From assembly GCF_036711975.1 (NCBI RefSeq), contig NC_091976.1:9114001-9178000 (forward strand): DNA of 64,000 bases. Direction: 5' to 3'. Positions 1-64,000 of this stretch are shown here, in pieces; positions within the stretch are counted from its first letter, which is position 1, and every line of letters starts with the position of its first letter. Source of the stretch: Onthophagus taurus. Taxonomy: Eukaryota > Arthropoda > Insecta > Coleoptera > Scarabaeidae. Position numbers and translations under genes: made by a program. The notes below the pieces were generated by a model. That model made no database searches, had not been told where the DNA came from, and worked only from the letters and a program-made list of their open reading frames with translations.

Positions 1-239
1 ATGGGGTTGATTAATTTAGGAATTTAATTGTTCAAATTTTAAAGAATTTTTTTTTTTGAGGATCAATTGGGAATAAAATAGGAATTCGGTTAACTTAGTT
101 AAAACTTTTTTTTAAGTAATATCAGAATAAAGAACAAAAATGGAAGGAGATTTTAGGGAAAAATATAATGTACCACTTTTTTTGGTAATATGAGTTTTTT
201 AAAGTTATAAAACGAAAACACGACAAAATTTAACTCTCT
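1..239. other. Left flank, no gene seen
   Basis: AT-rich sequence with short homopolymer runs. No reading frame or repeat could be supported here. It ends at the 6-bp target duplication of the Polinton. Confidence 0.6.
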
Positions 240-245
240 TTCGTC
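240..245. repeat. Target site duplication TTCGTC (left)
   Basis: TTCGTC stands directly before the left terminal inverted repeat and recurs directly after the right one at 13668-13673. A 6-bp duplication is the known signature of Polinton/Maverick integration. Confidence 0.9.
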
Positions 246-714
246 AGTAGTGTAAGAATGCCGGTTCTAGAGCGGAAGTTAATCCTGCCAATCCTGCGGT
301 GACGTCACGCCTCAATGTATTAGGTATAGGGGGGGATACCAACCAAAGTTTGGGGGAAAAAAAATTAGGTTGGTATTAAAAGTAACTAGAGATCTAGGGA
401 TTTTTAGAAAATTAAATAGAAAAATTTAAATACAATGGCGCCACCTATGATTGAGTGGTGTAAGTACTAGATTTAGGAATTTTTTATAAAATTAAACAGA
501 AAAATTTAAATATAATGACGCTAGCTATGATTGAGAATTGAACTGTAAATTAGCGTAACTTGAGCTGAAAAATTAAATGGTGGTGGTGGTGGGAATATAG
601 GATTAAAAATAAAAAAAAATCATTACATTTCAAATTAACAATAAATTATATTAGCATAATATATAAAAAAACCAATATATAATATAATCTGTGATTAACT
701 TGAAATGACTACAT

Positions 715-1062
715 TTAAGAAATAGATGCCGATGGAATTTCATCATTTGAACCAATATTCTTCTTCTTCTTCTTTATAAATTCAATTTTTTGCACAGTAC
801 ATGTCTTGTTAAGTTCAAGTTCTCCAAGATATACCAAACACATTTCACGTAGTTCAACAATTTCAGCATCGGAAATCACTTCAGCAATACGTTTAGGTAG
901 AAACACAATAAATCCAGCTTCCAGTTCAACAATTACCATAGGCCAAGCTCGGCTTGGAATACGTTTAGCTGCTACAATTGGATACGGTATATGTAAATGT
1001 AAATCACTCACTTTTTTCTTAGGTAAAAATTCACACTGTCCTAAACGATTTAGATGTTCCAT
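715..1062 (-). CDS. OB-like small DNA-binding-type protein, left TIR copy
   Basis: 115 residues, nearly identical to the product at 12852-13199 (three differences seen: I/T, M/T, A/S). The core pattern, a PYPIVAAKRI strand followed by VIVELEAGFIVFLPKR, is also seen in the gene at 1827-2117 (VLIELEDFKVYIPK). From memory, small proteins of this pattern recur in arthropod Polinton-like and related elements and have been regarded as OB-fold, single-strand-binding-like. That function is inference. The C-terminus is lysine-rich (FIKKKKKN). The ATG overlaps the end of a 47-codon frame read in another phase. The gene lies wholly inside the terminal repeat, so two doses are present. Confidence 0.7.
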   Translation of the reverse strand: MEHLNRLGQCEFLPKKKVSDLHLHIPYPIVAAKRIPSRAWPMVIVELEAGFIVFLPKRIAEVISDAEIVELREMCLVYLGELELNKTCTVQKIEFIKKKKKNIGSNDEIPSASIS

Positions 1063-1193
1063 CTTTTCAATAAGCGGTGTATAAACTTCAAGTGAACAGC
1101 TTGGAGTGTAAGTTCGGAATGAATAAATTTCGCACTAGGCGGTAGAGATAATGTAACCGCAAAAAAAAATAATGTGGTTAGACGCAATAACAT
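1050..1193 (-). CDS. Small signal-peptide-like protein, left TIR copy
   Basis: A 47-codon frame starting ATG with a basic N-terminus (MLLRLTTL), a hydrophobic FFFAVTLSL core and a PPSAKF segment like a signal peptidase site. It overlaps the start of the OB-like gene by a few bases. The right TIR copy has one extra Phe from a 3-base indel and stays open, a weak sign of coding constraint. No family is recognised. Confidence 0.35.
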   Translation of the reverse strand: MLLRLTTLFFFAVTLSLPPSAKFIHSELTLQAVHLKFIHRLLKRWNI

Positions 1194-1436
1194 CTCTCTA
1201 GATAAACAAATTTCCAATAACAACTGTTGATAAAATTAAAAAAAATAAAATTATCAAAAGGAAAATTCGAGAAACAATAGAAATTACTCACAGTATAAAA
1301 AATAAATCGATCCTAAGTGTTCCCAACACATCCCAATGGTTGGTAAACCATGTTCTCCACAATCTCAATATGATTGCGATGGGCAACATCCCGTAAAGCT
1401 CAAATACATGAATTCTTTTTTTAGTCTTAAATTCAC

Positions 1437-1826
1437 AACCTCGGCTGCTGAATCAAACAGGCTTGATGGCTGTTTATAACTCATCTTTTTATAATTTGAT
1501 GTTTATGTTCTGGTTTAGATTGAAGTAATTCTATAATGTCTTTTTCACCACATTTTATATTAATTTTCTATTTGTCCTATTTCCCGATGTTGTCATCCGA
1601 AGAAATTTATCTGTTTTTTTGTGGTAATTTGTTTTTCGTGGTATTTCGTTTGTTCGCCACTGTATTTTTTTGCAGATGTATTTCTCAGTTGTGATAATTG
1701 CGGTTTTTGTGGTTTTACTTTATTATGCACGTGTTATTTTTTTATTTTATTATCTATTTACTTAGAATAACATTTTAATCAGTTGTGTCCCACAGATTGA
1801 TTTCATCGGTTCTATATCGGTTAAAA
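1437..1826. other. Spacer between left TIR and first single-copy gene
   Basis: AT-rich sequence without a supported gene. It probably holds the promoter of the OB-like gene at 1827, but no clear TATA element is positioned there. Confidence 0.4.
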
Positions 1827-2117
1827 ATGGAAAATTTTAATCAAATTGGTGCGTCATTGAATAGTAAACTTGATTTACTTAACAATATATATGCAAGATC
1901 CAGTAAAACCTTGGTAAGAGTCTCCCGTTTGGAGTGTAATAGAGTATATCGTATAATAGGAATTGAGAGACATGTTAATTCGAGTAGTACATATCCCAAA
2001 GTTTTAATTGAATTGGAGGATTTTAAAGTCTATATACCTAAATGTTATGAAGATGAGATATTAAAGGATGATACGTTTACAATTTTAACATCTTCAATCT
2101 ATCGGATTGATCTTTAA
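1827..2117 (+). CDS. OB-like small protein, single-copy paralogue
   Basis: I chose the ATG at 1827 (MENFNQIG), giving 96 residues. An upstream in-frame ATG at 1785 adds only an unrelated-looking leader. The central stretch (CNRVYRIIGIERH, then VLIELEDFKVYIPKCYEDE) has the same layout as the TIR-encoded 115-residue protein: a strand after PY/VY, then V-I-V-E-L and F-V-Y/F-L/I-P-K. The C-terminal third recurs as a truncated copy at 12387-12478. Sequence 3' of this gene (about 2183-2275) resembles the inner part of the right TIR (about 12615-12710) in the same orientation. This points to a past duplication involving the terminus. Single-strand DNA binding is a plausible but unproven role. Confidence 0.65.
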   Translation: MENFNQIGASLNSKLDLLNNIYARSSKTLVRVSRLECNRVYRIIGIERHVNSSSTYPKVLIELEDFKVYIPKCYEDEILKDDTFTILTSSIYRIDL

Positions 2118-2182
2118 AGGTTCTACCTATCTAATGGATATTTTAAATTTTGTAAATTTAAATGAAGTTTAATTTTTTTTAT

Positions 2183-2275
2183 AATGTGAGTATTTCTATT
2201 GTTTCTCGAACTTTCCTTTCGATAATCTTTATTTTTTATCTTTTTATCTTTTACCAACAGTTGCTATGGAAAGTT
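2183..2275 (+). repeat. Direct partial copy of inner right-TIR sequence
   Basis: This stretch, GTGAGTATTTCTATTG through ACCAACAGTTG, aligns by eye with 12615-12710 in the same orientation. Both copies start with a splice-donor-like GTGAGT and end in CAACAG. Confidence 0.6.
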
Positions 2276-2383
2276 TGTTAACCACAAGCGGAAATGCGCG
2301 TGAAAAAACAACTATATTTTAAATAAAAAACAATGTATTAAATGAAAAAATTTATTTAAACCAATAAAATGTATATTTAATCT

Positions 2384-2895
2384 TTACAATAAATTTTCAT
2401 TAGAAATCCAACTGTTCTGAGACGAATCAAAACCTAACCATTTCACGTACAATCTATCCCCTTTCCTCCTTCTTATCACTTTTTCAACGAGATAAACGTC
2501 AGGTTGTTTAGATAAACTGAGCTCAAATTCATAAAATGCTCCTGAAATGGGTTGACCATTCATATCCTCCAACAAATATGTTACAGGTTTGTTATTTGAA
2601 CTTTAGCAATTTTAAACAATTCAGTAGTCCAATTTGGTAGGTATCCTTTATCGAAAACATGTTTATGTCTACTGATTCGTACCGTATCACCAACTTTAGA
2701 CTTTCATTTACCAGTAATTTTTACGAAATTGTAGACTGTACTGAGAAGCTGATTTTCAATAGATTTAGAATTTATTAAATTAGGAGCTAGGAGCTAGCTT
2801 TGTAGTCCTATGCTTTGAAGCGTTATAAATTTTAGCTACGTCATTCAAAAGATGTAACCATTTATGATTCCCGTAAAGACTAAAGTATTTATAGA
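2384..2895 (-). pseudogene. Polinton integrase, C-terminal relic with chromodomain
   Basis: The readable C-terminus at 2575-2384 contains a chromodomain (YLVEKVIRRRKGDRLYVKWL, then FDSSQNSWI). Upstream on the same strand, in shifted frames, are an SH3-like segment (KVGDTVRISRHKHVFDKGY, then PNWTTE) at about 2700-2600 and an end-of-catalytic-core segment (KYFSLYGNHKWLHLLNDVA) at about 2890-2840. This order is that of retrovirus-like integrases of arthropod Polintons. The DDE core and the N-terminal zinc-binding domain are absent. The gene stops where the 213-bp tandem repeats begin. Frameshifts and a stop make it inactive. Confidence 0.85.
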
Positions 2896-2900
2896 GCCTT

Positions 2901-3600
2901 CTGTTTTATCTGACCAACCGCTTTTATCGGCACCGATACTTTTTCGAACTGAAAAGCGGTTGGATGGGTAAAACAGATTGGTACAGATAAATTTTAACAG
3001 GCCGGTTTTAACCGATCTGTTTTATCTGACCAACCGCTTTTATCGGTTGTAACACCGATACTTTTTCAAACTGAAAAGCGGTTGGATGGGTAAAACAGAT
3101 TGGTTTCTGATCAAATTATACCGTTGACGGATGGAATTCTTATAGTTACTGGGGGACGTTAAGGATTGTCACAGGTTGTTATATAAACTGTTTTAACAGA
3201 TAAATTTTAACAGGCCGGTTTTAACCGATCTGTTTTATCTGACCAACCGCTTTTATCGGTTGTAACACCGATACTTTTTCAAACTGAAAAGCGGTTGGAT
3301 GGGTAAAACAGATTGGTTTCTGATCAAATTATACCGTTGACAGATGGAATTCTTATAGTTACTGGAGGACGTTAAGGATTGTCACAGGTTGTTATATAAA
3401 CTGTTTTAACAGATAAATATTAACAGGCCGGTTTTAACCGATCTGTTTTATCTGACCAACCGCTTTTATCGGTTGTAACACCGATACTTTTTCAAACTGA
3501 AAATCGGTTGGATGGGTAAAACAGACTGGTTTCTGATCAAATTATTCCGTTGGCGGATGGAATTCTTATAGTTACTGGGGACACTCTACGGACTGTGGAG
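2901..3600. repeat. Tandem array, 213-bp period, hairpin-rich
   Basis: The motif CTGTTTTATCTGACCAACCG starts at 2901, 3017, 3230 and 3443. The last three copies are spaced exactly 213 bp; the first has an internal deletion. Each unit holds an inverted repeat (CAACCGCTTTT ... AAAAGCGGTTG) with a smaller internal one (ATCGG ... CCGAT). The array replaces the integrase N-terminal half. No reading frame is supported. Confidence 0.9.
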
Positions 3601-3626
3601 GATATGGTTGGAACAAACCCCATTAA
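3586..3626 (-). repeat. Inverted fragment of the metalloproteinase gene
   Basis: About 41 bases here are the reverse complement, with two mismatches, of about 4690-4731 inside the metalloproteinase catalytic domain (core GTTTGTTCCAACCATATC on the plus strand of the gene). It lies at the end of the tandem array. Confidence 0.75.
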
Positions 3627-3739
3627 AACAAGGAACCATACATCTGAACATTTGTTTCAAGAGCAATATATAGCAGTAACAACCCCTTTAGAAAAAACAA
3701 ATTCGAGACTGCATGTATACATATAAACCATTGAGTGGT

Positions 3740-3895
3740 GAGGTGTTGGTAATCATAAACTAACAGGATATCCACATTGATAAAAAAATGTGGTCAGCCA
3801 CAGAGAAAAACAACTGTGCAGATGCAGGTGCAGGACGTTATAGACAAACAGGATGTCCACAATGATAAAATGTGGTTATCCGTGGAAAAAAACAA
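3740..3895. repeat. Two imperfect copies of a CCACATT/AATGTGG hairpin segment
   Basis: The phrase ACAGGATATCCACATTGAT (about 3763) returns as ACAGGATGTCCACAATGAT (about 3850). Both are followed by AATGTGGT and a run ending AAACAACT. The two copies are just upstream of the DIQG gene promoter region. Confidence 0.6.
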
Positions 3896-3906
3896 CTACC
3901 ATTGAC

Positions 3907-3915
3907 TATATATAT
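3907..3915 (+). promoter_or_regulatory. Possible TATA element of the DIQG gene
   Basis: TATATATGA lies about 35-45 bases before the ATG at 3951. Spacing fits a short 5' leader. Inference from sequence only. Confidence 0.35.
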
Positions 3916-3950
3916 GACGTCCATGCTATGCACACACATTAGTTACCATC

Positions 3951-4469
3951 ATGACATTCAGACGTACGGCAGTTGTAGATATTCAAGGTGTTCAAGTCGA
4001 TTCAGAATTTGAAGCCAGAGAAGTCACTCTCATAGATTTAGACACATCCCACACGTTACATCTACATCTTCAGTCAAGCAAACCATTCCGAGCGCTGAAC
4101 GAAAAGGACCAGAAGTCTTGTAGATATTTAGAACGGCATCATCATCGATTGGGTTTTAACGATGGCTGGATCAGGCAAGGTATGGGTTTGAAGCTGCTCG
4201 ATGATACCATTTCAAACTATGATCTTATCTATGTGAAGGGGAACCAGAAGGCACATTTTTTGAAAAATCGTCCATGCCATCCAAATCGATGTTGTAGGAA
4301 TTTAAAGATTATCGACCTATCGCTAGAAAAATGTAATGTAGCCGAAGAGATTAAATTAAATGTTTCGTTAGATGTGTGTTGGTGTCATAACGGGTTCCCA
4401 GCCGTATGTTCGCAAAACAACGCATTAATATTAAAAAATTATGTAAACCAATCGAAATTTATGCTGTAA
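3951..4469 (+). CDS. DIQG-type protein of arthropod PolB elements
   Basis: 172 residues, complete frame from ATG to TAA. It opens with AVVDIQGVQ, followed by an acidic KE/RE-type strand. A HHHRLGFNDGW segment lies near residues 64-74, then LIYVKGNQKA, then IIDLSLEKC near residue 122, and a Cys/His-rich tail. From memory, proteins with this DIQG / YVKG / IDL layout occur widely in insect genomes near protein-primed polymerase genes and may have an RNase H-like or exonuclease-like fold. That is recollection, not a search result. The frame is intact while the neighbouring genes are broken. AT-rich 3' sequence follows (AATAAATATA at about 4499). Confidence 0.65.
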   Translation: MTFRRTAVVDIQGVQVDSEFEAREVTLIDLDTSHTLHLHLQSSKPFRALNEKDQKSCRYLERHHHRLGFNDGWIRQGMGLKLLDDTISNYDLIYVKGNQKAHFLKNRPCHPNRCCRNLKIIDLSLEKCNVAEEIKLNVSLDVCWCHNGFPAVCSQNNALILKNYVNQSKFML

Positions 4470-5129
4470 ACCAATGAAAATGTATTGTACTATAAAAAAT
4501 AAATATATATATTTTGTAAACTATTGAACTTTCATTCATTCAGTCCTTAACATACAACAAGTTAAGATGTACCCTAAGCTGATAATGATACATTAAAGCT
4601 ACTGTTAAAACCCCGATGTGGTAATTTGGATGTTTATACAAATTTAAACTATAAACATATAACGCGTAAGTGGAACTTTACTAAAATTCAATGGGGTTTG
4701 TTCCAACCATATCATCTACAGTCCGTAGAGCTATTTAGAAAGGGGTTTAACGTTTGGTCTGAGCATATAAATTTACAATTTCAAAAAACTTATCGAGATA
4801 TTAACATTTTAATCGGGTTCCGAAGTGTGAATCATACACTTATCCAAAATCCTAGGATAAATTGCCCCGCTAAATTTGATTGTAAAGGAGGTGTGCTAGC
4901 TCACGCAGAGTATCCGAGTATACATAAAGTTAAAGTTGAAATTCATATAGACATAGACGAGAATTAGAATTTCACTAATAATAACGAAAATGAAGTCAAT
5001 TTATTACCTGTTATTATACATGAAATTGGTCACTCTTTAGGATTAGATCATAATAATCGAAATGATTCCGTAATGTATGCATATTATGGTGGAGTTGAAA
5101 CCTTCACTTGTTTATCACTTGATAAACCT

Positions 5130-5270
5130 AGTATCTCTACAACAACCTCAATTCCCACTACAAATAGAACTCAAACTTCGACTACAAAAAGAACAACAAC
5201 AACAAGAACAACAACAGTAAGGCCATCACCATCAACAACAACAACAATAAGGTCAACATCAGTCTCAACT
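5130..5270 (+). repeat. Thr-codon-rich low-complexity hinge
   Basis: A run of ACA, ACT and ACC codons encodes a Thr/Ser/Arg-rich linker between catalytic and hemopexin-like domains. Hinges at this position are normal for matrix metalloproteinases, though their length varies. Confidence 0.8.
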
Positions 5271-6551
5271 GTAAACGTCTCCCATATATGTGATGTGGAT
5301 GAAAAGTTCACAGCATTTTTAATTTACGATAAAATAGTCTACGTTTTCTTTAAGCAGTGGGTTTGGTTAATTGATCTAAAGACTAAAAAACCGATTCAAT
5401 CCGAAGCTGTAAACATTTTAGATTGGATACACCCCTTGAGAGGGGTTTTAGACAATAGCGACTATGACTATGTAGTGTCAGTAGATTCCAATGGCCTATT
5501 CACATTTATTATCAAAAATGAAATATATATAATTGAAATTAAGAGTTTAACTGTAAGGTATAAATATAGATTTTCTGAAACGGAATTAGGTTTAATTGAT
5601 GTAAGTAAAATTAGAGGTGTGGTTACCAGTAATTACGGTTTGACATACATCTTTTTCGATAAACATTACATCATCCACGTAGATGAGTACTTTTACAGAA
5701 GAAAAAGATTATAATGTCTGCAGATGAATTCTTTCCGGGAATTCCAAACAACTTCAGTGGTGTATATAAAACGTCTGATGGTTTATTAAATTTCTTTGTT
5801 GCGGATATAATTATCCGTTACAATGAATATTTAAAAGAGGTTGTGAGTAGTTCGGAAAAGAATCTATCTTTATTGGGTATATCTTGTCCCTATAAGTCTT
5901 TAATTGATCAACTCAAATATACAGTGCTAGCGTAAAGTAACCCCCCCCCTGTTTAACTTCTGAACAGATTGAGATATCAATATGAACAAAAAAACGTCAG
6001 TTTCTATATTTTATCAGCACAAATATTTTCTTATGGAAAATTTTGGTATCACTTTTAGTTTTTCCGGAAAATGGAACAGCTTTGTTTTTTTAAATGGAAT
6101 ACCCAGTATATTATGGTATCTTTCGAAAGAATAAAACAATACGAATTCAACGATACCTCACAATCAAATATCGTTTTATTAGTTTTTTACATAAAAATTA
6201 AACAAAATGCGGAATTTCGCCGGAAAAACCAACGTATCTTCGTTGACTACCTGTCGAGATACAATGGGCCAGATAAATGGTGGACGGTCAGTTAAAGGTC
6301 GGTCTACGCTCGGATTAAGCAGGGTTAAAATCGGCAATTCTTTTAGAATGTTTTTATGAAACAATCAATACAAGAAAAGGATAAAAAGAAAGTTCTTTTT
6401 AAAACTTCTAAGAAAAAATTGTCATAACAACAATTTTAAAGTTTGTAGGTACTTTGAAATTTTGTATTTAAGGCAGCATGCAAATATTTTCCTTCATTTC
6501 TATCTTTGAATTCTACCCGACCAAGTATAACCAAAGAAAGGCGAGATCAAA

Positions 6552-6869
6552 ATGGCTAGAAGGAGTTTAGAGCACAATATCGAAGCAATTTTAATATTCG
6601 CTCGTGCTGACAGAAATCTACATGAAACAGGGCGACAATTTAAGGAACGATTTCCTGAACATCCAATTAGTCGAAAATATTTAAGAGAGCTTGTGAATAA
6701 GTTTTTGGAAACTGGAAGCGTCGAAGACCGCAAAAGAACTGGTCGTCAGATATTAACAGAAGTATTTAATGTGCCCATGATGTCGTCTGCTGCTATCGCA
6801 TCAACGTGTGATGTGTTAAATATTTCCGCGTCGTTGTTGGAAGACGTGGAAATACTTAAAGAAGAATAA
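6552..6869 (+). pseudogene. Transposase N-terminal helix-turn-helix fragment
   Basis: 105 codons beginning MARRSLEHNIEAILIFARAD and continuing with RQFKERFPEHPISRKYLREL and FLETGSVEDRKRTGR. This is the N-terminal HTH pattern (DUF4817-type, from memory) of mariner-like transposases common in insects. The frame runs into unrelated sequence, and the DDE core that should follow is missing. Confidence 0.7.
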
Positions 6870-6884
6870 ATATCATCCATTTTA

Positions 6885-7161
6885 ATCCACATTATGCGCC
6901 AATGGTACGAAATTATCTTGATAAAAATTTTAATGGACAACAAGATCACCAGATCTGACACATTTAGATTTCTTTTTATGGGGTTATTTAAAATTCAAGG
7001 TATATGAAATTCCGTTGGGTAGTATTGAGGATTTAAAACAAAAAATTATTGACGTCTGCCAAAATATTGATCACATGTTAAGCCGTGTGAGAGAGGAAAC
7101 ACTACAAAGATGGTACCACTGCCTAGAAATTCAAGGTAATCATATCGAACAATTTACTTAA
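6885..7161 (+). pseudogene. Transposase C-terminal fragment
   Basis: In shifted frames one can read SPDLTHLDFFLWGYLKFKVY, then EDLKQKIIDVCQNID and a tail ending IQGNHIEQFT before TAA at 7159-7161. The SPDLTxLDFFLWG motif precedes the last catalytic acid region in this transposase group. It has stops and a frameshift relative to the N-terminal fragment. Confidence 0.7.
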
Positions 7162-7782
7162 TATTTGATTCTTAATAAATAAAAAAATCTTTTATTATTC
7201 AATAACAACACTACGTTACCTATACTAGCAAAATCTTTAATAAGAAAATTTCATTTCTTATATTGACTTTTTTTCTTTATAAATATTTTTTGATAAAATA
7301 TGATTAATTCATAAATTTAATATACTTCCAAACAACTTTTATTTCATTTCTAAAAAAAATAAGTAATTGAACTTGCAATTTTAAATCCGTCTTAGCTCGA
7401 GCGTATACCGACCGTCCACCATTTACCTGGCCGATTGCATTTCGACAGGTAGTCGACGAAGGTACGTTGGTTTTTCCGGCAAAATTCCGCATTTTGTTTA
7501 ATTTTTATGCGAAAAACTAATAAACCGATATTTGGTTGTGAGGTACCGTTAGATTCGTATTGTTTTCATCTTTCGGAAGATACCATAATATACTGGGTGT
7601 TCCATTTAAAAAAACAAAGTTGATCTATTTTCCGGAAAAACTAAAAGTGATGGCAAAATTTTCCATAAGAAAATATTTGTGCTGATAAAATATAGAAACT
7701 GACGTTTTTTTGTTCATATTGATATCTCAATCTGTTCAGAAGTTAAACAGGGGGGGGGGTTACTTTACGCTAGCACTGTATA

Positions 7783-8170
7783 TCGTCTACAATAATTTCA
7801 TCAAATATCACAATTCCAGCGGAAAATTAAATATGTTATGTATCAAATGTGATTTAATCTATGTAACGACAAACTTATTTGGGTTCTATGTAAATAAAAA
7901 TTTTTCCACTTGTTTATACATTTGTGGTTTTTTGTTTTTTGAAGTAGAATTAATTATCTTGTCCAACTGTCATCCGTTTGTGGTTTCTTGTTTATGTTTG
8001 AAACTACTATCTGTTTTTCACCGCAATTATCTACAACTTGTTTTATTATTTAAAGACAATAGATATATAAAGGATGCTCTGGTTACCGAAAAGTTAATAG
8101 CATTTGTTCGTGATCGCGTAGACACCGTGTTATTTTTTATTTCCGAAAGTGAAAAGAAAAAACTCTAAAC
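7783..8170. other. Intergenic stretch before the polymerase
   Basis: AT-rich. An open frame to 8168 runs through here from within the mariner inverted repeat. It is hydrophobic and Leu/Phe-rich, with no family pattern, and is not supported as a gene. Confidence 0.4.
8064..8072 (+). promoter_or_regulatory. Possible TATA element of the polymerase gene
   Basis: TATATAAAG lies about 100 bases before the polymerase ATG at 8171. Plausible core promoter by sequence only. Confidence 0.35.
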
Positions 8171-11100
8171 ATGTTTATTTGTGAGTTCTGTCAAGTGTCT
8201 TTTACGGCGAAACATAATCTTGACAGGCATATGCGAGGTAAACATGGTCAAACTAATTTCGATTGTACCGTGTGTGGAGGAAAATTTTCAAGACGAGATA
8301 ACTTGAACGTACATCTGAAACGATCTCATGGGTTATCTATGAAACGTCAAGCACCACCACCACCACCACCATTACCATCAACCATCGAACATCGATCAAA
8401 TCTAGAGATGGAAGTTCCCGGTACATCTACTAAACATCAATCAAATTTGGAGATGGTAGTACCAACACCATTAACATCCCCACCACCACCACCACCACCA
8501 CTAGGTAATAAACGTCATCGATATTCAGCACGTCTAGAGTCCATAATCGAAAACGATGGAAGGGTATGTCAAGTTTGTGGCGATTTACTACCATCATTTA
8601 TCTCGCTTGAATGTCATCTTAGAACTGAGCATGTTGAAATAATCGATGATATTGTTAGAAAATTTAAGTCTTGCTATAAAAATAGGGTAGTTTGCTATAG
8701 AATTGATGGAGCTCAACCTGATGATGATATACCGTCATATCTATTGAAATGTTGTGACACAGTTAATCGACTGATTGAACAACATCTCAATAGGAATGGT
8801 TCGGTAAAAGCTCAGATTGAGTTATTAGCAAATTATATTAAGTCCGGATTTGATGATGATGACGGGAATGAGGAAATTATTATGTCGGAGAAAAATTTTA
8901 ATACAAAATTTAGAGTTATCACTGCCGCCACTGTGTTGAATGAGGTTTATGATGAGATGACTCGGGATGTTCTAAATCAAAGCGAAGAGTTTCAGGAGCG
9001 TGGGTCAGGGTGGGCTTTCCACTCTATATCTCACCTGCCCCTGAACATCAATAAATTTGAGCCCATACCCGGGTCATCATATATTCGTTTACCTCATGAT
9101 ATCGAAAAGAAAAAGGCATGCATCAATATTAAGAATTATGAAGACGATGCATGTCTAGCGTGGTGTTTGATGGCAGCTCTTTATCCCGCAAATCATAGTC
9201 AAGATCGGACTTCAAGCTACCCTCACTATAGTGAAACCCTTAATTTACAAGGTATTAGATTCCCCATTACTTTTAAAGACATTGTTAAAGTGGAAAAGTT
9301 GAATAATTTAAGCATTAATGTATATGAGTTAGTTAGGAATTCGAATAAGTATACGGTGGAAGGACCAATTTATTTTACCAAACAAAGACGTGAAATTCAT
9401 ATAAATTTACTCTATTTATATAAAACCGGCGGGAAAGGTCATTTTGTATTAATTAAGAACCTATCCAGGCTTATATCACGTTAGTTTTCACACCATGAGC
9501 ATTCTATACACTTTTGCGATGGATGTTTAACCCGATTTCCATCTGCTGAAAAATTAATTACACGTCAAAATCACGATTGTAATCATATAAAAACAATTGT
9601 TCCCACGATAAATTTAAAATCAAAACCTAATTATTTTGGCTTACACACTCCCGAAAATATTTTATCATTTAATAACTATAAATTCACACAGATGGCCCCG
9701 TTCGTTATATATGCAGACTTCGAATCGATTCTACAACCAATCGATTTTTGTGAGCCCAATTCATCTAAATCTTTTACCGAAAAAGTTGAGATGCATCAAC
9801 CCTATAGTTTCGCTTATTATATCGTTTCCACGATTGATAGTAGTTTTAATAAATTTGAAACGTATACAGGACTTGATGCATCTCACGTTTTTATCACAAA
9901 ATTAATCGATGATGTTAAATTTATCTATAATAAATACTTGAAAACCGTAAAACCAATGATACCTTTAACAACCGATGAGCAACGCAATTTCGATTCAGCT
10001 GAAAATTGTTATATTTGTCAAAATCCTTTCACATCTGACCAGGTTAAGGTACGCGATCATTGTCATATTGGTGGTAAATACCGGGGACCCGCCCATGCAA
10101 ATTGTAATCTAAATTTCAAACTTCCAAATTCTATTCCAATATTCTTTCATAATTTTAGCGGTTATGATTGCCATTTATTTATTAAAGAAATGGCTGATGC
10201 TGATGAATATGGACTTGATGTATTGCCGAACAATAAAGAAAAATATATCAGTTTCAGTAAAAGAGTGTTTGTCGATAAATTAATCAATGAAGATAAAACT
10301 GTTGAAAATATTTTTTTAAAATTAAGATTTGTTGATTCGTTTAGATTTATGGCATCTTCATTAGACTCTTTAGCCGGTAACCTCGAAATAAATGACTTTA
10401 TCAATATACGTAAATTCTTTCCACACCCGGAACATTTTAAATTGTTAACGAAAAAGGGTGTATTTCCATACAATTATATAGCCTCTTTCGACAAACTAAA
10501 TGATACATCACTACCATCTAAAAGCATGTTTTACAACAAATTAAATTTAGAAGACATAAGCGATGAGCAATATTCGCACGCTCAATGTGTGTGGAAAGAA
10601 TTTAATTGTCAAAATTTGAAACAATATTCCGACTTGTATTTAAAGACAGATGTTCTTTTATTGACTGATGTATTTGAAAAATTCAGGCAAGTTTGTTTTA
10701 AAACTTACGATTTAGATCCCGCGCATTATTATACGGCACCGGGGCTATCTTGGGATGCCATGTTAAAATTCACCAAAATTAAATTAGAATTATTGACGGA
10801 TATAGATCAAGTTCATTTTATTAAGAAAGGTATCCGTGGAGGTATTTCTCAATGCTCCCTACGGTACGCTAAAGCTAATAATAAATATATGGATAATTAT
10901 AACCCCAATTTCCCATCATCGCATTTAATGTATTGGGACGCGAATAATTTGTATGGATGGGCGATGTCGCAATATTTACCGGTTTCCAGTTTCAAGTGGT
11001 TAAATGATACCCAAATTCTAAATTTTAATTTTAATAATATATCAGATACTTCAGATTACGGTTACATTTTAGATGTAGATATCGAATACCCCGAGTATTT

Positions 11101-12205
11101 GCATGATACGCATAATGATTTACCTTTTTTATGTGAAAACATTTTACCACCTAACGGTAGATGTGAAAGCGATAAAAGATTGATTCCAAATTTATTTAAT
11201 AAAACAAATTATGTTGTGCATTATAGAAATTTAAAGCAGGCCGTTGCTAACGGTCTTAAAGTTTCTAAAATTAATAGAGTTTTATCGTTCAGACAGTCTA
11301 CCTGGTTGAAATCTTACATCGATAAGAATACAGCATTACGCCAATCCGCTAATAATTCTTTTGAAAAAGATTTTTTCAAGTTAATGAATAATGCGGTTTT
11401 TGGTAAAACCATGAAAAATGTAGATAAGCGAGTCGATGTAAGATTAGTGACCAGTTGGGATGATGTTCATACTAGCGAAATCTCCGGTCGTCCTCGTTTA
11501 GGAGCTCGGAGTTTAATTGCGAAATTAAATTTTAAAAGCATAAGCATATTCACAGAAACGTTTTCGGCAATTCAAATGGATCGTCTCCATGTCGTTTACG
11601 ATAAACCTCTATATGTTGGTTTTACGGTTTTAGAATTGTCTAAATTGTTAATGTATAATTTTTATTATGATTTCTTAAAACCAAAGTACGGTGAATCTAT
11701 TCGCTTATATTACATGGATACCGATAGCTTCACCGTACTAATTGATTCCGATGATGTTTATAGAGACGTGAAATTGAATTTAGATAAATTTGACACATCG
11801 AACTACAGTCCTGATAATCAGTTTGACATACCGTTACATAATAAAGCTGTTTTGGGTAAAATGAAAGACGAGAATTGCGGAAACATAATGGTTGAATTTA
11901 TCGGTTTGAGATCTAAAGTGTATGCGAATAGGGTCGCTGATGGTCGGGTTACAAAGAAATCTAAAGGTGTTAAGAAAGCTATTGTTAAACATAACATATC
12001 TTTTCAAAATTATTTAGATTGTTTAAATTCAAAATCGGTTTTATTTAAAAAACAAACGTTATTTAGAAGTTTCAATCATAACATATTTACAGCATTACAA
12101 AATAAATTGGTTCTATCACCAAATGACTCCAAGCGATATATTTGTAATAATGGAATTAATACATTCGCTTGGGGTCATTATAGTATTAATGACGATAGTA
12201 CATAG
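8171..12205 (+). pseudogene. Protein-primed family B DNA polymerase, broken by one TAG
   Basis: One phase is open from the ATG at 8171 to the TAG at 12203-12205 except for a single TAG at 9482-9484. The N-terminal part (437 residues) has C2H2 fingers at about residues 2-25 and 30-55, Pro-rich linkers, a third finger near 131-155, and a terminal-protein-like region ending in LIKNLSRLI. The polymerase part reads YADFES (Exo I), a treble-clef/HNH-like DHCHIGGKYRGPAHANCNLN, NFSGYDCHLF (Exo II), YSDLYLKTD (Exo III), DANNLYGWAM (motif A, about 10937), NNAVFGKTMKN (motif B) and YMDTDS (motif C, about 11710). All catalytic motifs are present from Exo I to motif C. It would copy the element by protein priming at the terminal repeats. 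This copy is presumed inactive unless the TAG is recoded. Confidence 0.9.
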
Positions 12206-12386
12206 TTTAATTTTAAGTTAATTTATTCGTAGTTATTGTAATTTATTGAAAAGTTCTCGATGGTTTAATTGTTTATTCGCTTTATTTTCTGTTTACATCA
12301 CACTTTAGCTATGGTTCAAATCTCATTGGTAAGTATGTTAATTTACACCATCGAGATTTTTTTTATTGTTTTAATTCAATTGCAGG
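12206..12386. other. 3' spacer after the polymerase
   Basis: Short AT-rich stretch. No gene of its own; it leads into a truncated copy of the OB-like gene. Confidence 0.5.
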
Positions 12387-12478
12387 ATTTTAAAGTCTAT
12401 ATACCTAAACGTTATGAAAATGAGATTTTAAAGGACGATACGTTTGCAATTTTAAAATCTTCAACCAATTCTTTGTGA
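12387..12478 (+). pseudogene. Truncated copy of the OB-like gene at 1827
   Basis: Encodes DFKVYIPKRYENEILKDDTF and a short end, matching the C-terminal third of the product of 1827-2117 (DFKVYIPKCYEDEILKDDTF). The 5' two thirds are missing. The stop codon lies in the first bases of the right TIR. A CAG just before the preserved part resembles a splice acceptor, and a GTAAGT occurs at 12330, but both probably arose by chance. Confidence 0.75.
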
Positions 12479-12717
12479 ATTTAAAACTAGAAAAAGAATT
12501 CATGTATTTGAGCTTTACGGGATGTTGCCCATCGAAATCATATTGAGATCGTGGAGAACATGGTTTACCAACCATTGGGATGTGTTGGGAACACTTAGGA
12601 TCGATTTATTTTTTATACTGTGAGTAATTTCTATTGTTTCTCGAATTTTCCTTTTGATAATTTTATTTTTTTTAATTTTATCAACAGTTGTTATTGGAAA
12701 TTTGTTTATCTAGAGAG

Positions 12718-12864
12718 ATGTTATTGCGTCTAACCACATTATTTTTTTTTTTTGCGGTTACATTATCTCTACCGCCTGGTGCGAAATTTATTCATTCCGA
12801 ACTTACACTCCAAACTGTTCACTTGAAGTTTATACACCGCTTATTGAAAACATGGAACATCTAA
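12718..12864 (+). CDS. Small signal-peptide-like protein, right TIR copy
   Basis: 48 codons: MLLRLTTL, a four-Phe run, AVTLSLPPGAKF and a short tail. Compared with the left copy it has one more Phe and a few substitutions (S/G, A/T, R/T). It is preceded by an intron-like stretch (GTGAGT at 12618, CAACAG ending near 12687). It overlaps the ATG of the OB-like gene at 12852. Confidence 0.35.
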   Translation: MLLRLTTLFFFFAVTLSLPPGAKFIHSELTLQTVHLKFIHRLLKTWNI

Positions 12865-13199
12865 ATCGTTTAGGACAGTGTGAATTTTTACCTAAGAAAA
12901 AAGTGAGTGATTTACATTTACATACACCGTATCCAATTGTAGCAGCTAAACGTATTCCAAGCCGAGCTTGGCCTACGGTAATTGTTGAACTGGAAGCTGG
13001 ATTTATTGTGTTTCTACCTAAACGTATTTCTGAAGTGATTTCCGATGCTGAAATTGTTGAACTACGTGAAATGTGTTTGGTATATCTTGGAGAACTTGAA
13101 CTTAACAAGACATGTACTGTGCAAAAGATTGAATTTATAAAGAAGAAGAAGAAGAATATTGGTTCAAATGATGAAATTCCATCGGCATCTATTTCTTAA
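12852..13199 (+). CDS. OB-like small DNA-binding-type protein, right TIR copy
   Basis: 115 residues, complete frame, almost the same as the product of 715-1062 on the other strand. The few differences are conservative or near-conservative. Both copies are intact while larger single-copy genes are broken. Function inferred as in the left copy. Confidence 0.7.
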   Translation: MEHLNRLGQCEFLPKKKVSDLHLHTPYPIVAAKRIPSRAWPTVIVELEAGFIVFLPKRISEVISDAEIVELREMCLVYLGELELNKTCTVQKIEFIKKKKKNIGSNDEIPSASIS

Positions 13200-13667
13200 A
13201 TGTAGTCATTTCAAGTTAATCACAGATTATATTATATATTGGTTTTTTATATATTATGCTAATATAATTTATTGTTAATTTGAAATGTAATGATTTTTTT
13301 TTATTTTTAATCCTATATTCCCACCACCACCACCATTTAATTTTTCAGCTCAAGTTACGCTAATTTACAGTTCAATTCTCAATCATAGCTAGCGTCATTA
13401 TATTTAAATTTTTCTGTTTAATTTTATAAAAAATTCCTAAATCTAGTACTTACACCACTCAATCATAGGGGGCGCCATTATATTTAAATTTTTCTATTTA
13501 ATTTTCTAAAAATCCCTAGATCTCTAGTTACTTTTAATACCAACCTAATTTTTTTTCCCCCAAACTTTGGTTGGTATCCCCCCCTATACCTAATACATTG
13601 AGGCGTGACGTCACCGCAGGATTGGCAGGATTAACTTCCGCTCTAGAACCGGCATTCTTACACTACT

Positions 13668-13673
13668 TTCGTC
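13668..13673. repeat. Target site duplication TTCGTC (right)
   Basis: Matches 240-245 exactly and abuts the right terminal repeat. Confidence 0.9.
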
Positions 13674-15419
13674 ATTCAGCGGTATAACGTGTAACATCGT
13701 GAAAAAAATTAGTCGTCGACATTTTGAAAATTTGAGTTTTGAGAAGTTTAGTCGAGATTATTAATCCATAATTTTTGGGAGAATCACGCATGTTATAGTA
13801 TTAAATCATAATTGATCGTTTGTGATTTTGGTAACAGAAGTTTATTCTGGATTTAGTTGTACTGCAAAGAAAAAATTGTTTGATAGCCTCAGAACATCCA
13901 CGAGGTACGTTAAAATTAATTTTCTTATCCTAATTTTCAGTCATTCATTCATTCATACTTTAGATTTCATTCAAAATCTTTCATGCTATTGAAAAAAAAA
14001 AAAAAAAAAAAAATTATAAAAAATAAAAAAAAAAAACTTAAAACTATCTTAAAACTATTGGATTTTTTTTCTTAATTAATTTTAATTGGTTAGGCTTTTG
14101 GAGGGAGCATTTTAAGAAAATTTTCTTCATCCACCTCGTGGGGAATAAAATCACGAGGTCATTCAGTCACCTAAAAATCCCCAAAATAAGTATCCTGAAG
14201 GAAGAAGGCGTTATCAGAAATATCCTACCTTAAGTTCTTCCTGGATGGTCATCTGGAGATTCTTTATGGTAATCTTATTCAAGGAAAAGGTCAGACGTTA
14301 AGTTTTGTTATAAAACATTCAAGAAACAATTTACTATTTTGGAAATTTAATTTAAATTATCTTTGTTTCATTTTTTTTTATTATTATTAAATTCATTAAT
14401 CTCTTGATATTCTTTTGTAAAATTTTAATTGGAATTTTTTTTTCTTTTCGATTCATAAAAATTCGTTCTAAATTAAATTTAATTTTATCAGACGAATACG
14501 GAAATTTATATATTTTTTTTTGCTTTGACTTTCTGATTTGGAATAATTTAATTTTCATATTCACATTTTCCAATTTCAATCATCATTTTTTTTTATATTT
14601 AATTTTAATTTTCATTTATTATTTTGGTTTGTGTATTACAAACTTTTATATATATATATATATATTTTTTTTTCCTCCAATATATTTCGTATTATTTTGT
14701 TTGCTATTCTTGAATTTCAATTATTTACTGTTGTGTTTGTCTCATCCTGTATACCTGAAAATTTTGAATTTTTAATATCTTCTTTTCGCCATTATTGTGT
14801 TATCGTGGTTTATTCAATGGCGTGGCGCTGTATAAATAAATCACCCCTTCTCCATTGAGCTGGTCGAGGTACCGCGATAAAATTCACTTTTCAAAATTAA
14901 AGTTAGGAAAATTGGGTGGGATAAGTTGAGTATAGGCATAGTATATATTTTTGTGATACAGCGGCAACATACTCTAAACATTCTTATCTTTTTTATTGTT
15001 GATGGACTACTGCACATCGGGACAATACAATAGGTTCCCTTGGAGGTCATAATTCTACAACTATTACTACCTAAAAAAACTAAACAACTAATTGATTAAA
15101 TGAACTAAATCTATTAATTAAATATCTATAATACAAATAAAAAATACAAAAAATGTACAAATAATGTAATAATAATGTTGGTAGTAGATACCAAAAGTTT
15201 AAAACTACTCAACTAAAGTAAAAACCAATATAAGAAATTACTTATTATTAAAAAAATACTACCAACTAATTAAAACAAATATTAATAATTATTAAAAATC
15301 AGCACAGGCAAAACACTACTTGAGGACAAAGTTAACACTTGAGCCCACAACAGCTCACAAATTTATCTTTTCAAGAGTCCAAGAAGGGTGAGTAGAGTAG
15401 GGGGATTCTTTGGAAGTCA
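13674..15419. other. AT-rich spacer, no gene supported
   Basis: Contains an A-rich run at 13990-14035, a T-rich region at 14350-14760 whose open frames are low-complexity artefacts, and a short (TA)n at about 14648. The stretch 14880-15400 is A/T-rich without a frame. Parts near the right end may be remains of the Gypsy element that follows. Confidence 0.5.
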
Positions 15420-16609
15420 ATGGTAGTAAGATTTCATGATAACGGCGGTCATTTTGGAGTTGATCGGACAGTAGCCAGGATCAAGAGAAATTATTGGTTT
15501 CCGCGAATGAAGAGGTATGTTAGAAGATACATTGCGAGTTGTTTTGTTTGTTTGATGAACAAGCAACCCAGAGGACGACAACCAGGGTTTCTTCATCCGT
15601 TACCTGTAACCAAACGACCATTTGCAAGGATTCATTGGGATCACTGTCACAATCGATTCCTTTACGAAATTCGTTAAGGTGTATTCGGCGCGAGACACTA
15701 GAGCTCAAACGACTATAAAATGCGTTAAAAAGTTTATTAATGATTTTGGAATATCTTTAATGTACGTGGTGGATCGTTGAACATGCTTTACGGCTGAGGT
15801 GTTCAAGGAATTCTGTACGAAACATGGTACTGACATAAATTACATTTCACCTCGACATCCACAAGCAAATGGACAAGCTGAGATAGTGATGGAAACGTTG
15901 GTAAATTCTGATCAGTTAGTGATCAGTACGGCAGCAAGTGAAGATGCTTGGGACCTCACTCTGTCACTAGTCGAGAGAAACATGAATAGTGCGGTAAACA
16001 AGTCCACGAAGTATGCTCCGTACGAGACCGTATTTGGGTATATTCCACATTTTATTGATGCCAGATTGGAACGAGAATTGAGAGATTAATGAGACAGACA
16101 ATGCTATTAGTGACGTTCAGGAAATGGTTCAAAGAAACATTGAGAGGGCACAGGAATCATACAAGAGGCAGTATGACAGAAAGCGCTGCCGGGCAGTAGA
16201 TTATACCGTTGGTGACATTGTAGTAATGAAATCCTGTCCAAAACCAACTGGAGAGTCCACTAAGCTACAATCTAAGTACAGAGGACCCTTAACAATAATT
16301 GAAGTCCTACCTAACGACACGTATAGGGTTACTAAGTTACCGGAGATAGGAGGAAGATTGTGGACAGCAACGGCCCATGTAAGTCAATTGAAAATCTACA
16401 GAAATCACGAGGAAAGTGATACTGATAGTGACGGCGTAAGTGAGAAAGATAAAGAGTCCGAAGAGGAGAAGAAGAAAGAAGACGACCGAGGACAAGATGA
16501 AGAGTCCGAAGAGGAGAAGGAGAAAGAAGAGGACCGTGCACAAGGAAAAGGAAGAGCGAGAAGGCAACGGAAAACTCCTGCAGCCTTGAGGGACTACGTT
16601 TGTGAATAG
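15420..16609 (+). pseudogene. Ty3/Gypsy integrase relic
   Basis: Three blocks in different frames follow the order of a Gypsy integrase. At 15420 there is a zinc-binding HHCC segment (HDNGGHFGVDRTVARI ... CFVCLMNK). At 15799 there is part of the catalytic core (YISPRHPQANGQAE, containing the last catalytic Glu). At 16124 there is a C-terminal domain (KLQSKYRGPLTIIEVLPNDTY). An acidic, Glu/Lys-rich tail ends at 16609. Frameshifts at about 15675 and 16090 and a stop near 15778 make it dead. No RT part lies upstream in the window. Confidence 0.85.
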
Positions 16610-16965
16610 GTGTGTGCACGTGTCCTAAACTAAAGTTTGTGCGTGAGTGTACGAAAATTATAATATTTGTTTTAGTTTAAAAAGTTTTCTCAGGAGAGAA
16701 AAACCGTCAGGAGAAGCCGAGTTTTAGAAACCGTCAAAAGAACATTCGAGAACGATTGAAATGGTGGGGACACGAGCAAGCGACGTCAACAGTTAGTCGT
16801 AACCGGACGGTTGTAAGGTGTGAGTCTATTCTTGTAACCTAACCTCACTTGTATATATCTTGTCTATATTGATTAAATACATATTTTTTTGTTCCTGGTC
16901 AGATGACAAGCGCTAACGTACGCATCACTTGCCATTCCGTTGATTCCGTTGGCACATATAATACA
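16610..16965. other. Sequence 3' of the Gypsy integrase
   Basis: Could be the element's 3' untranslated region or LTR, since it follows the pol end directly. No second copy was found in the window to confirm an LTR. Confidence 0.35.
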
Positions 16966-18411
16966 GGGTAGTCAATTTAACGTGAGGCAAGCGGTTATCT
17001 CAAAAATTTGATTGATTTTTCAATCAATTTCATTTTTATGTAAAATGAACCAAATCAAAGTTGTTCTGTGCGAAGGGGGAAACCATATGACGATAACATT
17101 TTTTGACCTTGACCTTATTTTCAAGGTCATATGAAGGTCACGGCCAATTTTTTAAATGGCACCCTATGTTTTTGATTGCAAAATCTGAATCTATCGATAA
17201 AAGTAAAATAATTAAAAAAAAAAAATTACAGTGTGGTTTTGCCAGTACGACGGCGAAACATATTTTATAGACAAAATCTAAATAATTTATTCATTTAAAT
17301 GGTTTTAAATATTGTTTATTTATAATAAAATGATTAAACTGTACTATTAGTCAACAACAAGTATAAAATTTATAATAAATGTTCAAATATTTCCACATCC
17401 ACTTCAATACAGTTATTAACCCTTCTATTAAAACTTTCTTTACATCTTAAAAGGTTTTCTTGACTACTATTTCTGCATGCATTTCTTATCCGCTTTTTCA
17501 TGTTTTCTGGCGTAGTCGGTACTTCGCGATAAACATTATCCTTAAGGACACCCACAAAAAAAAATCAAGAGATGTTAAATCAGGTCATCTGGCAGGCCCG
17601 GAAATTGGACCTCCCCTTCCAATCCATCGCCCAGCATAGTCCCGATCTAAAGCTTCACATGCAATATGTAAAAAATGTGCTGGACACCCATCATTTTATA
17701 GCCACATATTTTGTCTTTCTGCCCTGCTCAAATCTACAAGTAACGTTGGTAAGACGTCATCTAAAAAATTTCGGTACTTCTCCCCATTCAGCATACCATC
17801 AATAAAGTATGGACCGATCAATTTATCACCAAATTATGCCACACCAAACATTAACCGATCAAGGTCGTTGATGTTCTACTTCTCGCAACCATCTCGGATT
17901 TTCAACGCTAATAGTGCATGTTATGTCTATTGACTTGTCCTTTGTTTGTAAAAGTAGACTCATCCGAGAATAGCACGTTACCAAAGAAATTGAAGTCCAA
18001 CCGCATTCGTTCTTGTGCCCATTGACAAAATATTAATCGATTTTCAAAATCACCTCCATTGCTGTTGATGCAATGAAATGTGGTATGGGTGATACTTGTT
18101 GCGCTTTAATATTCTTAAAATGCTGGTCTTCGATATTCCGGCGTCAATTGCAAGTCGTCGAGTGCTTGAGGATTTACCTCAACGCTAGGTAATATCGCAA
18201 TTTCCTTTTCTTCCGTAGTTACAGTTGCTCGCCGAGTTTTTTTTCTTGATTCCACATTTCCAGTGTTAGTGAAATCATTCACAACTCTGTAAAAGGTACT
18301 TCTCAAAGGTGTATTTCGATCAGGAAAACGTTCTCGATACAAAGCTATACTATCAGCAACTTTTCTACCACATTCTCCATAAATAAAAATTATTTCGACT
18401 TTTTCTATCAC
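16966..18411 (-). pseudogene. Mariner-like transposase, decayed
   Basis: Read on the minus strand from 18411, the N-terminal HTH block begins MIEKVEIIFIYGECG and continues YRERFPDRNTPLRSTFYRVV and TGNVESRKKTRR. The C-terminal end (VPTTPENMKKRIRNAC ... CIEVDVEIFEHLL) is at 17555-17370. The middle is broken by several shifts. The left terminus begins TACAGGGTAGTC at about 16966; a matching right terminus was not found. The element type is the same HTH-type mariner group as at 5920, 33373 and 50950, but a different family. Confidence 0.75.
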
Positions 18412-19587
18412 ACTAGAGTATCCATGATTTAATGACTTAGATTAAACACTTTGCCTTAATGTAAAACGATGGAATGAATTCAGAATTTATTGCCAAGCAG
18501 TTTTTATACAAATTTTGTTTTACCTGTTACATTTTAAAACAATTCAACTAATTAAGTCTGTGAAAGTATTATTCTGAAAATGCCGACATAAGCAGTTCCA
18601 CGAACTCTTGTTTTACGCTCTGTTTTATGCGTTATTCTATTATCAAATTGACAAAGACGGAAAAATTACGGAATCTTTTAGACCTCTTTCCATAGGTATC
18701 CGAGCCAGGTCACCAGGATTTAAGCGAATTATAAATTAAAAAAGGAACAGAAGGAACTATGCGGGGAGAGGAGGGTTTCGTCCAATCCATGTTCTATTTT
18801 CAATGATATCGGTTTAATATTATACATAGATGCATCAGTTAAGTGGCCAGTAAAAGTAAAAAAAAATCGGTTTCGGATGATAGCCACTCCAAGCAGATAA
18901 AAAATTTAATTAAAAGCGGATTCTAATGAAGACATGAACACTGATGGTTATTAACAGTACCATGGAATGTTAAAAATTAATTATGCGTTTTAAGTAATTA
19001 GTTCGTCTTTTGTTTTTTAAAAAAACGTCTGTAACAAACGATTGTGATTTGTCTATTTGTCTGCTGTATTAATGTGCGACCAACGTTTTTCCACAATTTA
19101 CCTGTTTTATAGATGCCGCTTTTACGCAACAAAGTTGCGGTTTTCAATAAACCGATCACGAGTTATACGGTTGGCTGTAGGTTTAGCTACCGTATCTTTT
19201 TTTGGTTGGTGCTGGTTGGGTTTTCGATAGAAAGAAAACGCTTCAATTTCTCTTAGGGAAGAAGTTCAATCGATAAAAGATCTCGACGAAAACTAAACAC
19301 TATTACAAGGTTTTCTTATTATATTAGATTCCGAAATCTTACCAAAATTACCTATCATTAGTACATTCCTCAAGTGTCCTGTTACAGCATGTGAATTAAT
19401 ATCTGCCACGTCTGTCATTAATTCACGTGAATGCGTAATATATATCGCTTTTTAGGAAGCCGGCTTAAAATTTGCTTTTTTGTCGAGTGTCGATATAATG
19501 TCGAGTCGTGTTGAAAATTCAACGCACTCTTTCGCATATTAAACATTTTAAATAACACCATTGTTGAAAATCCATCAAATCGGGTTT
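18412..19587. other. Spacer, no gene supported
   Basis: About 1.2 kb of moderately AT-rich sequence without a convincing frame or repeat. It may include the lost right end of the mariner-like element. Confidence 0.5.
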
Positions 19588-19600
19588 AAATTAAGATTTA
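19588..19600. repeat. Probable target duplication of the non-LTR element (3' side)
   Basis: AAATTAAGATTTA here and AAATTAATATTTA at 27953-27965 match in 12 of 13 positions and bracket the non-LTR element. Confidence 0.6.
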
Positions 19601-20089
19601 CATTGCATTACATTACATTACATAGACTACATATCGGGTAGGCGGACCAACCAACCTTGCACCGCGACCCTAAGGATCTATTGTACCCCGAGAGATATCG
19701 TTATCAAATTTCACCGTGCAGTCCAATGATCTTAACGAACATTAATACCTAGCTCGGTGAAAGGTCATTCAGATCCTTTGAGGAGATAAACAGCGATCCA
19801 AAAATCGAGAATCTGATACGATTAACAGCAGGGCAATGGCATAAAACATGCTCATCCGTCTCTGCTTCCTCCGCACATAGTCCACATTCAATATCGTCGG
19901 CTAAACCCAACAACTTGTTGTGTGCTTTTAATCGTCAGTGCCCAATAAAGACACCCATTAGAACTTTTATGCTACTACGAGCATGTCCTAAAATGTCACA
20001 GTCCAATCTTATGTTTGGCCATCGCAAATGATACACCAACTGCTGGTTCTGGCACCACAAACACTTTAGCGCTGCCCTCTCGTACTAGG

Positions 20090-20800
20090 TCATCTGCCGG
20101 CAACCCCAGAGTGACCCGGGACACAGATCAGAGAAACTCTGTTATCACAACTCGGTGTATTTAATGTTCTCTTGCAATCATTAACCAGAGCCGACACTGT
20201 TTTCGCGGCTTGCAGCGCCTGGAAAGCGGCTTGACTGGCTGAAAAAAGTCGTACTGTTATGTTCTTCACCCCTCTCTCAAGAAGAATTTTAGCACCCATG
20301 TCAATAGCAAATACTTCCGCCTGGAATACATTATAGGACGTACCCAGGCTGTAAGCTTGCTTAATTCGAGGTGTCTGGCAGTATACTCCTGGTCCGACTC
20401 CTTCCGGCGTTTTTGATCCATCTGTGTACGTACAAATATCTGCCTGAACCAGAGAATTTTCGTTTTTGATCAAGGACTGCCGTTCAGGCAGTACAATATG
20501 ATATCGAGTATTAATCACTGATAGTAATCCTTCCAAATCTGACGGCATTGATAGCACAGTATCAGTGCTTATAATGTCTTCTGCACCCCATTGGTAGGAC
20601 ATGTCGGAACAGTTTTGAGCATATTGCTTAAATCTGTAAATGGTAGTTCTAGCCACTTTCTCTATATGCAAAAGCAGAGGAGACAGGCCAAGCAGAACAT
20701 CCGTTGCTAGAGTTGGCGTTGTGCTTATTGCACCAGAGATCGCCAATCCAGCTACTCGTTGAATTCGTGAAAGTTTACTGATAACTGAAGTCTGTCGCAC
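20090..20800 (-). pseudogene. Non-LTR RNase H domain
   Basis: Contains ICTYTDGSKTPEGVG (first catalytic Asp), FQAEVFAIDMG (Glu) and LICVPGHSGVAGR. The usual FSDSQA reads FSASQA here, so a catalytic Asp is lost. The N-terminal part (ISKLSRIQRVAGLAISGA) is the usual linker from RT to RNase H. The frame stops at 20090 within the motif that normally continues to the last Asp. Confidence 0.8.
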
Positions 20801-20933
20801 TTTCCTATATCAGGCTGCTGGTTCGTATGTAATCATAGGTCTAACCACAGTCACATAGAGCCAGTACAGTCTTTCAGAGGTAAGACCCCAATTTTTTCCA
20901 CAAAGGCTGCGACAAATCTACAAGGATACAAAG

Positions 20934-21970
20934 CTAGACCGCTTTGTGCAAAATTCCCTGCAAATGTCCATTCCATGAGAGAGTTTTGTCTAGGATTACT
21001 CCTGGATATTTGACTTCCTTTGAGAAAGGAATTTCTTCACCTTGGATAGTTGGGCGGATTAGTCCATCCACCTTTCGTCTTCCGATAAAGGGCACAACAA
21101 TTGTCTTTTGCGGGTTTATCGCATACACCAAGCAGAAATGGTATTTAGGGTCACCTGGAGGACTTTAGATATCCTCGATAAATAGGTTCCTTTGACTATA
21201 ACGACAATGTCATCAGCATAAGCTTCTATTTTTACAAAAACGGCTTCGACTATCGCAATCAGACCGTCAACCAAGAGGGATCAAAGCAGGGGAGAAAACA
21301 CGGGAAATAGTGTATCGTATCACCGTAGAGTGAAGTAGAAACTGTTCTACTATCAAGCATATTGCGGATCCAACCCGCTATAGTTGCTTCCACTCCCCTG
21401 TTAAGAGCAGCTCTTTCAAGAGATTGTGGTATTGTGTTGTTGAACGTACCTTCTATATCCACAAACGCACAAACCAAGATTTCTTTATCCTGCACTGTCC
21501 TAGATACTCTATCAAGTAAGCTGTGTAGAGCCACTTCTGCTGATTTTCCCGCTTGATAAGCATACTGGTGGCGACTCAGTGGACCGGATACCAGTGGCAC
21601 CGTACGGATATAAAGCTCCAGAACTTTTTCAACGGTTGTCAACAGAAATGACGTTAGGCTGATGGGTGGAAAGGCATTAGGAGCAGGGACCGAACGGCCC
21701 GCTTTAGGTTTATATGACACCCTTACCTTAATCCATTCTGCCGGTACATATTTCCAGGTGATACTCGCTCTGAAAATTTTTATCAAAATAGCAGGAAAGA
21801 TATTGTCTTCTCCGGGCGATTTGAACAGCTTCAACGTTTGAATCGCCTGGTCGACGGATGTGCAAGTGACGAGCCACACCCCAATCCATATTTGAGGGGC
21901 GCTTTGCAATGTAGGAATAGCCCGCTGTGGTATTATCAGTCCACATCATCAAGCTTCCTAGAGTCTGCAT
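20934..21970 (-). pseudogene. Non-LTR reverse transcriptase domain
   Basis: In several frames on the minus strand: QTLKLFKSPGEDNIFPAIL, then a fragment of the ISLTSFLLTTVEKVLE block, HQYAYQAGKSAEVALHSLLD, CAFVDIEGTFNN (motif A), an intact AYADDIVV near 21220-21200 (motif C), and PGVILDKTLSWNGHL at about 21010. The order and spacing fit the RT of an I/R1/Jockey-type ORF2. At least three breaks are present. Confidence 0.8.
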
Positions 21971-22439
21971 GACGAGGCTTTGCTAGAGTTCGTAAAACTA
22001 CCGTCAGGCCGCTTAAGTGACCCCAGGAGTAGTGCCGGATCTCTAGCGAGAATCTTGTGAATTCTTGCACTACTGGGTATGTTTTTCACTCCCTCCCAGA
22101 ACCTCCTCCAAGACTCTCTTTTTGCCTTACGTATATTTTTGGTGCAATTCGTTAGAGCTTGTTTATATTTCTCCCACGCACCTAATGTCTTGGCCTGGTT
22201 AAAAAGCCTCCGGACCTCTTGTCTTTCGGAGCTAAGACATTCGTTCCACCAGGGTGTGCCCCAATTATTACTTTTTACTTTCAGTGAATTGTTACTGGTA
22301 GGCAGAACGAATTGATCACACTAGTTAGGTTATCTGCAAGGCAACTCTTAAACAGATCCCAATTAGTGCTACGGGGATTACGGTACATACAGTCCGATTT
22401 CATCCCTAGGTCAATTTTAAATTGAATATGTCTATGATC

Positions 22440-22829
22440 TGAACACGACGGTTCAGAGGATAGGAGATTATCTTTCAGCTTAATATGATTGAGCTGAACG
22501 TAATGTCAAGTACCTCTGCTCTATTTCTGGTAACAAAGGTTGGTTTGGCGCCTATATTATTAACAGTAAGCCCCTCCCCCAATAGGTAGTCAAAAAGCAA
22601 CTCACCACTTTCATTTGTGTTGGTGCTTGCCTATATTGTGTGGTGTGCATTAGCGTCACATCCAATAACCACTTGTAGGTTATTCCTCTGGCTGTAGGCA
22701 ATTACGTGTCGCATAGCGGCCGGGGGAAGATCATTATTATATAACTTTTGTCCAGCCTTTCTCACCTTAAATTCTCAGAACCGCAGCCATACAATCGCGA
22801 TCGCTATGCTCTGAGATTAAGAATGCATT
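22440..22829 (-). pseudogene. Non-LTR endonuclease, 3' portion
   Basis: The minus strand reads LISEHSDRDCMAAV, then VIGCDANAHHT and PTFVTRNRAEVLDITF, then SDHRHIQFKI near 22430. These are the central and C-terminal motifs of an apurinic-type endonuclease of non-LTR elements. The stretch begins at the Gypsy insertion point, and the missing N-terminal part continues at 27644. Confidence 0.8.
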
Positions 22830-23166
22830 TGTCACTAAGTACGAATTGAGCGCCGTTCGATCTGCTTGGCCATTGGTCGTCAACCCTACCTACGGATCGG
22901 ACGGTCGCCAACCAACCACAACGCCCGGTTGATAGGGTTTTACCCAAGGGCGCCTATTTAAGGCGGCCGGGTTTCCATCAGCGGTCAATTCCAACCGAAC
23001 TCCGAAGCGACAACAAGCCAGCACTTCAACCGCCAATTCAAAGACGACCCCTTTCGTCTTAAAAAAACCTTTGAGGGTTTTTTTTGTACATACTTTTGTA
23101 TATAAATTATTTCGTTTTATTCAACAACTGTTGTTTCTTCTTCGGCGCAATCCATCCCCCGTAACA
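22830..23166 (+). repeat. 5' LTR of the Gypsy element
   Basis: Starts TGTCACTAAG and ends CCCCCGTAACA. Nearly identical to 27302-27639. It contains TATTTAAGGC at about 22955 as a possible TATA element. Confidence 0.95.
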
Positions 23167-23168
23167 AT

Positions 23169-23186
23169 TGGCGCCCAACGTGGGGC
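23169..23186 (+). promoter_or_regulatory. Primer binding site (Gypsy)
   Basis: TGGCGCCCAACGTGGGGC lies two bases after the 5' LTR, the normal place for the tRNA primer site that starts minus-strand synthesis. Confidence 0.85.
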
Positions 23187-23192
23187 CCGATA

Positions 23193-24116
23193 ATGCCAAA
23201 AGGACCAACAACGAGAAGCCGTTCATTGTCGACACCGCCATATCCGACGAAGGAAGATTTGGCAAGCTCTTCAGAAGAAGAGGGGCCCACCCAACCGATT
23301 AAAGAAGAGAAGAAAGGAAAAGAATCCCAAACGCAGAAGATGGGGAAGACCGCTGAAGAACCGAAACAAGACAGTGCGACCGTTCAGACACAGGTTTGCG
23401 CCCTGTCAAAGTTATTGGCCGAACATGTCTGCATCTCAAAAGCCGAGCCCCCGTGCTTCACCGGCGATTCCTTGGAGGATCCTGCAGAATTCATCAAGGT
23501 AATAAAGACATATTTCACTGACACCGGCATTCCATCAGCGGAACAAACAAAGAAAGCGACCAGTTTTCTTCGAGAAGATGCCGCTGTGTGGTGGAGTGCA
23601 TTCGATGATTTGGAGATGTCCTTCGCGGAATTTCACCAAGCGCTGTTGGAAAGGTTCAACAGTCCGCAAATATTGGCACAAGTCAACGGCCAATATTTCA
23701 GCCGCCATCAGCAGACTGATGAATCGGTGCAGGCGTTTTTGAAACGCAAACACCTGCAAGCCCGTCGTCTGCACCGAAAACCGGACGACGACATTGGAAT
23801 GATGGTTGCCCTGCTGCTACCTCAGCTACAGCTGCACCTGTCCCCCACGCCGGCCAACATACACGAGTTGCGACACAAAGCAATTCGCACGGAGGCGCTT
23901 CTGAAGAAGTCGGGCCTCCTCAAACAACCCACAACACCATCTCCAAAGGGTAAGAAGACTCCTGAAGAGGACAACGAGGACCCCAAGAAGAAGGTGCCCC
24001 GATGCTGGTACTGCCCCGGGTACCATTGGAACCGTGACTGTCCCCTACAAAGCAGCACCGGTTCGGGAAACGAAACGGCGGCCGTTCGCCCAGGACAACC
24101 CGGACGGCCGCAGTAA
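23193..24116 (+). CDS. gag: Gag polyprotein of the Gypsy element
   Basis: 307 residues. The N-terminal 60 are Ser/Glu/Lys-rich. A capsid-like core includes PPCFTGDSLEDPAEFIKVIK and AAVWWSAFDDL, then a basic stretch, and a zinc knuckle CWYCPGYHWNRDC near residue 271 with spacing C-x2-C-x3-H-x4-C, one residue shorter than the usual x4 before His. It forms the intracellular particle and binds the element RNA. The stop TAA is at 24114-24116, just past the frameshift signal that fuses Gag to Pol. Confidence 0.9.
   Translation: MPKGPTTRSRSLSTPPYPTKEDLASSSEEEGPTQPIKEEKKGKESQTQKMGKTAEEPKQDSATVQTQVCALSKLLAEHVCISKAEPPCFTGDSLEDPAEFIKVIKTYFTDTGIPSAEQTKKATSFLREDAAVWWSAFDDLEMSFAEFHQALLERFNSPQILAQVNGQYFSRHQQTDESVQAFLKRKHLQARRLHRKPDDDIGMMVALLLPQLQLHLSPTPANIHELRHKAIRTEALLKKSGLLKQPTTPSPKGKKTPEEDNEDPKKKVPRCWYCPGYHWNRDCPLQSSTGSGNETAAVRPGQPGRPQ
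24065..24111 (+). promoter_or_regulatory. -1 ribosomal frameshift signal between gag and pol
   Basis: The heptamer GGGAAAC is in phase G GGA AAC in the gag frame. After a 6-base spacer comes an 11-bp stem (GCGGCCGTTCG at 24078-24088 with CGGACGGCCGC at 24101-24111, one G-U pair) and a 12-base loop. Pol lies in the -1 frame and is open across this point. Confidence 0.8.
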
Positions 24117-27100
24117 TCTCCACATTGGAGGAACCTGGTTGCTCCAGCCGCTCGACTGTAATAATCGAGGTAGCAGGAAGGCGCAGCCTAGCTCTCCTGG
24201 ATTCCGGCTCGACAAGCAACTTCGTCAGCTCAAGAGCCGTCGCGTCTTATAAACCGCTGGGAGACACCTACGCCACCCAAGCGGACCCGAATGCCCAGCT
24301 GCCCATCCTCGGGAAGGCCGAAATCCAGTTCACCATCGGTGGACTCCAGTGCACCCAGCAGTTTTTGGTGGTTCCCCGACTCAGCACCCCGTTTGTTTTT
24401 GGGGATCCCTGGTTCCGCGACCAAGGGGTGATCCTCGATTTCCAACGAGGCTGTTTTCACTTCGGGAAAGAGAAGAGGACCACGATGTACTTCCGACGGG
24501 GCAGCCCCACTGCGCCACTGCCCGCTCTGGACGTCAGTACTATCCGTCACCAATTTCCGGACAAACACAAAGAGGCCTTTCTAACGACGCTTCGTGCCTT
24601 CCCCGACGTGTTTACCGACTCCCATAAGAGTACCACAGGGGCAACTCAGCACAAACTGGAGCTCACCGAAGGAGCAAGGCCGTTTCGACTACCGCCATAC
24701 CGCTGCTCCTATACCAAAAAGGAATTTATCGCCCGTGAAGTAGAGAAGATGTTGGCGGAAGGTGTCATTGAAGCCAGTCGTTCGCCGTATTCATCTCCGA
24801 TCGTACTGGTGGAGAAGAAAGATGGGGCCAAGAGGTTTTGCGTCGACTACCGTCGATTAAACCAGCAAACGGTGGACGAGTCCTCAGCTTTGCCAATCAT
24901 CCACGAGACGCTGCGGGACCTCAGCCAGGCTACCGTTTTTTCGAGCCTCGACCTGCGGTCCGGATATTGGCAAATCCCAATGGAGAAGGGGTCTCGACCC
25001 TTAACCGCCTTCACAACTCCCGACGGTGCCACCTACCAGTTTCGCGTCATGCCTTTCGGATTGAAGAATGCCCCGGCGACGTTCCAGAAGTTGATGACGC
25101 AAGAAGTGCTCCCTGGATACCTCCGGAAATTCGCCCTGGTGTACCTGGATGATGTCATCGTCTACAGCAACTCCTGGGAAGAACACCTTAGACACTTACA
25201 CCTGGTGTTTGAACGACTCCGGTTACACAACCTCCGGTTATCACCGGAAAAATGCCACTTGGGGGCAACAACCATCGACTACCTGGGTCACCGGATTACA
25301 CCAGGAGGAGTGGAGCCCTTACCGAACCACGTCAACTCCCTCTGCGACGCATCGAGACCGTCCAACAAGAAGCAGCTGCGATCCTTCTTGGGACTGTGTA
25401 ACTGGCTACGCGGGTTTATCCCACGCTGCGCCGAAGTGTTAACCCCGCTGACAGATCTCTTGCGGGGCCAGAAACAGTTTAAGTGGACAGCTGAAGCCGA
25501 GAACGCCTTTCTCGAGATTAAACAGCTACTGAGCCGCCCACTGCAACTTAGACGCCCGGACTTCACTCAACCTTTCGTGCTACAGACCGATGCCAGCGGG
25601 AAGGGAATTGCCGCGGTCCTCTACCAAGAACCGGAAAGGAAGATCATCGCATTTGCCAGCGCCAAGTTGTCTCCCACTGAGCAGCGTTACCATGCTAACG
25701 AACAGGAATGCTTGGCAGTCGTCTGGGCGATGCGATTTTTCCGACCGTACCTGGAGGACAGAAGATTCACCCTGCGCACCGACAGTAGAGCATTGTTATG
25801 GCTTGACACCATGAAGGACCGGAATGCCAAGTTAACCCGGTGGGCGCTCCTTCTTCAGGAATATAAATTTGACGTACAACACGTCCCGGGGGAACAGAAC
25901 GAACTCCCGGACTTTCTCTCGCGCCAACCCGGGCATGAGCCAACGACCCCTGCGGGTCACATAGCTGACGTCGACCGGATGTTTCTTCCACCATCCGCCG
26001 AACAAGAACCAAAAAACGTCCGACCCCACATTGCATGTGTCGAATTCCCTGGGCTAGCAGACGACTTAAAAGACAGTCAACGACGAAATCCCCACAGCCA
26101 AAACCTGATTCGTACCCTGGACGGAATCAACGAGGCGGGTCCCGCAAACCCGGCGGAAGCTAGAGTCGCCGCCCAGTATTTAGTGCATGATGGGCTTTTG
26201 TGGAGACGACATCCCGATGGTAACCGATTGATCGTGCCACAGGACATGCACGACCAGGTGTTGCACGCCTACCATGACGCGTCCACCGCAGGCCATCCCG
26301 GAGCTGAGGAAACCACGAGGGTCATCCTGAGGAAATACTGGTGGCTCGGCGTAGAGGAAGACGTGGCCAGACACGTCCGGGATTGCTGGGCCTGCTCATC
26401 GCTCAAGCGGGGACCCCTACAGGAACGGGCTCCATTACGACCACGAGCGCCCACACAACCATGGGAAGTTTTGGCAGTAGATCTCATGGGCCCATACGTG
26501 AAAACACGAGATAACAACAGGTTTGTGTTCGTTGTCACCGACCTGTTCAGTCGATGGGTGGAGGCGTTTCCGGCCGCTACCAGCAGCGCTCCGAAAATCA
26601 TAAATATCCTGGAGAGCGAGGTGTTTCCCCGGTATGGTTATCCAAGGGCCATTTTATCCGACAATGGGCCTCAGTTTACCAGCGCCAACTGGGACTCCGC
26701 GCTGAGACGTTGGGGGTGCCACCACTGGACGACGCCGATATACCACCCTCAGGCCAATCCTGCGGAGAGGAGGATTCAAGAAATAAAGAAATGCATACGG
26801 ATCCAACTCCAGGGCATAAATCCAACGACCTGGGATCGACACATCAATCGGGCTCTATTCAACGTTCGGTCACGGCGCAACGCGGCGACAAGAGAAACCC
26901 CCGCCGCCCTGCTGTTGGGATACGAGTTACCGCGACCTGGGGAATGGTTTCTTGAGGGCCCCCAAGATGGTCAACAGCCAGCGGCAGGACGGGCCGAGAG
27001 AAGAAGACGAGCGCACAGGAACGAGCATCGATACCGCCAGCGATACGCTGGGGCTGTACCACCACCCAGGCGGTTCCTGCCAAGGCAGCTCCTAATGGAG

Positions 27101-27292
27101 CGGGCTCATGTAGCGACGCCGTTTGGTCCTCGTTGGATAGGACCCCATATGGTTATAGAGGAGGCCGGACCTACAACGTACTGGATCCGCAGACACCAGA
27201 CTGCAGAGCCCAGCAAAGTCCACATCAACGACCTACGTCTGGCTCCTCCACCACATCGACACCCACCTGCGCAGCCCGAACCAGCGCCTTGA
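24066..27292 (+). CDS. pol: Pol polyprotein of the Gypsy element
   Basis: The frame is -1 to gag and continuous. The stretch from 24125 alone gives 1055 residues with no ATG needed, consistent with expression by frameshift. Domains, numbered from 24125: aspartic protease LALLDSGSTSNF (about 25-36), RT with FCVDYRRLNQQTV and LVYLDDVIVYSN (about 336-347), RNase H with LQTDASGKGIAAVL (about 485), and integrase with a zinc-binding segment (GHPGAEETTR ... CWACSSLK, about 722-760). The integrase core has LAVDLMGPY and LSDNGPQFTS (about 842) and then HPQANPAERR. All catalytic motifs look intact. The C-terminus is Pro-rich; no chromodomain is seen. Confidence 0.95.
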
Positions 27293-27301
27293 GGGAGGGG
27301 G
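27291..27301 (+). promoter_or_regulatory. Polypurine tract (Gypsy)
   Basis: GAGGGAGGGGG directly before the 3' LTR. It primes plus-strand synthesis. Confidence 0.85.
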
Positions 27302-27639
27302 TGTCACTAAGTACGAATTGAGCGCCGTTCGATCTGCTTGGCCATTGGTCGTCAACCCTACCTACGGATCGGACGGTCGCCAACCAACCACAACGCCCGG
27401 TTGATAGGGTTTTACCCAAGGGCGCCTATTTAAGGCGGCCGGGTTTCCATCAGCGGTCAATTCCAACCGAACTCCGAAGCGACAACAAGCCAGCACTTCA
27501 ACCGCCAACTCGAAGACGACCCCTTTCGTCTTAAAAAAACCTTTGAGGGTTTTTTTTTGTACATATTTTTGTAAATAAATTATTTCGTTTTATTCAACAA
27601 CTGTTGTTTCTTCTTCGGCGCAATCCATCCCCCGTAACA
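27302..27639 (+). repeat. 3' LTR of the Gypsy element
   Basis: Matches 22830-23166 with about five differences (for example one extra T in the T run). Followed by CATT, the target duplication. Confidence 0.95.
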
Positions 27640-27643
27640 CATT

Positions 27644-27795
27644 AATGTTATTCTTGATAAGTAAGCAAGCTCTGGGTCTATCCCCTGAGCAAAGTAAGTA
27701 ACCTTCCTCCAGGTTCTGCTGAGGAGAGCCGTAGCGTGTTGCAGGTTTACTTGTAAACAGTTAATAGACTCATCCACTGAGTTGAGTACAGTTTC
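27644..27795 (-). pseudogene. Non-LTR endonuclease, N-terminal portion
   Basis: The minus strand reads INCLQVNLQHATALL, the usual start of a non-LTR endonuclease, and then YFAQGIDPELAYLSRIT. It continues at 22825 in the same phase once the Gypsy element and one copy of CATT are discounted. This shows the Gypsy element is the younger insertion. Confidence 0.8.
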
Positions 27796-27965
27796 CCTTA
27801 CATACCTCTCGCTTGGGCTGGAACAGTCGTCCCACTGGCCCCTCTCATTCTCCACTCTTCCCTGTGGTGCTGAACGAGCACCTGCACAACGCCTTCTGCT
27901 GGACACACCGGCACGTGCGGAAATCGTACCTCGGCGGGGTTTCACACCTGGCAAATTAATATTTA

Positions 27966-28326
27966 AAAAAGAATCAAAAACTAGATCCGATTACAATTTT
28001 TTTTGGGAATTTATTTTTGTAAAAAGCATCACTAATACTCAAACAAAAAAGTCGAGATCGAATCTTCATTTCATTCCGTTTTAGTTGGTTTTATTGATTT
28101 TGTCCCTTTTTATTATTTTTTTTTTTTGGTATCGTAACCCTAAAGGAAGGTTCACGTAATCTCTTCCATTTTACTCTCCCTAGAAATATTAAACTGTATT
28201 CGAATTATTATTCTGGTCCGGATTCTAATCTCGTTCTTCGTAATTAAACTTAGAGAGAATATTACACAACAATCAAGAAGCACTCGATTGAGCTTGAAAA
28301 CCTGAACCGTTTTGTTTCGACGTGAC
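27966..28326. other. 5' flank of the RERG-like gene
   Basis: About 360 bp between the truncated non-LTR element and the first coding exon. T-rich, without a clear TATA box; it should hold the 5' leader and possibly the promoter. Confidence 0.5.
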
Positions 28327-29421
28327 ATGATGAATAAATTAGGTAAATTTTGTTTTGCGATAATTTACGTTAAAACGACTTAAAATAATCTTTTTTAGTT
28401 AACTTAGGACTCTATCCCCGACAAAAAACTTTAAAAGTTATGGTTTTAGGACAAGCCGGAGTTGGAAAATCAGGTTTAAATTTGTTAACTCAATCTTTAC
28501 TTTTTAATTTACTTTAATTTAATTTTAGCTCTGGTTGTTAGATTTATTACAAGACGTTACATCGGTGAATATGATCCAACATTGGAAAAAGTCTACAATT
28601 TTAATACCGTTATAGACAACCGAATGGTTTATTTCGAGATTTTAGATACCGCGGGACAAATCGAACAAGAAAATGGCGAATCTTTAACTTTAGCGGCCAA
28701 CATAAGATGGGCAGAAGCTTTTATCTTGATGTATTCGGTGACCGATAAATGCTCATTCGACGAATGTTGCCGTTTGAAATTCTTGATAAACTACCACAAA
28801 TGTGGAAAAAGATTAGGAAATGGTTCGAAAGAGGGTATTACCGAAGTTCCCGTCGTTTTAGTCGGAAATAAAATCGATCAAATCAACGGTCGGATGGTTA
28901 CGCTGGAGGAAGGTCAAAAAAGAAGCAAAGAAATCGGTTGTGTTTGTTTTCATGAAATTTCCGTTCGAGAGAGTATAGATCAAGTAAAAATTTTAATGCA
29001 ACATTTCTAAAAAAAATTTTAATTTTTTTTCTTTTAGGTTGCTTCTGTTTTCAGAGACGTTTGTAGTTTTTGGAGCGTACAAAACAAGAATCCTTCAAAG
29101 TTGAAACAGAGCGGGAGCAACAACAAAGATCCAATTGCACCCGATACGATTCGACTTCTATGTTCGGCGACGGTTTCATCCAGTGGTTTCTTCCCAAGCC
29201 CTTCTAAACCCAGCCTTTTGAATCGACGATGGACGAAGGTCGAAGTTGAAGAGAACAACACCAAAGAGAGCGGTTTGAGTCCGTCTGAAGCTCTGTTCCG
29301 AGAACTAGCTTCAACGGACAGATATCTTCCAAAGACATGGAGATGGAGATATCCACCACCCAGTACGAGTCAACAAGAATTTTACCCAATTGCACGTGCA
29401 GATAGACGAATGAGTATATAA
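28327..29421 (+). CDS. RERG-like Ras-family small GTPase, four exons
   Basis: Exons 28327-28342, 28399-28473, 28529-28983 and 29038-29421 join in phase to 309 residues, each intron having GT...AG ends. The G domain has GQAGVGKSA (23-31, P-loop), YIGEYDPTLE (switch I), DTAGQ (70-74), NKID (144-147) and EISVR (173-177). ALVVRFITRRYIGEYDPTLE closely follows the RERG/Ras-like (RASL) type. The C-terminus ends RRMSI, without a CAAX box, as in RERG, so it is probably cytosolic rather than prenylated. Such proteins bind GTP and modulate growth signalling. A tail of about 127 residues (exon 4, Ser/Pro-rich, LLCSATVSSSGFFPSPSKP) is much longer than in vertebrate RERG (about 199 residues in total). I see no break. 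Assignment to RERG rather than a RASL11/12 relative is inference. Confidence 0.85.
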
Positions 29422-29423
29422 TA

Positions 29424-29429
29424 ATTAAA
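29424..29429 (+). terminator. Possible polyadenylation signal of the RERG-like gene
   Basis: ATTAAA three bases after the stop codon. The variant signal is weak and very close, so another site farther on is possible. Confidence 0.3.
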
Positions 29430-29850
29430 GTAAATACACTCACGTAAATTTATCTAAATAACAACTTTATTGAATCTTCAAACATAATATTAATGTAAAT
29501 TTAGTTCAGCGTTTGTATTTCTCAACACACGCCCGTTTTGTCCGTCTTTTCTCGCGATACACGTTTTCTACATCTGCCACGCACCAACTCTCATGTTCGA
29601 CTCTCTCGATCTTGTTCAGACCTGTTCGTTTTATCTAACGTCTCGGAACATTTCGAACGCGGGAATCACTCCATTGCCACCCCACGCTCCGCACTACCAA
29701 CCCAAAATCTCCCGCACACAAAATATCCCTAACATAACAGTGACTTTATTGTTACCTGTTAATGCAATACAAATCAACAATGTTACTAAATATATTAGAA
29801 ACATAAAATAAATAGCATATAAGGTATGAAAAGGTGAAGTTCAGTGCCTA
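29430..29850. other. 3' flank of the RERG-like gene, C-rich island
   Basis: 29520-29740 is unusually rich in C compared with its surroundings (for example CCACCCCACGC). It could be a solo LTR (TGTA...AACA ends are possible) but no partner was found. No reading frame is supported. Confidence 0.4.
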
Positions 29851-30296
29851 AGCACTGCTCAACTTAAAATTAAAACTTAAACCTAGATACTCGTATAATA
29901 ATTGAAAAAGAAAAAAAAATAAATAAATAAAACACAAGAAGCAAATGCGGACACTGGATCGTACTTGTAGCCATTTCATCGCTGTCATTAGTCGAATAAG
30001 TCACCAAAAATATACTTTTTAAAGGTGGAAATGTTTGCCAGTTGGATTGTTTCATAGGGTAGATTATTGTACACTTTTACAATTTGATAATGAAAACTCC
30101 TCTTGAATAGATCATTGTGGTGAAAGGGCGGTGATAGAGTCCCCCTGAATCTCAAATTCAAATTGTGAACATCAGTGCGGTACTGAATTTTGCGGCACAG
30201 GTATTCAGGTTTTTCTCTTCGAACAATATTATGGTAAAATACACAACTGTGAAAAAGTCTCCTATAAGACATATGTATTAAGCCATTTAAGTTCCC

Positions 30297-30695
30297 CTAA
30301 TTTATATGAAATTCTTTCAAACCTTCCAACGCCAAAAATAAATCGCAGCCAATTTTGTATTTTTTTTTGATAAGGGCTACGTGTGCCCTTATCAAAAAAA
30401 TGTCAAATAATTGATTATATTTTGCAGGGTTCGTTCTATAATATTTATAAAATTTTTTTTCATCGTTTTGTAACCGATTGAATAGCGTATGAAACTCCCC
30501 TTCGTCCAGTCTTGCGCGAAATATGTCATGCATCCAACAAGCACGCTTCTTTTTTCGTTTAGGTTTCTCAAGTTCCAAACACATGGTTGTAAGAAGCAGT
30601 ACTTCTTCTTCCGAATACGACGAAGAGCTTTCTTCGGACGTGCACATCTCAAAGAAATCTAAATGCAACTGATATTGCACAGTTGTCTGCTGCAT
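30297..30695 (-). pseudogene. PIF/Harbinger nuclease N-terminal fragment
   Basis: The stretch KRACWMHDIFRARLDEGEFH, then TLFNRLQNDEKKFYKYYRTN and KYNQLFDI is the typical N-terminal segment of Harbinger-type nucleases (W-x-H ... GEFHxLF ... DExKFFxYFRM). The DDE core is absent. It lies between two blocks of the non-LTR relic, so it was inserted there or joined by rearrangement. An acidic/Ser-rich leader (SEESSSSYSEEE) precedes it. Confidence 0.7.
30362..30400. repeat. Perfect 16-bp inverted repeat
   Basis: TTTTTTTGATAAGGGC (30362-30377) and its exact reverse complement (30385-30400) around a 7-base centre. It lies at the point where the Harbinger-like frame loses family similarity. Confidence 0.85.
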
Positions 30696-31774
30696 AAAAT
30701 GCTGTGTCGAGTTGTGCTGCGCTGTACCGTGCTAATGTGAAAACAAAGTAAAAATCATGCGACGTGTCGCGTTGTTGCAACTGTACATTAACAATTTTTT
30801 CTAAAACCTTTGAAATTACGGTCAGACGTGAGAATTGGCTACTTTCGGTATCGGAAGCACAACCGCCAGTTTCCATGCAGTAGAGAAAACGCCGTTTTTA
30901 ATACAAAAGTTAATAATATGGGTGATGTAAGGCAATAAAAATGGCATACAGTGCCTTAACAACTTACCGAACTTAATGACACCGTTGACAGTTTAAGAGA
31001 ACAACTTAAGTTTTCATTTACGCCCATGTAAATATCCAATAACTGTATTATTCCTGTTGGGAATCGAGTCAATAAAATAGTCGCTAACGACAGAAGCATC
31101 CGCAAAATGGTTAGGTAGTGCTCTATGTTTGAATTTAACCAAATTAGTCTTCTTCAACGCAGACCAAGACCCAGCCACGCTACCTGTATCCAAAAACTTT
31201 TGCAAATAGTCTTTTTTACAATTACGAAGCATATTAGTAACCATGTTACGCGCTAACTTATACTGCTGCCAATGTAAGGTATTTCGCGAGCGTTTAAAGG
31301 TTTGAAAGAATTTATTTCGGGTTCGCATGGCCAGTCTTACCTCACTGGACAACCACGGGTGCATGTAGGTCCAAAAGCGTTAATATATTTTCATTAAAAA
31401 ATTGAATTTTATCATCAATGGAATGTAATTCGTAAAGAATACGCCAGGGCAATGATTGTAGATGGTCATAAAAAACCAACTTATTATTACATTCTCCTGT
31501 GGTATATTCAATTCAGCAAAAATCAACGAGTGATCTGAAAGATCGTAACTCAACGGCCACTATTAAGTATTAGGTCTTCATTAGAGACCAAAATTAAATC
31601 AAATAAAGTGGCAGAGGTAACAACCCAAACACATCTAATGTGCCATTAAACTCAGCAACCGCGGGCATATTGGGTTTAAGCATATCTATGTTGAAGTCGC
31701 CTAGATAAATAGTTTCGTCAGTTAATTGAATAATATCGATGAGAGGAGATAACGCAAGTTATTAAGCAAAAATA

Positions 31775-32175
31775 AATTGTTTGCCAATCGAGCTTTAAAA
31801 AGAAAATAATAATGTGTTCCACTCATCCACTAATATAGATATTGTTGTAATATTATCCAAATTAAAATTTTTTTATGTGATGTATGTACAATCCACTACT
31901 CGTTTAAAAGTTAGGAGCCAAATTCAAATTTGATTTAAGACTAATCATTAAGATTGAATTTTGTGCTCCTATTTTTAAACAAATTAACCTATTATTTAAG
32001 TGTCTACATAATTAACATGGGGAAAGCATTTGACGGGATATTTTGATGTTTAAATGGATATACACATATATATGCATGCGAAAAAAGAATTGTTGTCAAT
32101 AAATGTGATATTATATAATAGTATTAAATTATGCAATAATAATTGAATAATAATTAAACGGCTTAAATATTTCTT
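31775..32175 (+). repeat. 400-bp direct repeat, copy 1
   Basis: Aligns along its length with 32527-32940 (GAGCTTTAAAAAGAAAATAA near the start, TTGTTGTCAATAAATGTGAT near the end), with scattered differences and a longer (TA)n in copy 2. No coding potential. Confidence 0.8.
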
Positions 32176-32404
32176 TATATAAATCTACACCAACTATAAT
32201 AAATCACGAATTATTTCAACATTTCATATCTACAAATATCAAATTTATTGAAAGATTTGTTGGGAACCATCCCACGTTCATCTATAATTTAAATGCAATT
32301 TTTCATTCAACACACACAATTGCTAATACTAACGGTTCACGAAGTATATTGTAACAGGTTGTACCTGGTATTGCTAATATTATTCAGTGATTTCTATTTT
32401 TATT

Positions 32405-32523
32405 TATATGAAATTCAAAGTTGATACAGAGGTAAAAGCAACAAGAAAGATTCAATTCCACCCGATACGATTCGTCTTTTATGTTCGACGACGCGACGGT
32501 TTTACGCAGTGGTTTGTTCCTAA
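32405..32523 (+). pseudogene. Diverged fragment of RERG-like exon 4
   Basis: Resembles 29088-29208 of the intact gene, sharing CACCCGATACGATTCG and the CAGTGGTTT block. Substitutions and a 5-base insertion break the frame. It is too short to be functional. It stands immediately before copy 2 of the 400-bp repeat. Confidence 0.8.
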
Positions 32524-32526
32524 CCC

Positions 32527-32940
32527 AAAAAAAATTGTTTATCAATAGAGCTTTAAAAAGAAAATAATTATGTGTTCCACTTATAATATAGATATTGTTG
32601 TAATATTATACAAATTAAAATTTTTTGATGTGATGTGCAATCTACTACTCATTTAAAAATTAGGAGCCAAATTCAAATTTGATTTAAGGCTAATCATTAA
32701 GATCGAATTTTGCGCTACTATTTTTAAATGAAGTAACCTATTATTTAAGTTTCTACATAATTAATAAGAGAAAAGCATTGGACGCGATATTTTGATGTTT
32801 AAATGGATATAGATATATATATATATATATATGCATGCCAAAAAAGGAGATTGTTGTCAATAAATGTGATATTGTGTAATAGCATTAAATTATTCAATAA
32901 TTGAATATTAAACGGCTTAAATATTATTGTTTTTTTTATA
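32527..32940 (+). repeat. 400-bp direct repeat, copy 2
   Basis: Second copy of 31775-32175. Contains a (TA)n run at about 32813-32830. Confidence 0.8.
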
Positions 32941-33370
32941 TAAAACTACACTAACTGTATATGAACAGTGAATTCCTTATATAAACTTATTACGATTTAA
33001 CCCAACTTATCTTAGTCGAATTGTTAATAACAACGAAGATACAGATGGTTAAATTTAATACTTTATTTTCGTTTTTCTTTAATAATTTCGCTTTTTCGTA
33101 AATTATGAACATGAAATTTTCAGATGGCGCTGCCTACCCTAAAAAAACACCCTTAAAGTAGTCATATCTTTTTCATCGTTAAAATTTTTACAACTCACAC
33201 AACTTGAAACAGTTTTTCAGACTATTTTACATAAATTTGGTATACCTACTAATCTTCTCTAAAGTTCTCCGTTTCCAAGATAATCACTGTTTAAGGGAAT
33301 ATTGCAAAATTTAACTATGCTCAGTAAACATTAGTTAATTTAATTTAGTAATTGAATTTAATCCAATTTA
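32941..33370. other. AT-rich spacer, no gene supported
   Basis: No frame, repeat or RNA gene was recognised. Confidence 0.5.
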
Positions 33371-33371
33371 T

Positions 33372-34130
33372 ACAGGGTGCGGTAACATAACTTCCTTTTT
33401 TCAAAACTTAATAACATCTATTGTATGAATCAGAAAATTTTTGTTTGTTTTTTATACTGTAGGCACATACATAAAGTTTTGTATTACACAGTTTTGAAGA
33501 TCAAATCAGGTAGGTCACGTCCCCCATTATTCATACACTGAGTAAACCGATTTCTGGTGTTTGTCATGACTCTTGCCAGTATAGCAAGGGTTATGTTGGC
33601 AATTTCGGGGCCAAATCGGGAGACCAAATCGCCTCTAATTGAGATTAAGCGTTTTGGGAAGTGTTCCCTCAAAACAGCCATCGACGCTCTTGAAGTATGA
33701 GCCGTTGCACTGTTTTGTTGGAACCAAATGTCCCCTAAGTCCAACTCATCTAGCCGTGCAGATCGCAACACTAAAGCTCTCACTGCCTCAATGTTCTCAG
33801 GTGCTCTAATGGGACTCCAGTTCTTCGTCTTGTCGCACTTGCAGTTTGTCTGAACGTAGTGACCCACCTCACAATTTCTTTTCGATCCGGGACAGGGGCC
33901 AACGGGGCTAAATTAAAGTGATTCCGAAAGGCGCACTGGGTTACGATCACAGAATATCCGTTTGAAAAGTAGGCCTCAACGGAAAACACACGCTTCTCAC
34001 TGTTCCAACGCATGATGGCACCTCAACTTTGTCGGATCAAAACTTTATAGTCCACCCTCTCGATCGAGACCACTAGCGCTCCACTACGACATCAACCGAC
34101 TAAATGACGCCTAGTTCAAAAAAGGAAGTT
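33372..34130 (-). mobile_element. Deleted mariner-like element
   Basis: The left end begins ACAGGGTGCGGTAACATAACTTCC. The right end carries the reverse complement of the inner part (GGAAGTTATG) and then loses similarity, so the right tip is truncated or diverged. Minus-strand coding remains are an N-terminal HTH block (RVFSVEAYFSNGYSVIVTQ, NHFNLAPLAPVPDRKEIVRW) at 34013-33870 and DDE-region remains (DIWFQQNSATAHTSRASM; GRDLPDLIFKT) at 33740-33484. Confidence 0.75.
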
Positions 34131-35232
34131 ATGTATATTTTAATAGCTATTTTAATACAATAATATAAAATCAAAAAAAGTTCATTATCTACAACTATTG
34201 AATTATCTATTCGTTATACATTTGATTTTTGACGGCAACTTCAAAATTTAATTTAAAAATATTCTCGGCAATTGCCATCGCAAAAGGTTGTATTAGTAGA
34301 ATCCATAATTATCTCCTCACATTGCTTCCAGTTCATTAACAAACTATCGTGATTAGTATCAAACCCTGCCGTAACGTCCATGTTAATCTGTAAAATAACA
34401 TGTTGTAAGCTTTTCTGGTATAATTACGAAAGAGATATTGTTTATATCAAACTAAACCCATATGGCCTTTTATAAAATGGCCATTTTTCAAGTAATTCTG
34501 ATGTTGAGTTACTGTTTTAAGGTCTGTAAACCTTAACTGTCTGCAGGCTTTCCGAGCATAGTCAAATGTTCGGAAGAGAGATTATCATATGTTAATGATC
34601 AAATCATTATTATCAACAACTTAAAATACCTACCAAAAGTTATTGTCATCAATGCATCTCAATTTAAGTATCCTACTAAATATTAGTAGACATGTTTAAG
34701 AAACAACAAGCAAAGTTGAGCACTTTGAAGAACAAAACTTATTTTATCAAAAATTATCTCAGCTCAAATATAAATCTACAACAATTTAACTATTAAATTT
34801 GTAGCATGTAAAACAAAACAGTATTTTTTTTCAAAACAGTACTAAATTCACTTCACCCAGAAGTTTCGTTACGCGAATGAGCTAGCACACAATAAAGAAA
34901 TGATTCTTGGAATCAAGCAGAAACCGGTAGAAACAAGTAAACAAGGTTCGTAAGGGACGTTACAATTCGTCCCTTATTATCATAACTTATTGGATTCGTT
35001 CAGTTTTTTTTTAATGTTTAGTACGTTGCGATAATCAATATTACATTAATTTGACGAACTTGGCGTTCTTAAATAATATTGTTATTGGCACAACAAATTA
35101 TTTCGTCATTATAATGAATAAAATACGTCTCCCTAAAAAAATAATTTGTTGAGACAATGATCATTTGTACATTAATATTAATAAATCGGATTCGTAATGT
35201 TAATAATTATGTTTATCAATTTTTCTTCGATG
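34131..35232. other. AT-rich spacer, no gene supported
   Basis: No convincing frame. It is interrupted at 35238 by the BEL/Pao element and continues at 41339. Confidence 0.5.
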
Positions 35233-35237
35233 TGTAT

Positions 35238-35526
35238 TGTTGAATAATATAACGTATGTTATAGCGCTGGTTAACACTTCTTCGTAACGAATAACGATTT
35301 GTTGGCTTTTGTTGTAACGAATTATTTATTAATTATAACGAAGGTACAACACGACTCAAACGACGCTCTTACAAAAATCTTATTGATTAGTGACGCGCTT
35401 GTTGTCAACAACAACGAAAACAAAACAAAAACTTCTTATTGCTATGATTCTTGACAAATCGGAAAACTAATTTAAATACAAATAAAAAATGCCAAAATGT
35501 GTATAAACAAGATACAAATTACAACA
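35238..35526 (-). repeat. 3' LTR of the BEL/Pao element
   Basis: Starts TGTTGAATAATATAACG and ends AAATTACAACA on the plus strand. Matches 41045-41333. Next to it, on the inside, is a purine-rich tract when read on the minus strand (GGCGGGGGGCA). Confidence 0.95.
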
Positions 35527-35697
35527 TGCCCCCCGCCTTGAAAGGACTACCTTTCAAAAAAAAAAAAATTAGTGAGTATATGGGAGGGGGGAGCGCTAAA
35601 GAAAACATATTATAACAAATTATTTGATTGTCTATATCTAATAGACAATCACCTAAGGTAACAATAACAAAAAAAGTAAATAATATCAAAATTAATA

Positions 35698-38600
35698 CTA
35701 ATTTGTCATTGGAAGCGGGCAAAGTTTATTGGTTGGTCGCTTGATAATCCCGTTGGTGGTGCGTACGGTAGCAACTCTTGCAATACCATCGGATCCAGGG
35801 TGTAGAGCGATAACGCGACCATATAACCACTTCAATGTTGGTAAGTTGTCATCCTTTACTACAACCAATTCATCAATTTTAAGATTCTCTGTTTTAGTTG
35901 ACCACTTGGAACGGCGTTGGAGTTCCGAAATATATTCCTTTGACCAACGCTTCCAAAAGTCTTGCTGAATTCGTTGCGTATATTGATAGTGGGACAGCCG
36001 ATTTAACTTGACGTGATCCAGGCTTGGATCTGGTGGGGCCGAAAGCGTTCTCCCAATTAAGAAATGCGCAGGAGTTAAGGGTGTTAAATCATTGGGATCC
36101 GTGGACAAGGGTGACAAAGGGCGAGAATTTAGGATAGCTTCAATTTGAATCAACAGCGTATAAAATTGTTCAAAGGTAAGTATTACATTGCCAACGACCC
36201 GCTTTAAATGATATTTGGTTGCTTTAACGCCTGCCTCCCATAAACCGCCGAAATGAGGCGAATTAGGGGGAATGAATGACCAATTAATCGACTCATTCTC
36301 AATCACATCGGTTAATTGATTGGAACCTTGTAGGAACGTTCCTAACTCGTGAAGCTCGCGATTCGCGCCGACGAAATTGGTACCGTTATCCGAAAAAATC
36401 TGAGACGGCTTTCCACGGCGACCAACAAAACGCCGCAGTGCTGCAATAAAACATTCAGAAGTCAAATCCGACACCAATTCAAGGTGTATAGCACGTGTTA
36501 TAAAGCATACAAATAGACAAATATAGCATTTTGAAGTTTTAGAACCGCGACCTTTCCGATCTTTCAAAAGAAACGGGCCAGCGTAATCGACGCCGGTGGT
36601 ACTGAACGGAGGTGCTGGAGTAACACGTTGCGATGGTAAATCGCCCATAATAGGCTGCGACACCCGCGGTTTTACTCGAAAACAACGCATGCAATTAAAG
36701 ATTACCTTTTTGGCAAGATTTCTCCCCCCAATCGGCCAATACCGATCCCGTATTGAAGCTAGTAAATGTTGCGGACCTGCATGAAGAAGTTGTACGTGTT
36801 CGTGTTCGAAGATCAACCGCGTTAACACGTGTTTACTATGAAGTAGCATCGGGTGCTTTTTATCAACGTTATAAGACGAATTGCGTAATCGACCGCCTAC
36901 GCGCATAATACCAGTGTGATCAAGAAATACGTTTAATTTAGTTAGTTCGTTTTTCTGCGGCAAACTGCCCTTGCCACTCAAATGATTGATTTCATCCTGA
37001 AATGAGTCTCGTTGACTACATTTGATTAGGTAAATTTGCGCTTCATTCAATTCCGAACATTTTAAAGAACCCGTTCGTTTATCAGATTTATTTGAACAAT
37101 TATTAACGAACCGCAGACAATATGCTATTACACGTTGTAGCCGAGATAGGGTAGAAAAGCGCGTGAACGGAATAACGCATTCTTCAATTATAGTAGCTTT
37201 TAGAACGTTAACCTTTATTTCCGGTAAACTTTCAGAACGAAACGTTCTACGTGGCCATAACGACTCATCTTGCTTTAACCATACAGGACCACACCAATAT
37301 ATTGTTAAATCCGCGAGGGCTCCCGAGTCTATACCGCGTGAAACGGGGTCTGCGGGGTTGTGCTCGGTTGAAACGTAGCGCCAATCAGACGCTCTCGATA
37401 AGTCAAGAATTCGCGCAATGCGATTTCCTACGAATGTATGTAATTTACTAGGATCAGTTCCTAGCCATCCTATCAGAACACTAGAGTCCGTCCAGTACAC
37501 TACTCTTTTAATTTCTAGATTTAAAGCTGCCCTAACTTTATTAACAAGATCGGTAAGTAACAAAGCACCAAGCAGTTCTAATCGCGGAACCGTAGTAGGT
37601 TTTATTGGAGCCACTCTGGATTTTGCGCATACTAATTGAACCGAACAATCATTATAAGAATTAGTAGCTCGTAAGTAAACACAAGCTCCGTATGCTTTAA
37701 TTGATGCATCTGAAAATCCATGCAGTTCAAATTCATTCGCATTTTTTAACGAAATATGACGTGGAATTTCAATGGAATTTAATAGAACTAACATGTCACG
37801 AAATTCACACCAACGTGTGTAAATTTGATTTGGAAGTGAAACATCCCAATCCAATCCCTCCTGCCAAATGTGTTGAAGGATAATTTTGGCCCTTATGATA
37901 ACAGGACTCAATAACCCTAACGGATCGAAGATTTGAGCTATCTCAGAAAGAATAGATCGTTTGGTAACCCGTGTCATAGTTGTGTTTTTGCTAATGTTAA
38001 ATTTAAAGACATCTTTCTGAGGATCCCACATCAGACCTAACGTACGCGTATTTTCCCTACGTCCCATGTCTATTATATCTTCCGCTCTACTATCTGATAC
38101 ACAACGTAATATTGCGGGATTGTTAGAAACCCATTTATGTAGCTTGAAACCGCCCGCATTCAAAGTTAGTGATACTCCGTCAATAATGTACATAACTTTC
38201 TCAACTGAATCCGCTCCCGTAAGAAGGTCGTCTACGTAAAAATGATTCTTAATAACGTTAGCAATCACTGGATCGGAGCTTTCTAAACCTAACTGCTTTA
38301 AACAGCGAGTTGCTAGGTAACTTGCTGATGCTGTACCGTAGGTAATAGTGGTTAACTCGTAAACCTCTATTGGAAGATTTTCGGAATCGCGCCATAGAAT
38401 ACGTTGGAACCTTAATTGTTCCGTGTTAACGAGGCATGCACGATACATTTTTTGAATATCTGATACTACAACTATGCTATATTGTCTGTACCGGACTAGA
38501 GCGCTAAATAGATCTGGTTGGATAGTAGGACCCACAACCTGCAGATCGTTAAAAGAATAACCGGTGGATGTAGGGCACGACGCATCAAACACTACTCGTA

Positions 38601-40779
38601 ACTTTGTGGTTGCGCTTTTTTCGTTTATAACACCGTGGTGGGGTATATAGTAATTATTTTTATCTGATTCCTGCGGTGATACTACCCTACGCATATGGCC
38701 TAATTCAGAGTATTCTCGCATGAATTCGCGATATTTATTGCCGAATTCTGGTAATCGCTTGAATTTACGCTCCATACTTAGTAAGCGTGTTTTGGCATTG
38801 TGGTACGACTCGCCCAATTGATGAAGTTCTCCATCGATTGGAATTGTAACTATGAATCGGCCGTCATCCGTTCGCGAGGTCGTTTCTTGAAAATGTTTCT
38901 CACAGAACGCGTCAGATTTCGATAGCGAAATGGGTATGTTCACCGACTCAACTTCCCAAAAACGCGTGAGTTGTTCGTGAAGTTTTGATGACTGTGCGCT
39001 TTGAACTAAATTGCACTGGATAGAAGGCACAGCGCTTGTTTGAACCGGGCCCGAAACAATCCACCCGAACCTTGTATTTTGTATAACCGGTCCATCATCT
39101 AATTTGATTTGACCTATGCACAACAATTCCCAAAAGTAATCTGCGCCTAGCAACATATCAATACTATTTGGGTTATAAAACTCAGGATCAGCTAAGCGTA
39201 GGTGAGCAGGAATCTTTAACGAATTAACATCGATAGCGAACTGAGGCAAATTACTAGTAATTACTGGAAGGACAAGACACGTAACTTGAAGTGAAAAATT
39301 AGTACAATGCGAATGTATTTTTAGCAAACATGAACTAGAAATTGTAGATTTAGATTGAGTTATTCCCGTAACGCTGATATTTGTTTTTGTTTCAGGGAGA
39401 TGCAACCTTTCGCGAAGATCTGTCGTTATGAAGCTACTTTGACTACCTGGATCTAGTAGTGCACGGAATGTGTGTTTTTTATTTCGCCGATCAAATGCAT
39501 GTAAAGTGACAGTTGATAATAATGTTTGTACAGTTGTTAATGAACTAGATGTGAGAGTTTGTAATTGTGTTGTTGGTGATTGTTGCGAATCTGAACGATT
39601 ATATGTGATATGCAGAAGGGTGTGGTGTTTAGATTTACATTGTTTACATAGACCCGACCTACATTGATTAATAAAGTGACCCAATCGAAGACAATTCATA
39701 CAAAGTTTCAATTTTTTTACTTGCTCTATACGTTTTTGTATGTTAAGTTGAAGAAATTCAGGGCAATGTTGAAGATTATGTTCGGCCTTGCACAAAACAC
39801 ATTTTATTGCATCTATCTGCCTTGAAACTACAAATGATCTAGCTTTAGTAGCTGACTGATGTTTAACTAATGATTTAGACGCCCCTTTATCTTCAAGTGA
39901 TTCTAATAAATCAGCTCTACCTTTTAAGCAATCCAATAAATCGTCTAATGTGGGTTTATCAATCTGTATTTTTTGATGTTCCCATTCACGGTTTGATTCG
40001 AAATCCAATTTAGTGGAAACTAAATATACAATTAATGTGTCCCATTTATCGGTGGGTTCCTTTAATGTGTTTAATGCACGTAAATGTTTGCGAATGTTAT
40101 CAATTAAAGTGCGTATTACATTCGAGTTAACGGAAGTAATTCTTTCAATTTTAAAAAGTGCCTTAATGTGATTTTGCACTAGTATTCGAGGGTTGTTATA
40201 TCGACTGCAAACTAAATCCCACGCAACATCATAGTTTGTATTGGTAATTTCTAAACTCGCAATTACTTGTCGAGCTTCACCCGTTAAAGTTGATAACAAA
40301 TAATGGAATTTTTGAACGTCATTCACGGCATGATTATTATGAATCAATGACTCGAAAATATCGTGAAATTCCAGCCATGATTCGCTATTTCCATTAAATT
40401 TAGGTAAATCAATTACCGGTAACTTTACGCATTGCTCCGGAGCAGGACTGACAGTGAGAGAAGAATTGCGAGAATTTTTGCTATTTGTTAATATACGTTT
40501 GGCTTCCGCAGTGCTTGCGTAAAAAGCCGTCTCAAAACTTTCTCGTTCTAACGCTTGCACCTCCCCGTCGGCGCTTACTAAATCAATGTTCTCCTGAATG
40601 ATTTCGAAATCACTAATTAAATTAAGTGCACGATCGTACCGTTGTTCCAACTCAAAAACCCACGTCTGATCGAGACTACCCTTATCATCTAATTTCGATT
40701 TAGTAATAAATTTTGAAAAATTTGTTAGCTTGCCTTTGACAATGCCACGTTTTTTTATTAAAGTTTCTATTTCCGACAT
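35698..40779 (-). CDS. BEL/Pao Gag-Pol polyprotein
   Basis: 1693 residues in one frame. The order, read on the minus strand, is a gag-like DUF1759-type region (FNGNSESWLEFHDIF, about 130), Cys/His knuckles (CMNCLRLGHFINQC, about 360), and an A17-type protease with ALLDPGSQSSFIT (about 440). Then come RT (LRVVFDASC, about 735, and NHFYVDDLLTGAD, about 855), RNase H (LHGFSDASIKAYG, about 1030), integrase zinc-binding segment (HAGPQHLLASIRDRYW, CMRCFR), and the core with GVDYAGPF, FSDNGTNF and PPNSPHFGGLWEAG. A DUF5641-type C-terminus ends it. All catalytic motifs are in place. The domain order and single frame fit BEL/Pao. No env. Confidence 0.95.
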   Translation of the reverse strand: MSEIETLIKKRGIVKGKLTNFSKFITKSKLDDKGSLDQTWVFELEQRYDRALNLISDFEIIQENIDLVSADGEVQALERESFETAFYASTAEAKRILTNSKNSRNSSLTVSPAPEQCVKLPVIDLPKFNGNSESWLEFHDIFESLIHNNHAVNDVQKFHYLLSTLTGEARQVIASLEITNTNYDVAWDLVCSRYNNPRILVQNHIKALFKIERITSVNSNVIRTLIDNIRKHLRALNTLKEPTDKWDTLIVYLVSTKLDFESNREWEHQKIQIDKPTLDDLLDCLKGRADLLESLEDKGASKSLVKHQSATKARSFVVSRQIDAIKCVLCKAEHNLQHCPEFLQLNIQKRIEQVKKLKLCMNCLRLGHFINQCRSGLCKQCKSKHHTLLHITYNRSDSQQSPTTQLQTLTSSSLTTVQTLLSTVTLHAFDRRNKKHTFRALLDPGSQSSFITTDLRERLHLPETKTNISVTGITQSKSTISSSCLLKIHSHCTNFSLQVTCLVLPVITSNLPQFAIDVNSLKIPAHLRLADPEFYNPNSIDMLLGADYFWELLCIGQIKLDDGPVIQNTRFGWIVSGPVQTSAVPSIQCNLVQSAQSSKLHEQLTRFWEVESVNIPISLSKSDAFCEKHFQETTSRTDDGRFIVTIPIDGELHQLGESYHNAKTRLLSMERKFKRLPEFGNKYREFMREYSELGHMRRVVSPQESDKNNYYIPHHGVINEKSATTKLRVVFDASCPTSTGYSFNDLQVVGPTIQPDLFSALVRYRQYSIVVVSDIQKMYRACLVNTEQLRFQRILWRDSENLPIEVYELTTITYGTASASYLATRCLKQLGLESSDPVIANVIKNHFYVDDLLTGADSVEKVMYIIDGVSLTLNAGGFKLHKWVSNNPAILRCVSDSRAEDIIDMGRRENTRTLGLMWDPQKDVFKFNISKNTTMTRVTKRSILSEIAQIFDPLGLLSPVIIRAKIILQHIWQEGLDWDVSLPNQIYTRWCEFRDMLVLLNSIEIPRHISLKNANEFELHGFSDASIKAYGACVYLRATNSYNDCSVQLVCAKSRVAPIKPTTVPRLELLGALLLTDLVNKVRAALNLEIKRVVYWTDSSVLIGWLGTDPSKLHTFVGNRIARILDLSRASDWRYVSTEHNPADPVSRGIDSGALADLTIYWCGPVWLKQDESLWPRRTFRSESLPEIKVNVLKATIIEECVIPFTRFSTLSRLQRVIAYCLRFVNNCSNKSDKRTGSLKCSELNEAQIYLIKCSQRDSFQDEINHLSGKGSLPQKNELTKLNVFLDHTGIMRVGGRLRNSSYNVDKKHPMLLHSKHVLTRLIFEHEHVQLLHAGPQHLLASIRDRYWPIGGRNLAKKVIFNCMRCFRVKPRVSQPIMGDLPSQRVTPAPPFSTTGVDYAGPFLLKDRKGRGSKTSKCYICLFVCFITRAIHLELVSDLTSECFIAALRRFVGRRGKPSQIFSDNGTNFVGANRELHELGTFLQGSNQLTDVIENESINWSFIPPNSPHFGGLWEAGVKATKYHLKRVVGNVILTFEQFYTLLIQIEAILNSRPLSPLSTDPNDLTPLTPAHFLIGRTLSAPPDPSLDHVKLNRLSHYQYTQRIQQDFWKRWSKEYISELQRRSKWSTKTENLKIDELVVVKDDNLPTLKWLYGRVIALHPGSDGIARVATVRTTNGIIKRPTNKLCPLPMTN

Positions 40780-41026
40780 GATAATACGTAAAATGAACGC
40801 AACGCAATTGATTCAAATTTAAGCAAGGGAAAAGGAAATGGAAAAAAGGATTATATGCTTACGACACGCTCAAATTTAAAGGGGGATGCTTCCGGCCCGT
40901 GGATAACGTGTCCCGACGAAAGTTCTTCCGAATTTCCTTTGAATTCCAGCTCACCAAATTTTTCCTGTTTGTGTTGCTTGGCAACCACGACTGATGATAA
41001 TCTCAAAAACGACGATAATTAATTTA

Positions 41027-41044
41027 ATCCGGCTCGAAGGACCA
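41027..41044 (-). promoter_or_regulatory. Primer binding site (BEL/Pao)
   Basis: On the minus strand TGGTCCTTCGAGCCGGAT follows the 5' LTR directly. Confidence 0.8.
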
Positions 41045-41333
41045 TGTTGAATAATATAACGTATGTTATAGCGCTGGTTAACACTTCTTCGTAACGAATA
41101 ACGATTTGTTGGCTTTTGTTGTAACGAATTATTTATTAATTATAACGAAGGTACAACACGACTCAAACGACGCTCTTACAAAAATCTTATTGATTAGTGA
41201 CGCGCTTGTTGTCAACAACAACGAAAACAAAACAAAAACTTCTTATTGCTATGATTCTTGACAAATCGGAAAACTAATTTAAATACAAATAAAAAATGCC
41301 AAAATGTGTATAAACAAGATACAAATTACAACA
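41045..41333 (-). repeat. 5' LTR of the BEL/Pao element
   Basis: Same sequence as 35238-35526 as far as I can compare. About 265 bases of leader separate it from the polyprotein ATG at 40779. Confidence 0.95.
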
Positions 41334-41338
41334 TGTAT

Positions 41339-41687
41339 GTTAAGGTTCATTGACCAATAAACGTATACATTAATACTACGAATTCGTGTTATTGATTTTT
41401 ATTATCAGCATAACGAAAAGTTTCATTGATGTAATGATTGAATACTTCGCCAAAATTAAAAAGGTTGTTGCCAGAATAATTTTTGTACACAATTTCAATA
41501 AATCGAATTTGTAATATTGATAAATGCATTATAGAGTCACCAAGAAAAATCTATAACATTTTCATAATATCGATGAAAATTTCACTGTAGTAATTGCTGA
41601 TTACTTATCTAATTTTATAGAGACGTCACAAGTTAATGACTTAAAAAGTACCACAATAATAACGAAAATAAAATCTGTTTAGAGAAT
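41339..41687. other. AT-rich spacer
   Basis: Continuation of the spacer before the BEL/Pao insertion. No gene seen. Confidence 0.5.
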
Positions 41688-42354
41688 TTTCAGATAACTG
41701 GAATTTTAATCAGGTCATATCAAGCCCGCATTATCCTCAATCTAATGGAATGACTGAAAGCGCGGTAAAGAACATCAAACATTTATTCAAGAAATGTAAA
41801 GACTCTAATCAAGATATTTATTTAGCATTATTAAATCTACGAAATACTCCAAGAGATAAAATGAATTCAAATGCAAAGATCTTATTCAGTAAAAACTTGT
41901 GAACAAATATTACAATACAATTAAAACAACTGAAACCGTATAATACAATAGATGAAGACATAAAAATCTAGAAAAACACAAACAAACGTATACAAAATTT
42001 GACCACAAGAGATCAACGAAAGAAAGTACTTTTAATAACAATCAAAGTATTATGTTAAGAAAAAAGATGAATGATACATTGGTAAAAGGAAAAATCGTAA
42101 GTCCTACTAAAGAACCAAGGTCTTACATCGTTCAAGACGATTTAGGAAACGAGTATAGACGAAATGAAAAACATATTTTTGTAAGAAAACAAAAAGAAGA
42201 AGAAAGTGGTGAAGCAGAGCGTGGAAAAGGTGAAAATGAAGAAGAAACCTATTCCAAATCTCCTAAAAAAGACAAGCTAACAATCATAAAAAATTTTAAT
42301 TATTATACCACAAGATATGGAAGAAAAATTGTAAATAAGTTTAAAGATTTGTAA
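41688..42354 (+). pseudogene. Gypsy integrase C-terminal relic
   Basis: Readable as WNFNQVISSPHYPQSNGMTE (end of the integrase core with the last catalytic Glu), then LALLNLRNTPRDKM. After stops at about 41900-42050 comes a C-terminal part, VKGKIVSPTKEPRSYIVQDD, ending in a Lys/Glu-rich tail. A different family from the Gypsy element at 22830. No LTR recognised. Confidence 0.75.
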
Positions 42355-44999
42355 AAAAAATAAATAGTTAATAATAAAAAATGAAGGGTGTTGTTATATT
42401 TGCATTCGATTTGTTTTAATATAGACAACCAACTGTACATTTTGTAAATACCTTAAAGTTGATATAAAATAAAACAGTTCTAAACTTTACATGAATGAGT
42501 TTGCATTAACAATTTAATTTGAGTTTTGTCAACAACTCCCACTTGAAAATGTATTCAACCAATAAGAGAGAAAAGTTTTTAGAAATACTTTTAAATTAAC
42601 ATACATATACTATAGGCAATCCAAGTAACAATGTAGTATTTGTGTAGTAAAATTTAACGAATGGGCACATATTGGTAGCACCCCATCTGGGCATTAGAAA
42701 TCGAACTAAATCAGCTGGCAGACTATAATATTTAAAGACAATGATATTACTAACAGAACCCGCGGTTCGTTATACCGGCATTGATTAAATTGTATAAAAA
42801 TAGTACAATAAATAGTATTATCGTTGGCAGTACGCCGTATCCTTCGTCAAATAAATTATAAATAATTAATTAAAAAACTGAAATTTGAAGAATTATTTCC
42901 ATTCGGCGCAAACCAGCTAAATTCAAAACCACCATCTATAGTTGAAAATCCTTAACTACAATGCTTTCTAACGTTTTCTGTAACCACGCATGGGCATTGG
43001 ATAACATCGTTTTAGCCACAGATGACCAGATGCTTAACTTATACCGCTCTCATTTGGACCTCATATTCTATCTCTCTCTAGAGAATTGAAACTGTGTAGA
43101 TGGCGGTAGTGTAGTCGATCGATAAATACGAGCGGGAATTTGAATGCTCGTTTAAATAAAAATCTCATTACTCTTTAAATTTTTTTTAATAATAAGTTCC
43201 AAAAAATCAAAAATTGTCATCTCAAAACTTAAACAAGTTTTAAGATGAAAACTGTGATTTTTTTGGACTTGTTATTAAAAAAAACTAATAAAAAATTATT
43301 AAATAAAAATGCAAACTTCAGAAGAAGAAATCTATGTATATTTATAGACAAAAATTTACAACTATAAATTTTTAAATATTTAATCGTTTTCATGGCAAAA
43401 GGGTGCGTTTTTGTACAATGGTAAAGCATTTGCTTCAAGGCTAGAGGAAAACCCATGAAAAACTCTAGCATACCATAAGTCAAATAAACTTCTAGACAAA
43501 TTTAGGAATACGAATTGTTATTGTAAACAACAGATTTAAGACAGCCAGAATAAAAAATACTACAGAGCAATTAAAATTACAAGTATTACAGCGAAAATGA
43601 GCAGTACACAGTATTAGTGATAAAATGTTGTTTTGTTATAAAATAATTATTGTTTCCGTATTAACAATTGATATAAAACTTTAATATTTCTTTTTATTTG
43701 TTTCTGTTCCTATCAATTAAAATACAAAAATATTTGAAACTTAATTAATGCTTTATTATTATTACTATAACTTAAAGTTAATATAATATTAAAGTGAGCG
43801 AAACAATAACAAACCTAGCAAAATTTATCAGCACTAAAACAAAACAAAAGGAACAGGATTCATGTAACATGCTTTAGTCTTAGTCAGAGTTTTAAGTTCT
43901 TAGTTCATCATTTATCATAATCATGGTTTGCATTGCATTCTTCTTAAGTCTCCAGATCTGTTTCTCTTTGTTCTTTAAAATTCCTATTCAACATAAAACT
44001 TTCCATTGTAAAATGATTATTGCAAATTGTCATTCGGCTAGAATATATGTTTTCTACAGGAACACCAAGGCACTCATTGCATGATCGCTGTCTTAAATAT
44101 CAAAGTAAATTTTCATTTAGTACAAAGAATCTATCTAACTTAAATTTATAAATGTACTTATTGGTATTTAATGGAAATCAAAATAACTTGACCACTTCCT
44201 CTACCGAACGTTCGCAAATGTAGCAAATCCTATCCATTTTGGTCCTTACTTTACCACCAAAAACCAACTAATTCTAAGATAACAAAGTATGACAATAAAA
44301 CTAAGGAAAACTAAATTATGCAAACAAATAAATTGCTGAACAAATCTATAATGAAACGATACAGATTTGTTTAGTAGTTTATATAATCAAACGATAAACA
44401 CGCAAAACTGCACAATAATTAAACAAAACACACAAAGTTCGTTAGTTGTGACAGAACTACGTCCATTTTTGTTTACCGGAAGGAAGCTTTTAGTTCAGTT
44501 TACTGATAAAGTCATTTATTTTAAGTTATCTATTAAATTAAAATGGGTAAATATCCAAAAAGTGATGGTGATGGTTTTTGCAAAGCTTATGTCAATGATT
44601 ATGATTCTTTTTCGTTTTCAAAGATGAATCAGATGGAAGCTGGATGCTGCTTTGGATAAAAATGTAAGATATCTTTTTTAATTTTACATCAATAAAATTA
44701 TTTTGTTATATTTCAATAATTTAATAGCAATAAAAACGCTTCAAAATAATGTATGTTCCTTAAAAATGTAGAAAACGATAATTAATACTTGATTTTTGTT
44801 TCTAAATAATTTTAGGTATCACAATGGTAGAATATGGATTAAAATTTTGAATAAAAAGTCAAGATAAAATGGTGACCAAGGACATTAAAAAAATCCCTGG
44901 GTAAAAACTACATTTACCATTTTTTTTTAAGTTTAAAAACACAAAAAGGTTAGGTGGATTATTTGTTTTAATTATACATTTTGCTTAGAAATATTAGAT
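42355..44999. other. Long AT-rich spacer, no gene supported
   Basis: About 2.6 kb. Short open frames (43229-43483, 44367-44627) have low-complexity products and no family pattern. No repeat or RNA gene recognised. Confidence 0.5.
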
Positions 45000-45480
45000 A
45001 TCTTCTTCTTCTTCTCCTGATCCTTATGCCTGATGGAGTCGGATAAACCTTTTTAATGTTCCTCCATCGCCTCTTCCACTCCCTCTGGCTCCTCTCTTTT
45101 TCCCAACTTCTGCTATTCTTTCCTCCCATTTCTTCCTAGGTCATATCCTTATTCTTTGTTTCAAATACCTTTTTTATTGTTGTGTTATGTTCCATTCTAA
45201 TTATGTGGGCCTACCAGTTCAGTTCCCTTCTTTCTATTTTACTACTTATCTCCTCTTGTTCTATTCCCAGTCTTATTTACTCATTTCTTATTTAAAAAAA
45301 ATTTGTAGAAATTTCATTTCCATTGCTGTGATGTTTCCTTCTTGTTTATCTTGGAGTGTCCATTATTCAGTAGCATATGTTAATATTGGAACTGCCACCG
45401 CGTTGTACACTTTCAATTTTATCTTTTTATCTATCTCCTTCTTCCCAAAAATTGTTTTGTATTTGTAGTTTTGTGTCCGT
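45000..45480 (-). pseudogene. Possible non-LTR retrotransposon tail
   Basis: The minus strand is rich in Arg/Glu/Lys, with pieces such as IIRMEHNTTIKKVFE and EEMGGKNSRSWEKE. It resembles the C-terminal region after RT in RTE/Jockey-like elements (the part with a WxGHxxRM-like motif). Frames are broken. Low confidence. Confidence 0.4.
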
Positions 45481-45933
45481 AGAACGTGGTTAGCAAAAAC
45501 AGGGAATTGTTCTTTTGAGTATTTTATTATTATCTACTTAACTTTAACACAGTCTTACATTCACTTATTCTACTTTTTTATTTATTTTTTTACTACTCTT
45601 TTTACCGACTTAAAAACTACTTCTTTCTTACTCTAATTTACCATTGATACCATAGATGGCGGCACTTATACATAAACTTCAACAGTATTAGATATACACT
45701 TGGAAAATTATTCGTTATTTCTTTTTCCGCAATAATTTCTCAAAATTAGTTAACATGTTGACTGCCCAACACGAGATAACACGTATTAGCGCTCTTCCTC
45801 AGGACGCCCAATACAAGTTATCTCGTATGGCGCTTTTTTGACTTGCCATGTTCGCGCCACTATCAGTGAGTTCCTTGTTTATAAGTGTACATATGAATGG
45901 ATGGTCTCCTGGAAGAAAATAAACAATCAAGTT
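45481..45933. other. Spacer, no gene supported
   Basis: AT-rich, no frame recognised. It ends at the target duplication of the Gypsy element that follows. Confidence 0.5.
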
Positions 45934-45938
45934 TGGCT

Positions 45939-46084
45939 TGTATTGTATCTTGGAGAGTTGTTAATAAATGACACTAATAGTCGTTAATACTTTATTTAAT
46001 CTAATCACTTTATTCACAATAGAATCTACGTTTTAATGTTTACATTACGTTCTTATTAAGGTTATGTCTTGTTGCATGTTTGGT
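45939..46084 (-). repeat. 3' LTR of the Gypsy element, truncated
   Basis: About 146 bp matching the first part of 58550-58731, with roughly 8% differences. It breaks off where the TAGTGATGGGCGATA hAT end begins. Confidence 0.8.
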
Positions 46085-46230
46085 TGTAGTGATGGGCGAT
46101 ATATCACGAACTGTTACTTTTTCACTGCTACTTAAAAATAACACGGAACGATCGTTCCTACAGACGTTCCTAAACCGTTACTGTGATCACGGCTTTTGTT
46201 CCACTGGTGTCGCTACTCTTGTCTGTCGCT

Positions 46231-48913
46231 CAGCGTTGCCAACCCACAAATCTAAAAGTCGGTAGTTCCAATCGTAAAATATCTCTAGGTAGGTCTCGGA
46301 TAAAATCGGTAGGTTTAAAAATAAATTTAAAAAATACAATTTGTTGGTAAATAATAGAGAAGTAAAAAGTTAAATAGGTTTATTACATTTTATAAATTTA
46401 AACAGTATAAAGATTAACAAAGAAAACAATAAACTAAACATTATTCTAATAAAATGAAACAATAAATAAATAAATAAACACTCTAATAAAATAAAACATT
46501 TTTTAATAACAAAAACCTACTTACTGTACGACCACTTGAGTGTGAGACCTGACAAATGTCAAAACACATTATTAAACATTACTAAAATATTATTATCCTG
46601 ACATTGACAGGTCTCAGGCTCAAATGGTCGTACAGTAGTTATTTAAATTTCACTTGAGGCGGTATACAAATTTTGTTTGTTCATCAACGAAATTATGTTA
46701 CGATCTATACGAAAATTGTAGCAAGTATCGTCACTTATGTATTGCTTGGTATGTACTAATCCTGTTATAGTATCTGTGTTTAATTTATTACGTATTTTGT
46801 TTTTAATTAAATTTATGGAAGAAAATACTCTTTCTACATTCGCAAATGAATGTGGAAAACTTAAAATATTGTAAACAAACCTAGTTAAAATTGGAAATAA
46901 TGTTGATTCATCAGCCTGTTTCAAATTTTTAACTTCTTCCCAAAATTTTAAAACATCTTGAGAAAATTCTTGTACTTGTTCAACATTTCGTAGCAAACGC
47001 CAATTCAAAATCAAGTATTTGTAGTTCCTCCTCCTTTATTAAATTCGGAAATAAAATTGCAATATTTGAAATACTACCGATGGAATCTGCTTTTACCTCA
47101 ATTGGATCAACAATATTAAATAATTTAATGATGTTATCTTTTAAAGAAAATCTGGTGCATATTTGGCTACATGCTTCGATATAAAAATCTAAACATCTTA
47201 ATCGAAAGAATGTTTTTTGGTCAGAAGTCAGATTTAATTCTAATAATGATTTATTAACATTTGCTCCGCAGTAGATTTCTTCAATTGGCATATAGTTTCT
47301 GGGGTTTTTAAAGTCGACATTTTCTATGGGCGTTCTTTTTAAATAATCTCTTTTCATAAAACAATCATATATGGATTTAATTACTTGGGTAATATTTTTA
47401 TGTAAAGTGTATAATTTATAAACATCACTTGATGCTACTGCATCAGTAAAAAATAATTGTAAGAGGCTATACTGTTGCAAAATTCGACATACGACACTGT
47501 GTACGGATAGCCATCTAGTTTGTGAAGGATGCAAAATTTTATGAATCTTCACCCCACAGAATGCCTGAAATTCGCCGAACTCAGCAATCCTTTTCGGGCT
47601 AGAACTAAAATAATTGTATATATCCCTAGTTAAGTCCTCTACAAATCGTGGTAATTTTTCGCATGACTTAGATGCGCACCAATGGAATGAGTGGCATATA
47701 CATTTCATTATAAATAATGATGGTATGTCCTGTTTTAATAGTGTCATTAAAGAATGTTTAGATCCCATCATTGAGTGCGCGCCATCTGATGCAAAACCAA
47801 TCATATTGTTTTTGTAAGGTATTTTATTATCATTAAAAAATTCCACAATATGTTTATGTAAAGTTAAAGCATCAGAGCCACAGAGTTTAATTAAACCCAA
47901 GAAACTGTCTTTAATTTTAGCTTTGTCGTTGTTGTATCTTACCACTAAACACAAGTGCTTTACCATACTTCAGTCAGTGGATTCATCCGCTATTAAGGAA
48001 AACTTTGTGTTTCTCAGGTCTCTGCAGATTGCTTCAAAGTTTTGGCGTCCTAGCACATTTTTTACGATTCCTGTGGTTTTGGTACGGCCACATGCTAATC
48101 CTTTAGCAATGGTCGAATCAGGGCATATTTTTGTAATCAATTTTGGAAGATGGTACATGATAGTGAATGATAAATTGTGTTCGGCAATAAATCCAGCTAA
48201 ACGTATTTCCGCTAAAATAAAGAAATCCATATAACTGGTATGAACGTAAAAGAAATATTGGGAAAACATTGATAAAACGTATAAGTTCAGAATTACCTAC
48301 CTTCTTTAATTTCCTGTTCCCCAGATGCAGTGGATGCGCTAGGTTTCAGAAACGAGGTGATAGACTTTTGTTTTATTATTGTGTTACTATTATCTTTGTG
48401 GACGGTTGTTTGAGAATGTTTTGTAAGTGCGTTTTTCCACTTTTGATATTAATATTTTTATCACATGGTAAACAAAGCGCAAAGCTGTCGCCTTTTTTAC
48501 TTTTCTGAACCCAACCTTTATATTGCGGTATTCTCTCCCATTCATCCTTATATTTTTGATCATGTTTGATTTTTTTACTTTTTGGTTCTATTTCACATTC
48601 ACTCGATGAACTTGAAGACATGTTACTACTAAGTATGAAGTGAAACAAACGTAAATTTTACACAACGAATAAACGAACAAGGGAATTCCCGTAAGATCAA
48701 AATTCTGAACATCTACTAAGGCCATCTATTGTACGCACTAATAAGTTTTACAAGAAAATAATTAATAAAATTTAATTTATTTGGGCGTCGATATAGAATT
48801 ACATTATTTTCCAAAATTTAAAAATCGGTAGATGACATATCAAATCGGTATGTCGGTAAATGGCTTTCTAAATCGGTAGATATACCGATAAATCGGTAGG
48901 GTTGGCAACGCTG
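46231..48913 (-). mobile_element. hAT element A with 8-bp target duplication
   Basis: Ends CAGCGTTGCCAACCC and GGGTTGGCAACGCTG are inverted repeats. The duplication CTGTCGCT is at 46223-46230 and 48914-48921. 2683 bp, with one transposase on the minus strand. Both ends carry further short copies of a CGGTAG motif. Confidence 0.9.
46643..48648 (-). pseudogene. hAT transposase A
   Basis: N-terminal zinc-finger-like part (YKDEWERIPQYKGWVQKS ... FALCLPCDKNINIK) at 48560-48376. Then comes LIADESTD at about 47970, which is the first catalytic Asp region. The frame continues after one in-frame TGA at 47967-47969 with MVKHLCLVVRY, FASDGAHSMMG (second Asp region) and LHPSQTRWLSVH. A C-terminal dimerisation part (FPHSFANVERVFSSINLIKN) is near 46860-46800. 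There is a frameshift at about 46990-47014. Related to hAT proteins with ZBED/FAM200-like architecture. Cut-and-paste enzyme, now inactive. Confidence 0.8.
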
Positions 48914-49482
48914 CTGTCGCTATTCGCTAGCACGTTAGCATCACGTTGCGTTGCCGTTATGCATAACCACAACCACACGATCAATTAAATGTGTGGCCTC
49001 CTACCGCATCGAGATCTGCGACGTGTAGAACTATCTAGTAGTTGCCTACTAGAGCACTGCACGAGTACGTACAGCATCGTATGAATACAAGTACGAATAC
49101 TCGTTGGACGAGTGATACGATTATCTCGTGTGTACTTGTACGCATCACGCATTTCTGTACTCGCATCGTTTCGTATCGGCATCGGCGAGTATAAGAGTAA
49201 TCGGCATCGTTTAGAATCGGTATCGGCGAGTATACATCGGCGATATTTTGTTTATGCTGAAGAAATGTATATTGTATGAGACATTTATAGGAGGGTGAGA
49301 AATGGGACATTAGACAAATTCATAACAGAAAGTACACATTACATAAAAACAGAATGTAACAAAACATTTTTTTTTCTAGTATGTAGTTTATTCTATACAA
49401 TAATAACGTCTATAGAAAGTAAATAAGTATGAATAAGTAAAGAAATAAATAACTTATCTTCCACTGCGTTTTGGTTTGTACG

Positions 49483-50550
49483 TTAATCCTTTCCTGCGGA
49501 ATGTAGAAATAGTATGGCATCGACATTATCTCCCTTCAGATTACTTCTCCTATCTTCTAGCACTTTGTTTGCGGAACTGAACGCCCGTTCACTTGAGGCG
49601 CTAGAAGCAGGAATGTTTAAGATTTTTCGTACAAGTTGGTGGAGTAAAGGGAAATCCTTTTCATGACTTCGCCACCATCGTAATACATTTCGGTCAGTGG
49701 CCCGACTTCCTTTGTACAGCTCCATTTCAACATTAACTTGTGACTGCCAATTATTATCGTTGTCAACATAAATATCCTTATATTTATCACAGAACTCTAC
49801 GTCATTTTCTGCATCACTGCAATCCGACGCATTGGCATAAAGTTCTATGTCTTGGTAGTCACAAGAAGATGAAATTGTGGCAGAAGAACTTTCAGGATTT
49901 TCGAGTATACAGTTTAGTTCATGCTTTACAAGAGTATAAATTTCTTCACGCGTATTGTTATCCAGAAACCGTAGTTGTTTGTATTCGGGCCATAAAAACG
50001 CAGCTATTTTATAAATGCGATGTGGTTGAAATTTTATGTCAAAAACATTATCTAAACAATGACGAATAACCGCTTGAACATCGGTAACTGTTTCATCATT
50101 CTGTAGTTGTATTAGCTTTTCTTTCAAAATATGCATGTGTAGTAGTACTAAATGAATGGTAGGCTTTTTGTCCGCTTCAAACAGTAATGTAGCCGTTTTA
50201 ACGGGGTGTAAAAATAGAATTAATCTATCTAAGAGATATTTTTCAATTCCATGAAGACGATATTCTTCTTTTGCTTCTTCTAATATTTCTTCAATAGTGT
50301 TAAAATTTTTTCGAATCGAAAGTAACATGTCAAATTTTGTGTTCCATCGTGAACTGCACTCTTGCCTAACTGTCGTGTCCAACCTCTGACAGATACCACT
50401 CCGTTTAAGGTATTCTGCTAAAGATTTACAACGTTTGATTAACTGTAAAATACGAGGGGCTACTTCTTCCAGTACTGTGTTCTTGAATGTATGTGTTAAA
50501 ATCAGGTTCAGAACATGGGCAATACAGTTAATGCGTGAATATTGCTCCAA
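49483..50550 (-). pseudogene. hAT transposase B, C-terminal half
   Basis: Minus strand, 355 residues open: CIAHVLNLILTHTFKN, then QECSSRWNTKFDMLLSIRK, and the dimerisation domain (WWRSHEKDFPLLHQLVRKIL, IPASSASSERAFSSANKVL). This part is well preserved. It is cut off from the N-terminal half by later insertions. Confidence 0.85.
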
Positions 50551-50716
50551 TGCTTTTTTTATATTAGAGCCTTAGAGAAAGTAAGTTTTTCAAGATCATT
50601 ACTTCGTATATTTAAGGTTGCCACTTTCGCTTCTAATGCGCGAATATATATATATTTGTAGTATATCTCTACAAATACAGTATATAAATTCCATTTCTGA
50701 ACGTTATATGTAAATA

Positions 50717-50914
50717 TGTGTTGTTGTGGTCGATCCGAGATTTCATCCGTTCTTCCTGTCGGTTTCCTTTGGAAAGGGCAGACGTTTCGCCAAGATCTCA
50801 CCTGACATCTTCAGGGTCGGACAGTTTGCCGACAGGAGACTACGACAACGCACTGTCAGGTGAGATCAGGGAACCAACAGGAAGAACGGATGAAATCTCG
50901 GATCGACCACAACA

Positions 50915-50918
<4 letters not shown>
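50717..50918. repeat. 200-bp fold-back, Penelope-like terminal motif
   Basis: Arms of about 45 bp (GTTGTGGTCGATCCGAGATT and its reverse complement near 50890) around a centre. On the minus strand the centre reads CTGAAGATGTCAGG, then GGCGAAACGTC. From memory, Penelope-like elements end in similar hammerhead-like cores. A (TA)n run follows. Confidence 0.6.

Positions 50919-50924
<6 letters not shown>

Positions 50925-50949
<25 letters not shown>
50925..50949. repeat. (TA)n microsatellite
   Basis: Alternating AT run directly before the mariner-like derivative, which also uses TA as its target. Confidence 0.9.
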
Positions 50950-50950
<1 letters not shown>

Positions 50951-52850
50951 AGGGTGTCTCAGCGAGACCGGTCATTAGACGTTTCTGGGGTTTTAGCCAA
51001 ACAAAAAATTTGAGAATGCAGACTTAAGTATTATCAATTACGTTCTCTTCATCTAAAATATTTTCAGATTTCTAGCACTTCCGGTTACACCGGAAGTCGC
51101 CACCTACTTTATTTTTTTAAATGGAACACCCTGTATATTTTTATATATTTGGATTCATCTGTTTTGAAAGTTTATAAATAACTTTACTTTTTGCAATTTG
51201 AACCAACAATTCTCGAGTTATTCGAATTTTTCTAGAAAAATTTGCTCCAGCGGACATTTGTTCAAAAAATCATAGAACACTCAATTTTTGAGATATCAAT
51301 TTAGGATTCAGAACATGCTTAAACAACATAATGGAGTATGTTTTGGTGCCGAGAACGGCTGTCTAGATCGTTTGGTCACTTTACTATGATACGTTAACTT
51401 TTCGAAATTTGGAAGCACCATAACTTCATTTTTTTAAATGGCACCCCCCATATTTTATTACTTAGTCGTCTTCGGCGTCTCATTTTACATCTTTTATATT
51501 CCATATGTCCTATGCCTAACATTAATAGTTTGCGAAATAATTAGGGTTTTTTGAAAAATGCTCACATATCATATGGATATTAACCTAGTGTGCCATGGAA
51601 AACAAATGTTTAATGAGTTATTGATAAACGTCAAAGTCTAATTTAGGTTGTTTGATGCTTGTGAGTCTAAAACCAGTTAAAATGGATATTAATAACGTAA
51701 ATAATGTTTATACAAATGAAGAAATCCATAATTTATTTTTTGTGCACGAAAAGTGCGACAAAGTTCTTAGTAGAACTTGCAGAATGTTTAATGAAAATTA
51801 TCCACATTTATCTCCGATGACAAAAGGTAAATTTAGAGGAATAGAAGCAAATTTTTTGCATTTACGAATTAATCACGTGTTAAACTGACCAAAAAATGTA
51901 GTAGATAATGCAACGGAAGAGGTGAATACCTTGGCTTATTTCGAGCCCAGTCCCAACACCTCAATTCGAGCTGCCAAAGAAGATCTGGGAATCATACTAC
52001 GAACTTTGTCGCTCTTTCATGCATAAAAAATAAATTAAGAATTTCTTGATTTGTGTAAATATTACTTTCGTTATTGTTATCGATTTTAACTCGTTTCAGT
52101 ACTAATATTAAGGGACATAACAGATAATTATTAGCTCACCTGCATCAAGTGACGTAAACAAGTGAGTCTTTGACGAGAACTCATTGAGAAGGCTTGTTTT
52201 TCATGGCACACTAGGCTAAATATCCATATGATATGTGTGCATTTTTCAAAAAACCCTAATTATCTCCCAAACTATTAATATTAGGTATGGGTCATATGGG
52301 ATATAAAAGATGTATAATGAGACACCGAAGACGACTAAAAAATAAAATATGGGGGGTGCCATTTAAAAAAATGAAGTTATGGTATTTCCAAATTTTGAAA
52401 AGTTAACGTGCCATAGTAAAGTGATCAAACGTTCTAGACCGCAGTTCTCGGCACCAAAACATACTCCATCATATTGCTTAAGCATGTTCTCAGTCCTAAA
52501 TTGATATCCCAAAAATTGAGTGTTTTCTGATTTTTTGAACAAATGTCTGCTGGAGCAGATTTTTCTAGAAAAATTCGAATAACTCGAGAACGACCGAATC
52601 AAATTGCAAAAAGTAAGGTTATTTATAAACCTTGAAAACAGACAAATCCAAATATGTAAAAATATACAGGGTGTTCCATTTAAAAAAATAAAGTTGGTGG
52701 CGGCTTCCGGTATAACCGGAAGTGCAAGAAATCTGAAAATATTTTAGACGAAGAGATCGTAATTGATAATACTTAAGTCTGAATTCTCAAATTTTTATTT
52801 TCGCCAGAACCCCAGAAACGTCTAATGACCGGTCTCGCTGAGACACCTGT
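50950..52850 (+). mobile_element. Mariner-like derivative with 650-bp inverted repeats
   Basis: Ends CAGGGTGTCTCAGCGAGACC and the reverse complement near 52820-52848. Inverted repeats run to about 51604 and from about 52197, with TA at both junctions. Only the N-terminal part of a transposase remains between the repeats. Confidence 0.85.
51652..51888 (+). pseudogene. Transposase N-terminal fragment
   Basis: 78 codons, with KMDINNVNNVYTNEEIHNLF and RTCRMFNENYPHLSPMTKGK, an HTH layout seen in other mariner-like transposases of this window (compare RQFKERFPEHPISR at 6650). It is followed by stops. The DDE part is missing. Confidence 0.6.
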
Positions 52851-52869
52851 ATATGTGGTGTATTAGTTG

Positions 52870-53795
52870 CTTAGCTTACCTATGCAGTCGCCAAGTCGAA
52901 TCAAGATAATGGACTGTTAAGGCTATAAAGTTCCTTTGTTTTTTGTTTTCCGTCCACATATCAGTTGTTGCTGCACACCACCCTGTATAACGTCGTTACA
53001 TGTGGCATTATTATTTTGGAAATACACTTATAGAGAACAACACTTTACCTTTCTCAAGCAGTGGTTGTAGTTCGAAAACAAAGCATTCTATTAACTAACA
53101 GTAGTCGGATGCGGCAAAATGTCATTTATATCGAAGTTTCTTGAACCTAGTTTCACTCCTGTTTCTACCAAGCAGCGTGCTAGGTCTTTAAACCCACTAC
53201 CACTTACTGCTGCAAACGAACGGAGATCCTGAGTCACATACTGTACACACTTGTCTATAATATCTTTTTTTATTTCGTCACTCACATTGATACGCGCTCT
53301 TTTTCTGTTGCGTACATCAGCATTTGTAGAAGAATTTTGCGGCTCATCTGTGTCTTTGAAACAACGGTGTTTCCTTAAATTGGATGGACTCGAACTTTTA
53401 CTGTATTTAAAAATATGTTCACACTTAACACATATTACAAATGGTTGTATATGTTCAACACCGTCAATTTCATTCACAATTTTTTTAAAACAGGCCCACA
53501 CATTACTTTTTCCAGGTGCTTCTTTTGTTATATATTCACCACTTTTAATTTTTTCTAATATCGACATTGTTACACGAGCTCTAAATGTCAAATACACATG
53601 AACGATCAAAGGATTAGTTCCAGAATAATTCCGTGCAACTGTCCTGTCTCGACTTGTCGAAACACGAAATGAGAAAACCCGACGAGTATTCACGATGCAC
53701 GATGCTACGATGCAATTCTGATGAATATTACTCGTAATCACAAAGTGAATGCATCGGCGATGCATTGGCCAACGGTGCCGAGTATGTACTCGCAT
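52870..53795 (-). pseudogene. hAT transposase B, N-terminal half
   Basis: Read on the minus strand from about 53570: LEKIKSGEYITKEAPGKSNV, a BED-type finger (CVKCEHIF ... NLRKHRC), then a linker to DINDILPHPTTVS. The first catalytic Asp region follows at about 52990-52890 (TTDMWTENKKQRNFIALTVH). The segment to the C-terminal half is interrupted by the mariner-like element and fold-back. The ORF's first 70 residues (to about 53590) are probably terminal-repeat sequence, not protein. Confidence 0.75.
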
Positions 53796-54284
53796 CGTTC
53801 AGTTGTATACTCGGCGATTATTTCTCAGATTACTTTTTACGTATTCGTGCAGTGCTCTATTGCCTACCACGGGGAATAAATTCTATCTCCTAATAATTTT
53901 ACCAAACATTGCTATTTATCGGCGTGATTTGCAATATGCATATGTATTTGAAAAACATATTGATTTAACAATTAAAAAACTTGAAAAAATTAGTTTTTTT
54001 TAAATAAAATTAATAATTTATTGAAACAATCAAAAAATAATTGCTCTGGTATACATCTTTTTATTAAAGTAAAAAATAAATAATAACTATGTAACGTAAT
54101 ACTGTAGTATGTAACAAAAACAAAACTAAAAATTTGAAAACATAACGAAAGCTAAAGAAACGAAACGTTATTTTACATTATTTACAATAGCGTATAGTAT
54201 CGTTACTATTTACAATGGTTTTATACATCAAAAAAATAGTGTATAAATATGAAACAGATAAACTTTAGGAACAAAAACGAAAAA

Positions 54285-55800
54285 TTAAAGATAAATGGAA
54301 TTTGAATTTAAAAATAACAGTTTTTGAACTGTACTTTCGTTCAATCTATGTCTCCTTTCCGTCAAAAGTTGGCCCGCCTTTGAAAACAATCGTTCACAAG
54401 GAACAGATGTTGCTAAAATGCATATTTTTTCCTGAGCAAGTTGCGATAAGTTTGGAAACAATTGTTGTGTTTCTTTCCACCATAAAAGAGAGTCCTCATG
54501 CCTCTGTATAATATTTTCCTCCATATATCGCTGCATTTCTATTATGGCTCTTGCTGTTGCTGATCCTTTCGTTTGGTTTCTGTGGTTTAGGCGCCTTTAT
54601 TAGTTCTTCGTGGCGTTCTTTGGCCGTAATTTTTGTCGCTATTGTACCGATGATTTTTTGTTTGGTATTTGTCGCCACGTCAGAATTAGATAAACCAATG
54701 TTTTTAAATTTTGGGTAGAGAAAAGCACATATAGCTAATGTGTTACTGTTTTCAATTAATCCAAGACCTCTTTCAAAGTTTGTCTGTATTTCTCTTAATA
54801 CTTCTCGTGTTGGCAGTAAAAACTGCGTTTGGGACAGGCTTTCGAGAACTCTTTTAAGGCCGATACATACTGGTATAACAATTGAACCAGTACAGTATTT
54901 TTCCCCACTTATTGTTTTAGTAATATCTTCGAATGGTTCCAGAACTTTGCACAATTGTCTGATTGCATTCCAATCATTGATATTTAAGACTGGTAACTCT
55001 TTGTCAATAATGGCAACAGTGCTTTAATTGCTTCTTCCAATTCTAAAAATCTTCGTAGCATATAAAATGTGGAATTCCACTTTGTTGCAACATCTAGAAA
55101 TACTTTTAGTGGCACCTCAACCCCAGAATTTTTTTGAAATTTATGTAATTTATCGTTTGCAATATTGCTTTTTCTCAAAGTGTTTTACAATCTCTCTTAC
55201 TTTGTTAATAGTTTCCGTTATTTCTACATTTTTTAAACCGTCTTTTACTATTAGATTGAGTGTATGTGTCATACAACCGAAATGTTTCCAATCGGCTAAT
55301 TGTATGGCGTTTGTAATATTCGAAGCATTATCGGAAACGGCAAATATAATTTTATGGTAAATGTTCCATTCGTCACCTGTAATTTTTTTTAAAACTGCTG
55401 CCAAGTTGTCTGCAGTATGACGCAAGTCAAACGCAGAACAATTTAATAATAAGAACATTAATTTGTATTGATCATCTAAAAAATGTGCGGTAACAGCAAT
55501 AAAATTCTCTGTGTTTATAGAGGTCCATGTATCTATTGTTATACAGAATGTTTTTCCTGAATTTAGTAATGTTTTTGTATTATATTTACATTCCTCGTAA
55601 ATAGCCGGAATCAACGTTTTTGATATTATCCTTCTGCTAGGTAACTGATAGGACGGATTTAAAGCTGTAACAAAATATATAAACCCTTTATCCTCCACTA
55701 TACTAAAGGGTTGATAATCAAAAATAAACAATCTTAATAATTCCTTATTAATTTTATCATTTGATTTGCCCGAAATTTTTTTGATTAAAAATGTATCCAA
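54285..55800 (-). pseudogene. hAT transposase of the outer element
   Basis: Minus-strand blocks: LRLFIFDYQPFSIVEDKGFI, then ITIDTWTSINTENFIAVTAH (catalytic Asp), FAVSDNASNITNAI (second Asp) and CMTHTLNLIVKDGL at 55800-55150. Then VPLKVFLDVATKWNSTFYML (55130-55050) and VLEPFEDITKTISGEKY (54950-54890). The dimerisation domain is ICILATSVPCERLFSKAGQL at 54420-54340. ZBED1-like type. Several frameshifts; the BED finger is missing or beyond 55800. Confidence 0.8.
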
Positions 55801-56148
55801 TTTTAATTGTGTTGGCTGGTTACGAATAGACGGGACTAATGCTGACGTAAATGGTTGTGGTTCTTTATCTAACTGAACGGATGGTGCAGATGTAGTTGCT
55901 GCTGTCTCATTTTGGGTATTGTTTGACTGTAGAGAAGAGTTAAACTAATTATTAATATAATACCAAGTTGGAAAATACAATTGGCGGCTGTGACGCGACA
56001 AGGTATTAGAATATTGGTTGTGTATTCTGTACTTTCTGTAGGATGAGACAAAAAAAATGGGAAATCCCAACATTGAAAATACCTAGAGAATTATTGTGCC
56101 AAATTGGATTTGCCTAGTATCTATATTTAACATTTTTCAGTGGTAAAC
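55801..56148. other. Junction between outer hAT and Gypsy, unresolved
   Basis: No clear hAT right end or Gypsy frame here. This stretch probably contains the boundary of the outer hAT and a deletion in the Gypsy pol. Confidence 0.4.
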
Positions 56149-57480
56149 TTACTGTGGTAACTTTTGACGTTCCTGGAAGAGTACGCTTACAATACGCTTT
56201 AGAAACCTTGATTTAACCAACTTTAAATGCATTCTTTGGATTCTGGTACTACTTTTATGAATATCACCTTTCAATATATTAACAAGCGGTTTATGATCTG
56301 TATGCATTTCGATTTCACGACCATAAATGAACTGATGCAAATGCAATCGGCTTATTGTCTTGAAGCAAACAACAACCTAACCCATCTTTGCTTGCGTCAG
56401 TCTGTATTATTATTTTTCTATTTGGATCACATTATCGTACAATTAATTTGCTAGTAACTAAATCTTTTAATTGATCTAGGGATGACTGCTGTTTTTCAGT
56501 CCATTCCCATGGAACATTGTTTTTTTAATAAATATCTAAGCGGTGCGGCGACGGTTGACAAGTTCGGTATAAAATTATGCAAGAAATTTACCATATCTAA
56601 AAATCTTTGGATATCTTTTTTACATATAGGTGTTGGCATTAAATTTATAGCTTTCGTTCGTTCTACGTCTGGTTGTACACCTTCTTTACTAAAAACTAAA
56701 CCTAGATATTTGACTTTTTCTACTTTGTACTGAATTTTTTCTTTGTTAAATTTTACGTTATATTTTCTAACTTTCTCAACTACCTTACTAAGTACTTTAT
56801 CATGTTCTTTTTCATTTCTACCCGATATAATAATGTCATTAAAGTACACTTGAACACCTGGAATGTTACCAAATATCTTTATATTCGCTCTCTGAAACAC
56901 CTCTGGGCTGCTGCTTAGGCCAAATGGTAACCTATGGTACTTATAACGACCAAATGGTGTTCCGAATGTGCACAATATTGCTGAGTCTTCATCAAGTTCT
57001 ATCTGATGGAACCCATCTTTCATGTCTAAAACACTAAAAATAGTCTTATCAATCAGTTCTGATGTTAGTTCTTTCACTGTTGGAATAGGATAATATTCTC
57101 TTTTTGTATATTTGTTCAAGTCTTTTGGATTTAAGCATACACGTAAAGTACCATCTTTTTTCTCCACAATCACTAAATTATTTATCCATTCGGTTGGTTC
57201 ACTCACTTTTGATATTATTTTCTTCTTCTCCAACTTTTCTAGTATTATCTTCAATTTCTTTTTTTATTACATCTGGCACTCGTCGTACTGGTTTTACGGT
57301 TGGAATGGCATCTTTTTTCAGTTGAATTCGGTGTTTAAAAGGCAACTTTCCTAGTCCCTCGAATATATCACTGTTTTTAATCAAGTTCAGTTTTATATAT
57401 GCTGCTAACCCTAAGATTGGATTGTTTCGTTTTTCTACTATTACAAACTCTAAATTTTCCACTTTTCCTTTTTTATTCAT
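56149..57480 (-). pseudogene. Gypsy pol (RT and RNase H) of the hAT-filled element
   Basis: Minus strand: RT blocks WINNLVIVEKKDGTLRVCLN, TIFSVLDMKDGFHQIELD, TPFGRYKYHRLPFGLSSSPE and VQVYFNDIIISG. In the last, the first catalytic Asp of the usual F/Y-x-D-D is Asn. The RNase H end is EMHTDHKPLVNILKGDIHKS at about 56320-56260. Integrase absent. At least two frameshifts. Confidence 0.85.
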
Positions 57481-57491
57481 GCAATTTAGTT

Positions 57492-58498
57492 TTATAGAGT
57501 TTCTATTGGACTTCCACCATAAGCTAATAATTTACAACACAACCGATCTACTTTCATGTTGGGGCATACCTGTTCAAATTTCATTTTTGGAAGTACATTT
57601 ACATCCGCTCCTGTATCTAATTTGAAACTTATCTCTTGTTCATTAATAATTAATGGATATTTCCATATTCTATCCATAATTTTATCCATATACAGGTTAT
57701 CCTCTTCTTCCTCTTCACCATTGTCTTCAATTTCATGAATATTCTTTTGTTTTTTCTCTTTTCTTCCCTTTTGGTATGTTCTTTGTCTCCATGCTATCAT
57801 AAAATGACCATATTTTCCACATTGGTTGCATTTTCTATTAAATGCCGGACAATTTTTTCTCTCGTGCTCTGTAGCACATTTCTTACATTTAAACTTTTTC
57901 CCCATATTTTCATCCAATTCTCCTTCTTTTGCATATTCTTTTTTATAGCATCTATTTGTGCACTTTTTGAGTACTTTTACTTGTCTCTTGCTCGCTTCAT
58001 GTGCTCGACACAATTCAGCAGCTTTCTCTAAATCCATTGCTGATTCTCTTAACATTCTTTCCTGTAATGCTCTTTCTTTTATTCCTAATATTATTCTATC
58101 TCTCACCAAAGATTCTTCTTGCGTTCCAAAATCACAATCTTTTGCTAGTTTTCTTAAATCAGTTAGATATCTTTCAAAAATGTCTCCTTCTTCTTGGCAC
58201 CTATTAAAGAATTTAAATCTGTTAAATACTATGTTTTTCTTGGTTTGCAATAGACATCAAACGATTCTATAACCGTTTTATAAATTTTTTTCTTTTCTTC
58301 TCCCAACGAAAATGTGTTATACAAGTGGAGACCATCGTCACCAAGAGCATTCAATAGCATTGCCACTTTTATATCATCCGCTTTTTTGTCTTTTTCTGTT
58401 GCTTTTAGATATATTTCAAATTTTTGTTTAAATATCTTCCAATTCTCACCCACGTTTTCGGAGAAGTTCATGCCCTGTGGCGGTTTGAAGCAATCCAT
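57492..58498 (-). pseudogene. Gypsy gag and protease of the hAT-filled element
   Basis: ATG at 58498 (MDCFKPPQGMNFSENVGENW). Frameshift near 58240. Two Cys/His knuckles: CKKCATEHERKNC and CNQCGKYGHFMIAW, the latter with Trp where the last Cys should be. The protease motif FKLDTGADVNVLP is near 57620. The order gag-protease precedes the RT in the usual manner. Confidence 0.85.
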
Positions 58499-58531
58499 TT
58501 TTCTTTTCTTTTGTTTTCACTAGTTTACCTA

Positions 58532-58549
58532 GTTTTTCACCTGACACCA
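58532..58549 (-). promoter_or_regulatory. Primer binding site (hAT-filled Gypsy)
   Basis: On the minus strand TGGTGTCAGGTGAAAAAC follows the 5' LTR directly. Confidence 0.75.
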
Positions 58550-58731
58550 TGTATTGTATCTTGGAGATTAGTTAATAAATGACACTAATAGTCGTTAATA
58601 CTTTATTTAATCTAATCACTTTATTCACAATAGAAGCTACGTCTTAACGTTTAGATTACGTTCTTATTAAGGTTATGTCTTGTTGTATGTTTGATTGTCT
58701 AAAGTCTAAACTACTTGTTTAATATTAAACA
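58550..58731 (-). repeat. 5' LTR of the hAT-filled Gypsy element
   Basis: 182 bp, TGTATTGTATC to ATATTAAACA on the plus strand. Matches 45939-46084 in its first part. Confidence 0.85.
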
Positions 58732-58736
58732 TGGCT

Positions 58737-59054
58737 TATACCATAGAAATTTTATTGAAAATGAATCAAAAATATACATTCAATGTTTATTCATTAGGTA
58801 ACAGAAAAAGAATATCGTATATATAGAATTAACTATATAGAATTGTTTGTGATAAATTTGAAAACAGTCTTCAACACAAAGAGCTGGCTTCTCTTCAGAG
58901 ACTGGGCAGAAATAATGCGTTTCTCTGCGTTTTTGAGCTCTTGTACAAACTCAACAAGGCTTTGTCGGCCATTGCTTCTTTGCATGGGTGTTTAGCAATT
59001 GTCAGGAAATCTGTCAAGACCAATGATCGTTCCGCAACATCCCTGCTCAAATTA
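58737..59054. other. Spacer, no gene supported
   Basis: AT-rich, no frame or repeat recognised. Confidence 0.5.
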
Positions 59055-59062
59055 ATAATAAT

Positions 59063-60007
59063 TAAGGCTCGGATTTATATGCGACAAAAATAAGCAATAT
59101 AAGTTTTTTATATGTGTTCAAAATTGTCCAGAATGGACAATATTATGCGATCAAACCAAAAAAATGCATATGTGTTACATAAATACTACTTTTAATGTTG
59201 CATTGTAACAAATAGTGTATAAATATAATATATAAAGATTATAAAACAGCATAAAAAGATATTATTTACAACGACAATAGCTATAAATATGAAACAGTAA
59301 AGTTTCTGGATTTTCCAATTTTTCAATTTGTTCCATGGTATATTTAATTGGGCCATGGCGTTGCATAAATCAAAAAAAAACTCATTTCCAGCGATTTGTT
59401 GTTGGTTGAATTTGCTACCTGATCTTTTTTTCGATTCTTGGTGAAGAGTTGTTGATAAATGCTGATCAATTTGATATTTTTAATTACACGCCACCTTAAA
59501 AATCAACGAGTTCTAGAAAAAACGCCTTCAAACTTTAATTTATATGTACTTGTTTGGAACAGGTGTTGCAAAAACCAACTTTCCCGTCAATCACTAGATG
59601 ATTAGATATTTTTATCCACTTCCTAAGCAATTCGGCCTTAGAAGAACCCACTTTCGGCATTATGATTTATTGTTTTTTTAACACACTAACTTAACGTATA
59701 AATCACTTGAGCACTTGTGTGGCTTGAAATGATTTAGAGGTTATGTTACGAAAATCGGCTGGCAACCACACAATTAAAGTTATGTTGTAAAGCTGACCAC
59801 TGTCGCACTTTTAATTCTCTGTCTACCACTAGATACCGCCAGTATCAAATTAATTGCTGTTATATTGAAATGTGGACAAAACATGCGCTCATATCAAATT
59901 ACATGCGATTATATCGAACTATATGGATAACTAAATTTATATGCGATAAAAATGCAAAATGTGAAGTTATATGCAAAACATGCAAAAGCATATAAATCCG
60001 GTCTCTA
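59063..60007 (-). mobile_element. Short hAT derivative with zinc-finger fragment
   Basis: Ends share CGGATTTATATGC in inverted orientation. ATAATAAT stands on both sides (59055-59062, 60008-60015), though it is simple sequence. Inside, on the minus strand, MPKVGSSKAELLRKWIKISN, GFCNTCSKQVH and FDLCNAMAQLNIPWNKL are broken pieces of the N-terminal part of a CGGBP1-like hAT protein. Confidence 0.65.
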
Positions 60008-60054
60008 ATAATAATAATAAATGTCTTTATTCGTACACTAAAAAAAACCAAAAT

Positions 60055-61490
60055 TTATTTTTGTATGAATTTTGCCAACATGTCGTTTCTTAAAATATAC
60101 GGAATTACAATTTTGTCCGATCTAGTAATAAGTCCCTGTTGTATTCCTAATTCATTTTTGTATTTGTGATATATTTTGATTTCGTCTGGTACGTTTTTGA
60201 TGTGCTTTGGCCATCCATACATTATGGTGAACACTAATTGCTTTATGGTTGGGTCTTTGCTTGTCTCTTCTCTTATCGACTGCAGTCTTTCATCAATGAT
60301 AGACAATTCCTCAACCGTATTAATTTGTCCAATGGTGTTAAAGACTGATTCTTCGTTATGGTTTTCATTGTCCTTTATTGATGCTCTAGACAATGCATCG
60401 GCAATTATATTGCTTTTGCCAGGAATAAATTCTAATTTTATATTATATCTTTGCAGAATCATAAACATAGCCTGAAGTCTTTTTGGCGCTTTCAATAACG
60501 ACTTGTCAAATAAGGCTAATAAAGGTTTGTGATCTGTACGAATTGTCACTTTTGGATTACCCACAACGTGTTTATCAAATTTTGTTGTAGCAAAAACAAT
60601 ACTTAACAATTCCTTCTCTATCATTGCGTAGTTCTTCTCTGACTTCGATAAGACTTGATGCATAAGCAACAATGCCATCTTTTGTAACATAACCACTCCA
60701 AGTCCTTCCGCACTAGCGTCGCATTCCAAAAAACTTCCTCTTGAGGTTTGAAATATTTTAACGTTTCTATATCACTAATTGTCTCTTTAAGTTTCTTAAA
60801 TTCTTCTTACTCTTCGTCCTTCCATTTCCACGTCTTTTTCAATAATAATTTTCTTAATTCCACTGTTTTGCAACTTAAATTCTTGATGTAACGTCCTAAA
60901 TAATTCACCATACCTAGAAATCTACATAAATCTTGTTTGTTTTAAGGCTCCGGCATATCAGTAATTGCTTTTATTTTAGATAGGTCTGGTTTGAGCCCTT
61001 CGTTGCTTAGAATATGTCCATAGAACTTGACTTCACTTTTGCATAAATTCAATTTTGCTTTGTTAAGTTTAACATTTCTTCTTAATTGTGTAAACAAGTT
61101 CTTCAGATTCTGGTCGCTCATAGTGGTTCCCCCATAGTGTCCCCTCATCCATATATCACGATATCATTCGCCATTACTTCTACACCTTCTAAACCGTTCA
61201 GAATTTCTTGCATTTTCATCGAAAATAATTCTGGCGCTGGGGCAATTCCAAATGGTAATCGTAGCCATCGATATCTACCATATGGTGTCCAGAATGTCGT
61301 AAATTTGCTACTTTTCTCTGTCAATTTCAGATGCCAAAATCCTTTTGTTGTATCGACTGTAGAAAATACCTTTGCTTTTATTTCATCTAATGTATGGAAC
61401 TGCTAGTGCGGCCCTTTTAACGCTTTGTTCAAGGGTACTGGGTCTAGACATATACGAAAACTGTTCGATTTTTTTACTAATAACAAGCTT
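60055..61490 (-). pseudogene. Third Gypsy relic: RT, RNase H, start of integrase
   Basis: Minus strand: CLDPVPLNKALKG, then KVFSTVDTTKGFWHLKL, PYGRYRWLRLPFGIAPAPEL and VEVMANDIVIYG (again Asn for the first catalytic Asp). Then CKSEVKFYGHILSNEGLKPD (about 61050), MECDASAEGLGVVMLQK (RNase H), IRTDHKPLLALFDKS, FIPGKSNIIADALSRAS, and an integrase leader ending at 60055. Several frameshifts and stops. No LTR recognised. Confidence 0.85.
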
Positions 61491-61494
61491 TGGA

Positions 61495-61925
61495 TGGACC
61501 GAAGCGGATTTTGGCCGAATAACCGAATACCGAATATTTGGCCTGTAATTTGGCCGGAGCACCGAATATTCGGCAGAATATTTTTTATTTTTTTTAAATT
61601 TTAAGTTAAAATTTTTACTACAATGAATGAATTGCAAAAAACAAGCTTTTTTGATTTAGGAATAATGCTTTAAATTAGGTATTTACTAGTTTCATGCTAA
61701 ATTAATAACAATTACAATAATTACATACCTGAAAAGTTGTAGGCACTAATACTCAAAATTAACTTTGTGCAGATTGTGGTGGATAAACAATAATTTTTCT
61801 GCATTTCTTGGCAGTAATCTGCTTCTAGTTTGGTCATAAATATTACCGGCTTCAGAAAAAACTCTTTCACTGTACGCTGGCAGCAGGGGCCGATAAAAAT
61901 TTTCTTGCAATTTCTGTTAAGGCCG
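61495..61925 (-). pseudogene. hAT terminal fragment with dimerisation domain
   Basis: The left part has repeated CCGAATA/TTCGG motifs like a hAT terminus. On the minus strand AYSERVFSEAGNIYDQTRSR and LLPRNAEKLLFIHHN (61905-61750) form the C-terminal dimerisation end of a hAT transposase. The right part of the element is lost. Confidence 0.7.
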
Positions 61926-62284
61926 CCGTTCAATGGCGATTTTTATATCGGATCATCTAGCAAAAAATGAAAAAATGAGATATACCGGCAGTAAGTAAGT
62001 TTAAAGCGTCCACACCATCTCACGTAGTGGCGTATCTGAATTCCCAACACAATACTAGGAATTCGTTAATCTTGTACTGTCGTATGTGTTAATATTTTTT
62101 AATTTTTTCTCACGTACTGACGTATGTCAGTTACGACGGTATGTGTGAATCTAGCATGCTTAATTGGCCAACAGCATAAATATGGCGTATCTGTCATACG
62201 ATTGTTGATATTGTGTTCAATTGTGTTCACAGTGTAATTTGCGCTCATATTGTGCTCTGTGTTTTTTGATAATAAAATTAAAAA
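61926..62284. other. Probable 5' end of the next DNA transposon
   Basis: Contains repeated ACGTA/TACG short motifs (CTCACGTAGTGGCGTATC, CTCACGTACTGACGTATG) and a possible leader for the gene at 62285. No terminal repeat can be checked because the other end is outside the window. Confidence 0.35.
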
Positions 62285-64000
62285 ATGGATGTACTTGTAC
62301 AGTGGCGAGACAATAGTAAAAATGTGGTTGCTGCTAATGAATTACAAACCGTAAACTGTAAAAATTTAACAGTGGGATGTTCGGTGAAGATGTGTTACGT
62401 TAAAAAGTGGTATTACGGGAAAGTTCTGGACATTCAGACGGTCTCTGAGGATTCACATAGTTTTGATTCAGAAGATGATGTACCACTAGCTAATCTAAAG
62501 CAAACACAAAATACAATAAATTTAAAAGAGACTGAAAGGACTAACCCAATCGACAGCTGCGATGATATCAGTGAATTTCCTATATATGATTCTGATGATG
62601 ACCCTCCATTTGGAATCTGTGAAGCTCACAAATGCACAGGAGAAGTTTTTGCGGCATGCCATCGATGCGAAGTTCTTTTGTGTTTCCGTCATTTTATTGA
62701 GGAGAGAGATTCTTGTGAGCATGGCAAAGAGCAAAAATGTATCCAAGAGGAATTTGTAGTTGAAGGAGAGGATAGAGAAGAGGTTACACCTCGAACTCAA
62801 CGAAGTAATGCGCAAAAATTTGCTAAAAAACAGAGGAATTTAGGTATATCTTGAAAAACAATATTACCGGTATATCACTAGTACCTTCTTAAATTTCTTT
62901 CTCAGGTAAGGAGTACATCAGCTCTACTACAAAGAAAATAGTTCCTGCTAGAACCATGAAAACACGGTGTGACAGTGTAGTATGTAAAGCAAAGGGTAAG
63001 GAGTGTTGCGAAATTAGTGAAGAACAGAGAAAATGCATATTCACTGATTTTTTTGCACTTGGTAACCTTCACCTACAGCGTGAATTTCTAATAAGACATA
63101 TTAAGGTCTCAAATAAGTTTCGAACAACAACGAAAAATGAATCACGTAGAAAATATACCTCACGTTGTCTGCAAAAAAATGTTCTTAAGTACCCTAGGCA
63201 TATCTGAAAGAATGTGCAGAACAGCCCTGAATAAAGTAACCGACACTGGTGTTTTAGAAAACGAAAAACGAGGAGGAAGGCAAAGACAACGTGAACATAA
63301 AATAAAAGAATCTAAAATGCTAATTGAGATTAAACAGCAAATAGACAAATTTCCACGGATGGAGTCACATTTCTGTAGGGCAAAGACATCAAAATTATAT
63401 CTTCACCCAGACTTAAGTTTGAGTAAAATGTACACTTTCTTTGTGGAAGAATTAGAAAAACAGGGACGAAACCATGGAGTACCTAGTTATGCTACTTATC
63501 GAAGAGTCTTCAAACAACAAAATTTATCGTTTAGTAGCCCTAAAAAAGACCAATGTTCATTATGTTTTACTTTTCACGAGGGTGATGAAAGTGTGAAAGA
63601 GAATCTGAGAGAAAGGTATAATCTTCATACTGCAGAAAAAACAGCCGTTCGTGCAAAGAAAGCAGTATGTAAATCTGAAGCTCAAGAAAATCCGTACATT
63701 TTATGTGCTGTTTTCGACCTTCAACAAGTTATATACGTCCCCATATCCAAAGAAAGTGCCATATTTTATAAAAGCCGCTTATCGACATTTAATTTTACTG
63801 TTTATAATATTGCAAATAAAGACTGTAATTGTTTTTTTTGGGATGAAACAGCTAGTAGAAGGGGTTCTTCGGAAATCGCTACTTGCATTTTCAAGACTTT
63901 AGAAGAATACAGAACTATCAGAAAATAGTGAAAGCGAACCTTTTCTCTGATGGGTGTTATGGGCAAAATAAAAACTCTATAATTGCAGCAATGCTGATGT
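62285..64000 (+). pseudogene. Broken transposase-like gene of unnamed family, partial
   Basis: Exon 1 (62285-62845): VLVQWRDNSKNVVAANEL, a chromo/Tudor-like start, then an acidic linker and a Cys/His cluster (CEAHKCTG ... CHRCEVLLCFRHF). A 59-base intron-like gap ends in TTTCTTTCTCAG at 62904. It continues with GKEYISSTTKKIVP, CIFTDFFALGNLHLQREFL and, after a frameshift at about 63137-63165, VCKKMFLSTLGISERMC, KKDQCSLCFTFHEG and CFFWDETASRRGSSEI. After another shift at about 63925 comes LFSDGCYGQNKNSIIAA. From memory this layout recurs in many insect and cnidarian genomes as unnamed proteins, with a DDE/RNase H-like second half. I cannot give the superfamily. The 3' end lies outside the window. 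Confidence 0.6.

Follow-up and report, generated by a model that had tools for sequence, protein, structure and literature searches.

A broken metalloproteinase gene in an Onthophagus taurus Polinton is a copy of a recurrent element gene that probably encodes a secreted matrix-cutting enzyme

A 64,000-nucleotide stretch of Onthophagus taurus DNA (hereafter the window; C11:9114001-9178000 of the 290.8-Mb assembly) holds a Polinton in which a gene resembling an animal matrix metalloproteinase lies between a DIQG gene and the polymerase, raising the question of whether the protease belongs to the element or to its host, and of what it would be for. The element possesses two features of Polintons, namely terminal inverted repeats (98-100% complementarity, spread over three pieces) and a 6-bp target duplication, and the gene lies within the TTCGTC duplications and between its two neighbours, as a sequence-only reading of the window had placed it (Table 1). 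Inverted repeats, 6-bp duplications, (AGT)2...(ACT)2 ends and a polymerase are shared with vertebrate Polintons/Mavericks as described in passages of PMC8097293. The polymerase gene in the window (8171-12205) is divided between two frames, and its product is assigned by homology to the Polinton type: it exhibits 99% identity over 837 aa to O. taurus protein P0003 and 37% identity to the polymerase of the Polinton-type contig L001, and its relatives bear PF03175.

Table 1. Coordinates of the Polinton and its genes in the window (C11:9114001-9178000)
Feature	Position	Strand	Remarks
Left target duplication, 6 bp	240..245	.	TTCGTC, read from sequence
Polinton	246-13667		
Left terminal inverted repeat	246..1438	.	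starts AGTAGT; 98-100% complementary
ORF within left repeat, 115 aa	715..1062	-	uncharacterized
Integrase remnant	2387..2902	-	residues 146-314; chromodomain present, catalytic core absent
DIQG gene, 172 aa	3951..4469	+	uncharacterized; consistently precedes the metalloproteinase
Metalloproteinase gene, broken copy, whole span	4567..7830	+	
Piece 1: cysteine switch PRCG and initial catalytic domain	4578..4964	+	Pfam M10 1e-9; 97% to P0123
Piece 2: HEIGHSLGLDH, Met-turn, Thr-rich hinge, initial hemopexin-like domain	4968..5711	+	Pfam M10 1.9e-11
Piece 3: more hemopexin-like domain	5696..5920	+	other frame; 96% to P0123; no Pfam match
Inserted DNA transposon	5922..7778	.	DUF4817 ORF; TA at either side
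Last metalloproteinase codons, past the transposon	7780..7830	+	compared by eye with the end of P0123
Polymerase gene, N-terminal part	8171..9484	+	C2H2 fingers
Polinton-type DNA polymerase B, 837 aa	9692..12205	+	
Right terminal inverted repeat	12473..13667	.	finishes ACTACT; 98-100% complementary
ORF within right repeat, 115 aa	12852..13199	+	47% identity with start of polymerase gene model P0007
Right target duplication, 6 bp	13668..13673	.	TTCGTC, read from sequence

Peptidase_M10 (Pfam) matches the first two pieces of the metalloproteinase independently, each over the curated cut-off, which places the identification far above chance. KPRCG lies near the start of the first piece, and HEIGHSLGLDH, the Met-turn SVMYAY and a Thr-rich hinge lie in the second, so that the motifs named by the sequence-only reading are all there, including the zinc site HExxHxxGxxH and the Met-turn that characterize matrixins. 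Four pieces were compared with P0123, an intact O. taurus protein of 535 aa, and are 96-98% identical to it, piece 2 reaching 97-98% outside the hinge. The cysteine switch is retained and the remaining propeptide, which full-length relatives possess whole, is gone: the window gives no significant match to residues 1-56 of P0123, which make up most of the propeptide. The lesions comprise this 5' deletion, a second, short deletion inside the gene, an in-frame stop and a frame change, and the gene is further interrupted by a 1.86-kb DNA transposon with inverted ends, flanked by TA. Judged by its reading frames, the copy is a pseudogene that cannot make the enzyme as it stands. The gene had been given a span of 4578..7795; a real gene is present there, but the span takes in the transposon, and the pseudogene state had gone unnoticed. 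A search of PHROGs with the metalloproteinase pieces gave no match, and a protein search using one gene piece alone, restricted by a length rule, returned two proteins.

The Pfam hemopexin profile PF00045 matches none of the window pieces, and the hemopexin-like region that had been read from the sequence is supported by similarity to P0001 and P0197 and by a fold model of the intact relative. In the model of P0123 (22-row alignment; mean pLDDT 74.9, pTM 0.53), helices of the propeptide, a catalytic part and recurring propeller strands can be made out. Among solved structures the model matches full-length human proMMP-1 best (E 1e-27), at an rmsd of 22.9 overall, indicating that the domains are arranged differently over the whole; the pro-plus-catalytic part lies at about 3-4 A from proMMP-10 and proMMP-9. 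Kinship and the predicted fold of the intact relative thus point to a hemopexin-like domain in the gene.

A Pfam search of the O. taurus genome gave 63 metalloproteinase matches (63 of 63 candidates scored), which were merged into 56 loci. Neighbouring genes were counted when DIQG lay on the same strand no more than 2.5 kb upstream and the polymerase within 10 kb downstream; the DIQG comparison set comprised 106 of 150 listed matches (the 44 weakest omitted; 150 of 351 candidates scored), and the polymerase set comprised 54 scored matches out of 668 candidates and is a lower bound. DIQG is present upstream at 45 of the 56 loci, 27 of which also have a scored polymerase downstream; the remaining 11 have neither neighbour, and no locus has a polymerase without DIQG. 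Six of the 11 comprise two or three matches each, a pattern that intron-bearing genes would produce; one of the 11, on C15, is an Mmp1-type gene whose catalytic domain is broken by an apparent intron, and three, on C11, may be relics. DIQG itself is not always paired, having a metalloproteinase downstream in 46 of the 106 matches compared.

A metalloproteinase is present upstream on the same strand, at a distance of 2.7-4.6 kb, for 26 of the 54 scored polymerases and absent for 28; in a control of 1000 rotations, this adjacency arose 0.27 times on average and five times at most. When the polymerases are grouped by identity, the gene lies upstream in 9/10 copies at 97-100% (window included), 3/11 at 84-85%, 7/8 at 79-80%, 7/7 at 77% and 0/18 scored copies at 72-73%; L036, with a polymerase of 72% identity outside the scored 54, carries the gene. 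In the tenth copy of the 97-100% group the metalloproteinase abuts the polymerase and was counted in the locus (DIQG) tally only. The sequence-only reading had proposed looking for the gene beside polymerases elsewhere, and this is where it was found. Upstream of gene-less polymerases lie, in L054, a lone uncharacterized ORF of at least 90 aa and, in L055, structural genes. The 9-kb contexts of the first 20 of the 63 match rows exhibit the order DIQG, metalloproteinase, polymerase in 18 cases; one of the two exceptions, L034, is a host gene, and in L038 DIQG and the metalloproteinase are followed by a reversed element belonging to the window's family. In L048, L049 and L052, the window's terminal repeat recurs on the right-hand side of the polymerase (97.5-98.5%). 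On this sequence evidence, the metalloproteinase is a stable element gene, located directly downstream of DIQG and upstream of the polymerase.

Beyond O. taurus, the closest proteins are the Ladona dragonfly adintovirus 'collagenase' (P0197) and a protein of the ant Temnothorax (P0241). Among 121 listed proteins, the catalytic half matches P0197 at 4e-35, P0241 at 7e-27 and the next protein at 2e-24, the margin of P0241 being small, and the hemopexin half matches them at 2e-20, 6e-19 and 2e-8, respectively. A longer, Cys-bearing insert before LAHA was seen by eye only in P0123, P0124, P0197 and P0241 among the same 121 proteins, and is also present in L035, L037, L042, L049 and L052. P0197 likewise possesses matrixin and hemopexin domains and lacks an RxKR-like stretch, and it is the nearest outside relative for both halves, yet its overall identity to P0123 is only ~31%. 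P0241, annotated 'collagenase 3-like' in Temnothorax nylanderi, differs in its long branch and in having Lys for the catalytic Glu. Insect Mmp1 and Mmp2 share the domain order, from propeptide and switch through catalytic domain and hinge to hemopexin domain, but have a short insert region and form a separate group on the tree.

In a tree of 41 rows with the insert columns removed, five element proteins form one group with P0197 and P0241 (100/98), whereas the beetle's own Mmp1-type gene is placed among insect Mmp1. Earlier trees likewise grouped the element gene with P0197, and long branches were flagged in them. In AU tests, three constraints on the element proteins were not rejected: joining to Mmp2 (p 0.267), to the host gene by itself (0.097) and to the host gene together with Mmp1 (0.117); an earlier test in which P0123 was held with Mmp1 gave 0.041. 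Several lines of evidence support kinship between the beetle element gene and its adintovirus counterpart. Capture from a host had been suggested: although of animal type, the gene falls beside the proteins of the dragonfly adintovirus and the ant, apart from the beetle Mmp1-type gene, so recent capture from O. taurus itself is unlikely, albeit with other placements not formally rejected by the AU tests.

A full-length frame is present in 14 of the 20 contexts, encoding 542-555 aa with a hydrophobic start (signal-like by eye), PRCG and a zinc site. These copies have a single exon, whereas the beetle Mmp1-type gene has no single open frame, and the encoded domains are a hydrophobic N-terminus, a propeptide with cysteine switch, a zinc catalytic domain, a Thr-rich hinge and a hemopexin-like propeller. 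They resemble secreted zymogens, in keeping with the earlier proposal of a secreted enzyme. HEIGH is conserved in 13 of the 14 and reads HKIGH in L040, where, as in P0241, Lys replaces the catalytic Glu; the gene is broken or shortened in L036, L038, L039, L048 and L050. Codons of 11 of the 14 full-length copies were compared by simple counting rather than a branch test. Between families, the metalloproteinase exhibits dS of 1.0-1.26 and dN/dS of 0.27-0.37, and polymerase pairs have a lower dN/dS of 0.12-0.19; inside the window's family the ratios are 0.16-0.43 and 0.24-0.40, respectively. L035 differs from L037 and L040 by 2 synonymous and 12-14 nonsynonymous changes, numbers too small to decide. 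The between-family values indicate that the element metalloproteinase remained protein-coding during divergence.

A beetle metalloproteinase inserted by chance into this single copy might be entertained, given that the genome holds separate, multi-match, host-like loci with neither DIQG nor polymerase. The gene nevertheless occupies the same position in nearly all of the closest polymerase copies and abuts the polymerase in the last of them, other element families carry it there too, and the beetle Mmp1-type gene has its apparent intron and falls among insect Mmp1; the shared position and the rotation control rule this explanation out for practical purposes, in agreement with the earlier view of the gene as part of the element. 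A functionless passenger copied along with the elements is improbable, albeit less so. Many copies are broken, the window's included, differences within families are few, and a family that has lost its capsid genes could be losing others; against this stand the full-length frames in most contexts, the low dN/dS maintained between families over considerable dS, and the existence of a relative in a dragonfly adintovirus.

If the gene is functional, its purpose might still differ from that of a matrix protease: the enzyme could cut signalling or immune proteins of the hemolymph, or act at the cell surface in entry or exit. Matrix metalloproteinases cleave many non-matrix proteins, and the fast divergence of this one relative to the polymerase fits a host-side target; the full domain set, including hemopexin, suits a matrix role at least equally well, and a different purpose is considered rather unlikely. 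The decayed gene in the window is of a kind carried by a group of Polinton (adintovirus-type) families in O. taurus, and its full-length counterparts probably encode a secreted zymogen that cuts extracellular matrix. Points that weigh against this reading are the differing domain placement in the model, the copies with Lys for the catalytic Glu, a dN/dS above that of the polymerase, the scored polymerases lacking the gene and the AU results. The protein would be secreted in an inactive form, with latency imposed by the cysteine switch, and would be activated outside the cell on removal of the propeptide by another protease or by itself. Activation is predicted to be furin-independent, given that no basic RxKR-like stretch occurs in the aligned element rows, unlike in the insect host rows P0126, P0127 and P0154, where one follows the switch. 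Metalloproteinases of granuloviruses and other large insect viruses have a proposed matrix role, and those of granuloviruses are perhaps the closest functional parallel. The active enzyme would cut extracellular matrix such as the basal lamina, and this would help particles or infected cells to cross it; PMC11865517 deals with the barrier that the basal lamina poses to insect viruses.

The family of the window's element, comprising 13 loci whose DIQG genes are 96-100% identical, has a reduced gene set. Capsid and ATPase genes have no match in window positions 1-14000, and residues 146-314 of the RVE integrase were the only part found, indicating that the element is a deletion derivative rather than an autonomous Polinton; a related element, L055, has an intact integrase (rve 2.9e-13). 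The same remnant, equally truncated, is present in L049, L051, L052 and L053 and absent from the L048 stretch, and its sharing among copies suggests that the truncation predates the spread of the family. In other metalloproteinase-bearing families, a double-jelly-roll capsid gene lies directly upstream of DIQG in 14 of 14 contexts (Pfam 2.8e-59 in L042) and an ATPase gene, encoded on the other strand, lies within 8 kb at 28 of 32 loci, versus a capsid gene in none of five contexts of the window's family and an upstream ATPase match at 1 of its 13 loci within 8 kb and 2 of 13 within 10 kb. Compared with Polintons/Mavericks, the family thus lacks capsid, ATPase and integrase core, and has DIQG and the metalloproteinase. 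It would have to borrow an integrase, plus a capsid if packaged at all, and would rely on relatives for movement. A tentative extension, possible but doubtful at present, is that the family is a satellite: having first lost capsid, ATPase and integrase core, it would have spread to about a dozen places with the polymerase, DIQG and the secreted metalloproteinase retained, and capsid-bearing relatives with the same two-gene module would move or package it. Were this so, the enzyme would be a shared good outside the cell, serving helper and satellite alike.

Adintoviruses are reportedly the subject of a study by Starrett et al. The sequence-only reading knew of no metalloproteinase recorded in Polintons; the label 'collagenase [Ladona dragonfly adintovirus]' was already in databases, so the kind is known. 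Two scans of viral contigs gave no match; among the others, the metalloproteinase is absent from the one Polinton-type contig (L001) and a Polinton polymerase from all 24 contigs with metalloproteinases, giving 0/25 co-locations. No description of a metalloproteinase in Polintons or adintoviruses was found among the literature matches listed: passages on one were sought in PMC11071296 and none found, passages of PMC8363768 name none in such elements, and in the excerpt of one further match the word refers to poxviruses. As far as these searches reach, two things are new: that many Polintons in a single beetle carry a DIQG-metalloproteinase module, and that a family without a capsid gene has retained the metalloproteinase.

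For annotation, insect genes labelled in the manner of 'matrix metalloproteinase-16-like' can be element genes, as the share of loci beside DIQG illustrates. For the elements, the finding bears on the debated existence of a stage in which Polintons exit their cell and go on to infect further animals. That several families, most with a capsid gene, keep a matrix-type protease that is predicted to be secreted would be hard to account for if the element did no more than replicate within a single nucleus, and the metalloproteinase offers a handle on testing an extracellular phase of Polintons.

The DIQG gene of the window has no match in a Pfam search. DIQG consistently stands next to the metalloproteinase gene, accompanying it at 45 of the 56 metalloproteinase loci in the O. 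taurus genome, and has at least 150 matches across that genome. Some metalloproteinase-free families instead have DIQG some 5-9 kb upstream of the polymerase gene and in opposite orientation to it.

An inverted 44-nt piece of the metalloproteinase gene (93% identity to 4687-4730) sits at the edge of three 213-bp tandem repeats in the window Polinton, at the expected place of the integrase core. The window also contains two LTR retrotransposons whose reading frames are open over long stretches.

Features of the window
Feature	Position	Strand	Details
Tandem repeats	2983-3621		three, 213 bp
Metalloproteinase fragment	3584-3627	-	44 nt
DIQG gene	3951-4469	+	
LTR retrotransposon	22830-27557		repeats 22830-23085 and 27302-27557, 99% alike
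LTR retrotransposon	35238-41335		291-bp repeats, 100% alike, flanking a 1693-aa ORF

In L055, a related Polinton with a polymerase and no metalloproteinase gene, the protein encoded at 2487-3332 has a phospholipase A2-like domain (PF08398, 6.7e-12), and its gene lies next to those for the ATPase and integrase. In the metalloproteinase at genomic locus L040, Lys replaces the catalytic Glu (HKIGH), and the copy is otherwise of full length; the same replacement is present in P0241, a collagenase 3-like protein of the ant Temnothorax nylanderi. At locus L038, downstream of the metalloproteinase of a different element, the spot where that element's polymerase would be is taken by a reversed, perhaps nested, element of the window's family.

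Polymerase and metalloproteinase from loci L035-L037 and L039-L047 were compared separately with those of the window, and the order of families by polymerase identity differs from that by metalloproteinase identity. Polymerase identity falls from 86% (L035) to 76% (L042) and 72% (L036), and the corresponding metalloproteinase identities are 45% for L035, 46% and 67% for the two halves of L042, and 43% and 56% for L036. Because the two genes rank the families differently, these sequence comparisons hint that modules may have been exchanged between Polinton families.
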